64,000 bases of DNA. It comes from Streptomyces typhae. Lineage in GTDB: Bacteria > Actinomycetota > Actinomycetes > Streptomycetales > Streptomycetaceae. Shown here in pieces: positions 1 through 64,000 of this stretch. Under the pieces are notes generated by a model. It did not search any database. It worked only from the letters and a program-made list of their open reading frames with translations, and was not told the origin of the DNA. The stretch spans positions 124,001 through 188,000 of the forward strand of contig NZ_WPNZ01000003.1 of assembly GCF_009755605.1 (NCBI RefSeq), written 5' to 3'. Positions within the stretch are counted from its first letter, which is position 1. The number at the start of each line of letters is the position of its first letter. Both the position numbers and the translations under genes were made by a program.

Positions 1-327
1 TTCGATGCGGTCTACAGCGTGTGGGGGGCCTGTTGGTTCATCGACCCCGACCTGCTTCTGCCCCTGATCGCCCGCCGTCTGGCACCCGGTGGCGTCCTGG
101 CCTTCTCCCACGCCGAGCCGACCGGCGGCGCCTACGGGCCTCAGCCCATGCGCGGCAAGTGGCTGGAGGGCCGCGAACGCGAACTGATCGTGCTGCGCTG
201 GCAGTACAGCCCGCCGACCTGGGCCGACATCCTGAAACGGCACGGCTTCACCGACATCGACGCCCGCGTCCTGCCTGCCCCCGACGGCCAGCCAGTCGGC
301 ACCCTGCTGGTCCGCGCCACGCAGTGA
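1..327 (+). CDS. SAM-dependent methyltransferase, C-terminal part (5' end outside window)
   Basis: The frame is open from the first base and ends at 327, giving about 108 residues. The visible part reads FDAVYSVWGACWF, then a stretch with LAPGGVLAFSHAEP, and ends in a strand-rich segment. This is the typical post-motif II and motif III region of class I methyltransferases, where the 'D-V-S' loop leads to the 'pGG-l' turn. The SAM-binding motif I lies upstream of the window, so substrate and subclass cannot be judged. The gene converges on the leftward operon that starts at 2399 and ends at 346. The family assignment is fairly sure; the role is unknown. Confidence 0.7.
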   Translation, partial: FDAVYSVWGACWFIDPDLLLPLIARRLAPGGVLAFSHAEPTGGAYGPQPMRGKWLEGRERELIVLRWQYSPPTWADILKRHGFTDIDARVLPAPDGQPVGTLLVRATQ

Positions 328-345
328 AGCCTTGTCCGCGGGGCC

Positions 346-486
346 TCAATGCTGGCCGTTCCCCTGGTCCTCCTGACGGTCCGCTGGACCGTCCACCGAC
401 CCGACCTCACACCCGGCCGGGCACTGGACCGTGACGCCGCCCACCGTGATCGTTCCTGCGTCGTTGCAGTCAGCGCACGTCGCCAT
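346..486 (-). CDS. Small cysteine-rich hypothetical protein (46 aa)
   Basis: The chosen ATG at 486 begins MATCADCNDAG and is followed by a second cysteine pair in VQCPAGC. The two CxxC-like knuckles suggest a small zinc-ribbon or rubredoxin-like fold. An in-frame upstream start (528) would add 14 residues without a ribosome site. The gene overlaps the end of the 52-residue ORF at 470-628 in another frame, which suggests translational coupling, and it is the last gene of the leftward XRE-GNAT operon. Similar short Streptomyces proteins with a CxxC-n-CxxxC pattern are common, but no function is known. The coding call rests on the cysteine pattern and the context. Confidence 0.45.
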   Translation of the reverse strand: MATCADCNDAGTITVGGVTVQCPAGCEVGSVDGPADRQEDQGNGQH

Positions 487-628
487 CGGCTCGGCGCTGG
501 GCGATGAGCTGATGCATACGCTGAGCAAGGCGCCTCTGCCACGCCTTGCGTTCGAGGAGCTGGAGCAGGCGCGTGTACCGCCCGTCGCGCTGTAGATCGG
601 CGATCCATTCGTGGTCGACGACGCCCAT
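470..628 (-). CDS. Small helical hypothetical protein (52 aa)
   Basis: ATG at 628 follows the stop of the GNAT gene (634-636) by five bases. A GGGGTG ribosome site overlaps the end of that gene, with six bases to the start. The product begins MGVVDHEWIADLQRDGR and continues as one strongly amphipathic, Arg/Leu/Gln-rich helix ending RRADGDVR. Its stop lies inside the cysteine-rich ORF that follows. No family is recognised. The tight spacing, the good ribosome site and the non-random composition argue for a real gene. It may be a small partner of the neighbouring regulator or acetyltransferase, but that is inference. Confidence 0.5.
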   Translation of the reverse strand: MGVVDHEWIADLQRDGRYTRLLQLLERKAWQRRLAQRMHQLIAQRRADGDVR

Positions 629-633
629 GCAAT

Positions 634-1158
634 TCACCCCAGCCCCTTCACCATCACTGCATACAACGGGGAGTCAGCGAACGGGCGTCGTTCGCCTACT
701 TTTTCGTAGCCCCATGTCTCGTACAGATTCTGGACCTTCGGGTGGGTGACGTCGACCAGCAGGACGGAGAGATCCTCGTTTCGCTCCTTCAGTAGTTCTT
801 CGTGTAGTTGGTGTGCTATTCCCAGCTTGCGCCACGGTGGGCGCACCATCACTTCCGAGACTGCGAATGTGCCTGTGTGGCCGTTGTTCGGTTCGAAGTC
901 GGTATCACGCCACCATTCACGTCCTGGGGCCAGTGGAGCGCCGTAGGCGAAGCCGGTCGGTTCGGCTCCGTCGAAGGCGACTACACAAGTGAAGTCTTTT
1001 CTGTCCGACCAATGGTCGACGAACCAGGGGAACCGCTGGTTGAACTCTTCATGTATGACGTCACTATAGGAATCTGCGTGCACATCGATCAGCATTTTCT
1101 TGAAACCCTCAGGGAGGCTTCCACCGTGGTAGTGTCGCACGTCAATCACCTTGGTCAT
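634..1158 (-). CDS. GNAT family N-acetyltransferase
   Basis: The 174-residue product starts MTKVIDVRHYHGGSLPEGF at 1158; this ATG overlaps the TGA of the upstream XRE gene (ATGA), so longer in-frame starts were rejected. The GNAT fold is visible: a central strand with VVAFDGAEPTGFAYGAPL, then VSEVMVRPPWRKLGIAHQLHEELL, which is the acetyl-CoA pyrophosphate loop (R/Q-x-x-G-x-A pattern with KLGIA). Near the C-terminus, LYETWGYEKVGERRPF is the usual motif B end. It would transfer an acetyl group to an amine; the substrate is unknown. Because it is coupled to an XRE/TPR regulator, it may act in a small regulatory or self-resistance circuit, as inference only. Confidence 0.85.
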   Translation of the reverse strand: MTKVIDVRHYHGGSLPEGFKKMLIDVHADSYSDVIHEEFNQRFPWFVDHWSDRKDFTCVVAFDGAEPTGFAYGAPLAPGREWWRDTDFEPNNGHTGTFAVSEVMVRPPWRKLGIAHQLHEELLKERNEDLSVLLVDVTHPKVQNLYETWGYEKVGERRPFADSPLYAVMVKGLG

Positions 1159-2399
1159 ACTCGGCTCCATTCGTCTCTCATTCGTTCTACCCATTCGCGG
1201 GTGCACGTCGTGGAGGGGGCAATCCTGAGCAGGTCTCGGTGGAAGTCTCCAACCAGGGTGCGTATCCGTTGAGGCAGAGGCGCGCCATTCATGATCGAGA
1301 ACACGGCGACCGCAGTCTGCGTAGCCTGCTCTGGTTCCCCTTGTCGCAGTTGGGCGCTCGCAAGCTGGCACGTTGCCAGGGCTCGGTTGCGTTGGAACTC
1401 GCGCGGGATCTTGGCCAGGGCCCGGTGCGCCATGGCTTCCGCGGCGGCATGCTCACCGATGCGGAAGCAAGTGATCGCCGAGATGTGGTTGAGCTCAGCC
1501 GGCCCATAAAAGGAAGTCCAGCGGGGCCGAGCGTCCTGAGTTGCTTTCGAGAGGGCGTCTTGGGCCGACCCGAGCGCCTTCTTGGCAGCTCTGCGATCCC
1601 CTAGTGCGGCGTGGGACAGCGCAAGACGTGCGCGTGCCAGGGAGCTGAAAAAAGGGTCGTTGCGGGCGGCTTTGGTGGCCACCGCTGCGTGAGCTGACGC
1701 ACGATGCTCTGCCCAGTTCTTCCGCTGGGAGGAGAGCAACCCAATATTGATCCAGAAATGTATCCCTGCGAACGGATCCTGAGAAAGCCCGGAAAAGGTC
1801 CCTGCCTCGTTCAAGTACCTTTGCGCTGCGTCTAGGTCACGCAGGTCGATGTACGAAAATGCTGCGAGGTTGGTGTACTCGGCGGCCAGCGCGTATAGAG
1901 CGCGCCGTACCCTTTCGCTAGCGTTCCGTTGTTGAAGGTCCAGCACCTTCTTGCGGGCGCTGAGGGCGCGTATCGCCAGGGAAGCGTTCCCGCCCTGGCG
2001 GTCATCGACCTCCACGAGTGTTTCCATGTCGGCAGCAGCGCGGTCGACATCCGACATACCCACTGTTCCTCTGCGTCTGAGCACGGGAACGGTTGCGGCT
2101 GCGGTGCCAGTGGTCGAAAGCATGAAAGCACGACGCCTCATAGGGTCCTCCTGCAAGGAGTGGGGTGCACTTAGCCCCAAATCCGTCACAGGGCAGCCGA
2201 ACACACGCTCCAGTGCGACGCAAGTACGCCCGATTGGGCGTTGGCTTGACCCGTCAAGCAGATTGCGGACCGTGCGCGAGGACATATTCCCCGGACGGCC
2301 AGTGATCGCCAGCAACGCGTCATTGCAGCGATCGGCCAACTGGTCCTGACTCAGGCCGAGTTGTTGGAGGCGGGCCTGAAGGACGACGTTCGCTCCCAT
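1155..2399 (-). CDS. XRE-family transcriptional regulator with TPR-like C-terminal domain
   Basis: The start MGANVVLQARLQQLGLS at 2399 is preferred over an extension seven residues longer. Residues about 4-70 form a Cro/C1-type helix-turn-helix (LGLSQDQLADRCN, then MSSRTVRNLLDG). A short hydrophobic, Ala/Thr-rich stretch follows the sequence MRRRAFMLSTTGT at about residue 93. The remaining 290 residues are helical repeats rich in Ala, Leu and Arg, with patterns such as ALSHAALGDRRAAKKAL and RIGEHAAAEAMAHRAL, typical of TPR units. This HTH-plus-TPR architecture is widespread in Streptomyces as a cytoplasmic peptide- or protein-sensing regulator. It is divergent from the gene at 2653, with 253 bases between them that must hold both promoters. 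Confidence 0.85.
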   Translation of the reverse strand: MGANVVLQARLQQLGLSQDQLADRCNDALLAITGRPGNMSSRTVRNLLDGSSQRPIGRTCVALERVFGCPVTDLGLSAPHSLQEDPMRRRAFMLSTTGTAAATVPVLRRRGTVGMSDVDRAAADMETLVEVDDRQGGNASLAIRALSARKKVLDLQQRNASERVRRALYALAAEYTNLAAFSYIDLRDLDAAQRYLNEAGTFSGLSQDPFAGIHFWINIGLLSSQRKNWAEHRASAHAAVATKAARNDPFFSSLARARLALSHAALGDRRAAKKALGSAQDALSKATQDARPRWTSFYGPAELNHISAITCFRIGEHAAAEAMAHRALAKIPREFQRNRALATCQLASAQLRQGEPEQATQTAVAVFSIMNGAPLPQRIRTLVGDFHRDLLRIAPSTTCTREWVERMRDEWSRV

Positions 2400-2652
2400 G
2401 CACCGAACGTATCGCCACATCTACGGCGCCACCAGAGACAAGGTAATGAGACAGCAAAGTCTTCCGGGTGGCGGGCAACGGAAGCCTGGAACCTTTCCTG
2501 TCGCGTCCGCCTCGGCGCTCGTTGACTAGTCACCTGCCCTCAGGCCGGGTTTGACGCGCCAAGCAGTGAGCAACGCCCGGCTGCCCCAGTCGCGAGCTTG
2601 GGACACCGAGCCGGAGGGACTGGACCGTGACCGTCACCATGGAGGTGCTGGC

Positions 2653-3219
2653 ATGACCGCCACGCTGCCCCAGCGCGCAATGGGATCAGTACGAGCAGTT
2701 CCTTCCGCTGGGCCCCCTGCCTTCGAGACTGCGCAGGGGATGGCCCCGCGCTCAGTGGTGGACACGGACATGCAGGATCTCGCGGCCCGCGTCCGCAGCC
2801 TCATGGACTTGATCAACGGTCGGCCAATGTGTCTGCCACTGGGCGGGCAGTTCTTCGACATCGTGACAACGGCCAACGGGGATGCGGCGCGGGCTGTCGT
2901 CCGGCTTCTGGACGAGCAGCAGGTCGACGGCTGCGGGCCCGTGATAGACGATCCCGCGCACGGGCGGTTCCACTGGCTCGTGCCGCCCGGCTCCAGCACG
3001 CGATGGGCGCCGCACCGGTACGCCATCTGCCTCGGACGGCCGCATGAGATCACGCTGCCGCCCCTGGACCAGCTGGAGCCGCCCGGCTCGTACTGGCTGC
3101 GTCCCCTGACGGCCAGTCGGCTCGTGCCCACGGCTCCTCTGCGGGACTTCCTCGACCGCTTCCAGCCGACACCGCCGCCACACGAAGCACTGCTGGCCGC
3201 CGAACTGAAGGCGGTGTGA
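2653..3219 (+). CDS. Hypothetical protein (188 aa), first gene of a coupled operon
   Basis: ATG at 2653 is preceded by GGAGGT at 2641-2646, a strong ribosome site. The product starts MTATLPQRAMGSVR. Its core includes GRFHWLVPPGSSTRWAPHR followed by strands ending in PPGSYWLRPL. The 'LVPPG' turn and the later 'ppG-yw-rP' motif weakly resemble the primase/polymerase-like domain found in many small Streptomyces proteins, but catalytic aspartates are not evident, so I make no functional claim. It is the promoter-proximal gene of the rightward operon 2653-5498, and its neighbour starts six bases after the stop. Expression is probably driven from the divergent promoter region shared with the XRE gene. 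Confidence 0.6.
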   Translation: MTATLPQRAMGSVRAVPSAGPPAFETAQGMAPRSVVDTDMQDLAARVRSLMDLINGRPMCLPLGGQFFDIVTTANGDAARAVVRLLDEQQVDGCGPVIDDPAHGRFHWLVPPGSSTRWAPHRYAICLGRPHEITLPPLDQLEPPGSYWLRPLTASRLVPTAPLRDFLDRFQPTPPPHEALLAAELKAV

Positions 3220-3225
3220 GGCGAC

Positions 3226-3705
3226 ATGGATCTCGCCAGTCCCTTCCTGTGCGGCATGTATCCGTACGAGGAAGCACCCCGCATCCCCGGGAACCGGACT
3301 GCCCGGCTCGCCGGCCGAAGGACCGACTTCCTGAAGCAGATGCTTCAGGAGCACGCCGACACCGACCGCCGCGTGACCGTCGTTCCGTACGTGGCGGGAG
3401 CGCACGGCGGTGAGCGGCACGATGTGCTGGCACGACTGAGGCATTTCGCCGCACATGAGGCTGGCTGGGATGTCGCGCGGACCTCCTTCTCCGACTCCGA
3501 CCCGGCCATGCCCGTCGAACGCCGGAAAGCCTTCGCCGCGGCCTGCCGGTACGCCGGCGCGGGGCACGCCAGCGGCTTGCTCACGGTGGGCCGTACCGCC
3601 GTGACCGCGGACGATGCCGCGTACGAGCGCGTCCTGACCTTCCTCCACGAGCGTCGCGTGTTCCTCGCCTACCTGCCCCTTCTCGGTGAAGGGGCGGTGC
3701 AATGA
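3226..3705 (+). CDS. Hypothetical protein, faintly resolvase-like (159 aa)
   Basis: ATG at 3226 follows a GAGG ribosome site that overlaps the previous stop. The protein alternates strand and helix: HGGERHDVLARLRHFAAHEAGWDVARTSFSD, then ERRKAFAAACRYAGAGHASGLLTVGRTAVTADDAAYERVLTFLHERRVFLAYLP. The second half has the layout of a serine-recombinase-type N-terminal domain (a 'G-l-l-t-v-g-r' strand, an acidic loop, a helix, then 'v-f-l-a-y-l'). The nucleophile serine and conserved arginines of true resolvases are not recognisable, so it would be a degenerate, probably non-catalytic relative. The stop overlaps the next ATG (ATGA). The function is unknown and the similarity is structural impression only. 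Confidence 0.6.
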   Translation: MDLASPFLCGMYPYEEAPRIPGNRTARLAGRRTDFLKQMLQEHADTDRRVTVVPYVAGAHGGERHDVLARLRHFAAHEAGWDVARTSFSDSDPAMPVERRKAFAAACRYAGAGHASGLLTVGRTAVTADDAAYERVLTFLHERRVFLAYLPLLGEGAVQ

Positions 3706-4007
3706 CTCTGGTGCGGCTTCCGGTGGATGCGATCCGGAAGACGATCGCCGCAGTGTTCCAGCCCGGCGTGGCGATGCCGCCCGTGGAGACCCTCGCTGCG
3801 CAGGTGGCCGCGCTCGTCGCCGGCATGCAGGCGCTGCTGCCCGCCGTCTCGGCCGCCCATCCAGCACACCAGCATGCCCAGGCCCTCCTTCGGCCTGCGC
3901 TCCGGGATGCCCCGAGGAGTCACTACGAGCTGTGGCAGCACACCCTCATCCTCGCCCGCTGCGCTCAGGCCCTGCTGGACCTGACTCGTGAAAGCAGAAC
4001 ACCATGA
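3702..4007 (+). CDS. DUF6415-like small helical protein (101 aa)
   Basis: The product starts MTLVRLPVDAIRKTI and ends with HYELWQHTLILARCAQALLDL. It is all-helical, with the pattern of a long helix, a Pro-rich turn and a terminal helix in which 'LARcaqaLLdl' is prominent. This arrangement is characteristic of the short Streptomyces proteins annotated DUF6415, which occur next to regulators and natural-product genes. Start and stop are both coupled by four-base overlaps to the genes on either side. The biochemical role of the family is unknown. It may form a pair with the following gene, which shares the same helical layout. Confidence 0.6.
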   Translation: MTLVRLPVDAIRKTIAAVFQPGVAMPPVETLAAQVAALVAGMQALLPAVSAAHPAHQHAQALLRPALRDAPRSHYELWQHTLILARCAQALLDLTRESRTP

Positions 4008-4474
4008 CCGACCCCGAGCAGCCCAGCAAGCAGTGGCGGGCAGGCGACCCTCTGGACTTCGCGTCCCTGCGCCGCAACGTGGACGACGCCTTGACCGCGC
4101 TCCCGCCGCCGAGCGGGGACGACATCCTGTTCACCTTCAGGGACCCCGAGCCCACCCCGACGCCGAAGCTGATCGACATGCTCCTGGCTGACCTGGCCGG
4201 TCTCCTGGTCCCCTGCCAGGACGCGGTGAGGTCCTGGGAGCCGGAGCCCAAGGCCATGGTCACGACCATGATCACAGAGGCGTACGCGCTCATCGAACGG
4301 CGCCCGGTAGCCCCGAAAGTCGACCAGGCATACGACTACCTCCAGAAACTCGCCCATGCCACCCGGGCCCTAGCCGTCGTTGCCTACTCCGGCCGATCAC
4401 CCGAGGTCCCGGCGCGCGACGCTCCCCTTCCTCACCCGCACACACCTACCGATGGAGAGGCACGACACACGTGA
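4004..4474 (+). CDS. DUF6415-like protein (156 aa)
   Basis: The start MTDPEQPSKQWRAGD overlaps the previous stop. The central segment, LLADLAGLLVPCQDAVRSWEPEPKAMVTTMITEAYALIERRP, followed by AYDYLQKLAHATRALAVV, repeats the helix-turn-helix-plus-terminal-helix layout of the preceding small protein. This suggests two diverged DUF6415 members in tandem. The last 25 residues are Pro- and His-rich and probably disordered. It is coupled to the metalloprotease gene by a GTGA overlap. Similarity to the neighbour is judged by eye and is not strong at the residue level; function is unknown. Confidence 0.6.
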   Translation: MTDPEQPSKQWRAGDPLDFASLRRNVDDALTALPPPSGDDILFTFRDPEPTPTPKLIDMLLADLAGLLVPCQDAVRSWEPEPKAMVTTMITEAYALIERRPVAPKVDQAYDYLQKLAHATRALAVVAYSGRSPEVPARDAPLPHPHTPTDGEARHT

Positions 4475-5355
4475 GCACCTGCGACATTCGCTACGAGACA
4501 GAGCTGCATCCCGAAATCGTCGGGCTGATCGAGCCGCTGTCGGAGAAGGTCCTGCCGCTCGTGGCGGAGGTGACCAGGCTGCCGCTCGGCGATCGTCCGG
4601 TGATCCGCGTGGTCGGTCACGAACAGCTCATCGCCAACGTGATGGAGGCGCGGCGGCGGGCGTTCGTCCGCGATGAGCGGCAGCTCGACATGCCCGTCGA
4701 GGAAGTCAGCGCCCTGCGCGCCCGGCTGGAGACCGAGGAGGAGCAGCTGCGGCTGTCCTGGATGGGGGGACCTGCCGCCACGGTCACCAGGGTGTCCGGC
4801 AGGCCGGAGATCTTCATCGTTCCTGAGGCCATCCACCACATAGGTGGCGGGGAGGCGTTGATCGCCAAGGGGCTCGCGCACGAGCTCGCTCACGTGGGCC
4901 AGCACTGGGCAAGCGGTGGTGAGGCGTTGCTCGCCTACAGCACCAGTCGGCCCGACCTGCGCGACCTCGCGGACGTGGCGGTGGGGCCGGTGCTGCACGG
5001 TCATTCCGAGTGGACCGATCACCAGGTCACCACCCGCCTGCTCGGCCACATCGTGGAAGCGGGCCCCACGGGCCGGGAGACACCCGAGTTCCTGGCCCAG
5101 ATGCAGCAGTACTACGAGCGCATGCAGGACCCCGCCACCGCGCCAGCGCACCCCGCGCCGTCGGGGAACCCCTACCAGGTCGGTCTCCTCTGGGTGAGCG
5201 GCATCATCAACCGCCTGGGCGTCGAGGCGTTCAACGAGGTCTGGAGCGACCTGCGGCTCTTTCCCACCAGCCGAGAACTCAAGGACCCGGACGGGTGGGT
5301 GCGGCGGGTGTACCCCGATGCCCGCACTCTGCACCAGGAGCAGGAGGGCGCGTGA
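4471..5355 (+). CDS. Predicted zinc metalloprotease (zincin_2-like)
   Basis: The 294-residue protein starts at GTG 4471 (MSTCDIRYETELHPEI), overlapping the upstream stop. Residues 137-145 read HELAHVGQH, an HExxH zinc motif embedded in a helix. About 35 residues later GHSEWTDHQVT gives a glutamate or histidine that could serve as third ligand. The layout resembles the zincin_2 family of actinobacteria, sometimes annotated as F420-biosynthesis-associated although its substrate is unproven. There is no signal peptide, so it should act in the cytoplasm. In this operon it sits between DUF6415-like proteins and a winged-helix/TPR protein, so it could process a regulatory or precursor peptide. The graspetide cluster begins two kilobases downstream, but a link is inference only. 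Confidence 0.7.
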   Translation: MSTCDIRYETELHPEIVGLIEPLSEKVLPLVAEVTRLPLGDRPVIRVVGHEQLIANVMEARRRAFVRDERQLDMPVEEVSALRARLETEEEQLRLSWMGGPAATVTRVSGRPEIFIVPEAIHHIGGGEALIAKGLAHELAHVGQHWASGGEALLAYSTSRPDLRDLADVAVGPVLHGHSEWTDHQVTTRLLGHIVEAGPTGRETPEFLAQMQQYYERMQDPATAPAHPAPSGNPYQVGLLWVSGIINRLGVEAFNEVWSDLRLFPTSRELKDPDGWVRRVYPDARTLHQEQEGA

Positions 5356-5498
5356 GCTGGTGGTTCCTGTCGTCGTTCCTCAAACCGCCCGCCCTGATGA
5401 GGCGGCACACCGCGAAACCGGTGGATGACCCCCGCTCCCCGCAATCTGGCCCATCCCGCGACCTCCGAAAGGACCCGCGCCCGCATGTCCGTCCTTGA
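5352..5498 (+). CDS. Possible small coupled ORF (48 aa)
   Basis: GTG at 5352 overlaps the TGA of the metalloprotease (GTGA) and follows AGGAGG at 5342-5347. The product begins VSWWFLSSFLKPPALMRRH and ends in a basic, Pro-rich tail. The N-terminal hydrophobic patch followed by arginines could be a short membrane-anchoring helix. Its stop lies inside the first codons of the downstream winged-helix/TPR gene (start 5485), so it may couple translation of the two cistrons. It is too short to assign to any family. It is supported only by the overlap, the ribosome site and the lack of any other explanation for the 130 bases. Confidence 0.4.
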   Translation: MSWWFLSSFLKPPALMRRHTAKPVDDPRSPQSGPSRDLRKDPRPHVRP

Positions 5499-6777
5499 GC
5501 GCCGCTACACCGGCTTACCCGACGACACCACACGCCGGGCCTACCGATTGCTAAGCGTGGTCCCGCTCAGCGCCCTCGACGCCGACGCCACCGCCAACGC
5601 GTGCAGCGTCTCCCACGAGGACGCGGCGGCAATCCTCCGGCAGCTCGACGACGCCCACCTGTTGAAGCGCCTGGGGCCGCAGCCCGGCCGGGAAGTGGCC
5701 TACCGCTTCACCGAAGCGGGCCGCGAGCACGCCCACCAGCACGCGCGGACCGAGGACAGCGTGGATGTCGTCGACGACGCGGTACGCCGTGCAGGGTCCT
5801 GGCTGCTGGCGACCTTCACGCGTGCGGAGCGGATCCTGACCCCCCACCATCGCCAGCTCGACCGCGACCTCCACCACCAGGTCCCGGCCTACGCCTTCGC
5901 CGACGACAACCCCGCTGCCGCTCTGCTGTGGGTCGAAGCCCACCTGCCCGACGTGAAACTGATGGCCCGGGAAGCGCGCCGACGAGACTGGCACGAGATG
6001 GCGTGGCAGCTCGTGCACGCAGCCTGGCCCGCCTTCCACCACCTGCGCCCGCTGGAGCTTTCCTGGGAGCTGCACAGCCTGGGAGTGCAGGCCGCGGAAG
6101 CGTGCGGGAACCGTGTGGCGCTCCGGGAGATGCTGACCACCGGCGCCATCGCGCTGCGCGGGCTGCGCCGCGTCCAAGTGGCGTTCGCGTGGGCCGAGCG
6201 TGCTTCGGTCCTCGCCCTGGAGGACGGCGACCTGCGAGGCCGGGCCCAGGCCAACCACGAGCTGGGGGTCTGCTCCCGTGAACTGGGACTGCGGGAGGCC
6301 GCTGTGCAGTACCTGTACGACGCTCGCGTGTGGCGCGAGGATTCCGGGGACCGCCGGGGCGCAGCCCTGACCCGCATCGTCCAGGGCCAGATCCACCTCG
6401 ACGATGGGAGGCCGCAGAAAGCGATCGACCGCGTCGGCCCCGCCCACACCGATCTGCGAGACGTGAACGACCCCATCAACGCCGGCCGGGCCTGCCTCGT
6501 CCTCGCCGAGGCTCACGCACACCTCGATCGTCTGCCCAGGACCCTTGGTCTCCTTGACGAAGCGCACACCTACTTCGAGCGCGCCGGACACCCCCCGGGG
6601 CAGGCCCGCGTACTGAAGGCGCGCGGACGCCTCGCCCAGAAGGCAGGCCGCATCGACGAGGCCCGCACGTGCTACACCGCCGCCCTCAACCTCTACCCGC
6701 AGAGCAGCCCGGACGCCGCCGACATCGCCGCCCTTCTCAAGGGTCTGCCTGAACAGCGCGCTTCACCCTCCGCCTGA
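5485..6777 (+). CDS. Winged-helix/TPR protein, STAND-regulator-like without the NTPase domain
   Basis: The ATG at 5485 (MSVLERRYTGLPDDT) has GAAAGGA 11 bases upstream and replaces a longer in-frame start. Residues about 10-75 look like the winged-helix domain that follows the NB-ARC module in AfsR/SARP-type proteins: YRLLSVVPLSALDADATANACSV, then ILRQLDDAHLLKRLG and YRFTEAGREHAH. The rest (about 340 residues) is TPR: QANHELGVCSRELGLREAAVQYLYDA, ARACLVLAEAHAHLDRLPRTLGLLDEA, LKARGRLAQKAGRIDEARTCYTAAL. No Walker A or B motif is present, so it is a truncated architecture that would bind partners rather than hydrolyse ATP. It closes the 2653-6777 operon. Confidence 0.75.
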   Translation: MSVLERRYTGLPDDTTRRAYRLLSVVPLSALDADATANACSVSHEDAAAILRQLDDAHLLKRLGPQPGREVAYRFTEAGREHAHQHARTEDSVDVVDDAVRRAGSWLLATFTRAERILTPHHRQLDRDLHHQVPAYAFADDNPAAALLWVEAHLPDVKLMAREARRRDWHEMAWQLVHAAWPAFHHLRPLELSWELHSLGVQAAEACGNRVALREMLTTGAIALRGLRRVQVAFAWAERASVLALEDGDLRGRAQANHELGVCSRELGLREAAVQYLYDARVWREDSGDRRGAALTRIVQGQIHLDDGRPQKAIDRVGPAHTDLRDVNDPINAGRACLVLAEAHAHLDRLPRTLGLLDEAHTYFERAGHPPGQARVLKARGRLAQKAGRIDEARTCYTAALNLYPQSSPDAADIAALLKGLPEQRASPSA

Positions 6778-7014
6778 GGAGCCGCGCCCGCCAGCGCCGC
6801 CCGGCGCCGCGACGTGACCAACCGCGGCCCCGGGCGGCCCCAGCCGGGCTTCCTTCCCTGCTCCCCCGAGCCTCCGGCCATGCCGCACGGCCCCCCGTTC
6901 GCGGACACGTTGGAGAGGCGGGAAGGAAGTGGCGTCCGTCGGCTTCAGGTCCGACACCAGGACGCCCCGGTTGCTCCACCGCTCGCACTGGCGGTGAGCA
7001 ACCGGCCCGCGCCC

Positions 7015-7055
7015 CTCTCCACCGGCCCGTGGGGGACCGGACAACCGGTGGAGAG
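7015..7055. repeat. 11-bp perfect inverted repeat
   Basis: The arms are CTCTCCACCGG (7015-7025) and CCGGTGGAGAG (7045-7055), separated by 19 bases. It could form a stem-loop in RNA or act as an operator. Its position between the end of a TPR gene and the graspetide precursor fits either termination or regulation. Confidence 0.6.
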
Positions 7056-7119
7056 GGTCCGAGGCTCCACACCCGGGACCGCGCCACCTGTTCCGCACGA
7101 GCTCGGGCACGGTGCGACG

Positions 7120-7153
7120 CCTGAGGCCGGGACGGTCCCGGCCCGGCCTCAGG
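7120..7153. repeat. 12-bp perfect hairpin upstream of the graspetide precursor
   Basis: CCTGAGGCCGGG at 7120-7131 pairs with CCCGGCCTCAGG at 7142-7153 around a 10-base loop that contains a further short GGTCCCGG self-match. The stem is very GC-rich and has no following U tract. It could work as a Streptomyces-style terminator or as a leader structure for the precursor transcript. Confidence 0.6.
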
Positions 7154-7357
7154 CCAGAGGCGGCCCAACGTCACAGGAGCCGCACGTCGCCGTACGGCCA
7201 GCCTGGCACGGGCATCGTCAATCGCCAGCTCCGCGTGCTGTCGTGGAGAGAAGCAAGCGGACTCGGCAAGCACCTCGCCCCACCCGATAACGCACCCCAC
7301 TCCAGGCCCGGACCCCGTAGGAGACCGGCGCTACCCAGACGGAATGAGGAGACCGCA

Positions 7358-7651
7358 GTGTCCACACCGCTGACCAACCCCCGCGTAGCCGACGTCGACC
7401 TCGTCACCCACTCCCCCGACGGCGAGTCTCGCGGCCTGTTCGAACGGACCGGGGACCTGTTCCCGCTCAATCCCATGGGCCACATCCTGACCGCGATCGC
7501 CGACGCGCCTTCTTCGGCCCGCCCGTGGGGACTGCGGTTCGCTGAGATCCCCCGCCCGTCCTGCGGCAAGCATGAAGGGGGAAGCAAGACGACCACCGGC
7601 GACACCCCCGACGGCAAAGGACCGCACACCGAAGAGACCCAGACCGACTGA
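7358..7651 (+). CDS. tgmA: Graspetide precursor peptide (putative ATP-grasp target RiPP)
   Basis: GTG at 7358 follows GAGGAG (7346-7351) by six bases and gives a 97-residue peptide. It carries the family hallmark PWGLR at residues 56-60 (ARPWGLRFAEIPRP), preceded by an FPLNPMGH-type segment also common in these leaders. The C-terminal core begins after about residue 70. It is rich in Thr, Asp and Glu, with three threonines at 78-80 followed by GDTPDG and an acidic tail TEETQTD. These are the hydroxyl donors and carboxylates joined by omega-ester bonds in graspetides. The ligase gene starts 12 bases after the stop. It was chosen over longer in-frame starts because of the ribosome site and because translation further upstream is low-complexity. 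Confidence 0.85.
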   Translation: MSTPLTNPRVADVDLVTHSPDGESRGLFERTGDLFPLNPMGHILTAIADAPSSARPWGLRFAEIPRPSCGKHEGGSKTTTGDTPDGKGPHTEETQTD

Positions 7652-7663
7652 GGGCGGCCGAAG

Positions 7664-8647
7664 ATGAAGAGCACCGTTCTCATCCTCACCGACAAGACCG
7701 ACATCACCGCCGGCCGCGTCGCCGCCGAACTCGCCATCCGCGGCGTACCGCTCGTGCGCCTGGACCCGGCCGAATTTCCCACGCGCCTGAGCATGTCTGC
7801 CGAGATCACCACCGGCGCGCCGTGGACGGGCGCCCTCAACAGCCGAGCCGACAGCAGCCCCGTCGTCGACCTGGCCTCCATCAGCGCCGTCTACTACCGT
7901 CGCCCTACCCAGTTCCGGTTACCCGACGGCATGAACCGCGCCGAGCAGACCTTCGCCTACGGCGAGGCCCGGCGCGGTTTCGGCGGCGTCCTCGGCGCAC
8001 TGGACTCCGCCCGGTGGGTCAACGACCGGGTCGCCGCCGCCCAAGCCGAGTACAAGCCCCTGCAACTCGCCACCGCAACCCGCGTCGGCCTGACCGTCCC
8101 CGACACCCTGATCACATCCGAGCCCGATCACGCCTACCAGTGGGCCAAGCAACAAGACGGTCCGATCATCTACAAGCCGCTCTCGGGCATCTGGCACGCC
8201 GACGGCGGCACCGTACGCGTGATCTACACCAACGCAGTCCAAGACCTCGACTCACTCCTCGACCCGAGCCTGGGCCACACCGCCCATCTGCTCCAGCGGC
8301 AGGTACCCAAAGATCACGAAGCACGGGCCATCGTCGTGGGACAGAAGGTCTTCACCGTCGCCATCGACGCGAGTACCTCTCGCGGGCGCAACGACTGGCG
8401 ATCGGACTACGACCACCTGGCCTACCGCGTCATCACGCTCCCCCAAACCATCGCCGACAAGCTCGTCGCGCTGCACCACGAACTCGGGCTCGTCTTCGGC
8501 GCCGTCGACCTCATCCACCGGCCCGACGGGGAATGGGTGTTCCTCGAAACGAACCAGACCGGCGAATGGGACTGGCTCGCCGGAGAAACCGGCATCCCCG
8601 TAGCCGCAGCCCTGGCCGACGAGCTCACCGTAAAGGCCCCCGCATGA
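7664..8647 (+). CDS. tgmB: ATP-grasp ribosomal peptide maturase (graspetide ligase)
   Basis: This 327-residue ATP-grasp enzyme activates side-chain carboxylates of the precursor with ATP and closes esters (or amides) with Thr/Ser (or Lys). The N-terminal strand MKSTVLILTDKTDITAGRVA and the segment AVYYRRPTQFRLPDG match the MvdD/TgmB-type pre-ATP-grasp domain. The ATP-binding part includes IIYKPLSGIWHADG (lysine of the grasp), HLLQRQVPKDHEARAIVVG and the metal-binding end GEWVFLETNQTGEWDWL with its conserved E and N. It lies directly behind the precursor and overlaps the methyltransferase start by four bases (ATGA). The family is the SAV_5884 type of Streptomyces. Confidence 0.9.
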   Translation: MKSTVLILTDKTDITAGRVAAELAIRGVPLVRLDPAEFPTRLSMSAEITTGAPWTGALNSRADSSPVVDLASISAVYYRRPTQFRLPDGMNRAEQTFAYGEARRGFGGVLGALDSARWVNDRVAAAQAEYKPLQLATATRVGLTVPDTLITSEPDHAYQWAKQQDGPIIYKPLSGIWHADGGTVRVIYTNAVQDLDSLLDPSLGHTAHLLQRQVPKDHEARAIVVGQKVFTVAIDASTSRGRNDWRSDYDHLAYRVITLPQTIADKLVALHHELGLVFGAVDLIHRPDGEWVFLETNQTGEWDWLAGETGIPVAAALADELTVKAPA

Positions 8648-9795
8648 GCGAAGACCACGCCACCGCCCTCGCCTCCCACCTCACCGCAACCGGCAGCCTC
8701 ACGCCCTCATGGCACCAGTACTACAACGCCGTACCGCGACACCACTTCATCCCCGATGTGGCATGGGCGGTCCCAGACGGAACAGGCCCCGGCTACCCCA
8801 TCGACCGCAACCACGACGCACCCGGGTGGCTGCGCGCCGTCTACTCCAACGCCTCCATCGTGACCCAGCTCGACGCCGGCACCGGCGACCTCCGCACCGG
8901 CAAAGGAACACCCACATCGAGCTGCTCCTCACCAGCCATCGTCTTTCCGATGCTCCAAGCACTCGACGTGCTCGACGGGCACAGAGTCCTGGAAATCGGC
9001 ACAGGAAGCGGCTGGACAGCAGCACTGCTGTCCGCGCGCCTCGGCTCGCAGCACGTGACATCGGTCGAGGTCGACGAGGACATCGCCGCCCGCGCCGCCG
9101 AGTCCGTCACACGCGCCGGATACGCGCCCCACCTGATCGTCGCCGACGGGACGGACGGCTACGAGCCGAACGCACCGTTCGACCGTGTGCACGCCACCTG
9201 CGCGGTAGAGCACGTCCCGTACGCGTGGGTGCGCGACACCCGTCCCGGCGGCGTCATCGTCCTGCCCTGGCGCCCCACCTACGGCCACGGAATGCTCGCC
9301 CGTCTCGTCGTCGACGGCGACGGCCAGGCCATCGGCCGCTTCGAACGCACGGCATCCTTCATGATGCTGCGATCACAACAGCGAACCATCGGCTGGACAC
9401 CCCACCACACGGACAACGCCCACACCGAGCAAACGACCCTCGACCCCCGCACGATCATCAACGCCCCCGACGGAGCGGCACTCACCATCGCAGCACACTC
9501 ACCCGGTATCACCCAGACAGTGATCGCCGACCCCGACGGCGACGTATCACTGCTGCTGTCCGAAGCCGACACTCCCGACGGGGCATGGGCCGCGGTCGAC
9601 TACTCCGCCGGACGCAACACCTACACAGTCACCTGGTGGGGCGAACGCAACCTATGGGCACAGGTGTCCCACGCTCATCTGCGGTGGGTGTCCTGGGGGC
9701 AACCTGAACGTGCCCGGTTCGGCATCACCGTCACTCCCGACGAACAAGTCCTCTGGCTGGACCATCCCCGGCATCGCGTACTGCCGAACACCTGA
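8644..9795 (+). CDS. PIMT-like O-methyltransferase of the graspetide system
   Basis: The product has 383 residues and starts MSEDHATALASHLTAT. It is a protein-L-isoaspartate-O-methyltransferase homologue. VLEIGTGSGWTAALLS at residues 115-130 is SAM motif I, preceded by the PIMT-typical TSSCSSPAIVFPML region that contacts the substrate, and followed by VTSVEVDEDIA. A C-terminal extension of about 150 residues (beta-rich, ending VLWLDHPRHRVLPNT) distinguishes the peptide-maturation subfamily. Relatives in fuscimiditide-type clusters methylate a specific Asp of the ester-crosslinked peptide, which then cyclises to a stable aspartimide. That outcome is inferred here from family and context. It is coupled to tgmB by an ATGA overlap. 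No exporter or protease follows; an IS element lies downstream. Confidence 0.88.
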   Translation: MSEDHATALASHLTATGSLTPSWHQYYNAVPRHHFIPDVAWAVPDGTGPGYPIDRNHDAPGWLRAVYSNASIVTQLDAGTGDLRTGKGTPTSSCSSPAIVFPMLQALDVLDGHRVLEIGTGSGWTAALLSARLGSQHVTSVEVDEDIAARAAESVTRAGYAPHLIVADGTDGYEPNAPFDRVHATCAVEHVPYAWVRDTRPGGVIVLPWRPTYGHGMLARLVVDGDGQAIGRFERTASFMMLRSQQRTIGWTPHHTDNAHTEQTTLDPRTIINAPDGAALTIAAHSPGITQTVIADPDGDVSLLLSEADTPDGAWAAVDYSAGRNTYTVTWWGERNLWAQVSHAHLRWVSWGQPERARFGITVTPDEQVLWLDHPRHRVLPNT

Positions 9796-9829
9796 ACGCC
9801 AGGGCTGCCGACCGCGATCCCTCGGCGAC

Positions 9830-9905
9830 ACCACGCAGAACGGCACGGTCCTTGAACAACCGCCCGCTCGATCCCCCGGGGCCCGCCCGTGACGACGGCC
9901 GTCAT
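9830..9905 (-). pseudogene. N-terminal remnant of a short-chain dehydrogenase
   Basis: Read leftward from 9905, the sequence gives MTAVVTGGPRGIERAVVQ, a near-perfect N-terminus of a classical SDR (the NAD(P)-binding TGGxRGIGxA motif with one G-to-E change). The similarity fades after about 25 residues. No SDR catalytic YxxxK segment is visible, so only the first codons survive between the methyltransferase gene and the IS element. Confidence 0.4.
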
Positions 9906-9963
9906 GCCTTTGCGTACTCTTCTTCGACGCGACGAGAACAAGGTGTAGGACCTTCGAACGTAC

Positions 9964-10843
9964 TGAGCCTTTTCCATCGTGATCAGGCGGCGAGTTCGAG
10001 TGCGACGACGGCACGGACGACGGCGGTGATCCGGGTGGTGCTGCAGCGGAGCTTCCTCAGGAGGCGCCAACATTTGAGGGTGGCTGTAGCGCGTTCGCCG
10101 CGGCTACGAATCTTGGCGTGATCGCGGTTGTGACGACGACGCCGGCCGCGCAGGTTTTTGCCCCGGAACGGGACGCGGACAGCAGGGCCTGCGCCCTGAT
10201 GCGCCCTGTCGGCCCAGCATTTGACGTGGTCAGCGGCGAGAGCGGCGGGTGTGCCGTGGGTCCGGGCCGCGGTCAGATCGTGCACGGCTGCGGGTAGCGC
10301 GCCCGGGGCCCGGACCAGGCGGCCGGCTGGATCCGCGAGGACCTGCACGTTCATCCCGTGGTGATTCTTCTTCCCCGAGTGGTAGGGGCGGTAGGCGGCG
10401 ATGCGGTCGATCGGCAGTACGGTGCCGTCGAGGATCACGTATGCCTTCTTCCGCACCGTCGCTATGGCCTGTTCCCGCGTGGGCGCGAGAGCGGCCAGGA
10501 CGTCCACGGCCTCGCGTATGTACCGGTGGACCGTCGCGATTCCGGCGCGGAAACCTGCTGCGAGGCGGGTGTAGGTGTCGCCGCATCGCAGGTGGGCCAG
10601 GACGGGCACGGCCTGCCGGCCACACGTCGGGCGACGCCAGCGGGAGCCGATCTGTCGACGGTGGCCTGCGAGGAGAGGGGACAGGTGCTGCAGAGAGCGG
10701 CTGGACAGGTCGATGGCGGACGGGGAGACAAGCACGCGGAAGCTCCTGACAGACTGGTGATCTTGGTCGAAAACCCGCCTACCAGGAGCTTCATCCTGTT
10801 GTCAGCCCAACGGCGTACTGCTGATGCAGGTTGAGAAGGCTCA
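9964..10843. mobile_element. IS5-family insertion sequence (IS112/IS1647-like group)
   Basis: The element is about 880 bp. The left end begins TGAGCCTTTTCC at 9964, and the right end, read inward, is TGAGCCTTCTCAACC, ending at 10843. It holds one transposase gene on the minus strand. I see no clear target duplication: the left flank is ...CGTAC and the right flank is ATGTC. Loss of the duplication could reflect recombination with a second, related end at 11914-11934. Confidence 0.75.
9983..10735 (-). CDS. IS5-family DDE transposase (250 aa)
   Basis: This is a full-length transposase of the single-ORF IS5 subgroup: an N-terminal HTH region (LVSPSAIDLSSRSLQHL through GRQAVPVLAHLRCGDTYTRLAAGF), then the catalytic core. 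The first Asp lies in AYVILDGTVLPIDRI, the second in AAVHDLTAARTHG, and the Glu in RSRGERATATLKCWRLLRKLRCS. GKKNHHGMNVQVLADP is the typical subgroup signature. No frameshift is visible, so it may be active. The stop lies 19 bases inside the left inverted repeat. Confidence 0.88.
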   Translation of the reverse strand: MLVSPSAIDLSSRSLQHLSPLLAGHRRQIGSRWRRPTCGRQAVPVLAHLRCGDTYTRLAAGFRAGIATVHRYIREAVDVLAALAPTREQAIATVRKKAYVILDGTVLPIDRIAAYRPYHSGKKNHHGMNVQVLADPAGRLVRAPGALPAAVHDLTAARTHGTPAALAADHVKCWADRAHQGAGPAVRVPFRGKNLRGRRRRHNRDHAKIRSRGERATATLKCWRLLRKLRCSTTRITAVVRAVVALELAA

Positions 10844-11776
10844 ATGTCTGTGCCGTGCTGTTCACTTGGCCGCGTGGATGCCTCAGCTCTGCGCGCCCGT
10901 CTGAACGACGCCTGGCGTGCGCCCGAATTGCACTGCCCGCTGCCCGTTCATGGGGCAGGGCATGTCTGTGTGCCCAGTGACGCGGAGGATCTGGCCGAGT
11001 TGGAGCGCGTCGCTGCGGACGTGGTTGACGGGGCGGGCCGGCCGGTACGTGCCTGGGTCGTCGGGGGCAGGGCAGCAGGGGTGCCCGACGGTCCGCCGGT
11101 GGGCGGGCAGGGCGGGCTCCCCATCGGCGGGGAGGGCGGGCTGCTGGAGCTGCGCGGGTGGGTGCTGGCCGAGCACTGGTTCGGATACGGCGTGACGGCC
11201 ACCGCCGACGGCCCGCGCCGCGTCGTGATCCTCGCCCGGCGCGCGTTCACCCGCCCGCCCGGGGCCGGGTGGGTGGCGTTGCTGCGGCAGGCCACCGGGC
11301 GGACGGAGCCCGATCGGTGCGGCGTCGACTGGGCCGCGACGGAAGCCGCGCTGGGCACCGCGCTGCCCGGTGACTACAAGGACATCGTCGACGCCTTCGG
11401 CGCGGGCAGCTTCGACAAGTACCTGGACCTGCTGGTGCCGGGTGCGCCGGGCACGGACCTCGTCTCCTGGGGCCAGGACATGGAGCGGTACGCCGACCTG
11501 TACCGGCCATACCCGGTCCACCCCGCGCCCGGCGGCGTGCTCATATGGGCGACCTCCGAGCAGGAGCTGACCTTCCACTGGCTGACCGGACCGGCCGATC
11601 CCGACGACTGGCCGGTCATGGTGCAGTACCTGGACGGTGAGTGGCAGCGCTTCGACTGCGGCACCGGCGAGTTCGTGCTGCGCCTGCTCACCGACCGCAC
11701 CTCGCAGTTCGCCTTCCCGCCCTCCGCCGGACCGTTCCCCCACTGGTTCGCCTCATGGGAGCTGCCGGAGGGCTGA
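10844..11776 (+). CDS. SMI1/KNR4 family protein, possibly 5'-altered by the IS element
   Basis: The frame opens at ATG 10844, the very first base after the IS right end; the better biological start may be GTG 10874 (VDASALRARLNDAW). The C-terminal 150 residues carry the SMI1/KNR4 pattern: ALPGDYKDIVDAFGAGSFDKYLDLLVPGAPG, then a strand-rich part with GGVLIWATSEQELTFHWLTG and WPVMVQYLDGEWQRFDCGTGEFVLRLL. In bacteria this superfamily often supplies immunity to polymorphic toxins, but no toxin gene is adjacent here. Original upstream sequence or promoter may have been lost when the IS inserted or recombined. Confidence 0.75.
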   Translation: MSVPCCSLGRVDASALRARLNDAWRAPELHCPLPVHGAGHVCVPSDAEDLAELERVAADVVDGAGRPVRAWVVGGRAAGVPDGPPVGGQGGLPIGGEGGLLELRGWVLAEHWFGYGVTATADGPRRVVILARRAFTRPPGAGWVALLRQATGRTEPDRCGVDWAATEAALGTALPGDYKDIVDAFGAGSFDKYLDLLVPGAPGTDLVSWGQDMERYADLYRPYPVHPAPGGVLIWATSEQELTFHWLTGPADPDDWPVMVQYLDGEWQRFDCGTGEFVLRLLTDRTSQFAFPPSAGPFPHWFASWELPEG

Positions 11777-11913
11777 GCCCCTGCTAACCCGGCTGTCAGC
11801 GCCGCTGACCATGCTCGGCGAAGCGTCTCGGCCGCCGGGACAGACTGCGGATCTGCTGGTCACGACCTCGCTACAGATCGGTTCAGTCGTCAGCAGGCCG
11901 ATGAGCAGTACAG

Positions 11914-11934
11914 GGATGAGGTTGGAAAAGGCTC
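11914..11934. repeat. Second copy of the IS right-end terminal repeat
   Basis: Read inward, this end is TGAGCCTTTTCCAACCTCAT, closely matching the IS right end (TGAGCCTTCTCAACCTGCAT) and, over the first twelve bases, the IS left end. It implies that a second related element ended here, or that the 10844-11934 segment is flanked by two outward IS ends. Confidence 0.55.
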
Positions 11935-12274
11935 AGTGCCTGAGCATGCCACCCAGCCCCATGAATTGACCGGCGAGATGCCCACCCTCCCCTTTCGTGA
12001 CGCTCGCGTCGCCGCCACGCGCGTCGCTGTCGACGGAGTACTGCGACACCCTTTCCACTACGGCGTTTCCCTCTCCTGTGGCGTCTTCGTTGATGGCGGT
12101 CGGTCGGCGTACGGCCACAATGTCCTCCGCATCTGCTTCGTTCCAGGAGCCAGCCGCAGCGGCATAGAGGCGAAACGAAATAGTCGCCTCCCCTCGCTCC
12201 CGGCATGACCATACGCAATCGCCCCGCACACTTTGAAGGCTGTGTGGCATCGCCCACACGCCGCCTGAAAGCAC
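11933..12274 (-). pseudogene. Unrecognised ORF truncated at an IS-like end
   Basis: A leftward frame gives CRERGEATISFRLYAAAAG, then an acidic stretch with EADAEDIVAVRRPTAINEDATGEGNAVVERVSQY, before running into the IS-like end at 11934, where it stops. The composition is less GC-rich and more protein-like than random high-GC frames, but no family is recognised and no start or ribosome site stands out. It may be the 3'-trimmed remnant of a secreted or surface protein gene. Confidence 0.25.
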
Positions 12275-13043
12275 TCCCTCCGTTCATGATCGAAATTGAG
12301 CATGCGAGAGCAGCCTTCCCTCTCGGCGAATCGGGCATCTCGCCCCATGGAACGAGACCTTCTCAAGAAACCGGCAAATATTTGCCGGTTTCCATTACGG
12401 GCCGACGATCGCGGTCTAGACCATGGAGACGAATTCCACGAGCACCCACCAAGCACGCTCATCCCCCATGCGTGGCCCACGAGTTGCGGCACGGCAGGCA
12501 TCCCAAGGAGGTTGAACGCCAGCCGAAACACATCCCCTCAAACCGGGCAATTGATCGCCGTTGACGGCCTGGAGGGACTGTGGCTTAAATCCTCTGACCA
12601 GCAGGTTCAACAGGATGCGGCAGCGACTCAGGGGGCGCGGTGCAGATCATCGTTGCGATGCACACAAGCATTCCGACGCTGCCCGCGCCATGCTCTGCGT
12701 TCTGCCACCGTAAGCGCACTGGTGAGCACCCTCCCCGTGCGACTTGTACCGCGGCCGTGAATAGAGTCTGGATCTTGTCGCGGTGTGCGCATATGTTCGT
12801 CGTCCCCCCACCGGGCACCTCGCCCGGCGGCTGAGACGAGAAGGAGCGGCGTGAACTTCATGCGGGCCGGCCGGGCCGGGTAACCCGGGAAACAGCGGCG
12901 GCGCCTGCGGGAGGCACCCCTCAGACGCCGACCGCCAGATGAAACTCCCGCCCGTGCAAAGGCCGGAGATTTACCCACCATCACCGCACCGGGCTGTATT
13001 CCCATAGCCCCGGAAGCGGCATCACTTCAGAGGAGAGTGTTGC
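12275..13043. other. Gene-poor, lower-GC region
   Basis: I see no recognisable gene. GC is visibly lower than in the neighbours, for example around 12,360-12,440 and 12,560-12,640. That is typical of degraded transferred DNA. The last 200 bases lead into the replication operon and must contain its promoter. Confidence 0.4.
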
Positions 13044-13178
13044 ATGCGCGCTGCCCTGCGCAAAAGGCCGGACGACCCGGTTGGCGCGGCTGGCTGCCCC
13101 CTGCCCCTGTCCCCCGCCGGTGACCGTGTGCCGGTCGAGAGGGAACCGCTCCGGCGTCGTAGCGGGGGTGGGGTCTGA
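13044..13178 (+). CDS. Small leader ORF (44 aa) coupled to the replication-type gene
   Basis: ATG at 13044 follows AGGAGAG (13031-13037) by six bases, a better site than any for the next gene. The product starts MRALRKRPDDPVGAAG and is Arg/Pro-rich without a recognisable fold. Its TGA (13176-13178) overlaps the ATG of the next gene at 13178 (TGATG). The clear function visible in the sequence is to deliver ribosomes to the downstream start, which has no site of its own. Confidence 0.5.
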   Translation: MRAALRKRPDDPVGAAGCPLPLSPAGDRVPVEREPLRRRSGGGV

Positions 13179-14260
13179 TGGCGCGGATCCGCACGATCAA
13201 GCCGGAGGCGTTCGAGTCGGAGGACCTGGCCTCGGTGAGCGTCACCGCGGAGCGGACCTTCTTCGGGCTGCTGACCCAGGCCGACGACTCCGGCCGGCAC
13301 CGCGATCACCCCGCGATCATCGCCGGGCGGCTGTGGGCTCTGCGTCCCGAGCACTCCGCCACGCATGTCGCGCAGGACCTGGAGGAGCTGGCCGCCGCCG
13401 GGCTGATCTGCCGCTACACCGGCTGCGACGGGCGCAACTGGCTGCACATCGTCACCTGGGAGCGGCACCAGAAGATCGACCGTCCCTCCGCCTCCCGGCT
13501 GCCGCGGTGCCCACAGCACCAGGCGGGCCACAAATGCGGTGGATGCGGCGCCGCCTCCTGCCCCGACACCACCACGCCGTTCATGGTCCAGGCGGTCTCG
13601 GTGACTGCTCGACGAGCCCTCGGCGAGGACTCGTCGAAGGCTCGTGAAGCCCTCGCCCGGCCCCCGGAGGCCGGTATCGGCGACACGTCCGGCCCGTCTG
13701 CGCCCCCGCCTGTCCCAGCTCAGCCCGTGGCTGCCCGTACGCGCAACGCCCCCGGACCTCCTTCCCACCGCCCCATCGTTTCCGCAGGTCAGAGCGATTT
13801 CATCGAGGGTTCGGTGAGTCCTCGAGGAAACCTCGACGAGGCTTCCTCGTCTGGATCTAGGATCTTGGATCCTGGATCTTTCCTTACGGGGCGCGAGGCG
13901 CCCGCGCCCGACGCCTGCCCGGGAGTTTCGGCCAAGCAACTGGTGGCCGAGTACGTCCGGGACTGCCGGCGGCGCCCGCCGGAGGACTTCCTGGGCCATC
14001 TGGGCCGGAAGATCAACGCGCTGCTCGACGAGCGGTTCGAGGCCGACGACATCCGCGCCGCCCTCGAGCGGCTGCGGGCCAAGGGCCTCAACCCCAGCGT
14101 CCTGCCGAGCCTGGTGAACGAGCTGGTCAACGCACCACCGCAGCCGACCGACGGGCTGTCGTCCGCCTCCGGCGCGGGGCCCTGGGCCCACACCGCCAGC
14201 CCCTACACGCCCTACCTCAACCCCGCCCCCGGACCGACGACGTTCGGAGGCCGCCTGTGA
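13178..14260 (+). CDS. Phage/plasmid replication-initiator-like DNA-binding protein (360 aa)
   Basis: The N-terminus MARIRTIKPEAFESEDLASVSVTAERTFFGLLTQADDSGRHRDHPAIIAGRLW, then LEELAAAGLICRYTGCDGRNWLHIVTWERHQKIDRPS, is the winged-helix domain of phage and ICE replisome-organiser proteins. CPQHQAGHKCGGCGAASC may be a zinc knuckle. A long Pro/Ser-rich linker follows. The C-terminal helical domain (QLVAEYVRDCRRRPPEDFLGHLGRKINALLDERFEADDIRAALERL) resembles the part of such proteins that meets a helicase loader. The next gene is a DnaC-like ATPase with a four-base overlap, which supports a joint role in recruiting the host helicase to the element's origin. Confidence 0.75.
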   Translation: MARIRTIKPEAFESEDLASVSVTAERTFFGLLTQADDSGRHRDHPAIIAGRLWALRPEHSATHVAQDLEELAAAGLICRYTGCDGRNWLHIVTWERHQKIDRPSASRLPRCPQHQAGHKCGGCGAASCPDTTTPFMVQAVSVTARRALGEDSSKAREALARPPEAGIGDTSGPSAPPPVPAQPVAARTRNAPGPPSHRPIVSAGQSDFIEGSVSPRGNLDEASSSGSRILDPGSFLTGREAPAPDACPGVSAKQLVAEYVRDCRRRPPEDFLGHLGRKINALLDERFEADDIRAALERLRAKGLNPSVLPSLVNELVNAPPQPTDGLSSASGAGPWAHTASPYTPYLNPAPGPTTFGGRL

Positions 14261-15012
14261 CCCGCGCCCGCTACGCCGACCCCCAGCCCGCGATCCCCGA
14301 CCGGCTGCGGGAGCGCCTGGAGACCAGGCTCGCCCAGCGCGGCCTGGACCTGAAGCGCCCGCTGCCGGAGACCCCGGAGCCGATCCCGGCGCTTCAGGCC
14401 GCGCAGGCGCGGATCCCGGTCGACTACCGCGCCGCCCTGCCCGAGCACCCCGACGTCACCGCCTGGGTCCGCGCCATCTCCGCCAACGCCGCAGCCCCGA
14501 ATGTTGAGGGCGTCAACCCGCACTACGGCACTGCTGGACGGCGTCAGGTCACGCACGGGCCCAGCCTGCTGCTGTGGGGGGCCACCGGCACCGGCAAGAC
14601 CCACCAGGCATACGGGGCGATCCGCGCGCTGACCGCCGCCGGATGCGGGGTGGCCTGGCACGCCACCACCGCCGCCGACCTCTACGCCGCCCTGCGCCCG
14701 CGCCCCGGAGTGGACCCCGAGGTCCTGCTGCGGCGGCTGATGCGGATCCCGGTGCTGCTGCTCGACGACTTCGGCGCGGCCAAGCCCAGCGAGTGGACCG
14801 AGGAGATCACCTTCCGGCTGGTCAACTGGCGCTGCCAGAACCGGCTGCCCACGCTCTTCAGCAGCAACATGCCGCCCCTGCGCACCGACCAAGTGCCCGC
14901 GCGGCAGGCGGTCCTGCGCGACAAGGTCGGCGACCGCGTCCTGTCCCGCCTGTCCGGCATGTGCACCGCCATCGAATTCACCGGGCCTGATCGCCGCTAC
15001 CAGCGCCGCTGA
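14257..15012 (+). CDS. DnaC/IstB-like AAA+ ATPase, probable helicase loader
   Basis: This 251-residue protein starts at GTG 14257 (MTRARYADPQPAIPD). Walker A GATGTGKT lies at residues 108-115. Walker B is VLLLDDFGAAKPSEW; TLFSSNMPP is sensor 1, and DRVLSRLSGMCTAIEF carries the sensor 2/arginine-finger region. This order matches DnaC-type loaders and IstB helpers. Because it follows a replisome-organiser-like protein and precedes mobilisation genes, a helicase-loading role in autonomous replication of the element is more likely than transposition. It is coupled to the upstream gene by a GTGA overlap. Confidence 0.85.
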   Translation: MTRARYADPQPAIPDRLRERLETRLAQRGLDLKRPLPETPEPIPALQAAQARIPVDYRAALPEHPDVTAWVRAISANAAAPNVEGVNPHYGTAGRRQVTHGPSLLLWGATGTGKTHQAYGAIRALTAAGCGVAWHATTAADLYAALRPRPGVDPEVLLRRLMRIPVLLLDDFGAAKPSEWTEEITFRLVNWRCQNRLPTLFSSNMPPLRTDQVPARQAVLRDKVGDRVLSRLSGMCTAIEFTGPDRRYQRR

Positions 15013-15146
15013 CCTTCCTCCAGGGGTCACCGTTCCCGCCGTGCGGCCCTCGTCCACCACGCCCTGCCCTGTCTCGCCGCACTTCGCCGCCACCGCGATG
15101 GTGCCCTGCCCGCCCGCCCTCCTGTGAGGCGATCTCGGAGACTTCC

Positions 15147-15767
15147 TTGCGCTACCAGACCACCAACGACTCCCCCGCACCCGCCTTGCGGGGAACCGGC
15201 GACCACAGCTGGCATCCACGGGCCGCCTGCCACGGCATGGACCCCGCCCGCGCCGACAAGCTGTTCTTCCACACCCTCCGCGACCGCAAGGCCATCGCCG
15301 AAGCGAAACGACTCTGCGCCACCTGCCCGGTGAAGAAGGACTGCTTCACCTACGCCATCGACCACCAGATCACCTTCGGCCTGTGGGGCGGCCTGTCCGA
15401 CAAGGAGCGCCGGCAGTGGTCCGGCAAGCGCGGTGAGCGCCTGGACTACGACCGCATACGCGCCACTCTCCAGGGCCGCGACGTGCCCCTGAGCAGCGCG
15501 GAGCGCAGCACGATCATCCACCACCTGTTCCTGCGTGGCTGGAGCCCGCAGCGCGTGGCCCACCGCCTGAACGCCGACCCCGACTGGACCCGCGACCTCA
15601 TGCGCGAAGCCGCCCGCGTCACCGACGAGCGTGACCTGTGCTGGGGCCTTGTCGAGGAACCCGACGGCACCCTGCGCGAGCCCCGCGCGGACGAGGAGCA
15701 CACGGCGACAGAAGGTCGCGACCTGCAGTCCCATGCCCTGATCGCCTCGCTCGGAAAGGCTGCATGA
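15147..15767 (+). CDS. WhiB-family iron-sulfur transcription factor
   Basis: The product has 206 residues, longer than most chromosomal WhiB proteins. The four cluster cysteines are C28 (RAACHGMDP) and C57, C60, C66 (LCATCPVKKDC), which bind a [4Fe-4S] cluster. The GLWGG turn at about residues 78-82 leads into the basic DKERRQWSGKRGER segment that contacts DNA. A TTG at 15147 with GGAG six bases upstream is the only start that keeps all four cysteines. The C-terminal extension (SPQRVAHRLNADPDWTRDLM) resembles a second helix-turn-helix. Such WhiB genes are frequent on Streptomyces plasmids and phages. The stop overlaps the next ATG. Confidence 0.9.
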   Translation: MRYQTTNDSPAPALRGTGDHSWHPRAACHGMDPARADKLFFHTLRDRKAIAEAKRLCATCPVKKDCFTYAIDHQITFGLWGGLSDKERRQWSGKRGERLDYDRIRATLQGRDVPLSSAERSTIIHHLFLRGWSPQRVAHRLNADPDWTRDLMREAARVTDERDLCWGLVEEPDGTLREPRADEEHTATEGRDLQSHALIASLGKAA

Positions 15768-17186
15768 TCCACCCCGCCACTGCACATCCCTCCGTCGCGC
15801 CCATCGGCCTGTGGGACCGTCTGGCCATCGTGGTCCTGGGCCTGGCCGGGTGCGCCCTGAGTTACGACGCCCTGCAGCAGATGGCCGTGGCCATCCACAT
15901 CCGCGGCCACCTCACCTACCTCTTCCCCCTCGTGATCGACGGCTTCATCGCCTACGGCGTACGCGCCCTGCTCGTCCTCTCCCAAGCCCCGCTGCGCGCC
16001 CGGCTCTACGTCTGGGTGCTCTTCGCCACCGCCACCGCCGCCAGCATCTGGGCCAACGCCCTGCACGCCCTCCGCCTCAACCAGCAGACCACCCACCCCG
16101 GCCTGCGCCTGAGCGACACCGTCGTCGCCATCCTCTCCACCCTCGCCCCACTCGCCCTCGCCGGCGCCGTCCACCTGTACATCCTCATCACCCGCCACCA
16201 CCCCGGCGGCGCGCCCCAAGCGGACCAGCCAGAGACAAGGCCGACCCGGCACATCCGGACCACACAGCGTTTCAAGAGCACGCGCAGGAGGGGCGCTGCG
16301 GGCCTCAACCCGCGGACCACGGATCACTCGTCCGCCGCGCCCGACCAACAGGCCAGTCCCGCAGACGCCTCGCACGGCGAGCACGGACCAGCCCGAGGGT
16401 CTGCCCCGCACCGCGCGGACCACAGCAGCACTGCGGTCCGCAGCCCCTCGCGGACCACTGACCACCGGGGCGTCCGCGCCCGTGCGGACCAGCGGACCAA
16501 CACCACCCCAGACCGTCGGGCCCGGGGTGCGGACCAGAACGCGGACCGTGGTCTGCCCGCCGCGGACCAACAGTTTGCCGATGGTCCTCATGAGGCCCGC
16601 AGCGGGCGGTGCACTAGCAACGACGCAGGTCCGGCCTCCGGACCGCATGGTCCGGCGGACCACGAGCGGGCAGGCCACGCACACGGACCGGCCGAAGAGC
16701 CTGCTCCAGTGAGCGCGGACCAGGGCGCCCCGGCGGACCGGATGCCGGACCGCGAGTACCCGCAGACCGCGGACCATGACCACCGGACCGCGGACCCAGC
16801 CGACCGACGCCGCCCCCGCGGACCAGCGGACCAACACCGCACCGGACCACCCGGACCGCGGAGTGGACCAGGTCACGGACCAACCTGCGGACCAGGACGA
16901 GGACGGCTCGCCGGGCGGACCACAAGGGGCCCGGAGCCATGGCGCCCCGGCAGCGGACCAGCGGACCAAGCCCACGGACCAGGACGAGGCCCCCTGGGAG
17001 GCGAAGGTCGCGGTCGCACGCCAAGCCGCCCTCGCCGAGGGCCGGATGACCCGCCGGGCCATCCGACCGCACCTGCGCAACGCCAACATCTCCGTCAGCA
17101 ACGAACTGTTCAGCGACCTCCAGGCCGCCCTGTACGCGGACCCGGCACTCGCCCACCTACCCCGCGACACAAGGAGAACCCGATGA
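15764..17186 (+). CDS. DUF2637 (Spd-type) membrane protein with apparent frameshift near 16,800
   Basis: From ATG 15764 the first 150 residues form four membrane segments (LAIVVLGLAGCALSYDAL; YLFPLVIDGFIAYGVRALL; LYVWVLFATATAASIWANAL; VVAILSTLAPLALAGAVHLYIL), the DUF2637 domain common on actinobacterial plasmids and thought to act in transfer or spreading. A long Ala-Asp-Gln-Gly-rich linker follows. The conserved-looking C-terminal domain (EAPWEAKVAVARQAALAEGRMTRRAI, then VSNELFSDLQAALYADPAL) is in a different frame, which ends at 17186 in an ATGA overlap with the next gene. Continuous translation needs a one-base shift at about 16,790-16,815. Sequencing error, slippage in the GCGGACC tract, or programmed frameshifting could explain it. 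Confidence 0.7.
16218..16983 (+). repeat. GCGGACC-rich low-complexity tract
   Basis: This part of the DUF2637 gene is packed with irregular copies of GCGGACCA and close variants, encoding Ala-Asp-Gln/His motifs in one frame and Gly-Pro in another. Spacing is irregular, so it is not a simple tandem array. The same motif in all frames makes frame slippage tolerable and probably explains the shift near 16,800. Confidence 0.7.
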
Positions 17187-17374
17187 AGACCTGCGAGCGC
17201 TTCGCGCGCATCAAGAGCGGCTATGAGCGGGACATCACCTACCTGCGCAACCACTCCCAGCGCAGCGCGCGAACCAAGGCCGCCAAGACGAGCGCGGCCA
17301 ACGCCCTTGACCTGAAGTCCCGCATGGCCAGAGCCCTGGACCGACACTTCGAAGCCTGCCCCATATGCGGATGA
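17183..17374 (+). CDS. Small hypothetical protein with C-terminal CPIC (63 aa)
   Basis: ATG at 17183 overlaps the stop of the preceding frame. The product starts MKTCERFARIKSGYERD, has a basic helical middle (KAAKTSAANALDLKSRMARALDRHF) and ends EACPICG. The paired cysteines at the end plus the one at residue 4 could bind a metal. It is a member of the mobilisation module by position only; no family is recognised. Confidence 0.6.
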   Translation: MKTCERFARIKSGYERDITYLRNHSQRSARTKAAKTSAANALDLKSRMARALDRHFEACPICG

Positions 17375-17701
17375 ATAGGTTATAGCGCCAGGTGAAGCGC
17401 CCTATCCTCCCGTCGTGCGGTAGCCCGGCCCGAGGCCAGGTCTCCACTCGGCCCCAAAGGGCCCGGCACCCGCTCCCGCCACTCCCATACCTCACCCCTG
17501 ACCATGACTGAGGCGAGCGCCTGAGCCGGGGCCTTGGTCCATCACCGACTCCTGCACGCCGCCGTCGTGGCCCCGGAGGGTGCAGTGGCACGTGCAGAGC
17601 ACACCTCAGCCCCCCGTCCGCGTCCTGGACAGAGCTGCCGCCACGGTCAAACCCGCCGCCCACATCCAGCACCACACCCGCACCACGAGGAACCCCACTC
17701 G
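17375..17701. other. Intergenic region upstream of mobC, candidate oriT zone
   Basis: I find no gene in these 327 bases. Relaxase systems usually carry their transfer origin next to mobC, and several short inverted GC-rich repeats occur here (for example GGCCC and GGGCC around 17,453-17,470), but no known nic-site motif is recognised. The oriT label is an inference from position. Confidence 0.3.
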
Positions 17702-18334
17702 ATGACACACCAGAACGAACCCCACCCCCACACCCCCAGCCCATCGGAGAACAACCCAGCGTCGCGGGGAGCAAGTTGGGGCGGAAGCGTAGCTTCCGCC
17801 GACCCCGCCCCGGAGGGAGCGGGAGCGGGCCGGCACCAGGGGGCGCAGGTCCGAAAGGCTTCGACCGGGGGCGGACCGAAGCCAGAGGGGAATACCGAAG
17901 CCAGCAGCCGCCGTCGCCGCACGTCCGCCGTACCGCGTGCTCGTCAGCGTCCGCGCCAGCCGCGCGAGACCAAGCGTCTGCACCAGCCCAACGCACGCTT
18001 CAACGACGAAGAGTTCGATCTGATCAAGTCCGCCGCCGCCCAGGCCAACCTGTCCGTCGCCGGGTTCCTTGCCCGCTCCGCACTGCGCGCTGCCCGCGAT
18101 CGTGATCGCACCGCCGCCGAGATCGCCGACGACCGCGAAGTGATCACCGCACTCTTCGACTCCCGCCGCCGCCTCGGCTGGGCGGGCAGCAACCTCAACC
18201 AGGCCGTCAAAGCCCTCAACTCCGGCTCCGAAGCACCCCAGATCGAGGCAGCCATTACCGCCGTCCGTACGGCGGCCGACCGCGTCCACGAGGCCGCCTC
18301 CCGGCTCATCGCCCGCGAGCAGAACCCGGCATGA
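17702..18334 (+). CDS. mobC: MobC-like relaxosome protein
   Basis: The start MTHQNEPHPHTPSPSENN at 17702 is preceded by an 85-residue disordered, Pro/Gly/Arg-rich stretch. The folded part, residues about 95-205, begins RLHQPNARFNDEEFDLIKSAAAQANLSVAGFLARSAL. This is a ribbon-helix-helix followed by the helical bundle GWAGSNLNQAVKALNSG typical of bacterial mobilisation proteins (MobC). It would bind oriT and help the relaxase nick. The stop overlaps the relaxase ATG by four bases. Confidence 0.85.
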   Translation: MTHQNEPHPHTPSPSENNPASRGASWGGSVASADPAPEGAGAGRHQGAQVRKASTGGGPKPEGNTEASSRRRRTSAVPRARQRPRQPRETKRLHQPNARFNDEEFDLIKSAAAQANLSVAGFLARSALRAARDRDRTAAEIADDREVITALFDSRRRLGWAGSNLNQAVKALNSGSEAPQIEAAITAVRTAADRVHEAASRLIAREQNPA

Positions 18335-20046
18335 TTCCCAGCATCAACCGCTCCGGCGACCGCACCGCCGGCCTGCTCCACTACCTGTACAGTCCCGGCC
18401 GCGCCGAGGAGCACACCGACCCGCACCTCGTAGCCTCCTTCGACGGAATGGCCCCCGATCCCGGCCGCACCACCAGCTTCGACGCAGCCATCAAGGATCT
18501 GGCCCTCCTGCTCGACCAGCCCGTCGAAGCCCTGTCCGCGCACGCCCGGCCCGCCAAACACGTCTGGCACACCTCGGTGCGTGCCGCTCCCGACGACCGC
18601 ATCCTGACCGACGACGAGTGGGGGGACATCGCCCGCCGGGTTGTCGCCGCCACCGGCATCGATCCCGGCGACGGCGAGCCCGGCTGCCGCTGGGCAGCCG
18701 TACGGCATGCAGATGACCACATCCACATCGTGGCCACCCTCGTGTGCGAGGACGGCAGCCGCCCCGACGACTTCCGCTCCGGCAAACGCGCCCAGACGGA
18801 ATGCCGCATCATCGAGGCGGAGATGGGCTTGGTGCGGGTCAATGCGGGAGATGGCACTGCCGCCAAACGCCCCACCAGTGCCGAGCGCCATAAGGCCGAG
18901 CGGCAGGGCCGACAGCGGACCGCCCGGGAGGAACTGCGTGAGACGGTCCGGCGCGCCGTGGCCGGCGCGCAGAGTGAGGAGGAGTTCTTCGACCGGCTGG
19001 CCGCCGCCGGCCTGCTCATCCGTAAGCGCGCCGCGCCCTCCGGTGACCTCCTGGGCTACACCGTGGCCCTGGTCGATGACCGCAACGAGAACAACGAACC
19101 GGTCTACTTCGCAGGTTCCACACTCGCCCCTGACCTGTCCTTGCCCCGGATCCGTGAACGCTGGCCCGCCCAGATCGAGGCGGGCACCGCTACCGCTGCG
19201 GACCGCACCTCGGCGGTGAGCGGTCCCGCATACGCGCGGCGCCACGCGGCTGGCGTCGCCTGGCAGGCGATCCTGTCCATCGACCACGGCGACGACGGCC
19301 AGGCCGCCGCCCACATCGCGGCGGCCGGGGAGGTCCTGGACGCGCTCGCCAAGACCTCCGCCGCCCACACCCGCACACAACTAACCGAGGCGGCATGGGC
19401 GTTCGAGCGGGCCTCCCGCTCCCACGTGCGGGCCGAGCGCGGCCACGACCGCGCGCTGCGCCAAGCAGCCCGCGACCTCATCCACGGCGGGCCCGCGCTG
19501 GGCCGCGGGGAAGACGGCGCAACCACCGCCATGCTCATCGACATGGCCTTCTTCCTGGTCACCGCCGCCGCCCACTGGCACAGCCGCAAGAACCACGCGC
19601 AGCAGGCCACCGCCGCCCAGCAGGCCGCCGAGCACCTGCGCGCCGCCTACCGGGCCGCAGCCGCCCACCCCATGGCAGTCCTGCACCACCGCGGGAGACG
19701 CCTCGCCCAGCCGCTGCTGCACCGACAGGCGACCCACCTGCGCCAGGCGCTACCCGAGCTGGCCGAGCAGATCTTCAACGAACCGGGCTGGCACGCGCTC
19801 GCCGCCACCCTCACCGACGCCGAAACCACCGGCCACGACGTAACCTCGCTGCTGGCCGAAGCCGCCGAACACCGCGAACTGGACACCGCCGACTCCCTCA
19901 GCGACGTCCTTATCTGGCGCCTGCGCCGGATGGCCAACCTGCCCGCCGACGCCTCCGCCATGCCCGACACCGACACTGCCACGCCGCGCCGTACCGGGCG
20001 ACCGGTGTCCCGTCCCGTTTCGCGTTCCCGCCGGGCGCCTCGATGA
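18331..20046 (+). CDS. Relaxase / mobilization nuclease
   Basis: The protein has 571 residues and starts MIPSINRSGDRTAGLLHYL. The metal-binding histidine triad of MOB relaxases is at 126-132 in AVRHADDHIHIVATLV (H-x3-H-x-H). An N-terminal Tyr at Y18/Y20 (GLLHYLYSPGRAEEH) is the candidate nicking residue. The remainder is a helical, Ala/Arg-rich C-terminal region without a visible helicase motif. It would cut and covalently hold the transferred strand at oriT. With MobC it makes the element mobilizable, but no coupling protein or TraB-type translocase is in the window, so transfer would need a helper. Confidence 0.88.
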   Translation: MIPSINRSGDRTAGLLHYLYSPGRAEEHTDPHLVASFDGMAPDPGRTTSFDAAIKDLALLLDQPVEALSAHARPAKHVWHTSVRAAPDDRILTDDEWGDIARRVVAATGIDPGDGEPGCRWAAVRHADDHIHIVATLVCEDGSRPDDFRSGKRAQTECRIIEAEMGLVRVNAGDGTAAKRPTSAERHKAERQGRQRTAREELRETVRRAVAGAQSEEEFFDRLAAAGLLIRKRAAPSGDLLGYTVALVDDRNENNEPVYFAGSTLAPDLSLPRIRERWPAQIEAGTATAADRTSAVSGPAYARRHAAGVAWQAILSIDHGDDGQAAAHIAAAGEVLDALAKTSAAHTRTQLTEAAWAFERASRSHVRAERGHDRALRQAARDLIHGGPALGRGEDGATTAMLIDMAFFLVTAAAHWHSRKNHAQQATAAQQAAEHLRAAYRAAAAHPMAVLHHRGRRLAQPLLHRQATHLRQALPELAEQIFNEPGWHALAATLTDAETTGHDVTSLLAEAAEHRELDTADSLSDVLIWRLRRMANLPADASAMPDTDTATPRRTGRPVSRPVSRSRRAPR

Positions 20047-20219
20047 CCAGGGCGAGCGATGGCCAAGGCCACCGCTGGCCAGCCCTCAGGACGATGAGGC
20101 TGCACACTTCCCCCTGGGGGCGTGCAGAGGCCGTTCGAGCCGTGGTGGCAGTCAGCAAGCGCGCTACCGCAAGCTCACGCGAACGGGTACCAGAGCGTTC
20201 CTCAGGTCAGGCCCAAAGC

Positions 20220-20403
20220 GTTCACCGAGCGAACAGCAAGATTGTTCATCCAGCGAACACCCGGTCCTGTTCGCTCGATGAACAGGACCGCGGCTTTCAC
20301 GGCCGAGTGACAGGGCGCTCCGCGGGCGAGGCCCAGATCCGTTTACTGAGTGAACAGCAAGAATGTTCACTGAGTGAACATTCGACCTGTTTACTGAGTG
20401 AAC
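20220..20403. repeat. Array of 15-bp palindromes at 24-bp spacing (iteron- or parS-like)
   Basis: Six copies of a 15-base inverted repeat, best copy GTTCACTGAGTGAAC, start at 20220, 20244, 20269, 20341, 20365 and 20389. Variants include GTTCACCGAGCGAAC and GTTTACTGAGTGAAC. The spacing is 24 or 25 bases, and the gap between the two triplets is 72 bases, exactly three periods, so the array is in phase throughout. Degenerate copies may extend to about 20174. It lies just downstream of the relaxase gene. It fits binding sites for a replication initiator, a partition protein or a repressor; which one cannot be told. Confidence 0.85.
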
Positions 20404-21249
20404 GGGTCTGTCAAGCCGCACTCGGGTCCGCCAAGGTATCGACCGCAACTCTGCAAGCGCGTGCTTGCAGGGCTGATTGCTGTTGGCCGAGTAGCGGTCT
20501 TCCGTTACGCAGCAGCAGGGCGTACCCGGACCGTCGTACGCAGCACCGTGCCGGGCACCCGCCGCTGCTCGGCGCTTTGGTCGGCGAAGAGAGTAGCCGG
20601 GATGCGCTACCCGTGCCTTGGTCCCACGTTCGCGGATGGCGATGCGCGTGCCCGTGCTGTGGAGTCAGGATCGGCCGCCCGACACAGTGGTGGTACAGCG
20701 AGAAGCCCTGTGACCCAGCCAGCAGAGTCGGCACCAGGCGTGATGTCGGCTGGAGCAGCACGTTGGCTACGTGCAAAGGGCGTTGCAGAGTCACCAGGCA
20801 GTCATGTGTATCCGCACGTCGGTGAACTGGTTCTCGCCCGTCAGGTCGACGTCGAGGCCCGCGCGACTGCGGCCCAACAGGGGTACGACATGGCGGGTCC
20901 CAGCGCACCACGACGGCGTGTACAGGTCGCAGGTCGGAAGCACCGGCCCTGTCGTCGCCGACGTCGAGCCGCCTTTGTCCCGCTGCATGGCGGGGGCGCG
21001 GCCGTCCTCGCAGGCGTGGTCCGCGCGGGCCGGGGCGGTGACGGCGCGCTCGTGGCAGTCGATGCACCAAGCGGGCGCCTCGGCGAGATCGCGGTTGCGG
21101 CAGGGAGCCAGCGGACCCCCGTCCCGCGCATCGCAGTGGCTCACCAGCATGGGACTGGCTAGTGACGGGCACCTCTTCCGAAGGTACGGGACGTGCACGC
21201 GGCACGCGCACGACGCGGCATGGCCCGGCACGATGGCCGGACCCCGCTG
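20404..21249. other. Region without a confident gene
   Basis: Between the palindrome array and the DUF317 gene I see only one weak coding candidate (20791-21231, minus). The open frames on the plus strand overlap it and look like shadows. The array-proximal 400 bases may carry origin or regulatory DNA. Confidence 0.35.
20791..21231 (-). CDS. Possible Cys/His-rich hypothetical protein (146 aa)
   Basis: The leftward frame gives APAWCIDCHERAVTAPARADHACED, later PTCDLYTPSWCAGTRHVV and VDLTGENQFTDVRIHMTAW. Cysteine-histidine pairs and a C-terminal beta-strand pattern recall the small Streptomyces proteins of the DUF6907 type ('PsWC...H', then 'vtl'), but the match is loose. No clear ribosome site was found. 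It could be a genuine plasmid-type accessory protein or a decayed one. Confidence 0.35.
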   Translation of the reverse strand: MPGHAASCACRVHVPYLRKRCPSLASPMLVSHCDARDGGPLAPCRNRDLAEAPAWCIDCHERAVTAPARADHACEDGRAPAMQRDKGGSTSATTGPVLPTCDLYTPSWCAGTRHVVPLLGRSRAGLDVDLTGENQFTDVRIHMTAW

Positions 21250-21936
21250 TCAGGCGCGGTTCACGATGGTGAGGCGCTTCATGGCGCTCTGGGGCAGGCG
21301 GTGGCGTGCCACTGGTGCCGGGGAGGCGAGCGAGCCGGCGAAGACGGCGACCAGCTCGTTGGGGACGCTGGGGCTGAAGTTCGCGCACCAGAGGTAGGGG
21401 GCGCCGAAGGTGGGCTCGGCCCATGCCTGCCAGCCCAGCAGGTCCTCCCGCAGGTCGGCGTCCGCGATCAGGTCCGGCAGCATCTCCAGCGAGACGTGCG
21501 AGGCGAACCCGGGATCCGTGGCCGCGGTGCGAGGGCGGTCCACGTCGGGGATCCATCCCTGCGCGCTCAGCGCCGCCACCACCACCTCGGGCTCCGCGAA
21601 ACCGGTGTCGGGCACCGCGCCGGCGTCGAGCGCGAGGAGGAAGTCGTGCAGGACCTCGTGCGGCACGCCGGTGGTGAAGTACGCGTTCCACTGCGCCACG
21701 GCGCTGGCGGCGATGGTGCGGGCGGAGATCTGCAGGGCCACGGGTAGGCCGCCGAGCGTGAACGGGCTGGCGGCCAGGATCCATTCGGCGCCGCGCAGTG
21801 CGTCCGGACTCACATACAGCAGGGTGTCGCGGGCGGTTGGCCACATGCGCCAGCCCAGTGCGGTCAGCGTTTCGCCGATCCGCTCGGCGAGAACGTCATC
21901 GTCCCCCGCCAGATGGCGCGGGGTGACCCAGCGCAC
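21250..21936 (-). CDS. DUF317 domain protein
   Basis: The frame begins VRWVTPRHLAGDDDVLAERI at GTG 21936. An alternative CTG at 21987 sits six bases behind a GGAGG and would add 17 residues. The product contains YVSPDALRGAEWILAASPFTLGGLPVALQISARTIAASAVAQWNAYFTTGVPHEVLHDFLLALD, the signature layout of DUF317. Next come LSAQGWIPD and a C-terminal segment WAEPTFGAPYLWCANFSPSVPNELVAVFAGSLASPAPVAR that matches the second half of the domain. DUF317 proteins are frequent on actinomycete integrative elements and their function is unknown. It is followed closely upstream by the duplicated-domain gene on the same strand. Confidence 0.8.
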   Translation of the reverse strand: MRWVTPRHLAGDDDVLAERIGETLTALGWRMWPTARDTLLYVSPDALRGAEWILAASPFTLGGLPVALQISARTIAASAVAQWNAYFTTGVPHEVLHDFLLALDAGAVPDTGFAEPEVVVAALSAQGWIPDVDRPRTAATDPGFASHVSLEMLPDLIADADLREDLLGWQAWAEPTFGAPYLWCANFSPSVPNELVAVFAGSLASPAPVARHRLPQSAMKRLTIVNRA

Positions 21937-22014
21937 CGGATCCGGCGAGAGCGGGTGGGAGGAGTCAGAGGGAGGGTGCGGGTGCAGGGGCGCCTCCGTA
22001 GGTTTGGGGGTGGT

Positions 22015-22497
22015 TCACTGTCCGCCGTCGGGGCGGGCAGCGCGCCGCAAGCGCGGCGGGGCCTGGGTGGGTGCGTGCCAGCCCAGCGCGACCGCGACCT
22101 CGGGCAGAAGCGGGCCGAACTGCTCGGCCTCCTCCGGCTCGGTGAGCAACAGCACCAGACGGCCCTGCTCATCGCGGACAGCAACCACAGGGCCCGCGCG
22201 GTGGGCCATCGGAAAACCAGGGTTCACGGCTAGTTGCACGACCGCGTCACGGTCGCAGACCGACAGCCGGTCGAGCAGGTCACCGACGGACAGCTCCGGC
22301 AGGGTGGCGAGCAGCTCGGTGGCCTTGGCTTCAGCCACGAACACCACCGGCCGATCGGCATCGTCACGCGTGGCGACCACGCCGCCGATGCGGCGGGACG
22401 TGCGGGCGAAGGGGTTGATCCACAAACGAATCATCGCGTCGCGATCGCCGGCGGACAGGCCATTCAGCAAGTCGCCGACGGTCAGCTCCGGGGCCAA
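22015..22497 (-). CDS. Hypothetical protein made of two tandem homologous units (160 aa)
   Basis: The start is TTG at 22497, seven bases behind AAGGAG; the nearby ATG is out of frame and short. Residues 3-65 and 68-132 are visible duplicates: PELTVGDLLNGLSAGDRDAM aligns with PELSVGDLLDRLSVCDRDAV, and each unit then has an 'NP', a basic patch, 'VVA-rD...r-V' and an acidic helix with AEAKATELLATL versus TEPEEAEQFGPLL. Each unit could be a small alpha/beta domain. No family is recognised. It is probably co-transcribed with the DUF317 gene that follows (79 bases away). Confidence 0.65.
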   Translation of the reverse strand: MAPELTVGDLLNGLSAGDRDAMIRLWINPFARTSRRIGGVVATRDDADRPVVFVAEAKATELLATLPELSVGDLLDRLSVCDRDAVVQLAVNPGFPMAHRAGPVVAVRDEQGRLVLLLTEPEEAEQFGPLLPEVAVALGWHAPTQAPPRLRRAARPDGGQ

Positions 22498-22602
22498 AAG
22501 GCATCTCCTTGCAGTAACGGGCGCCCCTCAAGGGGGGCGAGGGCAGGGTGTGTGCCGTACGTGCGCGCCTCGGCATCACGCGAGTAGGGACGACGTCTCG
22601 CC

Positions 22603-22821
22603 TCAGCGGAAACGGGCCGCGCTACTCTCCACAAGCGCGTCGCTGGCCAAACGGGTGCGGTAGCCGGACACGTCCACGACCACCGGTGCCACCTCTTTGA
22701 ACTGCAGTTCTCGGGGAAGGCCGTCTACGTTTACATGCCCCTGCGGCGTCCACCAGCCCTTCAGCGATCTTTCCTGTCTGCCACTGGCGAACTGCTGCAC
22801 TTTGTCATTCAACCGAGTCAC
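22603..22821 (-). CDS. Possible small hypothetical protein (72 aa)
   Basis: A leftward frame from GTG 22821 reads VTRLNDKVQQFASGRQERSL, then WWTPQGHVNVDGLPRELQF and VVVDVSGYRTRLASDALVESSAARF. The sequence has plausible strand/helix alternation, and the local GC is lower than in neighbours, unlike typical shadow frames. A G-rich site lies about nine bases upstream. It sits between the tandem-unit gene and the CRISPR array. No family is recognised. Confidence 0.4.
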   Translation of the reverse strand: MTRLNDKVQQFASGRQERSLKGWWTPQGHVNVDGLPRELQFKEVAPVVVDVSGYRTRLASDALVESSAARFR

Positions 22822-22854
22822 TTGACAGCGCCCCCCACCGCTTTGACTGCACTG

Positions 22855-23003
22855 GGGACCATCCCTGCGGACGCGGGGAGCAGTGGTTGCCGACCGGCCG
22901 GTTCCGGCGACGACAGGGACCATCCCCGCGGGCGGGGAGCAGAGCTCGTCCCCGCCTTCGAGCGCGGGCAGGTTGGGACCATCCCCGCGGGCGCGGGGAG
23001 CAG
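22855..23003 (-). CRISPR. Type I-E CRISPR array 1, three repeats and two 32-bp spacers
   Basis: Repeats lie at 22855-22883, 22916-22942 and 22975-23003; on the plus strand they begin GGGACCATCCC and end GGGGAGCAG. The spacers (22884-22915 and 22943-22974) are both 32 bases, the I-E standard. Read on the minus strand the repeat has the usual Streptomyces I-E form, with a hairpin CCCCGCGCCCGCGGGG. The middle repeat lacks two bases. The array lies downstream of cas2 on the same strand, so the leader should be the 91 bases at 23004-23094 and the last repeat (22855), which has two changes, is leader-distal. Confidence 0.92.
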
Positions 23004-23094
23004 ACTGAATGACCTGGGGGTCTTCTAAGCGCAGGCCCCGTTTCTGATGACTTTCTCCAACTCGGGCATTTTCACCAAAGGGGACACCCTCGCT

Positions 23095-23457
23095 TTACTG
23101 GCGTCCGTAGCGTCGGCGCTTGGAAGCTTTGCTCCAGCCCGCCGGCGGACCTGATGAGGACGGCTGGCTGACGGCCGGGGCGTTGGGGTCGGGACGGCGG
23201 ATGAGGATGGTTCCTTCGTGGTCGGTCGGGTGCCATGCGTGGTCGTGTGTGCGGAAGGTGAAACCTTGCTCGTTGTTGGTGGTGTGGGCCATGAGGGCGC
23301 GGCCCTGACCGGCGTACTGCTGGACCTCGTTCCACAGGGTGTCGCGGATGCGGGCCGAGGGATTGCCGATGAACACCCCTGCAGAGATCTCCAACAGCCA
23401 GCGGGTGAGGAACCCACGCAGACCGGCGCGGCAGTTGGTGAGAACGATGACAGTCAC
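23095..23457 (-). CDS. cas2: CRISPR-associated endoribonuclease Cas2, subtype I-E
   Basis: The 120-residue Cas2e starts at GTG 23457, overlapping the cas1 stop. The first strand TVIVLTNCRAGLRGFLTRWLLEISAGVFIGNPSARIRDTLW is the I-E version of the ferredoxin-like fold, and FTFRTHDHAWHPTDHEGTILIRR is its characteristic C-terminal half. The basic tail (SKASKRRRYGRQ) is usual in actinobacteria. With Cas1 it forms the integrase complex that adds spacers. Nothing suggests inactivation. Confidence 0.93.
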   Translation of the reverse strand: MTVIVLTNCRAGLRGFLTRWLLEISAGVFIGNPSARIRDTLWNEVQQYAGQGRALMAHTTNNEQGFTFRTHDHAWHPTDHEGTILIRRPDPNAPAVSQPSSSGPPAGWSKASKRRRYGRQ

Positions 23458-24440
23458 CAGAGTTCGTTTCCGTAATCGTCCTCGGCCCCGTTACTGCCCG
23501 CGTAGTTGACTCCGGAGGCGACCTGCTGGCCTGCGTCGCTCTGGAGGGTGACCACGTCCCGGTCAGCGTCGGACGCGGAAGCGGACAGGGCTGCTTCGGG
23601 TGGCAGGAGCAGGCGTTGGATGTCGTCCACGCACCGTTCGAGGAGCGACAGTTCGTTGATGCGGTCGCGCACGGCGCGGCGGGTGCGGGGGCCGACGTCC
23701 TCCTCGCTCTCGGCGGCTACGTCGAAGGCGAGCGGGATGCCGATCTCCGTCTTGTAGAGGTCGGCGATGTCCAGGACGAAAGAGAGTTCGTGGCCGGAGT
23801 GGACGAAGCCGAGGGCCGGGCTGCATCCCAGGGAGGTGACCACGGCGTGGGCGATGCCGTACATGCACTGGGCGGCGGCCGTCACGGCCTGGTTGACCGC
23901 GTCGCCGCTGCTGAAGTCGCCGGGCACGTAGCGGCGGCCGCGCCAGGCGATGCCGGTGCGCTGGGCCTGCGCGCGGTAACAGTCCTTGACGCGCCGTCCT
24001 TCCCGACCCAGAAGTTCCTGGCGGGTGAGCCCTTCCGGGTCCTCGTCGGGAAAGCGCAGCCGGTACATCGCGCGGGCCACCGCAAGGCGGCTGCGCGGGT
24101 TCGCCCACTGACGCGCCTGTGCCTCCATCAGGGCCGAGGAGCGGCTGAGAGCGCGGCCGGAGGCGTAGTAGCGCACACCGTGTTCGCCCACCCAGCAGAC
24201 GGCCGCGCCCGTCTCGCCGAGCACGGTCATGGCTTGGTGGGTGACGCGTGTTCCCGGGCCCAAAAGCAGCGTGCCAATCGTCGCCGCCGGGATGTGTTTC
24301 GTGCCTTGCGCGTCTTGTGCCGTGATGGCGTTGGCATCGCGGTGCACGATGCAACGTTCGAGGTAGAGGAAGGACACGCGCTCACTGGTGCGGGTGAGCT
24401 GCCGGGGCGTGAGGTGCGGCCGCTTCGCGACGGACGTCAT
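23454..24440 (-). CDS. cas1: CRISPR-associated integrase Cas1, subtype I-E
   Basis: The product has 328 residues; the start MTSVAKRPHLTPRQLTR at 24440 overlaps the cas6e remnant stop. It contains the Cas1e landmarks: an N-terminal beta domain (LERCIVHRDANAITAQD, AATIGTLLLGPGTRVTHQAM, WVGEHGVRYYASG) and the helical catalytic domain, with the acidic residue after ALSRSSALMEAQ, the histidine in GFVHSGHELSFVLDIADLYK and the Asp in the same segment. It would insert spacers into array 1. It appears intact although the neighbouring cas6e is truncated. Confidence 0.93.
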   Translation of the reverse strand: MTSVAKRPHLTPRQLTRTSERVSFLYLERCIVHRDANAITAQDAQGTKHIPAATIGTLLLGPGTRVTHQAMTVLGETGAAVCWVGEHGVRYYASGRALSRSSALMEAQARQWANPRSRLAVARAMYRLRFPDEDPEGLTRQELLGREGRRVKDCYRAQAQRTGIAWRGRRYVPGDFSSGDAVNQAVTAAAQCMYGIAHAVVTSLGCSPALGFVHSGHELSFVLDIADLYKTEIGIPLAFDVAAESEEDVGPRTRRAVRDRINELSLLERCVDDIQRLLLPPEAALSASASDADRDVVTLQSDAGQQVASGVNYAGSNGAEDDYGNELW

Positions 24441-24991
24441 GCCGGAGTCCGGTCCCTGGTGAGAGGGGCCAGGGTGAGCAGTCCGCATCCGTAAGCTCGG
24501 GCCTTGCCGATGCCCTGGGTGAGGGTGCGGCGCAGGGCATGAGGGTCGGTGACCTCCAGCCGTCCGTCGAAGGTGACGGTGACGACGGTTACCGGCCCGC
24601 TGCGGCGGGCGCCCTCTCCTGCGCGGGACTTGGCGAAGGAAAGGGTGCGGGTGTCGGTGACCGAAAGTTCGTAGCGGTCGCCGGTGTGGGGTCGGCCCTT
24701 GTGGGTCGTGCCGTCGGGCAGCAGGCGGCGCTCTTCGGGCTTTTCGAGGATGCGGAAGCCGCAGCGCTGCTGGCGTTGCTCATCGAGCAGCCAGCCCATC
24801 TGGTGCACGAGGGTGACGTGAGCGGTGATCTTGCGGGGCTCGTCCTTGGTACGGCGGATGGTGTGCACGGGGTTCGCGGTCAGCCGGAAGGACCATCGGC
24901 CGCCTGCGCTCAGGCGGTCGAGAAGCGGCGTGTAGGGGCGGGTCTGCCAGCCGGGACGGTCCGGGTCGGCTGGTGCTGCGACCGGCCATCC
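24437..24991 (-). pseudogene. cas6e: cas6e, 5'-truncated
   Basis: In the frame ending at 24437, the C-terminal half of a Cas6e is clear: GWPVAAPADPDRPGWQTRPY, RWSFRLTANPVHTIRRTKDEPRKITAHVTLVHQMGWLLDEQ, and LEVTDPHALRRTLTQGIGKARAYGCGLLTLAPL, the glycine-rich C-terminal loop. Upstream of 24991 the frame continues as PCARCSRGLGSCV, unlike Cas6e, so about the first 90 residues are gone, including the expected catalytic His near residue 26. The remaining open part (GTG 24868) could at most make a 143-residue fragment. A deletion or rearrangement between here and the cas3 remnant explains the loss. Confidence 0.75.
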
Positions 24992-25297
24992 GACGCAGCT
25001 CCCCAGCCCGCGCGAACACCTCGCGCAAGGACTGTTTCCCCTGCGAGCTATCGCGCTCCACGACTCCGCTCCAGGGCCGACTGGTCAGGTTGAAGGACCG
25101 ATGACTGCTGCGCTCATCCAGTTCAGTCACGCATCATCTCCGGGCTCGAAGTTGGCTCTGGCCTGTGACGGCAGCTGCCTCTCATCCACGGCGCGAAGGG
25201 GTCAACGGTGCTTGCACGCTGGGGACTTGACAGCCCCTGTCCCCTGCCGCCACAGTGCTGCCGAAAGCATTGGAACGATTTAAGAGGAGGATGTCAA

Positions 25298-25531
25298 TTG
25301 ACCCAGTGGTTACGTTGGGCGTTAGTGATCATCGGTGTTGTCGTCACGTACTGGTTAGCCCTCCTGTTGGGGCAATGGCTGCCCCTCGCAGGCCCAGAGG
25401 ACGGCCAGACCAAGTGGGCAACCGCCACAACGCTGGCTGGCACGATCTCCGGCGTTGCGTGCCTGCCGATGGCCAGATGGGCGTGCAACGAACGCCGCCC
25501 GCAATGGAGTTCGCAAGACGCTGCTGACTGA
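25298..25531 (+). CDS. Small membrane protein (77 aa)
   Basis: A TTG at 25298 lies seven bases behind GAGGAGG (25284-25290). The product starts LTQWLRWALVIIGVVVTYWLALLLGQWLPLAG, a membrane helix, followed by a short loop (PEDGQTKWATAT) and a second hydrophobic segment TLAGTISGVACLPMARWAC with a basic tail. The alternative ATG 25291 gives a frame with no sensible pattern. It stands alone between the cas6e remnant and the cas3 remnant. It is probably cargo inserted when the cas operon was broken; function unknown. Confidence 0.55.
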   Translation: MTQWLRWALVIIGVVVTYWLALLLGQWLPLAGPEDGQTKWATATTLAGTISGVACLPMARWACNERRPQWSSQDAAD

Positions 25532-25613
25532 GTGAACCGCGAAGCACACAGTCTCGGTTACGCTCATGCACCGCAGTGGCGCTCCTCGGGATGCGCTCGG
25601 CAGAACTGAATTC

Positions 25614-25691
25614 CTGTTCCCCACACTTGTAGGGATGGCCCCGATTTAAGGGGCGGCAATACCCTGCTCCCCGCTCCCGCGGGGATCTCCC
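25614..25691 (+). CRISPR. Two degenerate I-E repeats downstream of the cas3 remnant
   Basis: At 25664-25691, CTGCTCCCCGCTCCCGCGGG followed by GATCTCCC differs from array 1's repeat (minus-strand sense) at a few positions, and 25614-25642 is a more diverged copy ending GGGATGGCCCC. The gap is only 21 bases, so the spacer is truncated. Both are in plus orientation. They look like relics of an array lost by recombination. Confidence 0.5.
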
Positions 25692-25719
25692 TGACGGGGC
25701 ATACCGTGCCCCGTCAGGG
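25689..25719 (-). terminator. 13-bp stem hairpin after the cas3 remnant
   Basis: CCCTGACGGGGCA (25689-25701) pairs perfectly with TGCCCCGTCAGGG (25707-25719) around a five-base loop. It lies 18 bases beyond the cas3 remnant stop on the minus strand. No T run follows, as is usual in Streptomyces terminators. Confidence 0.6.
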
Positions 25720-25736
25720 TCGATGTCAGCCACGAG

Positions 25737-27217
25737 TCACTCCAAGCCGTTCTCGGGGCTGTAGCCAAGTTCGAAGCCTGCCAGCCGGGTTTGACAATCC
25801 TCATTGAGCGCGAGGATCAGCTGGTCAGACAGCCACGCGCCTCCTTGCCCTGCCAAGCGGGCACATACAGCTGCTCCAGGTCCGCGATCGCCGCTTCCAG
25901 CGTCTGGGCGTAGAAGAACTGCATCGGCAGCCGCAGCCCGCAACTTGCGGCCACCCGCCCGGCGAAGGGCGACGGTGCCTGGTCCTGCGGCAGAGCGATG
26001 CCGCCGCGCTGTCGACCCTTTCCGTCCTTCGCCAGCCACGGAAGGGTCATCAGAAAGCCGTCCGCGCGCTGCTGTACGACCACGACCTCCAAGCCCTCCC
26101 GGCTGTCTCGGACCTGCGCCCGTCCCGCCCGGGTGTCATCGACTTCACCGACTCCCGCCGCCCCCCATCCGATCAACGGCCGCCCCAGACAACCCACTTC
26201 GCCGAGCCGGAACGCCGACGCCCACTCGGCCTGATCCTCGGTGTGCCTCGAACAGGCCCTTCGCCTTCTCCATCGCCGCCTGCCACGACGGGGCCCGACC
26301 GGTTCCTGCCCATAGGCATCCTGAACGAGCGGGCTGATATCCGTCGGCAGCCGCACCGGAGACCGCTGGTCGTTCAGATGAGGCAGCAGCACCGCCGCCG
26401 ACCGCAGCAGCGCATACGCCCCGTACACCGCGCCCCCCCGCACGGGGTCCGGTACCGCCGCGTCCCAGTCCATTCCGGTCAGCCAGCACCGGGCGGTGCG
26501 CAGCCGCTCGGGCCGCTGCTCCTGGCCTGTGCCGCGCTGGCGGTGGTGGAGTCGGCCCATCCGCTGCAGCAGCAGGTCGATCGGGCACACGTCGCTGACC
26601 AGTAGGTCGAAGTCCACGTCGAGGGGCTGTTCGGCCACCTGGCTGGCCACCACGATGTGGAGTGCGTCCGGCCGCCCCTCCGCTTTGCCGGGCGGTCCGA
26701 AGCGGCGCAGTAGGTCACGGTCCTTCTCCGCACGTTCCACATCAACGAACGCGGAGTGCGCCATCGTCACAGCATCGCTGTCGAACCGCCCGCGCACGAG
26801 GCTGCCGGTCTCCAGCACACCCCGGACGGTGTTGCGGATCACGAGGACACATCCCACGCCATGCCTCTCCCGCTCTAGTCGGTCGGCCAGAACGTCCACG
26901 CCGTCGCCGAGCCGGCCCACGCATACGTCCGTGCCCCGGCCCGACGGCTCAGGACATCGCACCACCCGTGTGCCGCCGGGCGCGACCGCCGTCAGCCGCA
27001 GGTACGCGCCCTCGCCTACCGCGGCGCCGTCCTCCTGTGGAGCCGACTTGCCCGCGTACGCCGCGGCCAGCTCCTGCTGTCGCCCGGTCGGCAGCGTCGC
27101 ATGCAGCACGACAACCGGCACCTGGTACGCACTCAGCCGGGCCAGCACCCGGCCCAGGTAGACACTCATGTAGGCGTCGTAGGCGTGTGCCTCATCCCCG
27201 AGAACCCGATATGCGTC
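25737..27217 (-). pseudogene. cas3: cas3, truncated and frameshifted
   Basis: Read leftward, the remnant begins DAYRVLGDEAHAYDAYMSVYL, the DEAH box of the Cas3 helicase, followed by VVVLHATLP (motif III) and the second RecA domain ([42 protein letters not shown]-like). Everything N-terminal to it, namely the HD nuclease and the Walker A motif, is absent; CRISPR-type repeats abut at 27220. Further damage: near 26,300 the frame must shift to read SWQAAMEKAKGLFEAHR and shift back to EDQAEWASAFRL, and near 25,845 it shifts again to reach the true end GAWLSDQLILALNEDCQTRLAGF. The product cannot be a working nuclease-helicase. Confidence 0.88.
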
Positions 27218-27219
27218 GT

Positions 27220-27311
27220 GGGACCATCCCCGCGGGTGCGGGAGCAGCCAGTGACTGTGCGGTGCTCGAAGAGGGAGCGGGGACGACCATCCCCGCGGGC
27301 GCGGCAAGCAG
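27220..27311 (-). CRISPR. Two-repeat array remnant abutting the cas3 fragment
   Basis: 27220-27247 begins GGGACCATCCCCGCGGG and is nearly the array 1 repeat (28 bases). 27283-27311 carries GACCATCCCCGCGGGCGCGG with changes at both ends. They are separated by 35 bases, so the spacing is close to one repeat-spacer unit. The orientation equals array 1. The position exactly at the break in cas3 suggests recombination between repeats removed the 5' half of the gene. Confidence 0.7.
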
Positions 27312-27550
27312 CTCGGACCGGGGCTGCCCCTCACCAAGTGAGCCGGAACCCTACCCGCGCGTGCGAAGAGCAGTCCGGCGAGGAGCCCAGCTCGGCCCGC
27401 AGCCGGGGCCCCAGGCGCGGTACACAACTACCCACATCTACACCGGGGTTCATAGATCTAGAGAATCCGCCCTCTAGGGCACTCCGGCCTGCTAACGTCC
27501 TGTCCCGTTCAAGCAGCCAACCGTTATGAGCACTGGAGCGATGACGGAAC
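27312..27550 (+). promoter_or_regulatory. Upstream region of the Cascade operon
   Basis: This is the 239-base segment between the repeat remnant and cas8e. It becomes AT-richer from 27,420 to 27,530, which fits a promoter for the rightward cas operon. No consensus -35/-10 pair is convincing. Confidence 0.35.
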
Positions 27551-29160
27551 GTGCCTGACTCAAGAGCCGCGCCTGCACGCCGGTTTCAGCCCAGATGGGA
27601 TCCTCGAGAGGTCCCGTGCATCCCGGTACTGACTCTGGATGACCGGCTCATCGATGTGAGTTTGGTGGACCTGCTCCACGATGCCGACGAGCTGCGGACT
27701 GTGGAAGGCGGCACGCCGGGTGAGAAGGTCGCGGTCATCGAGTTCCTGCTGGCCATCTGCTACGCGTCCGGTACGTATCCGCGGTCGGCTGCGCAGTGGC
27801 CTGCATGGGTGGATCAAAAGGATGCTCTCCAGCCGGCTGCACAGTGGCTCGCCCAGCGGCCGGAGAGCGAGGTCTGGGATTTGTTCCATCCCTCGGAGCC
27901 GCTGGGACAGAACTCTCTGCTCGCACCGTTCCTCGACGAGTACGGCGCCGGACCGGCGCAACTGGTGATCGAACGGGTCGGTGACTACAACCAGTTCTTC
28001 GACCATCATCACCTGGAGCACCCCAGCCCGCTGCCGGTCGCCGCTGCCTTCCGGGCCATGCTCACCCAGCACGTGTATGGACCGGCCGGGCGCGCCAGGA
28101 TCTCGGGCAAGGAGACGCTGGGTGCCACCATCACCAACCTGGCCGCCGCCCGCCTGGGCACGCGCATCCGGGTCATCGCGCTCGGGGACACCCTGGGCGA
28201 GACGCTGCGCCTCAACCTGGCACCGGTCAACGGGCCCTCCGGGGAGCTGAACCGTACGTGGACCGTCGGTACGGAGCGACGGGGATTCACAACCAAGCCA
28301 AAGGGCCGGGCGGTGGCGGGCCCGGCCGATCTGCACAGCTATCTCGGCCGGTCGATCCTGCTGCGCCCGACCCCTGATGGCGAGTTCGTGGACCGGGTGC
28401 TGCTTGGTGCCGGTGAGCTCCTGTCGTTGTCGGACGAGCACATGCAGGATGCGGTGTACGCCACGCGGGCGGACGGCAGCAGCAAACCGCTGTGGGCGTC
28501 GGCGAACCGGGCGGTCTGGCGGCAGGCCCATGCCCTCTACGCCGCGGTGGCCGAGGCCCGTTCGCAGGCCGGGAGCAACGACGGTGGCACCTTGTACCGG
28601 AGGCTGGCGCTTTTTCCGGCCGCGGATGTGGCTCCCGAGCCCGGCCAGCAGCCCGCGCGCCGCGTCGACTTGTGGGCGGTCGGGCTGGTCGCCAGGCAGA
28701 CGACCGCCATCGCTTGGGTCGATGGGACGTTCCCGTTCGCCCCCGGACTGGAGGCCCGCCTCTACCTCGCGTCTTACCGGGGTTCACAGATCGCCGAGTT
28801 CGTGGCGGGCGCTCTGTACAAGGCGGCGTACACGGCGTGGCGCGTGACGTACCCGAACCCCAAACCGGCCGACAAAAGCAGTCAGATCGCGCGGTTCGAC
28901 GTGGGCGGCCTGCACTGGGCTGCGACGGAGGAACCGTTCGATGTGCTGATGGAGGAGACCACGCTGGGCGAGGACGTGCGGGCCCTGCTGTTGGAGTATG
29001 CGGAGACCGTCAGACTCACCGCGTGCAGGTTCCTGGCCGAAAGGCTCGATTCGCTGCCCAGAAGTGCTCAGGGATCCAAGGCCCGGGCCGCCGCCCTGAG
29101 ACGGTTCGACGACGAGTTGGCCCAGCCGAAGGCTCCGGCCGAACTCCGAGGGGAGTCCGC

Positions 29161-29164
<4 letters not shown>
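27551..29164 (+). CDS. cas8e: Cascade large subunit Cas8e (Cse1/CasA)
   Basis: This 537-residue protein starts at GTG 27551 (MPDSRAAPARRFQPRWDP). Typical Cse1 features are present: an N-terminal IPVLTLDDRLIDVSLVDLLHDADELR region, GTPGEKVAVIEFLLAICYASG, LFHPSEPLGQNSLLAPF, and a long alpha/beta region before the C-terminal four-helix bundle (LLEYAETVRLTACRFLAERLDSL). It recognises the PAM and recruits Cas3. No frameshift is seen, so Cascade assembly should be possible even though the adjacent cas3 is broken. The next ATG overlaps its stop. Confidence 0.92.
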
Positions 29165-32655
<3,491 letters not shown>

Positions 32656-32711
32656 CCCGACACCATCGACACCGCCGACAGCAGCGCCGCAGCGCGCGGG
32701 CACACCGCAGC

Positions 32712-32753
32712 TTGCTTCATGACCCGTACGGGTTGCTTCATGACCCGTACGGG
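32712..32753. repeat. Perfect 21-bp tandem duplication
   Basis: The unit begins TTGCTTCATGACCCGTACGG and occurs at 32712-32732 and again at 32733-32753 without a mismatch. It lies 56 bases after cas6e. It contains a CCCGTACGGG palindrome and could be a duplicated protein-binding site. Confidence 0.8.
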
Positions 32754-32785
32754 AACGGTGCGTGCGGCGAGCCGGGCTCCCGGCT

Positions 32786-32865
32786 CGCCGGCCATCCCCG
32801 CACACGCAGGAGGAGAAGGACGCAGTGCTCCTAACGGGAGCCATCCCCGCAGGTCTGCGGGAAGC
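32786..32865 (-). CRISPR. Degenerate pair of I-E repeats after cas6e
   Basis: Two segments contain GGCCATCCCCGCACACGCAGG (about 32790) and GAGCCATCCCCGCAGGTCTG (about 32839), 49 bases apart. They keep the CCATCCCCGC core of array 1's repeat in the same orientation, but the second stem half is diverged. They are probable relics of an array end. Confidence 0.45.
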
Positions 32866-32920
32866 CCAACAGAGGCCGAGGCTACGCCCTGCGTCCTCGT
32901 CAGGACCAGCCCGATACACC

Positions 32921-33112
32921 TCACCGCCCTCCACGACGCCGCATCAGGATGCGCAGGGTCGCCCGGGCATCGCGCCGACGCTGCGGGGTGCGAAAGAGGA
33001 CGGACGAAGCCGCCACCGTCACGACCGCCACGCAGTAGACGAAAGCCGTGACGGCGGAAAGAACGACACCCGCCCGGAAGACGGGCTCGACGGCAATGTG
33101 CAGAACGGACAT
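32921..33112 (-). CDS. Small single-pass membrane protein (63 aa) divergent from the STAND gene
   Basis: ATG at 33112 sits five bases after GAGGGGGA, a strong ribosome site. The product starts MSVLHIAVEPVFRAGVVLSAVTAFVYCVAVVTVAASSVLF, one long membrane helix, and ends in a very basic tail (RTPQRRRDARATLRILMRRRGG). A longer frame to 33244 lacks a site. The gene is divergent from the large STAND gene, and the shared 132 bases hold both promoters. It could be a partner or simply a neighbour; membrane proteins paired with NTPases are frequent in defence loci, but this is inference. Confidence 0.6.
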   Translation of the reverse strand: MSVLHIAVEPVFRAGVVLSAVTAFVYCVAVVTVAASSVLFRTPQRRRDARATLRILMRRRGGR

Positions 33113-33244
33113 GCAAGTCCCCCTCGGGGTCGGCAGCCAGAGGTCTTCTCCCCCGGCGCGGTCCCACAGGTATCCACCTTCCCGAGGGCGTTCAGCAGAC
33201 TTCGCGAAGCCGGGAAAGCCGCATAGAACCTGGTCAGGGGGCAA

Positions 33245-36200
33245 ATGAAGATGCGTTCAGCGAACTCTTCCGCAGACGATGAGGATGGCGGTGCCGGGGA
33301 GGTACCGACGTTCATGAGCGATTTGAAGGCGCTGTACGAGGCCGCGGGTGGTCACAGAAAGCTGGGCTACCCGAAGTTGATTCGTGACGCCGCCGCAAGC
33401 GGTATCACCTTGATCAAACCCACGCTCACGGCCTGGCTGAACAAGAACCCCCCGGTGAAGCGGGAATACGTCGAGTACGTGATGAAGAGGCTCATCCCCG
33501 ATCTGAAGGAAAAGGCGGCCAGTCGATCGCCGCACTACCACCAGATCCCGGAGGCATCCTGGGCTGCCCGGCTCACAGCCGCGCAGAAGGTCAGCCAGAG
33601 CAACAAGGGAGGCCGCGGCTCCCGTGTGGGCGCGGCCTCCCGAGGCCGTCTGCTGCGCGGGGCCTCCCAGGCACTCCTCGATGTCCTGCCCGTCGACTTC
33701 GTCGGGCGCGATGAGGAACTGGACAGCCTGGAGAACTTCGTCACTGCTTCAAAGGGTTCTCCCAACTACTTGTGGTTGCAGGCGGGGCCGTGGGCCGGTA
33801 AAACAGGGCTCCTCTCCTGGTTCATCGCCCGTCGCCTGCCCGCCGGAGTCGATGTCGCGCACTACTTCATCGCCGGACGTCTGGGCACCGACCGCCGTGA
33901 CGGCTTCGTCCGCGCAGTCACGAGTCAGCTGGCCGCCGCCGTCGATGGCAAATGGCGCCCGCGCATGGACCTGGAGCAACCGAACCTGGACCCGCTGTAT
34001 AAAGCAGCGGCCCAGGCATGCGCCAATCATGATCGTCGTCTCATCCTGATCGTCGACGGACTCGATGAGGACGCCGACGCGGGTCCCGGTTCGGTCGGCA
34101 TCGCCGGGCTCCTGCCCAAGGACCCGCCTTGCGAGATGCGCGTCATCGTCGCAGGGCGCCCCCATCCGCGCGTGCCGCGGTTGCTGGCGACGGACCACCC
34201 ACTGCGCACCCCTGCCATCGTCCGGCCGCTGACCGAATCCCCTGACGCGCGCGTCATCCGGGATGCCGCGCTGACCGAGTTGCGCGCTCTTTTGACCGAT
34301 CCCGGCCTCGGACAGCATCTGCTGGGCCTACTCGTTGCGGCGCGCGGCGCCCTCACGGGGGCGGACCTCGCCGAACTTGCGGGGGTTACGCCCTCTGAGG
34401 TGCGCGGCAAACTCTCGGGTGTCACCGGCCGTTCCCTGGCTCCCACCCGCATCGATCTGCTGCCCCTGGACGTACGCACCGAAGCAGAGGCAGCGGCGGG
34501 ACGTCAGACATTCGTGCTGGCCCACCAAGAACTCCATGACACCGCACACCAGGAACTCGGCCGCAGCTTTCGCGCCACATGCACCACTGCCCTGCACGAT
34601 TGGGCCCGCCGATACGGCGACGAAGGCTGGCCCCACGACACCCCGAACTACCTGCTCACCGGCTATGCCCGCCTCCTGCACGCGCAAGGTGACGCCGAAC
34701 ACCTCACAGCCCTGGCTCTCGACGCCCGCCGCCAACTCCGCCTCCTTCACCGCTCCGGGCCGGACATTGCCCTTCTCCACCTCGACCTCGCCGCTTCAGC
34801 TCACACGGCCCGAGTGCCACCGCTGGGCACTACCGCGGCGATCGCCGCCTCCTGGGAGATGCTGCTGCCGCACGTGCGACCGCTGCCCCCAGCGGTGGCA
34901 CAGACCCTCGCCCGGCTCGGCGACGCGCCACGGGCCCGCGCCCTGATCAACAGCGCCGGGCGCGCCGTCGACAAGGCGCTGAACCTGGCCGGCGTGGCAC
35001 GCGTCCTGCACACCATGGGTGACACCCAAGCCGCTGCCACCGCCCAGGAGGCAGCCAGGTGTGCTCATCAGGCGCTGCGTGAGGCGGGCAGGTTCGGTGA
35101 CAGCGTCGACGAGGCGGAAGGCGCCGCAGGGCAAGCGGCTCTCGCCCTGCTGGAATCAGCTCTACCGGCGACCGACGACCCGACGCATGAGGTGAACGTT
35201 CCTCGCCGATCGGCCGCAGAGTACTGGGCCGCGCCCGCCGACACGGTCCGTGCTGCGGGCGGCAGCCGCGCCCGCCAGAGCCTCCTGGATGAGGCCCTGG
35301 CCCTGCTCCGCCGCACCCGCGGGGTGGGGACGGCCCGCCTGGAAGCATGGGCGCAGGCCGCCCGCCTGCTGGCAGCGGACCACCCTGAGCAGGCCGACGA
35401 ACTCCTGGACACACTGGAAGAACAAGCCGAAACCCTCGCCTGCGACGATCCAGCCGAAACAGACTCCGCAACCTGCGCGATCCAGCTCTGGCAGACGGTG
35501 GCCTGCGCGGCCCCCGACCGCGCCGAACGCCTCGTGGACCGCATCCTGGCCCACGCGCACGAGGTCTTCACCGATGCGCCCACCCTGGAAAACGTCGCCA
35601 CGCTCGCCATCGCCGTCCAATGCGCCGCGCCCTCCCGGCCCGAGCCAGCTGCGCGCCTTGTGTCCGCCGCCTGCCGCCATCTCGAGCACGTCCTGGGCCC
35701 GGACGCTGCCCCCATGACGCCGGCGGACACCTTCCACGTCGAGTTCGGCTTCCGGCACACCCTCGCCCTCCTTACGCAGGCACTCGGCGACATCGGTGCA
35801 CCACCGGATCGGATCACCCACGTACGGCAACTCGCCGACAGACACCTCCCAGCAGAGCCGCAAGAGCGGGCGGAACCGTCATCGGCCGAGGACGAGCTCG
35901 CCAAGCAATCCCACGAACTCTTCGGAACCGCCCTTCGCCTGGCCGAGAACGCCAACAGCGATGAGGCCGAGCATTACCTGGAGCAGGGCCTGGCACTCCA
36001 GCCCACCAGCATTCCCGGAAGCGGCCGCAGCCCCATGTGGCTCCCCGACCTGGCAGCCGCCCTCATCCGCGCTGACACCGCCGCGGACATCCAACCCCTC
36101 ACCGACCTGGCCCAGCACCCCGCCGACCGCGTCCGTCTTCACGCCGCTCTAGCCCTGGCGTACAGCGACACACACCACCTCGCCACGGCCCGCCGCCACG

Positions 36201-37153
36201 CGCAGGAAGCAGCCCACGCGGCCACCACCAGCCATCACTGGCCTTTTGCGGCGCAGGCGCTGGCAAGCGCCGGCGAGGTACAGGCCGCCGTCCGCCTCAT
36301 CGAAAAGCACCCGCAGCCGCGCAGAGCCGCAGCGCGGGCGGCATGGCGCACCACCGATCGCGCGGTGCGCGTCGCCGTCGCCACGGAGCTGTCCACCCAT
36401 GCCCCCGACGAGGCCGGCGAACTGCTCCTCCCGCTTCTCAAGCGCCTCGATGCCACCAGCCATGCCGTCCGAAGCACCGGCCTGCTGTCTCCCCTGGCCG
36501 GAATCCTGCCCGCCGCAGAGCACTTACCGCCCGCGCCACGAGAGCTCCTTGAAACCTTGCTGGAGCGAGCACGCGACCAGTCATCCCGCCACAGCCCCCA
36601 CTCCTGGCACCCCGAAGACGTCCTCGTGCGCGCATTCCTGCGCGTCAAGGCCGGCGAATACCCCGAGTGGGAACTGACGTGGCTGACACAGGACCTCACC
36701 GGCCGTGGGCCCGAACACTTCCCCACCCCCGCCCTCGCGGTCCTCCACGCAACCCTCGGAGACAGCCACACTGCCCTGCGGGTAGCAAATCAGCCCACCG
36801 GACCACTCCTCCGAGCTTCCGCACTCACCGCGGTCGCCACCCACTGGGCGCGTCTCCCGGCCCACCCTCACCCCGTGTCGGACCCCACCACAAAGACCCA
36901 CTTCACCCGAGCCATTCAGCACCTGGCGCAAAGCGCCTCATCAGCGACTCCTCATCCCGAAGCGTCCGCCAAAGCGCTTCACCACGTCCTGACCACGCCG
37001 GTCTGGCACCACGCCATACAGATCTTGTACAAGCTCGCCCCGGAGGCAATCACCGCCATCCGCGCTATCGCGCTGACACACCTCGACGAGCCCGCGCGCC
37101 GCAACTCCGCTGAGCCTAGGCATGGGATCGACGGTGAACACAGACTCCTTTAA
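33245..37153 (+). CDS. HTH-STAND NTPase with long helical-repeat C-terminus (1302 aa), inside the CRISPR island
   Basis: Start MKMRSANSSADDEDGG at 33245 follows a G-rich site; Met24 (FMSDLKALYEAAGGHRKL) is an alternative. Residues about 25-92 form an HTH-like unit (KLGYPKLIRDAAASGITLIKPTLTAWLNKNP). VGRDEELDSL at 153-162 opens a STAND NTPase. Walker A GPWAGKT is at 181-187, Walker B LILIVDGLDED at 267-277, and VIVAGRPHPRV is the sensor strand. From about residue 450 to the end the protein is a continuous series of Ala/Leu-rich helix pairs (TPR or ARM type), the usual ligand-sensing part. No nuclease, TIR, protease or other effector domain is recognised, so output may go through the HTH or a partner. 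It lies between Cascade and the second cas1-cas2. Confidence 0.8.
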   Translation: MKMRSANSSADDEDGGAGEVPTFMSDLKALYEAAGGHRKLGYPKLIRDAAASGITLIKPTLTAWLNKNPPVKREYVEYVMKRLIPDLKEKAASRSPHYHQIPEASWAARLTAAQKVSQSNKGGRGSRVGAASRGRLLRGASQALLDVLPVDFVGRDEELDSLENFVTASKGSPNYLWLQAGPWAGKTGLLSWFIARRLPAGVDVAHYFIAGRLGTDRRDGFVRAVTSQLAAAVDGKWRPRMDLEQPNLDPLYKAAAQACANHDRRLILIVDGLDEDADAGPGSVGIAGLLPKDPPCEMRVIVAGRPHPRVPRLLATDHPLRTPAIVRPLTESPDARVIRDAALTELRALLTDPGLGQHLLGLLVAARGALTGADLAELAGVTPSEVRGKLSGVTGRSLAPTRIDLLPLDVRTEAEAAAGRQTFVLAHQELHDTAHQELGRSFRATCTTALHDWARRYGDEGWPHDTPNYLLTGYARLLHAQGDAEHLTALALDARRQLRLLHRSGPDIALLHLDLAASAHTARVPPLGTTAAIAASWEMLLPHVRPLPPAVAQTLARLGDAPRARALINSAGRAVDKALNLAGVARVLHTMGDTQAAATAQEAARCAHQALREAGRFGDSVDEAEGAAGQAALALLESALPATDDPTHEVNVPRRSAAEYWAAPADTVRAAGGSRARQSLLDEALALLRRTRGVGTARLEAWAQAARLLAADHPEQADELLDTLEEQAETLACDDPAETDSATCAIQLWQTVACAAPDRAERLVDRILAHAHEVFTDAPTLENVATLAIAVQCAAPSRPEPAARLVSAACRHLEHVLGPDAAPMTPADTFHVEFGFRHTLALLTQALGDIGAPPDRITHVRQLADRHLPAEPQERAEPSSAEDELAKQSHELFGTALRLAENANSDEAEHYLEQGLALQPTSIPGSGRSPMWLPDLAAALIRADTAADIQPLTDLAQHPADRVRLHAALALAYSDTHHLATARRHAQEAAHAATTSHHWPFAAQALASAGEVQAAVRLIEKHPQPRRAAARAAWRTTDRAVRVAVATELSTHAPDEAGELLLPLLKRLDATSHAVRSTGLLSPLAGILPAAEHLPPAPRELLETLLERARDQSSRHSPHSWHPEDVLVRAFLRVKAGEYPEWELTWLTQDLTGRGPEHFPTPALAVLHATLGDSHTALRVANQPTGPLLRASALTAVATHWARLPAHPHPVSDPTTKTHFTRAIQHLAQSASSATPHPEASAKALHHVLTTPVWHHAIQILYKLAPEAITAIRAIALTHLDEPARRNSAEPRHGIDGEHRLL

Positions 37154-37202
37154 CCCCCGCGGAGAAACCCTGCCGCTACAGGTCTCGCCAACAGCGCACC
37201 GC

Positions 37203-37272
37203 CGTTTACGGTGCTTTGCCGTACGTGAGCCAAGGCACCTTTTACGGCGCCTTGCTGTACGTGGGGCAAGGC
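37203..37272. repeat. Two 33-bp imperfect direct repeats with internal dyads
   Basis: The segments near 37203-37235 and 37239-37272 share TTTACGG, then a GC-TTGC core, GTACGTG and CAAGGC at 36-base spacing. The second copy holds GCCTTGC and GCAAGGC as perfect 7-base arms. They lie between the STAND gene stop and the cas6e pseudogene and look like operators or relics of a promoter region. Confidence 0.6.
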
Positions 37273-37308
37273 CATCACGCCGGGCGACCGAGTCGCACCC
37301 GAAGGGGT

Positions 37309-37961
37309 GCGCGTGCCGTCAGTATGGGCTTCCCCGACCGCCCGCCCCGCGACGGCCAAGGCCCACGCATCCTGTGGCGCGTCGACCGCACCACTGCCCC
37401 GGAAACCGCCCCCTTCATCGTCAGCCCCACCCGCCTGGACCTAACTCACCTCATCGAACAAGCCGACTGACCCACCCTGGGAAGGCCCAGGTGGACCACG
37501 TTCGCCTACGGACAGTTCCTAGACGCCCTGGCCTGGCAGCCGGGGACATCTGGGGTAGCCAGCTGATCGCCAACCCCGTCCGCCACATCCGCCTGCCCCA
37601 GGACGCACCGGGTGCCCGGACCAAACGCGCTGCTCACGTCTCCCCGCGCTACCAGATGCAGTGGCTCCTCAAGCGCCAGGAGAAGGCAGGCTTCAAAGTG
37701 CTCCCCAAGCCCGCCGACCGCCAACTGACGCAGTATGGAGACGCGTACGAGCTGATCGTGCGCGACCAGCAGCCGCTCCAGTTCCGCCGCCCCCCGGCCC
37801 AGCAGGCCGGGCAGGACGTCTGCTTCACCCGGGTCGCCTTCGACGGCCGCCTGCGCATCACCAACACCGACGCCTTCCGCCGCACCCTCACCCACGGCCT
37901 GGACAAATCCAAAGCGTACGGCTGCGGCCTCATGACGCTGGCCGCGGCAGGCGGACGATGA
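37309..37961 (+). pseudogene. cas6e: cas6e, second copy, with missing 5' end, nonsense codon and 5-bp duplication
   Basis: A Cas6e is readable in three pieces. MGFPDRPPRDGQGPRILWRVD through LDLTHLIEQAD is in one frame and ends at TGA 37468-37470, where relatives read EQAGWP. After the stop, readable as YGQFLDALA, the segment CTGGC is duplicated near 37,530 and shifts the frame. Then WGSQLIANPVRHIRLPQ continues through FDGRLRITNTDAFRRTLTHGLDKSKAYGCGLMTLAAAG to the normal C-terminus. The first about 40 residues, including the catalytic His, are gone. The stop still overlaps cas1 (ATGA), so it was once a normal cas6e-cas1-cas2 operon. Confidence 0.85.
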
Positions 37962-38896
37962 GCACCGTCAGCCGCCGCAGTACCTCGACCCCCCGAGAGC
38001 TGGCCCGCGTCGGCGACCGGCTCTCTTTCATCTACCTGGAGCGGTGCACCGTACACCGCGACGACAACGCCATCACCACGACCGACGCGGACGGCACCAC
38101 GCACATCCCCGCCGCCACCATCGGCACCCTCCTGCTCGGCCCCGGCACCCGCGTCACCCACCAGGCCATGTCCGTGCTGGGCGAGTGCGGAGCCGGCGTG
38201 GCCTGGGTGGGCGAGCACGGCGTGCGCTACTACGCAGGCGGCCGCGCCCTGACCCGCTCCTCCGCCCTGGCCGAAGCCCAGGCCAGCACCTGGGCCAACC
38301 GACGCACCCGGCTGAAGGTGGCCCGGGCCATGCACCGCCTGCGCTTCCCCGACGAAGACCCCGCCGGACGCACCCGTCAGGACATGCTGTCCATGGAAGG
38401 CCGCCGTCTCAAGGACTGCTACCGCCGCGAATCCGCCCGCACCGGCGTCCCCTGGAAGCGCCGCGACTACCACCGCGACAACTTCGCCGCAGGCGACGCC
38501 CCCAACCAGGCCGTCACCGCTGCCGCGCAGTGTATGTACGGCATCGCCCATGCCGTCGTGACCGCCCTGGGCTGCTCCCCCGCCCTGGGCTTCGTCCACT
38601 CCGGCCACGAACGCTCCTTCGTCCTGGACATCGCCGACCTCTACAAAACCGACATCGCTATCCCCGCAGCCTTCGACGCCGCCGCCGACGGCCCCGACGA
38701 CGTGGCCTCCCGCACCCGCCGAGCCCTGCGCAATCGCATCAAGGACACCAACCTCCTCGACCGCTGCGTCAACGACATCAAAACCCTCCTCCACCACGAC
38801 GACACCAGCGACCACCAGGACCGCGTGGCCCTGCAGTCCGACGGAGACGCCCACCTCGAAAGCGGCCGAAACTACAGTGACGAGGCGCTGTGGTGA
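37958..38896 (+). CDS. cas1: CRISPR-associated integrase Cas1, subtype I-E (second copy)
   Basis: The product has 312 residues and starts MSTVSRRSTSTPRELARVGDRLSFIYLERCTVHRDDNAI. It is clearly homologous to the first cas1 of the window along its whole length (AATIGTLLLGPGTRVTHQAM, GVRYYAGGRALTRSSALAEAQ, NQAVTAAAQCMYGIAHAVVT, GFVHSGHERSFVLDIADLYKTD) but differs throughout, so it is not a recent duplicate. Catalytic acidic and His residues are retained. It should serve array 2, whose repeat differs from that of array 1. Confidence 0.93.
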   Translation: MSTVSRRSTSTPRELARVGDRLSFIYLERCTVHRDDNAITTTDADGTTHIPAATIGTLLLGPGTRVTHQAMSVLGECGAGVAWVGEHGVRYYAGGRALTRSSALAEAQASTWANRRTRLKVARAMHRLRFPDEDPAGRTRQDMLSMEGRRLKDCYRRESARTGVPWKRRDYHRDNFAAGDAPNQAVTAAAQCMYGIAHAVVTALGCSPALGFVHSGHERSFVLDIADLYKTDIAIPAAFDAAADGPDDVASRTRRALRNRIKDTNLLDRCVNDIKTLLHHDDTSDHQDRVALQSDGDAHLESGRNYSDEALW

Positions 38897-39258
38897 CCGT
38901 CATCATCCTCGCTAACTGCCCCGCCGGCCTGCGCGGATTCCTCACTCGCTGGCTCCTGGAAATCTCCCCCGGCGTCTTCCTCGGCTCCCCCAGCGCCCGC
39001 ATCCGCGACCACCTGTGGGACGAAGTCCGCCAGTACGCCAACCAAGGCCGCGCCCTCCTCGTCCACCAAACCGACACCGAACAAGGCTTCACCTTCCGCA
39101 CTCACAACCACGCCTGGCATCCCACCGACCACGAAGGACTCACCCTCCTCCACCGCCCAGCCCCTCAAACCACCCACCCGGGAACCGACCGCCAGCCCAA
39201 GCCTCCGAAACAGAACTGGAGCAAGGCCGCTCAACGCCGTAAGTACGGCCGTCGCTAA
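38893..39258 (+). CDS. cas2: CRISPR-associated Cas2, subtype I-E (second copy)
   Basis: The 121-residue product starts at GTG 38893 (or 38890), overlapping the cas1 stop: VTVIILANCPAGLRGFLTRWLLEISPGVFLGSPSARIRDHLWDEVRQYANQGRALL. FTFRTHNHAWHPTDHEGLTLLHR and the basic tail SKAAQRRKYGRR match the first cas2 closely in layout. It is intact. It is followed after 128 bases by array 2. Confidence 0.93.
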   Translation: MTVIILANCPAGLRGFLTRWLLEISPGVFLGSPSARIRDHLWDEVRQYANQGRALLVHQTDTEQGFTFRTHNHAWHPTDHEGLTLLHRPAPQTTHPGTDRQPKPPKQNWSKAAQRRKYGRR

Positions 39259-39386
39259 CCGATCAAGCCCACACCCGCACAGACAGATCGGCGCCATCCA
39301 TGCGTGAAGAGATACGAGTTATGTCGGAGTTCTGGGAAGTAAGTAAAAACCACCATCTCGCCTGACAAAGCCGCTGGTCACGGCCT
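39259..39386 (+). promoter_or_regulatory. Probable leader of CRISPR array 2
   Basis: These 128 bases separate cas2 and the first repeat. They are AT-richer than the surroundings in 39,305-39,350 (for example AAGTAAGTAAAAACC), as expected for an I-E leader that carries the array promoter and the integration site. Confidence 0.6.
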
Positions 39387-39629
39387 GTCGTCCCCGCGCC
39401 TGCGGGGCTGTTCCCTCGCGGTCGCTGTCGTCATCGAGTACCCATGCGTCGTCCCCGCGCCTGCGGGGCTGTTCCCGTCGCCCGCGCCGCGGTGTCCCCG
39501 CGCAGCAGGTCGTCCCCGCGCCTGCGGGGCTGTAGCGACTGTCGCCCCTGCGTCTTTGGGGCTGTTCCAACTTGGGTGCCCGGGCCATCAGCAGTGCGGC
39601 GTGGTCCCGGCACATGTGAGGCTGTTATC
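39387..39629 (+). CRISPR. Type I-E CRISPR array 2, five repeats degenerating distally
   Basis: Repeats start at 39387, 39448, 39509, 39541 and 39601. The first two are identical over 29 bases and begin GTCGTCCCCGCGCCTGCGGG. The third has a changed end, the fourth follows after only three to seven bases (a lost spacer), and the fifth is strongly degenerate. Spacers at 39416-39447, 39477-39508 and 39569-39600 are each 32 bases. The decay towards the far end and the cas2-side leader agree on plus-strand transcription. The repeat differs from that of array 1 outside the hairpin. Confidence 0.92.
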
Positions 39630-39774
39630 TTCCTCCCTCAGCAGTTGAGTTGAAGGACGGTGCCCGCACAGGGGGAGCCACTCCCGGTTCCGGCCATGAG
39701 CATGATCTGCGTACTCTGATCCCAGCTCTTGAGCGGCTGTGCCATCGCCTTCGCTAGCTACCGTCCGCTTCGAG
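39630..39774. other. Spacer DNA between arrays 2 and 3
   Basis: No gene or repeat is recognised in these 145 bases. The composition is less GC-rich than the average of the window. Confidence 0.4.
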
Positions 39775-39864
39775 ATGGTCCCCGCGCATGCGGGGGTGGC
39801 CCCTGGGCCTTGTGTCTAACCAAGCGGATAGCGCAGTGCTCCCCGCGCATGCAGGGATAGACGC
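39775..39864 (+). CRISPR. Array 3 remnant: two repeats of a third family, 61 bp apart
   Basis: Segments starting near 39775 and 39836 share TCCCCGCGCATGC and are exactly one I-E unit (29 + 32 bases) apart. The core CCCCGCGCATGCGGGG differs from arrays 1 and 2 and resembles the other common Streptomyces I-E repeat. The second repeat is mutated in its 3' half. No cas genes belong to it here. Confidence 0.75.
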
Positions 39865-40222
39865 AAGTCGTGGTTGGCGGCTAGTTCCCGCTCGTGTGTC
39901 CCCTGGCTGCTCCCCGTGCCCAACGAAGAAAGCACTACCGCAATGCTTCGCACATGCCAGTCTAGCTGGGCACGGCCACATTACAGCGGCAAACGACTGC
40001 AGGAATTTAGCACTCTCCGCCAGACACAGCAGTTTCAGTTTCGGCCCTCTCCTCACCTCGGCTCGAAGCTCTGCGCAGGGCTTCTCACCCATGCGGATGG
40101 TGTAGGAGATCGTCGGAAGCCTTGGAGACGCCAAGGCTTCTCGCACTTCTAGGGCTGGTATCCCACATACGTCCCACAGCTTGAAGAGGTACGGCCACGA
40201 GCTCCCGGGTTTGCGCAGGTCA
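39865..40222. other. Non-coding region between array 3 and the tRNA
   Basis: No recognisable gene. GC is lower than in the flanks. A minus-strand open frame across it also runs through the repeats and the tRNA, so it is not credible as a gene. An integrase that would explain the attachment site is not present. Confidence 0.5.
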
Positions 40223-40295
40223 GCTGCCGTAGCGCAGAAAGCAGAGCAGGCGCCTTCTAAGCGCTTGGCCGCAGGTTCGAGTCCTGCCGGGGGCG
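40223..40295 (+). tRNA. tRNA-Arg(TCT)-like gene, degenerate 5' half, probable att site
   Basis: The 73-base segment folds as a tRNA: the anticodon loop CTTCTAA (40254-40260, anticodon TCT) lies on a 5-bp stem GGCGC/GCGCT (one wobble), a perfect T arm GCAGG-TTCGAGT-CCTGC and the 3' acceptor strand CGGGGGC with discriminator G. The 5' acceptor strand GCTGCCG has one mismatch and one wobble against it. The D stem has one mismatch and the D loop lacks the conserved GG. A normal 3' half with a worn 5' half is what remains when an integrative element recombines into the gene. The copy may be non-functional. Confidence 0.6.
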
Positions 40296-40307
40296 CTCTT
40301 CGTAGAT

Positions 40308-40330
40308 CCTCCTTCGGGAGGGCTCCTTTT
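40308..40330 (+). terminator. Terminator after the tRNA
   Basis: CCTCC-TTCG-GGAGG at 40308-40321 is a stable tetraloop hairpin followed by CTCCTTTT. It lies 13 bases after the tRNA end, the usual tRNA terminator position, which supports the view that the sequence right of the tRNA is the native chromosome. Confidence 0.7.
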
Positions 40331-40371
40331 CGTCCGCTGGTCGGCGGAGGAAGAGGGGCAGGCCGGGGGGA

Positions 40372-41043
40372 GGCGAAGGTCTTTTCCGGGTTCGGGATTT
40401 CGTGTGGGGCCAGGGCCTGCTTGACCGTCTGGTGGAGGGCCAGGGCCTCCGGGTCGAGTTCCGTCGTCATGTCGCGGTGCTTCAGGAGGCCCATGCCGTG
40501 TTCGCCGGTGATGGTGCCGCCCAGGGGCCGGGTGTCGTCCAGGATGGCCTCGAATGTGCGTTCGGTGCGGACGCGTTGGGGGCGTCGGACGGGGGCGTGA
40601 TGATCAGGAGGTGGAGGTTGCCGTTGTCGGCACTCCGGTGGCGACGACCGCCCTGACGGCCTACCCCGCAGCCACCACCGAGTCGAAGTGGCCGGCGATC
40701 GTCCGCTCCGGAGGGCGCCCCGGAGGAAGCCCCGGAGGGAGCCCCGGAGGGAGAGCGCCAGAGGGCACCCCGGACGCAGGCGCAGCGTGACCGCCGCGAT
40801 CACGTCCAGCCTGCCCTCGGAGCCGACCATCAGGCCGCCGCACAGGTCGTAGCCCGCCACGCCCAGGGCCGTGCGGCGGCCCAGGGACCCCCTCTCCCCG
40901 CGGCCCGTCACCGCCCCCCCCCCCCCCGAGGCCCAGGACGTCGTCGCGCGTCACGCGTGCTTCACGCAGCACATGCCGCCCGCGTTCGTGGCCACGTCGC
41001 CGCCGATCGTGGACCACATCGTGGACCACGGGGAGCTCGCCGG
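40372..41043 (-). pseudogene. FAD-linked oxidase (GlcD-like), decayed
   Basis: Pieces in different minus-strand frames match the family order: TIGGDVATNAGGMCCVKHA (FAD-binding loop), VTRDDVLGLG, GVAGYDLCGGLMVGSEGRLDVIAAVTLRLRP, then near the C-terminus FEAILDDTRPLGGTITGEHGMGLLKHRDM and IPNPEKTF. About half of the usual middle domain is missing and at least two frame changes are needed, one probably at the run of 14 cytosines (40914-40927). The upstream N-terminal 100 residues are also gone. It was probably a glycolate/lactate-type oxidase next to the fatty acyl-CoA synthetase. Confidence 0.75.
40914..40927. repeat. 14-base cytosine homopolymer
   Basis: An uninterrupted run of 14 C within the oxidase pseudogene. 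Such tracts are prone to slippage and to sequencing error and may be the cause of one of the frame changes. Confidence 0.95.
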
Positions 41044-41048
41044 GACCG

Positions 41049-42965
41049 TCAGCCGTAGAGCCCCTCGATCTCCCCCGCGAACGCCTCCGCCGCAGCCCCG
41101 CGCTTGATCTTCATCGACGGGGTCAAGAGCCCGTTCTCCTCCGTGAACTCCCCCTCGACCACGACGAACCGGCGGATGGATTCGGCCCGCGACACCGCCT
41201 GGTTCGTGTAGTCCACGGCCTTCTGTATGTCGGCGAGCAGGTCCGGGTCCCGGCACAGTTCGGACAGCGGGGTGTCCTCGGGGCGCTTGCGGACGGCGAG
41301 CCAGTGCGCGGTGGCCTCCGGTTCTAGGGTGATGACCGCGGCGACGTAGGGGCGGTTGTCGCCGACGACGAGGCACTGGCCGACGAGCGGCCGGCCGCGC
41401 AGCCGGTCCTCCAGGACGGCCGGTGAGACGTTCTTGCCGCCGGACGTGACCAGGATGTCCTTCTTGCGCCCGGTGATGGTGAGATAGCCGTCCCCGTCCA
41501 GGGAACCGAGGTCTCCGGTGGCCAGCCACTCGCCCGTCAGGACGGCGTCGGTGGCCTCCTTGTTGTTCCAGTACGAGGTGAAGACGATGCCGCCCTTGAC
41601 GAGCACCTCGCCGTCGTCCGCGATGCGTACCGCCGTACCCGGCACGGGCACGCCGACCGTGCCGGGGCGCGGTCCGAGGGGCGGCACGATGGTGGCGGCC
41701 GCGGTCGTCTCCGTCAATCCGTAGCCTTCGTAGATGACGATTCCGGCTCCGTAGAAGAACAGGTTGAGGCGTTTGTCGAGCGGGGAGCCACCGCTGATCG
41801 CGTAGCGCAGACGGCCGCCGACCTCCTTGCGGATGCGGCGGTAGACGAGCACTTCGTAGAGGGCCCACGCGGCGTAGCGGCCGAGGGAGGGCCCCGGGCC
41901 CCGCCCGAGGAACTTGTCCAGGTACGCCTCCGCGAAGCCCACACCGACCCGCTCGGCGCGGTCGAAGGACGCGCCGCGGCCGATCTTCTCGGCGGTCGCC
42001 CGCCCCGTGTCGTGGGTACGCTCGAAGAGGTACGGCACGCCCACGAGGAACGTCGGCCTGAAGGACCGCAGTTCGGGACGGAGCTCGTCCGGTTTGATGC
42101 TCGGGCAGTGGCCGAACTCGATCCGCGCCCGCATGCAGGCGATCTGGATGCTGCGGCCCAGGATGTGGGCGAGCGGCAGGAAGAGCAGCGTCGACGCGGT
42201 CTGCCCGGTGATCGCCTTGAAGACCGGATGCATGAGTTCGACGGTGTTGGCCGCCTCGGCGTGCAGATTGCCGTGCGTGAGGGCACAGCCCTTGGGCCTG
42301 CCGGTGGTGCCGGAGGTGTAGCAGAGCGTGGCCACGGAGTCGGGGCCGAGAGCCGCGCGGCGCTCGGTGACCTCCTGGTCGCTCACCCCGTGCCCCCGCT
42401 CGGCGAGTTCGAGGACCGCGCCGTCGTCGATGACCGACACGGCGGGGGGCGCGTCGAGTCCGGCGACCGCGCGCCGCGCCGTATCCGCGTTCTCGGTGCT
42501 CTCGGCGATCAGGAGGCGGGCGCCGGAGTCCCGTACGATCCACTCGATCTGTTCGGCGGACGACGTCGCGTAGACGGGTACGGTCTGGCCGCCCGCCGCC
42601 CATGTCGCGAAGTCGAGCACCGCCCACTCGTAGCGCGTACGGGACATCAGGGCGACCCGCCCGCCCGGTTCGAGGCCCGCCGCGATCAGGCCCTTGGCGG
42701 TCGCGGTGACCTCGCGGGCGAAGACGGCTGCCGTGACGGGGCGCCACCGGCCCGCCTCCTTGCGGCGCAGCACGACGGCGTCCGGGGCCTCGGCCGCGTT
42801 GGTGTACGGGATGTCGGCGGTGCTGCCGCGGACCGCAGGCGCCGCGAGCGCGGGCGTGCGGGCCTCCCGTACGACGCCGTGCTCGTCCCTGACGGTCTCG
42901 ACCTCGGCGCGGTCCGCCAGATCCGTGCGGCGGCGCGCCTGCTTCAGGTCCTTGCGTACGCCCAT
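41049..42965 (-). CDS. Long-chain fatty acid-CoA ligase (AMP-binding)
   Basis: The 638-residue protein starts at ATG 42965 with GGGAG five bases upstream; a start 21 bases further out lacks a site. The P-loop-like motif YTSGTTGRPKG is at residues 216-226. YEGYGLTETTAAATIVPP carries the A5 core, GEWLATGDLGSLDGDGYLTITGRKKDILVTSGGKNVSPAVLED spans A7-A8 and the hinge, and the C-terminal catalytic lysine is in LLTPSMKIKRG. It adenylates a fatty acid and transfers it to CoA, for beta-oxidation or lipid synthesis. Subtype resembles actinobacterial FadD15-like enzymes. No operon partner is on the same strand except the broken oxidase. Confidence 0.9.
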   Translation of the reverse strand: MGVRKDLKQARRRTDLADRAEVETVRDEHGVVREARTPALAAPAVRGSTADIPYTNAAEAPDAVVLRRKEAGRWRPVTAAVFAREVTATAKGLIAAGLEPGGRVALMSRTRYEWAVLDFATWAAGGQTVPVYATSSAEQIEWIVRDSGARLLIAESTENADTARRAVAGLDAPPAVSVIDDGAVLELAERGHGVSDQEVTERRAALGPDSVATLCYTSGTTGRPKGCALTHGNLHAEAANTVELMHPVFKAITGQTASTLLFLPLAHILGRSIQIACMRARIEFGHCPSIKPDELRPELRSFRPTFLVGVPYLFERTHDTGRATAEKIGRGASFDRAERVGVGFAEAYLDKFLGRGPGPSLGRYAAWALYEVLVYRRIRKEVGGRLRYAISGGSPLDKRLNLFFYGAGIVIYEGYGLTETTAAATIVPPLGPRPGTVGVPVPGTAVRIADDGEVLVKGGIVFTSYWNNKEATDAVLTGEWLATGDLGSLDGDGYLTITGRKKDILVTSGGKNVSPAVLEDRLRGRPLVGQCLVVGDNRPYVAAVITLEPEATAHWLAVRKRPEDTPLSELCRDPDLLADIQKAVDYTNQAVSRAESIRRFVVVEGEFTEENGLLTPSMKIKRGAAAEAFAGEIEGLYG

Positions 42966-43137
42966 GACGGCTCCCGGTTCGTCCACATGACACGGGTACG
43001 GCGAACATCTCCTAACTTCGGAGTCAACTTACCGACGCGTAGGGGAAATTCAATGGTTCGCGCAGAAGAACGCCGAAGCCCTCCGGGACCGGGACGCCCT
43101 CTGGCCACGCCCGTACCCGCTCGCTACCGTCCGGCGC

Positions 43138-43914
43138 ATGGTCAATTCCTATGCGGAACTCTCAGGTCACTACGACCGGATCATGACCTCGGGCTACTAC
43201 GACTACGACGACTACGCCCGCACCCTGCTCGCCCTCCTGCCGGACCGCCCGCACCTCCTCGAACTGGGCACCGGCACCGGCCTCGTGGTCGAGAAGGTCC
43301 TGGAACTCGCGGACGCCGCACCCGGCGCCCCTGCCGCCGCGCCGCACATCACCGGCATCGACCACACGGAGAGCATGCTGGCCCAGGCCCGCGCCCGCGT
43401 GGGCGAGCGCGCCCGCTTCGTACGGCAGGACATCCTGCACCTGGACATGCCCGCCCAGTTCGACGCCGCGTTCTCGGTGGGCGGCGTCTGGTACCACACC
43501 CCGAGCCCGGAACCGGAACCGGAACCGAACCCTGCGGATGGCACCACGCACGACGGCACCCTGCTGTGCAGCCACCTCCTGGAGGACGAGGACAACATCC
43601 GGGCGCTCAGGAACGTGCACGCCGCCCTCCGCCCCGGCGGCGTCCTCGTCCTGGCCCGCCAGGCCGCCCACCACGACTACGAACGCGACCTGCCGGACGG
43701 CCTGGTGTACGCGCAGGCGATCCGGCGGACGGGGGCCGGCCGGTACGTGAAGGATTACTACGTCAAGCGGGGCTCCGGGGAGGTCGTGGCGCATCAGCGG
43801 TGCCAGTACCGCACCTATCCGGAGGCGCGGGCCATCGGTCTGCTCAAGGACTGCGGCTTCCGGGCGGAGCGCGTCAGCGACAACGGGCTGCTGCATCTCT
43901 ACACGCGCGTGTAG
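43138..43914 (+). CDS. Class I SAM-dependent methyltransferase
   Basis: The 258-residue product starts MVNSYAELSGHYDRIMTSGYYDYDDYA, a typical methyltransferase lead-in. Motif I is HLLELGTGTGLVVEKVLE (about residues 40-57), then TGIDHTESMLAQARARVG (motif II region) and FVRQDILHLDMPAQFDAAFSVGGVWYH (motif III). The C-terminal beta strands end GLLHLYTRV. The C-terminal domain with a Tyr/Arg-rich segment (GRYVKDYYVKRGSGEVVAHQRCQYRTYPE) may bind the acceptor. No operon partner is seen. It is divergent from the acyl-CoA ligase. Confidence 0.85.
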   Translation: MVNSYAELSGHYDRIMTSGYYDYDDYARTLLALLPDRPHLLELGTGTGLVVEKVLELADAAPGAPAAAPHITGIDHTESMLAQARARVGERARFVRQDILHLDMPAQFDAAFSVGGVWYHTPSPEPEPEPNPADGTTHDGTLLCSHLLEDEDNIRALRNVHAALRPGGVLVLARQAAHHDYERDLPDGLVYAQAIRRTGAGRYVKDYYVKRGSGEVVAHQRCQYRTYPEARAIGLLKDCGFRAERVSDNGLLHLYTRV

Positions 43915-44017
43915 CGCCCCGCGGCCGCGCGCCCCGCACCCCTTGCCTCCCTCCCACCTCGTCTCTCTCGTACCTCCACCGTTCAAGCCGTCACTGACCT
44001 GCGCCGAAGTACGGTGC

Positions 44018-45832
44018 ATGACGTTTACGCGCACTCCCGTCCGACAAGCCCGCCCCGGGGGCGCCGCCGCCGGGGCGGGCGCCGTGCGCTCGGGCGGCCG
44101 GTTCGACACCGTCCGGTCGCCCTTGCGGTGGGCGCTGCGCCTGGCGCCCGCGGTGCTGATCCTCGTCGCCGGGTACCAGCGGCGCTGGATGTCCGACGAC
44201 GGCCACATCTACGTCCGTACGGTCCGGCAGGTCCTCGCGGGCAACGGGCCCGTGTTCAACGCGGGCGAGCGCGCCGAGTCGTCCACCGGGACGCTGTGGC
44301 AGTGGCTGCTCGTGCTCGCCGGGCTGCCGGGCGCCGACATCGCCGCCGCGGCCGTGTACGGCGGGCTGCTGCTCACCGCGGCCGGGTTCGCGCTCGCCGC
44401 GTGGGGGGCGGTGCGCCTGCACAACGCCTCGCGCGCCTCCCGCGTACCACGCGCGCCCCGCCTCCTGCTGCCCCTCGGCGCCCTGGTCCTCCTCGCCCTG
44501 CCGCCCGTCTGGGACTTCGCCACCTCCGGTCTGGAGACGGGGCTCGCCACCTGCTGGATCGGCGGTGCCTGGCTGCTGCTCGTCGCCCGGCCACGCTCCC
44601 TCGGCACGGCCTTCGTCCTCGGCCTCGGCCCCCTGGTCCGCCCCGACCTGGCCCTGGTCTCCTTCGTGTTCCTGGGCGCGCAGTGGGTGAGCGCGCGCCC
44701 CTCGTGGCGCGGCGCGCTCGCCGGTGCGGGCGCTGCGGGCGCGCTGCCCGTCGCGTACGAGATCTTCCGCATGGGCTACTACGGCCATCTGATGCCCCTG
44801 CCCGGCGTCACCAAGGAGGCCTCGCAGAGTCTGTGGGCGCGCGGTTTCACCTATCTGGGCGACTTCACCGGGCCCTATCTGCTGTGGCTGCCCGCCCTGT
44901 TCGTCGCGGCGGCCCTGCTGCCGTCCTGCCTAGGGCGGCTCTTCTCGCGCGGCCGGCTCTCCCCGCCGCCCGCGCCGTCCACCCCGGCGCCCGCGCCCGC
45001 ACTCGCGCCCGAACTCGCGCCCCTGCTCGCGCCGGTCGTAGCCGGAGTGCTCTGCTGGGTGTACGTCATCAAGGTCGGCGGGGACTTCATGCACGGGCGG
45101 ATGTTCCTTCCGGGGCTCTTCCTGCTGCTGCTCCCGGTGTTCCTGGTGCCTGCCACGCGCGCGTGGGCGACGGCCGCCGTCGGCGTGGGCGTGTGGGCCC
45201 TGGTGTGCGCGGGCGGGCTGCGGATCGGTTACGAGGGGCTCATCGGGCCCGGCGGCATCGCCGACGAACGCGGTGTGTACGTCCGGCAGAACGCCTCGGC
45301 GCACCCCGTGCACCACACCTTCGGCGGCTACCGGGAGAACGCGGCGTTCGCACGCGAGGTGCGGGCCGCGGGGCGCGCGGACGCGCCCGCGCTGTTCCTC
45401 GCCCGTAACAGGGTGGACGCCGACTCGCCCTCCGTGACCGCCTATTACGCCACCCTCGGCCTCAACGGCACCGTCGTCCCCCTCGACGGCGCGGCGCTCG
45501 ACCCGATCGGCCTCGCCTATCCCCTTGCCGCCCACTCGGAACGCATCCCCGGGCGCCGCGTCGGCCACGACAAGTGGCTGCCCGACGAGTGGATCCTCGC
45601 CGACCGCGGGGCCGGTGCCCTGCCGGCCGGGTTCCGCGAGGAGCGGGTGGCGGCGGCGCGGCGCGCCCTGCGGTGCGGGGCGTTGGCCGAGCTTCGCTCC
45701 GCCACGCGGGGGGCGCTCACGCCTGGCCGGTTCTTCCGCAATGTCGTCGGGGCTCCGGGGCGGACGTCCTTCCGGTTCCCGAACGACCCCCTGCGGGCGG
45801 AGCGTCAACTCTGCGGCGCCAAGGCCCCCTGA
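44018..45832 (+). CDS. GT-C-type membrane glycosyltransferase-like protein (604 aa)
   Basis: ATG 44018 (MTFTRTPVRQARPGG) is chosen; the 25 upstream residues look non-coding. About ten membrane segments are visible (LAPAVLILVAGYQ, IAAAAVYGGLLLTAAGFALAAWGAV, LLLPLGALVLLALPPVWD and so on). An acidic pair lies in the first luminal loop, MSDDGHIYVRTVRQVLAGNGPVFNAGERAESSTGTLWQWLL (D60/D61), as in the GT-C lipid-linked-sugar transferases of actinobacteria such as AftB-type arabinofuranosyltransferases. It would act in the cell envelope. The soluble C-terminal 150 residues are exposed. It is convergent with the VWA lipoprotein gene. Confidence 0.7.
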   Translation: MTFTRTPVRQARPGGAAAGAGAVRSGGRFDTVRSPLRWALRLAPAVLILVAGYQRRWMSDDGHIYVRTVRQVLAGNGPVFNAGERAESSTGTLWQWLLVLAGLPGADIAAAAVYGGLLLTAAGFALAAWGAVRLHNASRASRVPRAPRLLLPLGALVLLALPPVWDFATSGLETGLATCWIGGAWLLLVARPRSLGTAFVLGLGPLVRPDLALVSFVFLGAQWVSARPSWRGALAGAGAAGALPVAYEIFRMGYYGHLMPLPGVTKEASQSLWARGFTYLGDFTGPYLLWLPALFVAAALLPSCLGRLFSRGRLSPPPAPSTPAPAPALAPELAPLLAPVVAGVLCWVYVIKVGGDFMHGRMFLPGLFLLLLPVFLVPATRAWATAAVGVGVWALVCAGGLRIGYEGLIGPGGIADERGVYVRQNASAHPVHHTFGGYRENAAFAREVRAAGRADAPALFLARNRVDADSPSVTAYYATLGLNGTVVPLDGAALDPIGLAYPLAAHSERIPGRRVGHDKWLPDEWILADRGAGALPAGFREERVAAARRALRCGALAELRSATRGALTPGRFFRNVVGAPGRTSFRFPNDPLRAERQLCGAKAP

Positions 45833-45951
45833 GGGGCGCGGGGAACTGCGCGCTCAGCGCGCGACGAGCCGCAGACGCGTCTGCCGAGCAACTGTGCAGA
45901 CGCGTCTGCGGCTTTTTCGTGGCTGAGCGCGCAGTTCCCCGCGCCCCTCAG
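45829..45951. terminator. Nested double hairpin between convergent genes
   Basis: The outer arms are 30 bases and perfectly complementary (45829-45858 and 45922-45951; core GGGGCGCGGGGAACTGCGCG). The inner stem AGCCGCAGACGCGTCTGC (45867-45884) pairs with 45896-45913 and is followed by TTTTT. It overlaps the ends of both genes and can stop transcription in both directions. A second copy of the same element lies at 62150-62266. Confidence 0.9.
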
Positions 45952-47609
45952 AAGCGCAGCTCGTTAGCGCGGCGGACGCCGTCCGCCAGCTCCCTCACCG
46001 CCTTGTCGCGCGTCACGAAGGCCAAGGCCTCGGCCCAGTCCTCCAACCCGGCCGGGGACGGCGCCCCGGGAAGCGACGACGTACCGCGGAGGCCCTCCGC
46101 GAAGTACGCCGCGGCGGCGGCCACCTGGAGGCCGGAGCCGGACTCGGTCAGCGGGCCGTCGAGGTCGGCGGCGGCCACGCCGGCGGACTCCTCGCGCGGC
46201 GCACGGCTGCGCGGGTCGAGCCAGCGGACGCGCGCCGTGGCCACGGGCCCGTCCGCCCCGGGCCGGGTGCGCACCGCGTACAGGGCCGTCACGGTGTGCC
46301 CGGTCCCGACCTCCCCGCCGTCGACCCGGTCGTCCCGGAAGTCCTCGTCGGCGACGCGCCGGTTGTCGTACCCGATGAGCCGGAACCGCTCGACGGTCCC
46401 CGCGTCGAACGCCACCTGCGCCTTGGCGTCCCGCGCGCGCAGGTCGATCTGCGCGGGCAGCCGCTCGCAGAACACCTCACGGGCGTCCGCCTCGTCCGCC
46501 ACGTACGTGGTGTGGCCGTCGCCGCGGTCCGCGAGCCGCTCCATCAGGGCGTCCCCGTAGTCGCTGCCCACGCCGACGCCGAACAGCGTGATGCCGTGGG
46601 CGCGGCGGGCCTCCTCGACGCGGCGCAGGATGCCGTCGGCGGTGGTGTCACCGGTGTTGGCGAGGGCGTCCGAGAGGAGCACGACACGGTTGGTGGCGCC
46701 TGCACGCAGGCCGCGGGAGGCGGTGTCGTAGCCGGTGGTGATGCCTGCCTCCACGTTCGTCGAGCTGGTGGGGCGGAGCCGGTCGACCGCCGCGTGCACC
46801 CGGTCGCGGCCGTCGTCCAGGCGGGTCATCGGCAGGACGGTCTCGGCGCGGTCGCTGAAGGTGACGAGGGCCACGGAGTCGTCGTCGCGCAGCTGGTCGG
46901 TCATGACGCCGAGCGACTTCCTGACCAGGTCGAGGCGGCCCGGTTCGGCCATGGAGCCGGAGATGTCGACGACGAAGGTGAGGGCGGCGGGCGGGCGTGC
47001 GCGGCGCTCGTCGTCCGCCCGGGTGGCGAGGCCGACGCGCATCAGGGACCAGCCGTCGGCGCCGGTGCGGGCGCCGTCCACCGTCACGGAGAAGCCGTCG
47101 CCGTCCGGCCGCGGGTAGTCCTGCCGGAAGCTGTTCACGAACTCCTCGGGGCGCACCGCCGCCGGGTCGGGCAGGCGGCCCCGGTCGAGGGCGCGGCGCG
47201 CGTAGCCGTAGGAGGCGGTGTCCACGTCCAGGGCGAAGGTGGAGAGCAGGTCGGCGGGGGCGGGGCCGGGGGCGATGTCTCGGTCGCCGCCCTCCGTCCG
47301 GTCCTCCCGCCCGTCCTCCGGCCGGTCCTCCCACCGGTCCTGCGTCCGGCCGCCGTCCGGTGCGCCGGGAGCGGGGGCGCCGTAACCAGGGGCGTGCGGC
47401 GCGGGCTGCGCCCCCGACGCGCGCTTCTCGCCGGTTCGCGGGCGGTTGTCGTCACCGCCCCCGCCGTCGCACCCTGCCAGCAGCAGGCCGCCCGCCAGGA
47501 CTGCGGCGACCGCTCCGAGTCCGGTACTTCGTGCACTTCGTGTACTTAGTGCGTGGGTACGCGGGAACGGCGCAAGTCGTGGGGCAGGCAGCTCGTCTCG
47601 TCGGCTCAT
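45948..47609 (-). CDS. VWA-domain lipoprotein, YfbK-like
   Basis: The product has 553 residues. The N-terminus has a basic region, a hydrophobic stretch (LGAVAAVLAGGLLLAGC) and a lipobox cysteine at residue 47, so it is a surface lipoprotein. A disordered Gly/Asp/Arg-rich linker follows. LLSTFALDVDTASYGYARRAL is the YfbK N-terminal domain, then VVDISGSMAEPGR gives the MIDAS metal site of the von Willebrand A domain. The C-terminus, EGLRGTSSLPGAPSPAGLEDWAEALAFVTRDKAV, matches the YfbK C-terminal domain. It probably binds extracellular or envelope partners; the true ligand is unknown. Confidence 0.88.
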   Translation of the reverse strand: MSRRDELPAPRLAPFPRTHALSTRSARSTGLGAVAAVLAGGLLLAGCDGGGGDDNRPRTGEKRASGAQPAPHAPGYGAPAPGAPDGGRTQDRWEDRPEDGREDRTEGGDRDIAPGPAPADLLSTFALDVDTASYGYARRALDRGRLPDPAAVRPEEFVNSFRQDYPRPDGDGFSVTVDGARTGADGWSLMRVGLATRADDERRARPPAALTFVVDISGSMAEPGRLDLVRKSLGVMTDQLRDDDSVALVTFSDRAETVLPMTRLDDGRDRVHAAVDRLRPTSSTNVEAGITTGYDTASRGLRAGATNRVVLLSDALANTGDTTADGILRRVEEARRAHGITLFGVGVGSDYGDALMERLADRGDGHTTYVADEADAREVFCERLPAQIDLRARDAKAQVAFDAGTVERFRLIGYDNRRVADEDFRDDRVDGGEVGTGHTVTALYAVRTRPGADGPVATARVRWLDPRSRAPREESAGVAAADLDGPLTESGSGLQVAAAAAYFAEGLRGTSSLPGAPSPAGLEDWAEALAFVTRDKAVRELADGVRRANELRF

Positions 47610-47673
47610 GTGCCTGTGACGGCCGGGCGGGCAAGGACGATCGGTCCCCCGCGTTGCGGAAGGGTCTCAAGTC

Positions 47674-47739
47674 GGCCACGACACCAGGGAGCCGGGCACG
47701 GCCACGACACCAGGGGCCGGGTACGGCTACGACACCACG
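47674..47739. repeat. About 25-bp tandem repeat, 2.5 copies
   Basis: Copies begin GGCCACGACACCAGGG at 47674 and 47700, with a shorter third (GGCTACGACACCACG) at 47725 that runs into the end of the permease gene. It is located between the VWA and ABC permease genes. Confidence 0.7.
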
Positions 47740-48665
47740 TCCTTCCGCGAGAACCCCCGGAACGCGAGGGCGAACAGCACCAGCGCATACGTGACCGAGA
47801 TCGCCGAGCCCTGGATCATGCCGCCCCACTCGGGTGTCGGCTGGAACACGTCCGCCCACGCGAACTGCCAGTGCGCGGGCAGGAAGTCGCGCCAGCCGCC
47901 GAGGGCCGTGACCGCGTCCAGGACGTTCCCTGCGATGGTCAGGCCGACGGCTCCGCCGACCGCTCCGAGCGGGGCGTCGGTCTTGGTCGAGAGCCAGAAG
48001 GCGAGGCCCGCGGTGACCAGTTGGGACACGAAGACGTACGCGACGACGACCGCGAGGCGCCGTGCCGCCGTGCCCGCGTCGAGGGTGCCGCCGGTGGGGA
48101 TCTCCAGCGGCCCCCACCCGTACGCGGCGACGCCGACCGCGAGCGCCACCAGGGGCAGGAGCACCATCGCGGCGGCGCTCAGGCCGAGCGCCACGGCGAG
48201 CTTGGACCACAGCAGCCGGGCCCGCGGCACGGGCGCGGCGAGCAGATAACGCAGGCTCGACCAGCCCGCCTCGGAGGCGACGGTGTCGCCGCAGAACAGC
48301 GCCACGGGGATCACGAGCAGGAAACCGGCCGACACGAACAGGCAGGTCGCGGCGTAGTTCGCACCCGACGCGGTGGCCGTGTCCATCAGCGTGACCTCGT
48401 CGTTGCGCCCGCCCGGCGAACCGGCCACGGCGAACGCGACGAGCAGCACGAACGGCAGCAGCGCGAGCACACCGCCCATCACCAGGGTGCGCCGCCGCTT
48501 GAGCTGGCGGACGGCCTCGACGCGCAGGGGCAGGGTGCGCCCCGCGCGGTAGCCGGGCGCGGTGGCGCGCTCGGCGGGCGAGTCCCCCAGGCCGGGGCCG
48601 GGGCCCTCGTCCTGGCCCGCGGCCGTCGCGCCCGCCGTGTCCGGCGTGCTCTCGGTCGCCGTCAT
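47727..48665 (-). CDS. ABC transporter permease
   Basis: The product has 312 residues with a cytosolic N-terminus ending in GRVLPLRVEAVRQLKRRRTLVMGG, a typical linker to a first membrane helix (LALLPFVLLVAFAVAGSP). Five further helices follow: YAATCLFVSAGFLLVIPVALFCGD, LGLSAAAMVLLPLVALAVGVAAYG, AARRLAVVVAYVFVSQLVTAGLAFWL, AVGGAVGLTIAGNVLDAVTAL and the last ISVTYALVLFALAF. This is the ABC-2 type arrangement. It is coupled (ATGA) to the fused hydrolase-ATPase gene upstream, which must supply its ATP-binding subunit. The substrate is unknown. Confidence 0.88.
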   Translation of the reverse strand: MTATESTPDTAGATAAGQDEGPGPGLGDSPAERATAPGYRAGRTLPLRVEAVRQLKRRRTLVMGGVLALLPFVLLVAFAVAGSPGGRNDEVTLMDTATASGANYAATCLFVSAGFLLVIPVALFCGDTVASEAGWSSLRYLLAAPVPRARLLWSKLAVALGLSAAAMVLLPLVALAVGVAAYGWGPLEIPTGGTLDAGTAARRLAVVVAYVFVSQLVTAGLAFWLSTKTDAPLGAVGGAVGLTIAGNVLDAVTALGGWRDFLPAHWQFAWADVFQPTPEWGGMIQGSAISVTYALVLFALAFRGFSRKDVVS

Positions 48666-51487
48666 GCGGTGCCTCCGATCAGGGTCAGGAACGCGTCCTC
48701 CAGGCGGCGGTGCGGCCCGACGGACTCCACGGGGACTTCGAGCCGCACCAGCTCGACGAGCAGCCGGGACGCCGCGGAACCGACCCGGTCGGCGTCAGCC
48801 ACGGAACCGACCTGGTCGGCGTCAGCCCCGGAACCGGCGTGGCCGGTGTCGGCCACGGAAGCTGCCTGACGCGTGTCGGCCACGGAAGCTGCCTGACGCG
48901 TGTCGGCCGCGGACGCGAGCCGCACGAGAAGGCCCCCCTCGGCCCGCACCGCCGACGCCACGCCGGGCAGCGACGCCACCTTCTCCACCAGCGGGTCGGG
49001 AATGTCGGCCGCGAGACCCACCAGGAGCGTGTCCCCGGAGCCGACGATCTCGTCCACGGGGCCCGCCTGCACGAGCCGGCCGCGGTCCATGACGACCAGG
49101 TGCGTGCAGGACTGCTCGACCTCCGACAGGAGGTGACTGGAGACGATGACCGTGCGTCCGCCCTCGGCATACCGGATCATCACGCCGCGCATCTCGCGGA
49201 TCTGCGGCGGGTCGAGGCCGTTGGTCGGCTCGTCCAGGATGAGCAGGTCCGGCAGGCCGAGCATGGCCTGGGCGATGGCGAGGCGCTGGCGCATGCCCTG
49301 GGAGTACGTGCGCACCGCGCGGGCGAGGGCGTCGCCGAGGCCGGCGATCTCCAGGGCCTCGTCGAGGTGGGCGTCCTCGGGCGGCCTGCCCGTGGCCTTC
49401 CAGTACAGCTCCAGGTTCTCGCGGCCGGAGAGGTGCGGCAGGAATCCGGCGCCCTCGACGAACGCGCCGACCCGGGACAGGACGGGCGCGCCGGGGCGGA
49501 TCGCACGGCCGAAGACACGGATCTCGCCCGCGTCCGGGGCGATGAGACCCATGAGCATGCGCAGGGTCGTCGTCTTGCCCGCGCCGTTGGGTCCGAGCAG
49601 GCCGAGCACCTGGCCCTTCTCCACGCGGAACGACAGGTCACGGACCGCGTACCGGTCGGTGGACTTCGCGTACCGCTTGCTCAGGTCCGTGATCTGGAGG
49701 GGGACTTCGGCGAGCTTCAGGTCCGGCGCCGGAGCCGTGGCCCGCCTGCGGCCGAGGACCAGGAGGCCCGCCGCGAGCACCGCGCCGGTGAGCGGCAGCC
49801 ACCACACCCAGGCGGGCAGCGGCGCCGCCGCGGTGTCCACGCCGGGGGCGGTCGGCACCTTCAGGCCGCTCTTCAACGACACCGTGTACGCGGCGGGTTC
49901 GGCCGGTGAGGCGTAGCCGAGGTCGGTCGAGGCGAGCACGAGGCTCAGCCGGTGGCCCTTCTTCAGTTCGTGGTCGACGGCGGGCAGCCGCAGGTCGACG
50001 TCCTTGCCGTCGACGGCGCCGCCGACGCGCACGGGCGACACGAGCTGTGCGGGCAGCACCTTGCGCTCGCCGCCGGGCCCGACGTCGTAGACCTTCCCGA
50101 ACAGGACCGTGTCCTCGCTGTCGGACTTCACGTGGGCCCGCACAGTCGGCGCGCCGGTGATGCGCAGGTCCTTCGTCACCGGCTTCGAGTCGAACGCGGC
50201 GTGCTGGCCGGGGAAGTCCAGGGAGACGCCGATGCCGAGCGAGGAGAGCCGGGAGAGTCCGCCGCCCCCGCCGCCGCCCGCCGCGCCGCCGATGCCGGGC
50301 AGCCCGGACACGGCGGGCGGTGCGGCGCCCGCGGGGTTGTCGAAGGTCTGCGGGCGGCCGGTGAGCGGGATGTCGCGGACGCCGCTCGCGAGGCCCGGGT
50401 AGCGGTCGCCGGTGGCGCCGCGCAGGGTGGCCGCGCCGTCCGTCGAGTCGATGCCGCCGGTGCGGGTGACGCGGAAGGCGGGGCCGGTATCGACGCCCTT
50501 GTCGTCCTTCAGATAGCGGTCGAACCAGGCCCCGACGCGGCCCTCGACGCGGTCGGTCTCCATGTCGCCGCCGTCGTGGCCGCCTGCGATCCAGTCCACC
50601 GAGACCGGGGCGTGGTTGCCGCGGATCGTCCTGGCCATGGCGTCGGCCTGGTCGAGCGTGAACAGCGAGTCCGTCTGGCCCTGCACGATCAGGGCGGGCA
50701 CCTCGATGCGGTCGCCGACGGCGGACGGGCTGCGCCCGGACAGCAGCTCACGCGCCTTCGCGTCCGGCTTCCCGGCCACCGCGACACGGTCGTACATCTC
50801 GCACAGCTGCTTCTCGAACCGGTCGCAGCCGCCGCCCGCGCTGAGGAACATGCCGGCCCACTGCTTCTTGAAGACGTCCCGCGGGAACAGCGCGTCCGCC
50901 AGGTTCCAGTACGTGATCATGGGGGCGATGGCATCGATCCGCCGGTCGTACCCGGCGGCCAGCAGCGAGACCGCGCCGCCGTACGAGGCGCCCGTGACGC
51001 CCACGCGCGGGTCGCCTGCCTTGTCGAGCCGCACCTCGGGGCGTTCCGCCAGCCAGTCGACGAGCCTGCGGACGTCGGCGACCTCGCCCTTCGGGTCGTT
51101 CAGGCCGATCCTTCCGGTGGAGGCGCCGAAGCCGCGCGCGGACCAGGTCAGGACCGCGTACCCGTCGCGGGCGAGCTTCTCGGCCTGGTCGCGCACGTCG
51201 TTCTTGCTGCCGCCGAAGCCGTGTCCGACGAGGACGGCGGGGCGCTTCTTCCCGGGGTCGCCCGCCGTGAAGTACGACGTGTCGATCCGCACCTGGCGGC
51301 CGTCCGCCGACGTGCCCATGTCGAGCTGCTGGTCCGAGCGGCGCACGCCCGGGGCGTCGTCCGACGCGAGCGCCGTCCACGTACCCGCTGCGGCGAGCAC
51401 CACGACCGCGGCCGCGGCGGCGAACAGCCGGCGCGGTCCGCGCAGCGCGGTCTTCCAGGCTCCGGTCCTGGGCCGTCGTAGATCCAT
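48662..51487 (-). CDS. Fusion of a CocE/X-Pro dipeptidyl-peptidase-like hydrolase and an ABC transporter ATPase (941 aa)
   Basis: Start MDLRRPRTGAWKTAL at 51487. The first about 560 residues follow an N-terminal membrane anchor (LFAAAAAVVVLAAAGTWTA). They are an alpha/beta hydrolase with GHGFGGSKNDVRDQAEKLA, the nucleophile elbow GVTGASYGGAVSLLAAG and a CocE-type C-terminal jelly roll (VRAHVKSDSEDTVLFGKVYD). A second helix (PAWVWWLPLTGAVLAAGLLVLG) leads to an ABC ATPase: Walker A GPNGAGKTT, a signature-like TYSQGMRQRLAIAQAML, Walker B LLILDEPTNGLDPPQ and H-loop VIVSSHLL. So the hydrolase faces outside and the ATPase inside. It pairs with the downstream permease. Confidence 0.88.
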   Translation of the reverse strand: MDLRRPRTGAWKTALRGPRRLFAAAAAVVVLAAAGTWTALASDDAPGVRRSDQQLDMGTSADGRQVRIDTSYFTAGDPGKKRPAVLVGHGFGGSKNDVRDQAEKLARDGYAVLTWSARGFGASTGRIGLNDPKGEVADVRRLVDWLAERPEVRLDKAGDPRVGVTGASYGGAVSLLAAGYDRRIDAIAPMITYWNLADALFPRDVFKKQWAGMFLSAGGGCDRFEKQLCEMYDRVAVAGKPDAKARELLSGRSPSAVGDRIEVPALIVQGQTDSLFTLDQADAMARTIRGNHAPVSVDWIAGGHDGGDMETDRVEGRVGAWFDRYLKDDKGVDTGPAFRVTRTGGIDSTDGAATLRGATGDRYPGLASGVRDIPLTGRPQTFDNPAGAAPPAVSGLPGIGGAAGGGGGGGLSRLSSLGIGVSLDFPGQHAAFDSKPVTKDLRITGAPTVRAHVKSDSEDTVLFGKVYDVGPGGERKVLPAQLVSPVRVGGAVDGKDVDLRLPAVDHELKKGHRLSLVLASTDLGYASPAEPAAYTVSLKSGLKVPTAPGVDTAAAPLPAWVWWLPLTGAVLAAGLLVLGRRRATAPAPDLKLAEVPLQITDLSKRYAKSTDRYAVRDLSFRVEKGQVLGLLGPNGAGKTTTLRMLMGLIAPDAGEIRVFGRAIRPGAPVLSRVGAFVEGAGFLPHLSGRENLELYWKATGRPPEDAHLDEALEIAGLGDALARAVRTYSQGMRQRLAIAQAMLGLPDLLILDEPTNGLDPPQIREMRGVMIRYAEGGRTVIVSSHLLSEVEQSCTHLVVMDRGRLVQAGPVDEIVGSGDTLLVGLAADIPDPLVEKVASLPGVASAVRAEGGLLVRLASAADTRQAASVADTRQAASVADTGHAGSGADADQVGSVADADRVGSAASRLLVELVRLEVPVESVGPHRRLEDAFLTLIGGTA
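48778..48912 (-). repeat. 27-bp tandem repeats in the ABC ATPase C-terminus
   Basis: Five copies encode ADTRQAASV, ADTRQAASV, ADTGHAGSG, ADADQVGSV and ADADRVGSA, an in-frame nine-residue repeat between the nucleotide-binding domain and the end of the protein. The first two copies are virtually identical at the DNA level, so copy number is probably variable between strains. Confidence 0.85.
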
Positions 51488-51644
51488 GGCGTCAACGGTA
51501 CGGGGGGCCACCGACAAGCAATGCCCCCGCCGGTCGGAACCCGGCTGCCTCCCGGGGAAGTACGCGGTGCGGCCCGCGTACCACCGCTGCGGTAGGCCCG
51601 GCTCCACGCCGTCCAACTGTCAGGGGCGCCTACCCTCTTGACCC

Positions 51645-52949
51645 ATGACGTCTTCGCCCGCGACCCCCGCTTCGCCCGCGACCCCCACCGCGTCGCTGGC
51701 CACCGGCCAGCGCTCGCTCGGCGTCCCCGCCGACGCCGCGGACGCCCCCGGCACCGCTCCGGGGCCCGCGCCCCGTTTCCCGCTGTGGCCGCCGCTCACC
51801 GGGGGCTGCCCGGTCACGAGCACGGACTCCGTCGCGTACCCGGTCGAGGTCGACTACGCCTACGACGGGCTGCCCGCCGACTTCTTCGCGACCGCCGGGT
51901 CCCGCCCGCGCGGGCACGAGCGGTGGGCGCCCCTGCTTCCGCCCCTGTACGCCCCCGGGCTCGCGGAGGGCGGCACTCCGCTCCTTCCCCTGGAGACCCT
52001 TCCCCTGGAGGGCGGGGTATGGATCAAGGACGAGTCCCGCAATCCGACGTGGAGTCACAAGGACCGCCTCAACCGCGTCACCGTGAGCGCGGCGGTCGGC
52101 GTGGGCGCGGCGGGCGTCGTCGTCGCCTCGTCCGGCAACCACGGCGCGTCGGCGGCGGCGTACGCGGCGCGGGCCGGGCTGCGGTGCGCCGTCGTGACGT
52201 CCGTGGACGTGCCGCCCGCCGTCGACGCGTTCCTGCGCGCCTACGGGGCCACCGTGCTGCCCGTGCCCACCGAGGAGCGGTGGCCGCTGCTGCGCCGTAT
52301 CGTCGAGCGCGCCGGGTACCACCCCGTCAGCAATCTCACGCCCGCCGCGCACACCGGGCACGCCTTCGGGCCCGAGGGCTACAAGACCATCGCCTACGAG
52401 ATCTTCGCGGAGCTGGGTCTCGCCCCGGGCGCGGTGTTCGTCCCCACCGGCTACGGAGAGCTGCTGTTCGGCGTGTGGAAGGGGTTCACGGAACTCGCCC
52501 GGTACGGCCTCGTGGACCGGGTGCCCCGCATGTACGCCTGCGAGCCGGCCGCCGGGGGCCCGCTGGCCGCGGCCGTGCGCGCCGGGGTGCCCGCCGCGCA
52601 CGTCTCCCCCGGGCCCACGGCCGCGTACGCCATCGACTGTGCCGTGGGCGGGTACCGGGGGGTGGTCGCGGTGCGGGAGAGCGGGGGTGGCGCCCTGCTC
52701 GTCTCCGACGCGGAGATGGCCGCGGCCCGGGACGAGCTGGCGCGGGGCGGGGTGTGGGGGGAGGTTTCCGCTGCCGCGGGGGTTGCGGGGGTGCGGCAGT
52801 TGGCCCGGGGCGGGTGGGCGGTGGAGGGGCCTGTGGTCTGTGTCTCCACTTCCAGTGGGTTCAAGGACCGGGATCTGCTGGCCGTTCCGTCGACCGGAGC
52901 GGTGGATCCGGGGGACTGGGCGGGGGTGGAGCGGCGGCTGCGGGGGTGA
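51645..52949 (+). CDS. Threonine-synthase-like PLP-dependent enzyme
   Basis: The product has 434 residues and starts MTSSPATPASPATPT; the first 35 residues are low complexity and the true start may be slightly later. LEGGVWIKDESRNPTWSHKDRL carries the PLP-binding lysine (SHKDR). VVVASSGNHGASAAAYAARAGLRCAVV is the phosphate-binding S-S-G-N-H-G loop. VFVPTGYGELLFGVWKGF is the glycine-rich cofactor region. It belongs to the fold type II branch with threonine synthase and threonine dehydratase; the exact substrate is uncertain. The convergent APC transporter gene follows. Confidence 0.85.
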   Translation: MTSSPATPASPATPTASLATGQRSLGVPADAADAPGTAPGPAPRFPLWPPLTGGCPVTSTDSVAYPVEVDYAYDGLPADFFATAGSRPRGHERWAPLLPPLYAPGLAEGGTPLLPLETLPLEGGVWIKDESRNPTWSHKDRLNRVTVSAAVGVGAAGVVVASSGNHGASAAAYAARAGLRCAVVTSVDVPPAVDAFLRAYGATVLPVPTEERWPLLRRIVERAGYHPVSNLTPAAHTGHAFGPEGYKTIAYEIFAELGLAPGAVFVPTGYGELLFGVWKGFTELARYGLVDRVPRMYACEPAAGGPLAAAVRAGVPAAHVSPGPTAAYAIDCAVGGYRGVVAVRESGGGALLVSDAEMAAARDELARGGVWGEVSAAAGVAGVRQLARGGWAVEGPVVCVSTSSGFKDRDLLAVPSTGAVDPGDWAGVERRLRG

Positions 52950-52992
52950 GGGGGCCGCGCGGGGGCGCCCCAGTCCCGCCCCTTCACCGAAA

Positions 52993-53009
52993 CCGGGGCT
53001 CCGCCCCGG
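52993..53009. terminator. GC-rich hairpin between convergent genes
   Basis: CCGGGGC-TCC-GCCCCGG at 52993-53009 is a 7-bp perfect stem inside sequence (GGCTCCGCCCCGGACCCCG) that is a very common intergenic Streptomyces motif. It separates two converging genes and probably terminates both. Confidence 0.6.
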
Positions 53010-53064
53010 ACCCCGTATCGGCCTGCGGCCTCGTCCTCAATCGCCGGACGGGCTGTTCAGACGG

Positions 53065-54474
53065 CTACTCCCCCGGCACACTCACCAACCACCGGCTCCC
53101 CCTCCGCGGCCGCAGATAGAACACCCAGTACAGCGTGGCCACCCCCACGATCCCCCCGGTCCACAGGAGGTGGCCGGTCTCCTGTTGGCTGAGGACGTAG
53201 GCGAGGACGGCCACGAGGGCCACGGGAACCCCGGGCCACAGCGGCATCCGCCAGGCGGGCGCGGCCCCGTGCGCCCCCCGCCGCCCGAGCAGCGCGGCAA
53301 CGGCGACCAGCAGGTACATCCCGGTCACGGACACCCCGGTCACCCCGTACAGGGTGTCGAGGTCGACGAAGCAGAAGGCGGCGCCGGGCAGGCCCACGAG
53401 GAGGGTGGCGACCCAGGGCGAGCCGAAGCGGCCGAGGCGGGAGAGGACGGTGTTGACGGGGGCGGGCCAGGCCTTGTCGCGGGCGGAGGCGAACAGGACC
53501 CGGGAGTTCTGGATGACCATGACGATGCCGGCGTTGATGATGGCGAGGGCCACGCACAGGCTGATGAAGGTGGAGACGCCGGAACTGGACCAGGCGGCGA
53601 CCATCCCGCCGATGTCACCGCTGGTGAGCGTCGCCAGATCGGGCGCGCCCATGGTGATCGCGGCGACCGGCACGAGGAGGACGACGGCGGAGATGCCGAG
53701 CGTGAGGAGCACGGTGCGGGCGACGTTGCGCCGCGGGTTCTCCATCTCCTCGGAGAGGTAGACGGCCGTGGAGAAGCCCTGGGTGACGAAGAGCGCGATG
53801 GCGAGCCCGGAGACGATCAGCATGGCGGTGACGGCGTCGGGGCCGCCGCCCGTGCCCGCCACCTCCGGACGGGCGAGGCTGCCCGCGCCGCGCTCGGCGT
53901 GCGCGAACCCGAGCACCGCGACGACCCCCGCGGCGACCACTTCGAGGACCAGGAAGACCCCGGTGATCCAGGCGTTGGCGCGCAGGTCGAGGAGGCCCGC
54001 GAGGGTGGCGAGGAGCATCACGCCCGCGCCCGCGAGGGACGGGTCGAGATGCACGACGGGCGCGAGGTAGTCGGCAGTGCCCATGGCGATGACGGGCGGC
54101 ACGATCATGACGACGAGCAGGGACAGGACGAAGACGAGCCAGCCCGCGAGCCTGCCCGCCATCGTCGACACCATGGCGTACTCGCCGCCCGCGCTGGGGA
54201 TCAGGGTGCCGAGCTCGGAGTAGCAGAACGCGACGCCCACGCAGAGCAGCGCGCCGATGGCGATGGTGAGGGCGGTGGCGGTGCCGAGCGAGGAGAAGAG
54301 GTCGGGGACGACGACGAAGAGCGTGGACGCGGGGGTCACGCAGGAGAGGGTGAGCAGGGTGCCGCCGACGACACCGATGGACCGCTTCAGCTGCCGCGGC
54401 GCCCCGTCCGGCGCCGGAGTCGTCTCCGGGGCGAGGGCGGTCGGGGACGGAGGCGAGGGCAGCGTTTCGGTCAT
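53065..54474 (-). CDS. APC-superfamily amino acid/amine transporter
   Basis: The 469-residue integral membrane protein has about 12 helices. The first is the APC signature RSIGVVGGTLLTLSCVTPASTLFVVVPDLFSSLG with a helix break. FCYSELGTLIPSAGGEYAMV carries the conserved 'y-Ely-pSaGG-y' motif of the family. FVTQGFSTAVYLSEEMENPRRNVARTVL is the 'e-n-pr-n' loop. The substrate is probably an amino acid or polyamine. It could supply a substrate to the neighbouring PLP enzyme, but the genes are convergent, so co-regulation is unproven. Confidence 0.9.
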   Translation of the reverse strand: MTETLPSPPSPTALAPETTPAPDGAPRQLKRSIGVVGGTLLTLSCVTPASTLFVVVPDLFSSLGTATALTIAIGALLCVGVAFCYSELGTLIPSAGGEYAMVSTMAGRLAGWLVFVLSLLVVMIVPPVIAMGTADYLAPVVHLDPSLAGAGVMLLATLAGLLDLRANAWITGVFLVLEVVAAGVVAVLGFAHAERGAGSLARPEVAGTGGGPDAVTAMLIVSGLAIALFVTQGFSTAVYLSEEMENPRRNVARTVLLTLGISAVVLLVPVAAITMGAPDLATLTSGDIGGMVAAWSSSGVSTFISLCVALAIINAGIVMVIQNSRVLFASARDKAWPAPVNTVLSRLGRFGSPWVATLLVGLPGAAFCFVDLDTLYGVTGVSVTGMYLLVAVAALLGRRGAHGAAPAWRMPLWPGVPVALVAVLAYVLSQQETGHLLWTGGIVGVATLYWVFYLRPRRGSRWLVSVPGE

Positions 54475-54748
54475 GCGGTGGATCCGATCGGCTCGTACCG
54501 GAAGGGGGTGCGGAGCCGTCAGGAAACCCCGGCGTCAACAAGACGTCAATGGCCGGTCACCTACGGAATCCGCACCTCCAACGATCATCAACTGGCCATG
54601 GAATCGCAGACCTTGACGCCTGAAGGGTCATTTTCCATAAGAGACGTACCGATGAGCCTTCGCATGGAAGGACGAAATCGAGGAGTACCTTTCACACCCC
54701 ATTTCTCCCCTCCCTACGGGAACCGCAGCACTCGCCCGGAAAAAGAAA
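54475..54748. other. Intergenic region between the APC transporter and the inositol operon end
   Basis: No gene is recognised in this 274-base, lower-GC stretch. It holds the promoter of the leftward transporter gene. Confidence 0.4.
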
Positions 54749-54777
54749 CGAAGCCGTCCGCAGGGCGGACGGCTTCG
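54749..54777 (-). terminator. Rho-independent-type terminator of the inositol operon
   Basis: CGAAGCCGTCCGC (54749-54761) and GCGGACGGCTTCG (54765-54777) form a 13-bp stem with a three-base loop. On the minus strand it is followed by TTTCTTTTT. It lies 19 bases beyond the mmsA stop and is one of the few classical terminators in this window. Confidence 0.92.
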
Positions 54778-54795
54778 TTCAGGGGGTCGCGGCTG

Positions 54796-56307
<1,512 letters not shown>

Positions 56308-56320
56308 GCCGGGTTTCCCT

Positions 56321-58249
56321 TCACAAGTGGCGGCGCCGGGTCGAGACGTGCCGGTCGTACTCCTCGCGGGCCTCGACCGCCGACGTGCGCGTCGCGGTCT
56401 CGGCCACGGGCACATCCCACCACGCCTGTGCCGGGGGCGGGCCCGACACTGTGTCTGCCGTTTCCGTCTCCACGTAGACACATGCGGGGCCGTCCGCTGC
56501 ACGCGCTTCGCGCAGCGCGGCGCGCAGCTCACGGACGGTCTTCGCGCGGGTCACGGGCAGTCCGAGGGACGCCGCGTTGGCGGCGAGGTCGACCGGCAGC
56601 GGGGTTCCGGTATAGCTCCCGTCGGGGGCCCGGTGGCGGTAGGCGGTGCCGAAGCGCTCCCCGCCCACGGACTCCGACAGGCCCCCGATGGAGGCGTAGC
56701 CGTGGTTCTGGAGGATCACGACCTTGATGGGGATGTTCTCCTGCACGGCCGTGACGATCTCGGTGGGCATCATCAGATACGTCCCGTCGCCGACCAGGGC
56801 CCACACGGGCCGCTCGGGCGCGGCCAGGGACACCCCGATCGCGGCCGGGATCTCGTAGCCCATGCAGGAGTAGCCGTACTCCACGTGGTACTGGCGCGGC
56901 GAGCGGGCCCGCCACAGCTTGTGCAGGTCGCCGGGGAGCGATCCGGCCGCGTTGACGAGGACGTCCTCGTCGGTGACGATCTCGTCGAGCAGGCCGAGCA
57001 CCTGCGTCTGGGTCGGCCGGACGTCCGGTTCGTCCGCTTCGTACGCGGCGTCGACGCGGTGCTCCCAGCGCTGCTTGTCGTCCGTGTACTCGGTCACGTA
57101 CGCGGGGTCGACACGGTGGCCGGTGAGCACGTCCCGCAGCCCTTCGAGGGCGGCGCGGGCGTCCGCGACGACCGTCGTGGCCGCCATCTTGTGCGCGTCG
57201 AACGCGGCGACGTTGAGGTTGAGGAAGCGCACGCCGGGCGCGGCGAAGAGGGTGCCGGACGCGGTGGTGAAGTCGGTGTAGCGGGTGCCGACGCCGATGA
57301 CCAGGTCGGCGGTGCGGGCCAGTTCGTCGGCGGTGGAGGTGCCGGTGTGGCCGATGCCGCCGACGTCGGCCGGGTGGTCGTGGCTGAGGGAGCCCTTGCC
57401 CGCCTGGGTGGCGGCGACGGGGATGCCGGTGGCGTCCGCGAGGGCGGCGAGGGCCTGCTCGGCGGCGCTGTGGTGGACGCCGCCGCCCGCGACGACCAGG
57501 GGCCGGTCGCTGTCGCGCACCAGGCTCGCGGCGGCGGCGAGTTCGGCGGGGTCGGGGGCCTGGCGGCGCACGGACCACACCCGCTCGACGAAGAACTCCT
57601 CCGGCCAGTCGTACGCCTCCGCCTGCACGTCCTGCGGCAGGGCGAGCGTCACCGCGCCGGTGTCGACGGGGTCGGTGAGCACCCGCATCGCCTGGAGCGC
57701 GGCCGGGATCAGCGCCTCGGGGCGGGTGATCCGGTCGAAGTACCTGGAGACGGGCCGCAGGCAGTCGTTCACGGACACGTCGCCCGCGTACGGCACTTCG
57801 AGCTGCTGGAGCACCGGGTCCGCGGGGCGGGTCGCGAAGGTGTCGCCGGGCAGGAGGAGGACCGGCAGGTGGTTGACGGTCGCGAGGGCGGCGCCGGTGA
57901 CGAGGTTGGTGGCGCCGGGGCCGATGGACGTGGTCACGGCCTGGGTGGAGAGGCGGCCGCACTGGCGCGCGTAGCCGACCGCCGCGTGCACCATGGCCTG
58001 TTCGTTGCGGCCCTGGTGGAAGGGCATCGCCTCGCCGTACTCGACGAGGGCCTGGCCGAGGCCCGCCACGTTGCCGTGTCCGAAGATGCCCCAGGTGGCG
58101 TCGACGAGGCGCCGCCGCTCGCCGTCCCGTTCGGTGAACTGCCTGGTCAGGAAGCGCACCAGGGCCTGGGCCGTGGTGAGCCGTACCCTGCCGGGCGTGC
58201 CGGCGGCGCCCAAGCTGCCGGTGTGCGTGCCGGTGTGCGTGCCGCTCAT
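56321..58249 (-). CDS. iolD: 3D-(3,5/4)-trihydroxycyclohexane-1,2-dione hydrolase
   Basis: This is a 642-residue TPP-dependent enzyme (start MSGTHTGTHTGSLGAAG at 58249, a little repetitive). It has the usual three-domain layout: the glutamate-bearing N-terminal Pyr domain (ATWGIFGHGNVAGLGQAL, FHQGRNEQAMVHAAVGYAR, TTSIGPGATNLVTGAALA), a central Rossmann domain and the PP domain with GDGTYLMMPTEIVTAVQENIPIKVVILQNHGYASIGG, the Mg-TPP motif GDG-n-N. It opens the ring of the inositol-derived diketone. The start overlaps the iolB stop by four bases. The gene is separated from mmsA by 13 bases. Confidence 0.93.
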   Translation of the reverse strand: MSGTHTGTHTGSLGAAGTPGRVRLTTAQALVRFLTRQFTERDGERRRLVDATWGIFGHGNVAGLGQALVEYGEAMPFHQGRNEQAMVHAAVGYARQCGRLSTQAVTTSIGPGATNLVTGAALATVNHLPVLLLPGDTFATRPADPVLQQLEVPYAGDVSVNDCLRPVSRYFDRITRPEALIPAALQAMRVLTDPVDTGAVTLALPQDVQAEAYDWPEEFFVERVWSVRRQAPDPAELAAAASLVRDSDRPLVVAGGGVHHSAAEQALAALADATGIPVAATQAGKGSLSHDHPADVGGIGHTGTSTADELARTADLVIGVGTRYTDFTTASGTLFAAPGVRFLNLNVAAFDAHKMAATTVVADARAALEGLRDVLTGHRVDPAYVTEYTDDKQRWEHRVDAAYEADEPDVRPTQTQVLGLLDEIVTDEDVLVNAAGSLPGDLHKLWRARSPRQYHVEYGYSCMGYEIPAAIGVSLAAPERPVWALVGDGTYLMMPTEIVTAVQENIPIKVVILQNHGYASIGGLSESVGGERFGTAYRHRAPDGSYTGTPLPVDLAANAASLGLPVTRAKTVRELRAALREARAADGPACVYVETETADTVSGPPPAQAWWDVPVAETATRTSAVEAREEYDRHVSTRRRHL

Positions 58250-59049
58250 CGGTAACCCTCCGTGTGGTCGGGGTGGAAACAGATCTTCCACTCCCGCTCG
58301 TCCCCCGGTCCCGCCATCACATTCAGGTAGTACATGGTGTGCCCCGGCTGGGCCACGGACGGGCCGTGCCAGCCGTCGGGCACGAGCACGGCGTCCCCGG
58401 AGCGGACCTCGGCCAGCACATCGGTGCCGCCCTCGCGGGACGGGAACACCCGCTGGTAGCCGAAGCCGTGCTCGCCCTCGATCTCGAAGTAGTAGATCTC
58501 TTCGAGGACCGACTCGACGCCCGGCCGGTGCTCGTCGTGCTTGTGCGGCGGGTACGAGGACCAGTTGCCGCCGGGCGTGATCACTTCGACGGCGATCAGG
58601 CGGTCGCAGTCGAAGGCGTCGGCGGCGGCGAAGTTGCGGACCTGCCGGGCGCAGCCGCCGCTGCCGCGCTCCTCGACGGGGACCTCCGGCGCGGGGCCGT
58701 AGCGGGCGGGGAGTCGGCGCTCGCACTTCGCTCCTGCCAAAGCGAAGCGGCCTCCCACGCCGGAGGCGATCTGGATACGGGCGTCACGGGGCACGTAAGC
58801 GAAGTCGGTGACTCCGCTGAACACGCTCTCGCGGCCCAGGAGTTCGATGATCTCGCCCTCCGCGTGCACCGTACAGCCGCCGGTCAGCGGGAGCACGATC
58901 CATTCACTCTCTCCGGTGGCGAAGAAGTGCGTTCCGCCGGCCGGGATCTCGACGACACGCAGCCCCGCGTACGTCCAGGCTGCGGTTTTCGGGTCGATGG
59001 CGACGGCGTACGTGCCATCGGCCGCACTCCCTTTTGGTACGTACGTCAT
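58246..59049 (-). CDS. iolB: 5-deoxy-glucuronate isomerase
   Basis: The product has 267 residues and starts MTYVPKGSAADGTYAVAID at 59049, just after a short GGAG site. It has a bicupin fold: FFATGESEWIVLPLTGGCTVHAEGE, SSYPPHKHDEHRPGVESVLEEIYYFEIEGEHGFGYQRVF with the metal-binding His-x-His-n-Glu-type residues, and DAVLVPDGWHGPSVAQPGHTMYYLNVMAGPG. It converts 5-deoxy-glucuronate to 2-deoxy-5-keto-gluconate. It is coupled to iolD by an ATGA overlap. Confidence 0.93.
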   Translation of the reverse strand: MTYVPKGSAADGTYAVAIDPKTAAWTYAGLRVVEIPAGGTHFFATGESEWIVLPLTGGCTVHAEGEIIELLGRESVFSGVTDFAYVPRDARIQIASGVGGRFALAGAKCERRLPARYGPAPEVPVEERGSGGCARQVRNFAAADAFDCDRLIAVEVITPGGNWSSYPPHKHDEHRPGVESVLEEIYYFEIEGEHGFGYQRVFPSREGGTDVLAEVRSGDAVLVPDGWHGPSVAQPGHTMYYLNVMAGPGDEREWKICFHPDHTEGYR

Positions 59050-59101
59050 GCGGGGCTCCTCCTGATCGCGTAGGTCACTGCCGTCGCGTCCGCCGCCACG
59101 G

Positions 59102-59992
59102 CTACAGCAGGCCGACGGCGGTGTCGACGGCGCCCGCGACGTCGCCGTCCGGCGGGTACAGCAGGGTCCGCCCCGCGACCAGGCCCTGCACCGTGGGGAG
59201 CCGCAGGGCACCGCGCCACTTCTCGTACGCGGTGTCCGTACCCTTCGCGCCGCCCGCGTCACCGCCGAGGAGCACGGCGGGCAGCGTCGAGGTCTCCATG
59301 ACGCGGGCCATGTCGTCGGGGTTCTCGGTGACCGGGACCTTCAGCCAGGTGTACGCGGAGGTGCCGCCGAGGCCGGAGGCGATGGCGATGGAGCGGGTGA
59401 CGGCGTCGGCGCCCAGGTCGTTGCGGAGCACCCCGTCGGCGCTCCTGCGGCACAGGAACGGCTCGACGAACACCGGGAGCCTGCGGGCCGCCATGGCGTC
59501 CACGGCCCGCGCGGTGGCCTCCAGGGTCGTCAGGGAGCCGGGGTCGTCGTAGTCGACGCGCAGCAGCAGCTTGCCCGCGTCGAAGCCGGACCGCTCGATG
59601 TCCTCGGGGCGGTGGCCGGTGAAGCGGTCGTCCAGCTCGAAGGCGGCGCCCGCGAGTCCGCCGCGGTTCATGGAGCCCATGACGACCTTGTCCTCCAGGG
59701 CTCCCAGGAGCAGGAGGTCGTCGAGGATGTCGGCGGTGGCGAGGACGCCGTCCACGCCGGGGCGGGACAGCGCCTCGCAGAGGCGTCCCAGGAGGTCCGC
59801 GCGGTCCGCCATGGCCAGGGGGTCGCCCCCTGCCCCGAGGGCGCCGCGGGCCGGGTGGTCCGCTGCGACGATCATCAGGCGGCCCGAGGGGCCGACGAGG
59901 TCGCGCCGTTTGCGGCGGGCCGCGGCATCGGCGACGGCTTCGGGGTGCCGTACCCGGGTGCGTACGATCTCGCCCACATCGACCGGGGTCAC
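59102..59992 (-). CDS. Cgl0159-family (beta/alpha)8 aldolase-like protein of the iol operon
   Basis: GTG 59992 is chosen because GGAGG lies seven bases upstream. The 296-residue product has the class I aldolase/TIM-barrel layout: LMIVAADHPARGALG, VLATADILDDLLLLGALEDKVVMGSMNRGGLAG, KLLLRVDYDDPGSLTTLEATARAVDAMAARRLPVFVEPF, TWLKVPVTENPDDMARVME with the family's active-site lysine in WLKVP, and VLLGGDAGG. Such proteins accompany iol genes in Corynebacterium and Streptomyces and may do the aldol cleavage of 2-deoxy-5-keto-gluconate 6-phosphate (the IolJ role). That function is inferred from position. Confidence 0.8.
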   Translation of the reverse strand: MTPVDVGEIVRTRVRHPEAVADAAARRKRRDLVGPSGRLMIVAADHPARGALGAGGDPLAMADRADLLGRLCEALSRPGVDGVLATADILDDLLLLGALEDKVVMGSMNRGGLAGAAFELDDRFTGHRPEDIERSGFDAGKLLLRVDYDDPGSLTTLEATARAVDAMAARRLPVFVEPFLCRRSADGVLRNDLGADAVTRSIAIASGLGGTSAYTWLKVPVTENPDDMARVMETSTLPAVLLGGDAGGAKGTDTAYEKWRGALRLPTVQGLVAGRTLLYPPDGDVAGAVDTAVGLL

Positions 59993-60134
59993 GCCTTGTC
60001 CTCCGTACGCCCGCCGACCTCGCGTTGACCGAACGGCACCCGGAACCGCGGGCTGTGCCCACCCGTGCCGCCCCGCGGCACGACTGCCCACAGCGGACGC
60101 GGATGCGGCGGGCGCAGGCCCGTTGCCCGGAGGG

Positions 60135-61100
60135 TCACAGCACCGCCCCCGCCGCCAGCGCGGACTCCACCTCGGTGGCGTACGGCATCGCGGACGAGCA
60201 CTCCAGGCGGGAGGCGACGATCGCCCCGGCCGCGTTCGCGTACCGGATCACGTGCTCCAGGTCCCAGCCGGAGAGCAGGCCGTGGCACAGCGCACCGCCG
60301 AACGCGTCCCCGGCCCCGAGCCCGTTCAGGACCGTCACCGGCAGCGGCGGCACCTCCACGACGTCACCCGCCCGGTTCATGGCCAGGACCCCCTTGGGCC
60401 CCTGCTTGACCACGGCGAGCTCCACGCCCGCGGCGAGCAGCGCCCCCGCCGCCGCCCGCGGCTCCCGCACCCCCGTGGCGATCTCCACCTCGTCCACGTT
60501 GCCCACGGCGACGCTCGCGTGCCGCAGCGCGGCGGCGTAGTGCGGCCGGGCCGCGTCCGGTTCCTGCCAGAACATGGGCCGCCAGTCGAGATCGAAGACG
60601 GTGACACCGCCGGAGCGGGCGCCGAGGGCCGCGATCGTCGCCGTCCGGCTCGGCTCCGCGCACAGGCCGGTCCCGGTCATCCAGAAGATCCGGGCCTCGG
60701 CGATCGCGTCGAGGTCGAGATCGGGCGCCGCGATCTCCAGGTCGGGCGCCTTCGGCTGCCGGTAGAAGTACAGCGGGAAGTCGTCGGGCGGGAACACCTC
60801 GCAGAACGTCACGGGCGTCGGCAGCTCCGCCACCGGGGCCACCCACCGGTCGTCCACACCGAACTCCCGGAGCTGCTCGCAAAGATACGAACCGAAGGGG
60901 TCCTGTCCCGTCCGCGTGACAACGCCCACGCGCCGCCCGAGCCGCGCCGCCGCGACCGCCACGTTCGCGGCCGAGCCGCCGAGGAACTTCCCGAACGTCG
61001 TGACCTGCGAGAGCGGCACCCCGGTCTGCAGGGGGTAGAGGTCCACCCCGATCCGGCCCATCGTGATGACGTCGTACGGATCGGTGTACGGATCGGTCAC
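60135..61100 (-). CDS. iolC: 5-dehydro-2-deoxygluconokinase
   Basis: GTG 61100 (VTDPYTDPYDVITMGRIGVDLYP) is preferred to an upstream ATG with a poorly spaced site. It is a PfkB-type sugar kinase: GRIGVDLYPLQTGVPLSQVTTFGKFLGGSAANVAVAAARLG (substrate-binding motif GG-aaN-a), RVGVVTRTGQDPFGSYL, and near the C-terminus VTVLNGLGAGDAFGGALCHGLL, the GAGD anion hole with the catalytic Asp. It phosphorylates 2-deoxy-5-keto-gluconate. It is the first gene of the leftward operon and has its own promoter region to the right. Confidence 0.93.
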   Translation of the reverse strand: MTDPYTDPYDVITMGRIGVDLYPLQTGVPLSQVTTFGKFLGGSAANVAVAAARLGRRVGVVTRTGQDPFGSYLCEQLREFGVDDRWVAPVAELPTPVTFCEVFPPDDFPLYFYRQPKAPDLEIAAPDLDLDAIAEARIFWMTGTGLCAEPSRTATIAALGARSGGVTVFDLDWRPMFWQEPDAARPHYAAALRHASVAVGNVDEVEIATGVREPRAAAGALLAAGVELAVVKQGPKGVLAMNRAGDVVEVPPLPVTVLNGLGAGDAFGGALCHGLLSGWDLEHVIRYANAAGAIVASRLECSSAMPYATEVESALAAGAVL

Positions 61101-61141
61101 CCTGCACATCCCTTCCTGGAGGCAGCCTGTCGCCACCCCCA

Positions 61142-61171
61142 GGTCTAATCCCGCGCCAGGAACCCTGTCAA
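61142..61171 (-). promoter_or_regulatory. Probable iolC promoter
   Basis: Read leftward, TTGACA (61171-61166) and TAGACC (61147-61142) are 18 bases apart, close to a Streptomyces vegetative promoter (TTGACA-n-TAGRRT). Start of transcription would fall about 35-40 bases before the iolC start. The adjoining TGTCA...TGACA dyad (61166-61186) may be the operator of the inositol repressor. Confidence 0.55.
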
Positions 61172-61236
61172 CATTTTGTCCTGACATTCGGACTACTCCT
61201 TGACACTGTTCTCGGCGGACGGCGAGGCTTTCGGTC

Positions 61237-62136
61237 ATGACGACGCTGTCCCGCATCCGGATCGGTTCGGCCCCCGACTCGTGGGGCGTGTGGTTCCCCG
61301 ACGACCCGCGGCAGGTCCCCTGGAGCCGCTTCCTCGACGAGGTCGCCGCGTCCGGATACGAGTGGATCGAGCTCGGCCCGTACGGCTATCTGCCGACCGA
61401 CCCCGCACGGCTCGCCGACGAGACGGGCCGCCGCGGCCTGAAGGTCTCCGCGGGCACCGTCTTCACGGGACTGCACCACGGGCCCGGCGTCTGGGACCGC
61501 ACGTGGGAGCACGTCTCCGCCATCGCCGCGCTCACGCGGGCGACGGGCGCGCGCCATCTCGTCGTGATCCCGTCCTTCTGGCGCGACGACAAGAGCGGCG
61601 AGGTCCTGGAGGACTCCGCCCTCACCGCCGAGCAGTGGCACCACCTCGCCGTACAGACCGAGCGCCTGGGCCGCGAGGTGCGCGAGCGTTACGGCCTGAC
61701 GGTCGTCGTCCACCCGCACGCCGACACCCACATCGACACCGAGGAGAACGTCGCCCGCTTCCTCGACGCGACCGACCCCGACCTGGTCTCGCTCTGCCTG
61801 GACACCGGTCACTACGCCTACTGCGGCGGCGACAGCGTCGAGCTCATCGAGACCTACGGCGAGCGCATCGGCTATCTGCACCTCAAGCAGGTCGACCCGG
61901 CCGTGCTCGCCGAGGTCCGCGCCGAGGACATGCCGTTCGGGCCCGCCGTCGCGCGGGGCGTGATGTGTGAGCCTCCGGCCGGTGTTCCCGCGCTCGAGCC
62001 CGTGCTGCGGGCCGCCCAGAAGCTGGGCGTGGACCTCTTCGCCATCGTCGAGCAGGACATGTACCCCTGCGAGCCGGACCGACCCCTGCCGATCGCCCGC
62101 CGCACCCGCGCGTTCCTGCGCTCCTGCGGGGCGTGA
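61237..62136 (+). CDS. Sugar phosphate isomerase/epimerase (IolE/IolH/IolI-like)
   Basis: The 299-residue product starts MTTLSRIRIGSAPDSWGVWFPDDP at 61237. It is an AP-endonuclease-2-type TIM barrel. The catalytic metal residues are in YEWIELGPYGYLP, LTVVVHPHADTHIDTEENV, VSLCLDTGHYAYCGGD and GYLHLKQVD, the usual E-H-D-H pattern. The opening GSAPDSWGVW is typical of inosose dehydratase (IolE)-like proteins. It is divergent from iolC, so the two directions share one regulatory region. It may be an inosose dehydratase or isomerase of the same pathway; the exact reaction cannot be told from sequence. Confidence 0.85.
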   Translation: MTTLSRIRIGSAPDSWGVWFPDDPRQVPWSRFLDEVAASGYEWIELGPYGYLPTDPARLADETGRRGLKVSAGTVFTGLHHGPGVWDRTWEHVSAIAALTRATGARHLVVIPSFWRDDKSGEVLEDSALTAEQWHHLAVQTERLGREVRERYGLTVVVHPHADTHIDTEENVARFLDATDPDLVSLCLDTGHYAYCGGDSVELIETYGERIGYLHLKQVDPAVLAEVRAEDMPFGPAVARGVMCEPPAGVPALEPVLRAAQKLGVDLFAIVEQDMYPCEPDRPLPIARRTRAFLRSCGA

Positions 62137-62149
62137 GGGGGGCGCCCTC

Positions 62150-62266
62150 AGGGGTGCGGGGAACTGCGCGATCAGCCACGGACAAGCCGCAGACGCGTCT
62201 GCTCAGCACTCGGCAGACGCGTCTGCGGCTTTTCTCTGGTTGCTCGCGCAGTTCCCCGCGCCCCTT
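62150..62266 (+). terminator. Nested double hairpin after the isomerase gene
   Basis: This is a second copy of the element at 45829-45951: outer arms around GCGGGGAACTGCGCG (62155-62169) and its complement (62245-62259), inner stem AGCCGCAGACGCGTCTGC (62185-62202) with 62213-62230, then TTTTCTC. It lies just after the isomerase stop. Confidence 0.85.
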
Positions 62267-62461
62267 ACGGGGCGGGGCGCCCCGCTTCTGTCACAAATGT
62301 CCCGCGGATGCGGGGCTTGGGTCACAGACGCACCACAGGCGGACCCGCACGATCACTCTGCGTCGTTGGCAGGGCACAGGCTGAGTGATCGCCGGCGCGA
62401 GCGCCCGGCCCCCCGTCGGCCGTTCCGGCCGCCTCTGGGCGCTCGCAGTGAGGAGCCCTCC

Positions 62462-62662
62462 ATGACCGACCGAAGGCTGTGGTCGTACAAGGACATCGCG
62501 GCGCACATCCGGGTACAGCCGGACACCGTGCGCTCCTACCGCAAGCACGGACTGCTGCCGGATCCCGACCACGTCGAGGGCGGCAAGCCCTACTGGTACG
62601 CCGACACCATCCGCGCCTGGGTCGCCTCCCGGCCGGGCAACCGCACCCGCCGGAACGGCTGA
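62462..62662 (+). CDS. Small MerR/excisionase-type helix-turn-helix protein (66 aa)
   Basis: ATG 62462 follows GAGGAG by six bases. The protein reads MTDRRLWSYKDIAAHIRVQ, then TVRSYRKHGLLPDPDHVEGGKPYWYADTIRAWVASRPG: a winged helix-turn-helix of the MerR/excisionase kind with the characteristic tryptophans. It has a single DNA-binding domain and no effector domain. It lies upstream of the copper genes but is separated by an own promoter region, so it may regulate something else; it is a typical small Streptomyces DNA-binding protein. Confidence 0.75.
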   Translation: MTDRRLWSYKDIAAHIRVQPDTVRSYRKHGLLPDPDHVEGGKPYWYADTIRAWVASRPGNRTRRNG

Positions 62663-62698
62663 GCGGGGCCGGGACGGACGGCGGACGGCGCGCACTTC

Positions 62699-62727
62699 TT
62701 GGAAAATACCCCCTAGGGGTATAGTGT
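62699..62727 (+). promoter_or_regulatory. CsoR-type operator within a promoter
   Basis: ATACCCCCTAGGGGTAT at 62706-62722 is a near-perfect palindrome with the hallmark core of copper-sensing CsoR operators. It sits between a TTGGAA (-35, 62699-62704) and a TAGTGT (-10, 62722-62727), with 17 bases in between, so apo-CsoR would block RNA polymerase. It controls the chaperone and ATPase genes downstream. Confidence 0.85.
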
Positions 62728-62817
62728 GAAGCATATCGGGGTTCCCTGGCACCACCGGAGCCCCACCGGCATGCCGACACGTCCATCGCGTCCACACCTT
62801 CCCCTGAGGAGAACGAC

Positions 62818-63063
62818 ATGACCGCCAACGCCCAGACCTCGCAGACCGGCTCCGTCACCACGGTGTTCGCGGTGAAGGGGATGACGTGCGGCCACTGCGA
62901 GGGCGCCGTGTCCAGCGAGATCTCGGAGCTGGGCGGCGTCAGCTCGGTCACGGCCGAGGCCGCCACGGGCAAGGTGACCGTGGTGTCCGACGCCGCGCTC
63001 GACGAGGCTGCGGTCCGCGCCGCCGTCGACGAGGCCGGGTACGAGCTCGTCGGCCAGGCCTGA
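62818..63063 (+). CDS. copZ: Copper chaperone, HMA domain
   Basis: The 81-residue product starts MTANAQTSQTGSVTTVFAVKG. The heavy-metal-associated domain motif GMTCGHC lies at residues 21-27, and the rest (VTAEAATGKVTVVSDAALDEAAVRAAVDEAGYELV) is the beta-alpha-beta-beta-alpha-beta fold. It carries Cu(I) to the P-type ATPase encoded next. RBS GAGGAG lies eight bases before the start. Regulated by the CsoR operator upstream. Confidence 0.92.
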   Translation: MTANAQTSQTGSVTTVFAVKGMTCGHCEGAVSSEISELGGVSSVTAEAATGKVTVVSDAALDEAAVRAAVDEAGYELVGQA

Positions 63064-63229
63064 CCGCCGCCACGCCCCTGTCACCCCGCTCCGCCCGCGG
63101 GGCCCCGCGGCACGCCACCCACGGCCGCGGGGCCCGACCCGCTCGCACCTGCGCCGTTCCGGCCCGCCCCTTCCTCGTACGCCGCCCGGATTCCTCGTAC
63201 GCCACCCGGAGAGCTGAAAGAACCCCCTC

Positions 63230-64000
63230 ATGAAGACCTCCGAGGTCGAACTCGCCATCGGCGGAATGACCTGCGCCTCCTGCTCGGCCCGCATCGAGAG
63301 GAAGCTGAACCGCCTGGAGGGCGTGACCGCGTCGGTCAACCTCGCCACGGAGAAGGCGAAGGTGGCCTTCCCCGAAGGGGTGGAGGTCGGCCGGCTCGTC
63401 GCCACGGTGGAGAAGCTCGGCTACTCGGCGCACGAGATCGTCCCGCCCCCGCCGGACACCGGGGACGGCTCGGACCGTGCGGACGGAGGCGCCGCCGAGC
63501 GTCCCGTCACCACCGACCTCACCGAGGCCGACCGGCTGCTGCGGCGCCTGCTGGTCTCGGCGGCCCTCGCGCTGCCCGTCGTCGTCCTCGCGATGGTGCC
63601 CTCGCTCCAGTTCGCGTACTGGCAGTGGCTGTCCCTGACCCTGGCCGCGCCGGTCGTCGTGTGGGGCGGGCTGCCCTTCCACCGGGCGGCGTTCGTCAAC
63701 GCCCGGCACGGCGCCGCGACCATGGACACCCTGGTCTCGCTCGGCACCCTCGCCGCCTTCGGCTGGTCGCTGTGGGCGCTGTTCCTCGGCACGGCGGGCG
63801 AGCCGGGCATGCGGCACGGCTTCGAGTTCACCATCGCGCGCGGCGACAGCTCATCGGCGCTCTATCTCGAAGTGGCCGCGGGCGTCGTCACCTTCATCCT
63901 GCTCGGCCGGTATCTGGAGGCGCGTTCCAAGCGGAAGGCGGGCGCGGCGCTGCGGGCGCTGCTCGAACTGGGCGCCAAGGACGTGTCCGTGCTGCGCCCC
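63230..64000 (+). CDS. copA: Copper-translocating P-type ATPase, N-terminal part (runs off the window)
   Basis: The visible 257 residues start MKTSEVELAIGGMTCASCSARIERKLNR: an N-terminal HMA domain with GMTCASC at 12-18. A Pro/Asp-rich linker follows, then the first membrane helices: RLLVSAALALPVVVLAMVPS, WLSLTLAAPVVVWGGLPFHRAAFV, and MDTLVSLGTLAAFGWSLWALFL. YLEVAAGVVTFILLGRYLEARSKRKAGAALRALLELGAK is the actuator-domain entry. The transport Cys-Pro-Cys and phosphorylation site lie beyond the window. It exports Cu(I). It follows the chaperone by 166 bases. Confidence 0.92.
   Translation, partial: MKTSEVELAIGGMTCASCSARIERKLNRLEGVTASVNLATEKAKVAFPEGVEVGRLVATVEKLGYSAHEIVPPPPDTGDGSDRADGGAAERPVTTDLTEADRLLRRLLVSAALALPVVVLAMVPSLQFAYWQWLSLTLAAPVVVWGGLPFHRAAFVNARHGAATMDTLVSLGTLAAFGWSLWALFLGTAGEPGMRHGFEFTIARGDSSSALYLEVAAGVVTFILLGRYLEARSKRKAGAALRALLELGAKDVSVLRP

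What the first reader, a model, noticed from the sequence alone, without database searches (positions are those of the whole stretch)
33245..37153. Large HTH-STAND NTPase lodged between Cascade and cas1-cas2: candidate new defence gene
Seen: a 1302-residue protein with an N-terminal HTH-like unit, Walker A GPWAGKT, Walker B ending DGLDED, and roughly 850 residues of helical repeats, placed between an intact Cascade operon and a second cas1-cas2 locus. Known: STAND NTPases with repeat sensors (Avs-type and NACHT defence proteins) detect phage proteins. Inference: this one is an immune sensor without a recognised effector domain. Its output could be DNA binding through the HTH or the small basic membrane protein encoded divergently at 32921-33112.
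Basis: partly seen in the sequence, partly recalled or inferred. Interest (0 to 1): 0.72.

Follow-up and report, generated by a model that had tools for sequence, protein, structure and literature searches.

The report
Self-limiting CRISPR complex with immune switch
In this soil Streptomyces the CRISPR surveillance complex has lost its DNA-cutting partner and sits beside a large immune-type switch protein and a tiny membrane protein; it likely uses guide RNAs to spot phages and trip that switch, and one short guide matches the start of its own genes, so it would also turn itself down.

Summary
The gene at 33245-37153 is real: a 1302-residue STAND NTPase. It is already catalogued (PADLOC STAND_TPR, 1243 bits), and a review credits its link to Streptomyces type I-E loci lacking cas1, cas2 and cas3 to predictions from 2018 and 2020. 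So it is not a new defence gene. Nor is it lodged there by chance: in 28 distinct Cascade-STAND loci the same small membrane protein (smp) was present each time, while the cas1-cas2 pairs and cas3 stub around the window's copy look like relics of a canonical system.

What looks new is a two-repeat mini-array between Cascade and smp. Its 20-nt guide matches the start of the Cascade operon at 13 of its first 14 nt, with an AAC PAM; the one mismatch is nt 6, which type I-E Cascade flips out. The pattern co-varies in 12 of 14 related loci, against 16 of 24,000 shuffles. In a sister group the mini-array matches a site upstream of a small hydrophobic peptide gene (6 of 6 tested). One relative with no Cas1 or Cas3 hit keeps 138 repeats, some spacers matching Streptomyces phages.

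I infer an RNA-guided, Cas3-free alarm that represses its own operon. STAND triggering and smp action are untested.

The parts
33245..37153 (+). STAND NTPase (STAND_TPR), 1302 aa: N-terminal helical domain called Xre-HTH by PADLOC, NACHT-like core, helical repeats
32921..33112 (-). smp: 63-aa protein with one hydrophobic stretch and a conserved basic tail; divergent from the STAND gene
   Evidence: same gene next to STAND in 28 of 28 distinct Cascade-STAND loci; no Pfam family
32788..32865 (-). mini-array: repeat 32865-32837 with handle ATGGCTCC, 20-nt guide 32836-32817, repeat 32816-32788
32879..32884 (-). TAGCCT, -10-like element just upstream of the mini-array (TANNCT in 10 of 12 loci); promoter role inferred
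27519..27541 (+). predicted self-target: PAM AAC 27519-27521, protospacer from 27522; nt 1-14 match the guide except nt 6; about 29 nt before the cas8e start
27551..29164 (+). cas8e (537 aa)
29161..29745 (+). cas11 (194 aa)
   Evidence: Cas11e E 5.1e-14
29742..31091 (+). cas7 (449 aa)
31088..31936 (+). cas5 (282 aa)
31933..32655 (+). cas6e (240 aa), His-containing MHRTVMSGF motif kept
33190..33270 (.). pair of direct repeats GTTCAGC... (33190 and 33255, 65 bp apart), candidate operator of the STAND HTH; suggestive only
25817..27202 (-). cas3 stub without HD part and motif I, broken off at CRISPR repeats 27222-27304; relic
23095..24488 (-). cas1-cas2 of a canonical I-E system, with a broken cas6 upstream (about 24476-24958); relic module
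37958..39258 (+). cas1-cas2 of a canonical I-E system, with a broken cas6 upstream (about 37611-37934); relic module
39387..39569 (+). short CRISPR array with decayed repeats
22855..23003 (-). short CRISPR array, three repeats

Best explanation
This is a Cas3-less type I-E CRISPR system in which Cascade is likely to hand its signal to a STAND NTPase rather than to a nuclease, and in which a short guide from a two-repeat mini-array is predicted to steer Cascade onto the start of its own operon and repress it. Proposed chain: (1) Cas6e processes array transcripts and the mini-array into crRNAs (inferred; Cas6e and repeat stems are conserved). (2) Full-length array guides take Cascade to phage DNA beside an AAN PAM (inferred; phage-matching spacers shown in one relative). 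(3) A full R-loop is read by the STAND protein, which oligomerises like other STAND proteins (inferred, no direct evidence). (4) STAND, through its fast-evolving HTH, switches the divergent smp promoter or smp itself, and the membrane protein stops the cell (inferred). (5) The 20-nt mini-array guide pairs over only 14 nt with the cas8e start region, enough for binding but not for a full R-loop, so it would lower Cascade expression without tripping STAND; blocking Cascade, for instance by an anti-CRISPR, would raise expression.
For: Locus unity: 28 distinct Cascade-STAND loci all carry smp; Cascade is beside 20 of 25 long STAND_TPR matches. No Cas3: only the HD-less stub in this genome; Cas3e at E <= 1e-20 in 11 of 28 STAND-bearing genomes, this stub included; neither Cas3e nor Cas1 hit in 17 of 28. 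Self-guide: 13 of 14 nt, AAC PAM, mismatch only at nt 6; 12 of 14 group-1 loci, per-position identity 12,12,11,12,12 / 1 / 12,12,12,12,12 / 8,8,8 of 12, then 0 and 1 at nt 15-16; own pairs beat swapped pairs (permutation P 5e-5); 16 of 24,000 shuffled upstream regions reach the rule; the window differs from the usual guide at nt 12-13 and its target differs the same way. Guide length 18-21 nt against 32 in arrays. Cascade binds with a PAM and as few as 5 seed nt, while interference needs extensive pairing, and every sixth base is flipped out (PMC5904413, passages). Phage memory: spacers of L032, whose genome gave no Cas1 or Cas3 hit, match Streptomyces phages with AAC PAM. Its 138 repeats are mostly distinct (102), yet stem changes that keep a G-U pair outnumber C-A breaks 56 to 10. 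Cascade genes evolve slowly (pN/pS 0.19-0.49) and STAND faster (0.52-0.71).
Against: No contact between Cascade and STAND, no smp toxicity, no transcript and no repression has been shown. The window's own arrays are short, and the one own-genome array stretch tested (L174:3950-4350) matched no phage as a spacer, only phage-borne arrays. In L034, L035, L036, L040 and L116 a strict scan found no array in the fetched stretch (it also missed the window's small arrays), so there the self-guide may be the only guide. L041 and L044 break the rule. The 14 group-1 loci are related, so 12 of 14 is not 12 independent events. Three spacer matches come from one genome; arrays of L041 gave no clear Streptomyces-phage signal. 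Some STAND genes occur without Cascade, one of them with smp (L046).
Confidence: 0.5

Rival explanations
1. Cascade as guarded protein: the arrays no longer matter, Cascade's job is the self-guide (and, in the sister group, repression of a toxic peptide), and STAND or the peptide fires when Cascade is lost or blocked, as in CreTA or CrePA addiction modules.
For: The mini-array is present in more loci than long arrays are. In 6 of 6 tested loci with both a peptide gene and a mini-array, the guide matches a site 156-177 nt upstream of a 30-42-aa hydrophobic peptide, PAM AAC x5 or AAG x1, with mismatches concentrated at nt 6 and 12. CreA represses a toxin gene through Cascade and CreR represses cas operons (PMC12737573, passages).
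Against: The window and most group-1 loci have no such peptide; the guide there points at cas8e. A pure guard does not explain selected array stems and phage-matching spacers in L032.
Confidence: 0.25
2. Decaying remnant: Cascade and STAND are leftovers of an older system, kept by chance, and the guide-target match is an ancestral duplication.
For: The window is littered with broken cas3 and cas6 copies. L041 shows what decay looks like: lost guide, and stem changes that are neutral (18 to 18).
Against: Purifying selection on all five Cascade genes; the guide and target change together; the mismatch is placed at the flipped-out base.
Confidence: 0.1
3. STAND acts apart from Cascade as a stand-alone phage-protein sensor of the Avs or NACHT kind; Cascade next door is a separate defence in the same island.
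For: Avs3 is among the best structural matches; paralogues occur without Cascade; L046 has STAND and smp without Cascade in the fetched stretch.
Against: Cascade beside 20 of 25 long STAND_TPR matches, in two different gene orders. PADLOC gives no Avs model for P0001 at E <= 1.
Confidence: 0.15

Closest known systems
Minimal Streptomyces type I-E variant with STAND NTPase (PADLOC STAND_TPR; Shmakov 2018, Makarova 2020 as told in PMC12231136 and PMC8730458)
   Same: Cascade genes, STAND NTPase and small membrane protein together; no working Cas3; no adaptation genes belonging to it. The window is a member.
   Different: PMC8730458 (passages) says this module lacks an array; here several members carry arrays, one of 138 repeats, and nearly all of group 1 carry a self-targeting mini-array. 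The window also carries relic cas1-cas2 modules.
CreR, crRNA-like repressor of cas operons (PMC12737573, passages)
   Same: Guide outside the main arrays, seed-only match to the cas operon start beside a PAM.
   Different: Here in a Cas3-less, STAND-linked system; guide shortened to 18-21 nt; repression not tested.
CreTA and CrePA Cascade-repressed toxins (PMC12737573; PMC8501985 and PMC9458426 seen as abstracts in listings)
   Same: In the sister group the mini-array guide matches a site upstream of a small hydrophobic peptide gene.
   Different: Not present in the window; linked to STAND and smp; peptide toxicity unknown.
Avs STAND defence proteins
   Same: STAND NTPase with long helical C-terminus; Avs3 among top fold matches.
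   Different: No Avs profile match and no effector domain found; linked to Cascade.
Canonical Streptomyces type I-E
   Same: cas1-cas2 of the window are 45-79% identical to those of five canonical loci.
   Different: STAND-linked cas8e is only 25-29% and cas7 28-35% identical to the canonical ones: a separate Cascade lineage; none of five canonical loci has the self-guide.

Membership tests
PADLOC STAND_TPR | profile match over HTH, NTPase and repeats | tested here: met
   PDLC01173 E 0, 1243 bits, two stretches
PADLOC STAND_TPR | linked to a cas1-less type I-E Cascade | tested here: met
   Cascade adjacent; the cas1-cas2 pairs present here are of the canonical lineage
STAND NTPase class | Walker A and B and STAND fold | tested here: met
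   GPWAGKT, DGLDED; Apaf-1, 6mfv, Avs3 top Foldseek matches
STAND NTPase class | ligand-driven oligomerisation | not testable with these tools
   needs protein work
Avs | Avs profile and N-terminal effector domain | tested here: not met
   no Avs model in PADLOC at E <= 1; no effector domain in Pfam
SARP/AfsR regulators | BTAD and DNA-binding domains of SARPs | tested here: not met
   none among Pfam matches up to E 1
Type I-E CRISPR-Cas | Cascade subunits | tested here: met
Type I-E CRISPR-Cas | Cas3 helicase-nuclease | tested here: not met
   only an HD-less stub in the genome
CreR | guide with repeats and PAM-flanked partial match to the cas operon start | tested here: met
CreR | Cascade-dependent repression | not testable with these tools
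   needs reporter or RNA-seq
CreTA | guide aimed at a toxin gene promoter | tested here: not met
   in the window the guide points at cas8e and no such peptide was seen; met by sequence in 6 sister loci

The most novel reading that the evidence does not exclude
A CRISPR immune system rewired from DNA cutting to a self-limiting alarm: Cascade reads an old, no longer renewed but still selected phage memory, triggers a STAND switch that acts through a small membrane protein, and is held down by a truncated guide aimed at its own operon, so that phage anti-CRISPRs release more of it; a sister branch wires the same mini-array to a peptide toxin.
Probability: 0.4. Interest if true: 0.85.

Novelty: new variant of a known kind. 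Interest (0 to 1): 0.62.

Why it matters
The function of STAND-linked minimal type I-E loci has been open since 2018, with no experiment according to the review seen here. A guide that co-varies with its own target shows that Cascade is kept as an RNA-guided DNA binder without Cas3, gives a quick assay (cas8e expression with and without the mini-array), and supplies the PAM and guide rules needed to test whether a full match trips STAND. If it does, this is a programmable, nuclease-free link from DNA recognition to a STAND switch.

Tried and rejected
Rejected: new gene family (one search names it); SARP-type regulator; chance lodging.

Led nowhere or weak: genome-contig scan with the single protein found no relative, the alignment did. 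Sequence search of the PDB gave one chance-level hit. The direct-repeat operator: repeats 63-65 bp apart in many group-1 loci, but in the window a random shuffle does as well in 11 of 100; strong only in L032, L034, L037 and L039. A looser guide scan that used every stem-handle candidate as a guide also hit shuffled upstream regions, in 0 to 17 of 50 shuffles per locus; the fixed-guide control is the one to trust. Group 2 loci: 0 of 14 have the cas8e match with a mini-array guide; L163 has one chance-like 9/10 match from a non-array stem. For the peptide sites three registers of the guide were tried and the 8-nt-handle register kept; L156 has equally good sites without the PAM; L163 has a peptide but no guide was found, so 6 of 7 peptide loci were tested. 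Canonical control: L183 has one 10/10 match from a non-array stem into cas1, none upstream of cas8e or cas3; cas8e itself was found by tblastn in 3 of the 5. Spacers: L041:60-1400 no phage hit, L041:12080-12920 mixed hits, L044 mixed hits. PF01867 saw the window's own intact Cas1 genes only at E 1e-6 and 1e-5, so Cas1 absences are less secure than Cas3e absences. The last genome pattern search was mis-specified by one base and does not match even the window; it says nothing. L116 is cut off inside cas7 and its STAND gene is split, with the other part elsewhere in that genome (L115), so it counts as a broken locus.
Full report
The gene. The 1302-residue ORF is at the stated place with the stated motifs. 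Pfam gives NPHP3_N (E 2.3e-7) and a sub-threshold NACHT match; PADLOC gives STAND_TPR at 1243 bits, described as a predicted ATPase fused to Xre-HTH and TPR repeats, associated with a cas1-less I-E system in Streptomyces. A predicted structure of residues 1-560 (pLDDT 81) matches Apaf-1, the STAND-TPR protein 6mfv and Avs3 best; residues 507-1302 are all helical (pLDDT 86). The closest protein is 96% identical, from Streptomyces silvensis. A review tells that Shmakov 2018 and Makarova 2020 described such loci and proposed a role in cell death or dormancy, without experiments (PMC12231136, passages). A 2022 essay says the module has no Cas3, no adaptation genes and no array (PMC8730458, passages).

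The locus. Cascade (27551-32655, +) is complete. Then come a mini-array, the 63-aa smp (-) and STAND (+). Around them lie two cas1-cas2 pairs facing outwards, each behind a broken cas6, and a cas3 stub ending at CRISPR repeats. These cas1 and cas2 genes are 45-79% identical to those of five canonical I-E loci, whereas cas8e is 25-29% (three loci where it was found) and cas7 28-35% identical to the canonical ones. So the window holds a STAND-type system beside the wreck of a canonical one. The stub is the only strong Cas3e match in this genome.

Conservation. A genome scan gave 79 loci with relatives of the STAND family; 13 have Cascade within the fetched stretch and 14 have smp, and the other loci mostly match only the NTPase part. 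Two gene orders occur, one colinear and one divergent. By Cas8e identity to the window they fall into group 1 (63% or more; 14 loci) and group 2 (about 50-59%; 14 loci); no tree was built. Of 25 long STAND_TPR matches (E <= 1e-150) 20 have Cascade beside them; L114, L115, L166, L169 and L171 do not. Cas3e at E <= 1e-20 was found in 11 of 28 genomes with the locus (the window's stub among them) and Cas1 in 9 of 28; 17 of 28 gave neither. Cascade genes show pN/pS of 0.19-0.49 against ten group-1 loci, STAND 0.52-0.71 (uncorrected counts). Within STAND the HTH region (residues 51-100) is less conserved (0.41) than residues 101-500 (0.62-0.71).

The self-guide. On the minus strand, repeat 1 ends in the handle ATGGCTCC and the guide starts CGTTAGGAGCACTG (32836 leftwards). 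The start of the Cascade operon reads AAC-CGTTATGAGCACTG at 27519-27535, about 29 nt before cas8e: 13 of 14 nt, with nt 6 the mismatch. I first saw the likeness by eye in a few loci and then tested it. It holds in 12 of 14 group-1 loci. Identity by position is 12, 12, 11, 12, 12 at nt 1-5, 1 at nt 6, 12 at each of nt 7-11, 8 at each of nt 12-14, then 0 and 1 of 12; the PAM is AAC in 11 and AAT in 1. Guides fit their own targets better than swapped ones (permutation P 5e-5): most loci have GAGCAG, while the window has GAGCACTG in both guide and target, and L038, L040 and L116 vary at nt 1-4 in step. With the guide fixed, 16 of 24,000 shuffled upstream regions meet the rule. The two exceptions are L041, where the guide has decayed, and L044, where no mini-array was found; in both the site itself has changed. 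Five canonical I-E loci show no such match upstream of cas8e or cas3. The guide is 18-21 nt long in all 12 loci, against 32 nt in arrays, and a -10-like TANNCT lies just upstream of the mini-array in 10 of 12. In E. coli a PAM and as few as 5 seed bases suffice for Cascade binding, interference needs extensive pairing, and every sixth base is flipped out (PMC5904413, passages). In a type I-B system crRNA length switches between repression and cleavage (PMC10551041, start of abstract in the listing). CreR RNAs are known cas-operon repressors (PMC12737573, passages). My searches listed no paper on such guides in STAND-linked loci; the library lacks most subscription papers.

A sister use. Seven loci have a further small hydrophobic ORF of about 30-42 aa. 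In the six that also have a usable mini-array guide (L111, L112, L154, L156, L172, L039) the guide matches a site 156-177 nt upstream of that ORF, 10-12 of 14 nt, PAM AAC in five and AAG in one; identity by position is 6, 6, 6, 5, 6, 1, 3, 4, 4, 5, 6, 2, 6, 6 of 6, with lows at nt 6 and 12. Shuffled guides reach the observed match with frequencies of 0.0175 or less in each locus, and only the identity among 720 permutations reaches the observed sum. This resembles CreTA; toxicity is unknown.

Arrays and phages. L032 (Streptomyces hydrogenans), whose genome gave no Cas1 and no Cas3e hit, has 138 repeats, 102 of them distinct. In its stems G-U-keeping changes number 56 and C-A breaks 10, and pairing (0.957) exceeds all of 1000 shuffles (maximum 0.943), so the RNA stem appears to be under selection although the array is no longer renewed. 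In L041 the same counts are 18 and 18. L032:560-4100 matched 68 phage records at E <= 0.1, 60 of them Streptomyces phages, mostly through one spacer in Holliday junction resolvase genes. The spacers against phages Urza and Gilgamesh have an AAC PAM; for PapayaSalad AAC lies two bases further out, fitting a shortened 30-nt spacer. AAN is the PAM reported for a Streptomyces I-E system (PMC12231136, passage). The window's own arrays are short; other listed exact stem matches cluster at C23:112072-112285 and 115763-115842 outside the window, and the one own stretch tested hit only phage-borne arrays.

Mechanism. Shown: the gene set, the lack of Cas3 here, the co-varying guide and target, selected stems and phage spacers in a relative. 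Inferred: binding of Cascade at its operon start and repression; activation of STAND by a full match; smp as output; the direct-repeat pair as HTH operator (weak in the window itself). I give the whole chain 0.5 and the self-guide alone about 0.85.

Noticed in passing
phage records OL455886.1 about 34.6-34.9 kb (L178) and MT521991.1 (L179); similar hits in other Streptomyces sanglieri phages: An unannotated CRISPR-like array of about six diversified type I-E-style repeats lies between phage genes 53 and 54. It could feed guides or decoy repeats to host Cascade.
   Followed up: partly
JX006077.1 about 12.9-13.1 kb (L180): Saccharomonospora phage PIS 136 carries four near-identical type I-E-style repeats between two hypothetical genes.
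   Followed up: no
window 25298-25531 (+): 77-aa ORF with two hydrophobic stretches between the left cas6 relic and the cas3 stub, no Pfam match.
   Followed up: no
window 32712-32753: Two identical tandem copies of a 21-bp unit TTGCTTCATGACCCGTACGGG just after cas6e.
   Followed up: no
L046 (Streptacidiphilus jeojiense): STAND and smp side by side without any Cascade match in the fetched stretch.
   Followed up: no
window 12896-13028 (-): Rfam Scr6925 Streptomyces sRNA, 54.9 bits.
   Followed up: no
window 40223-40295 (+): tRNA gene (Rfam, 49.7 bits) just right of the right-hand cas1-cas2 and array, a possible island edge.
   Followed up: no
window 20219-20404: Repeated palindromic units of the GTTCACTGAGTGAACA kind in an intergenic stretch.
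   Followed up: no
window 21250-21936 (-): 228-aa protein with a DUF317 (SPDY) match, a domain I recall from actinobacterial mobile elements.
   Followed up: no
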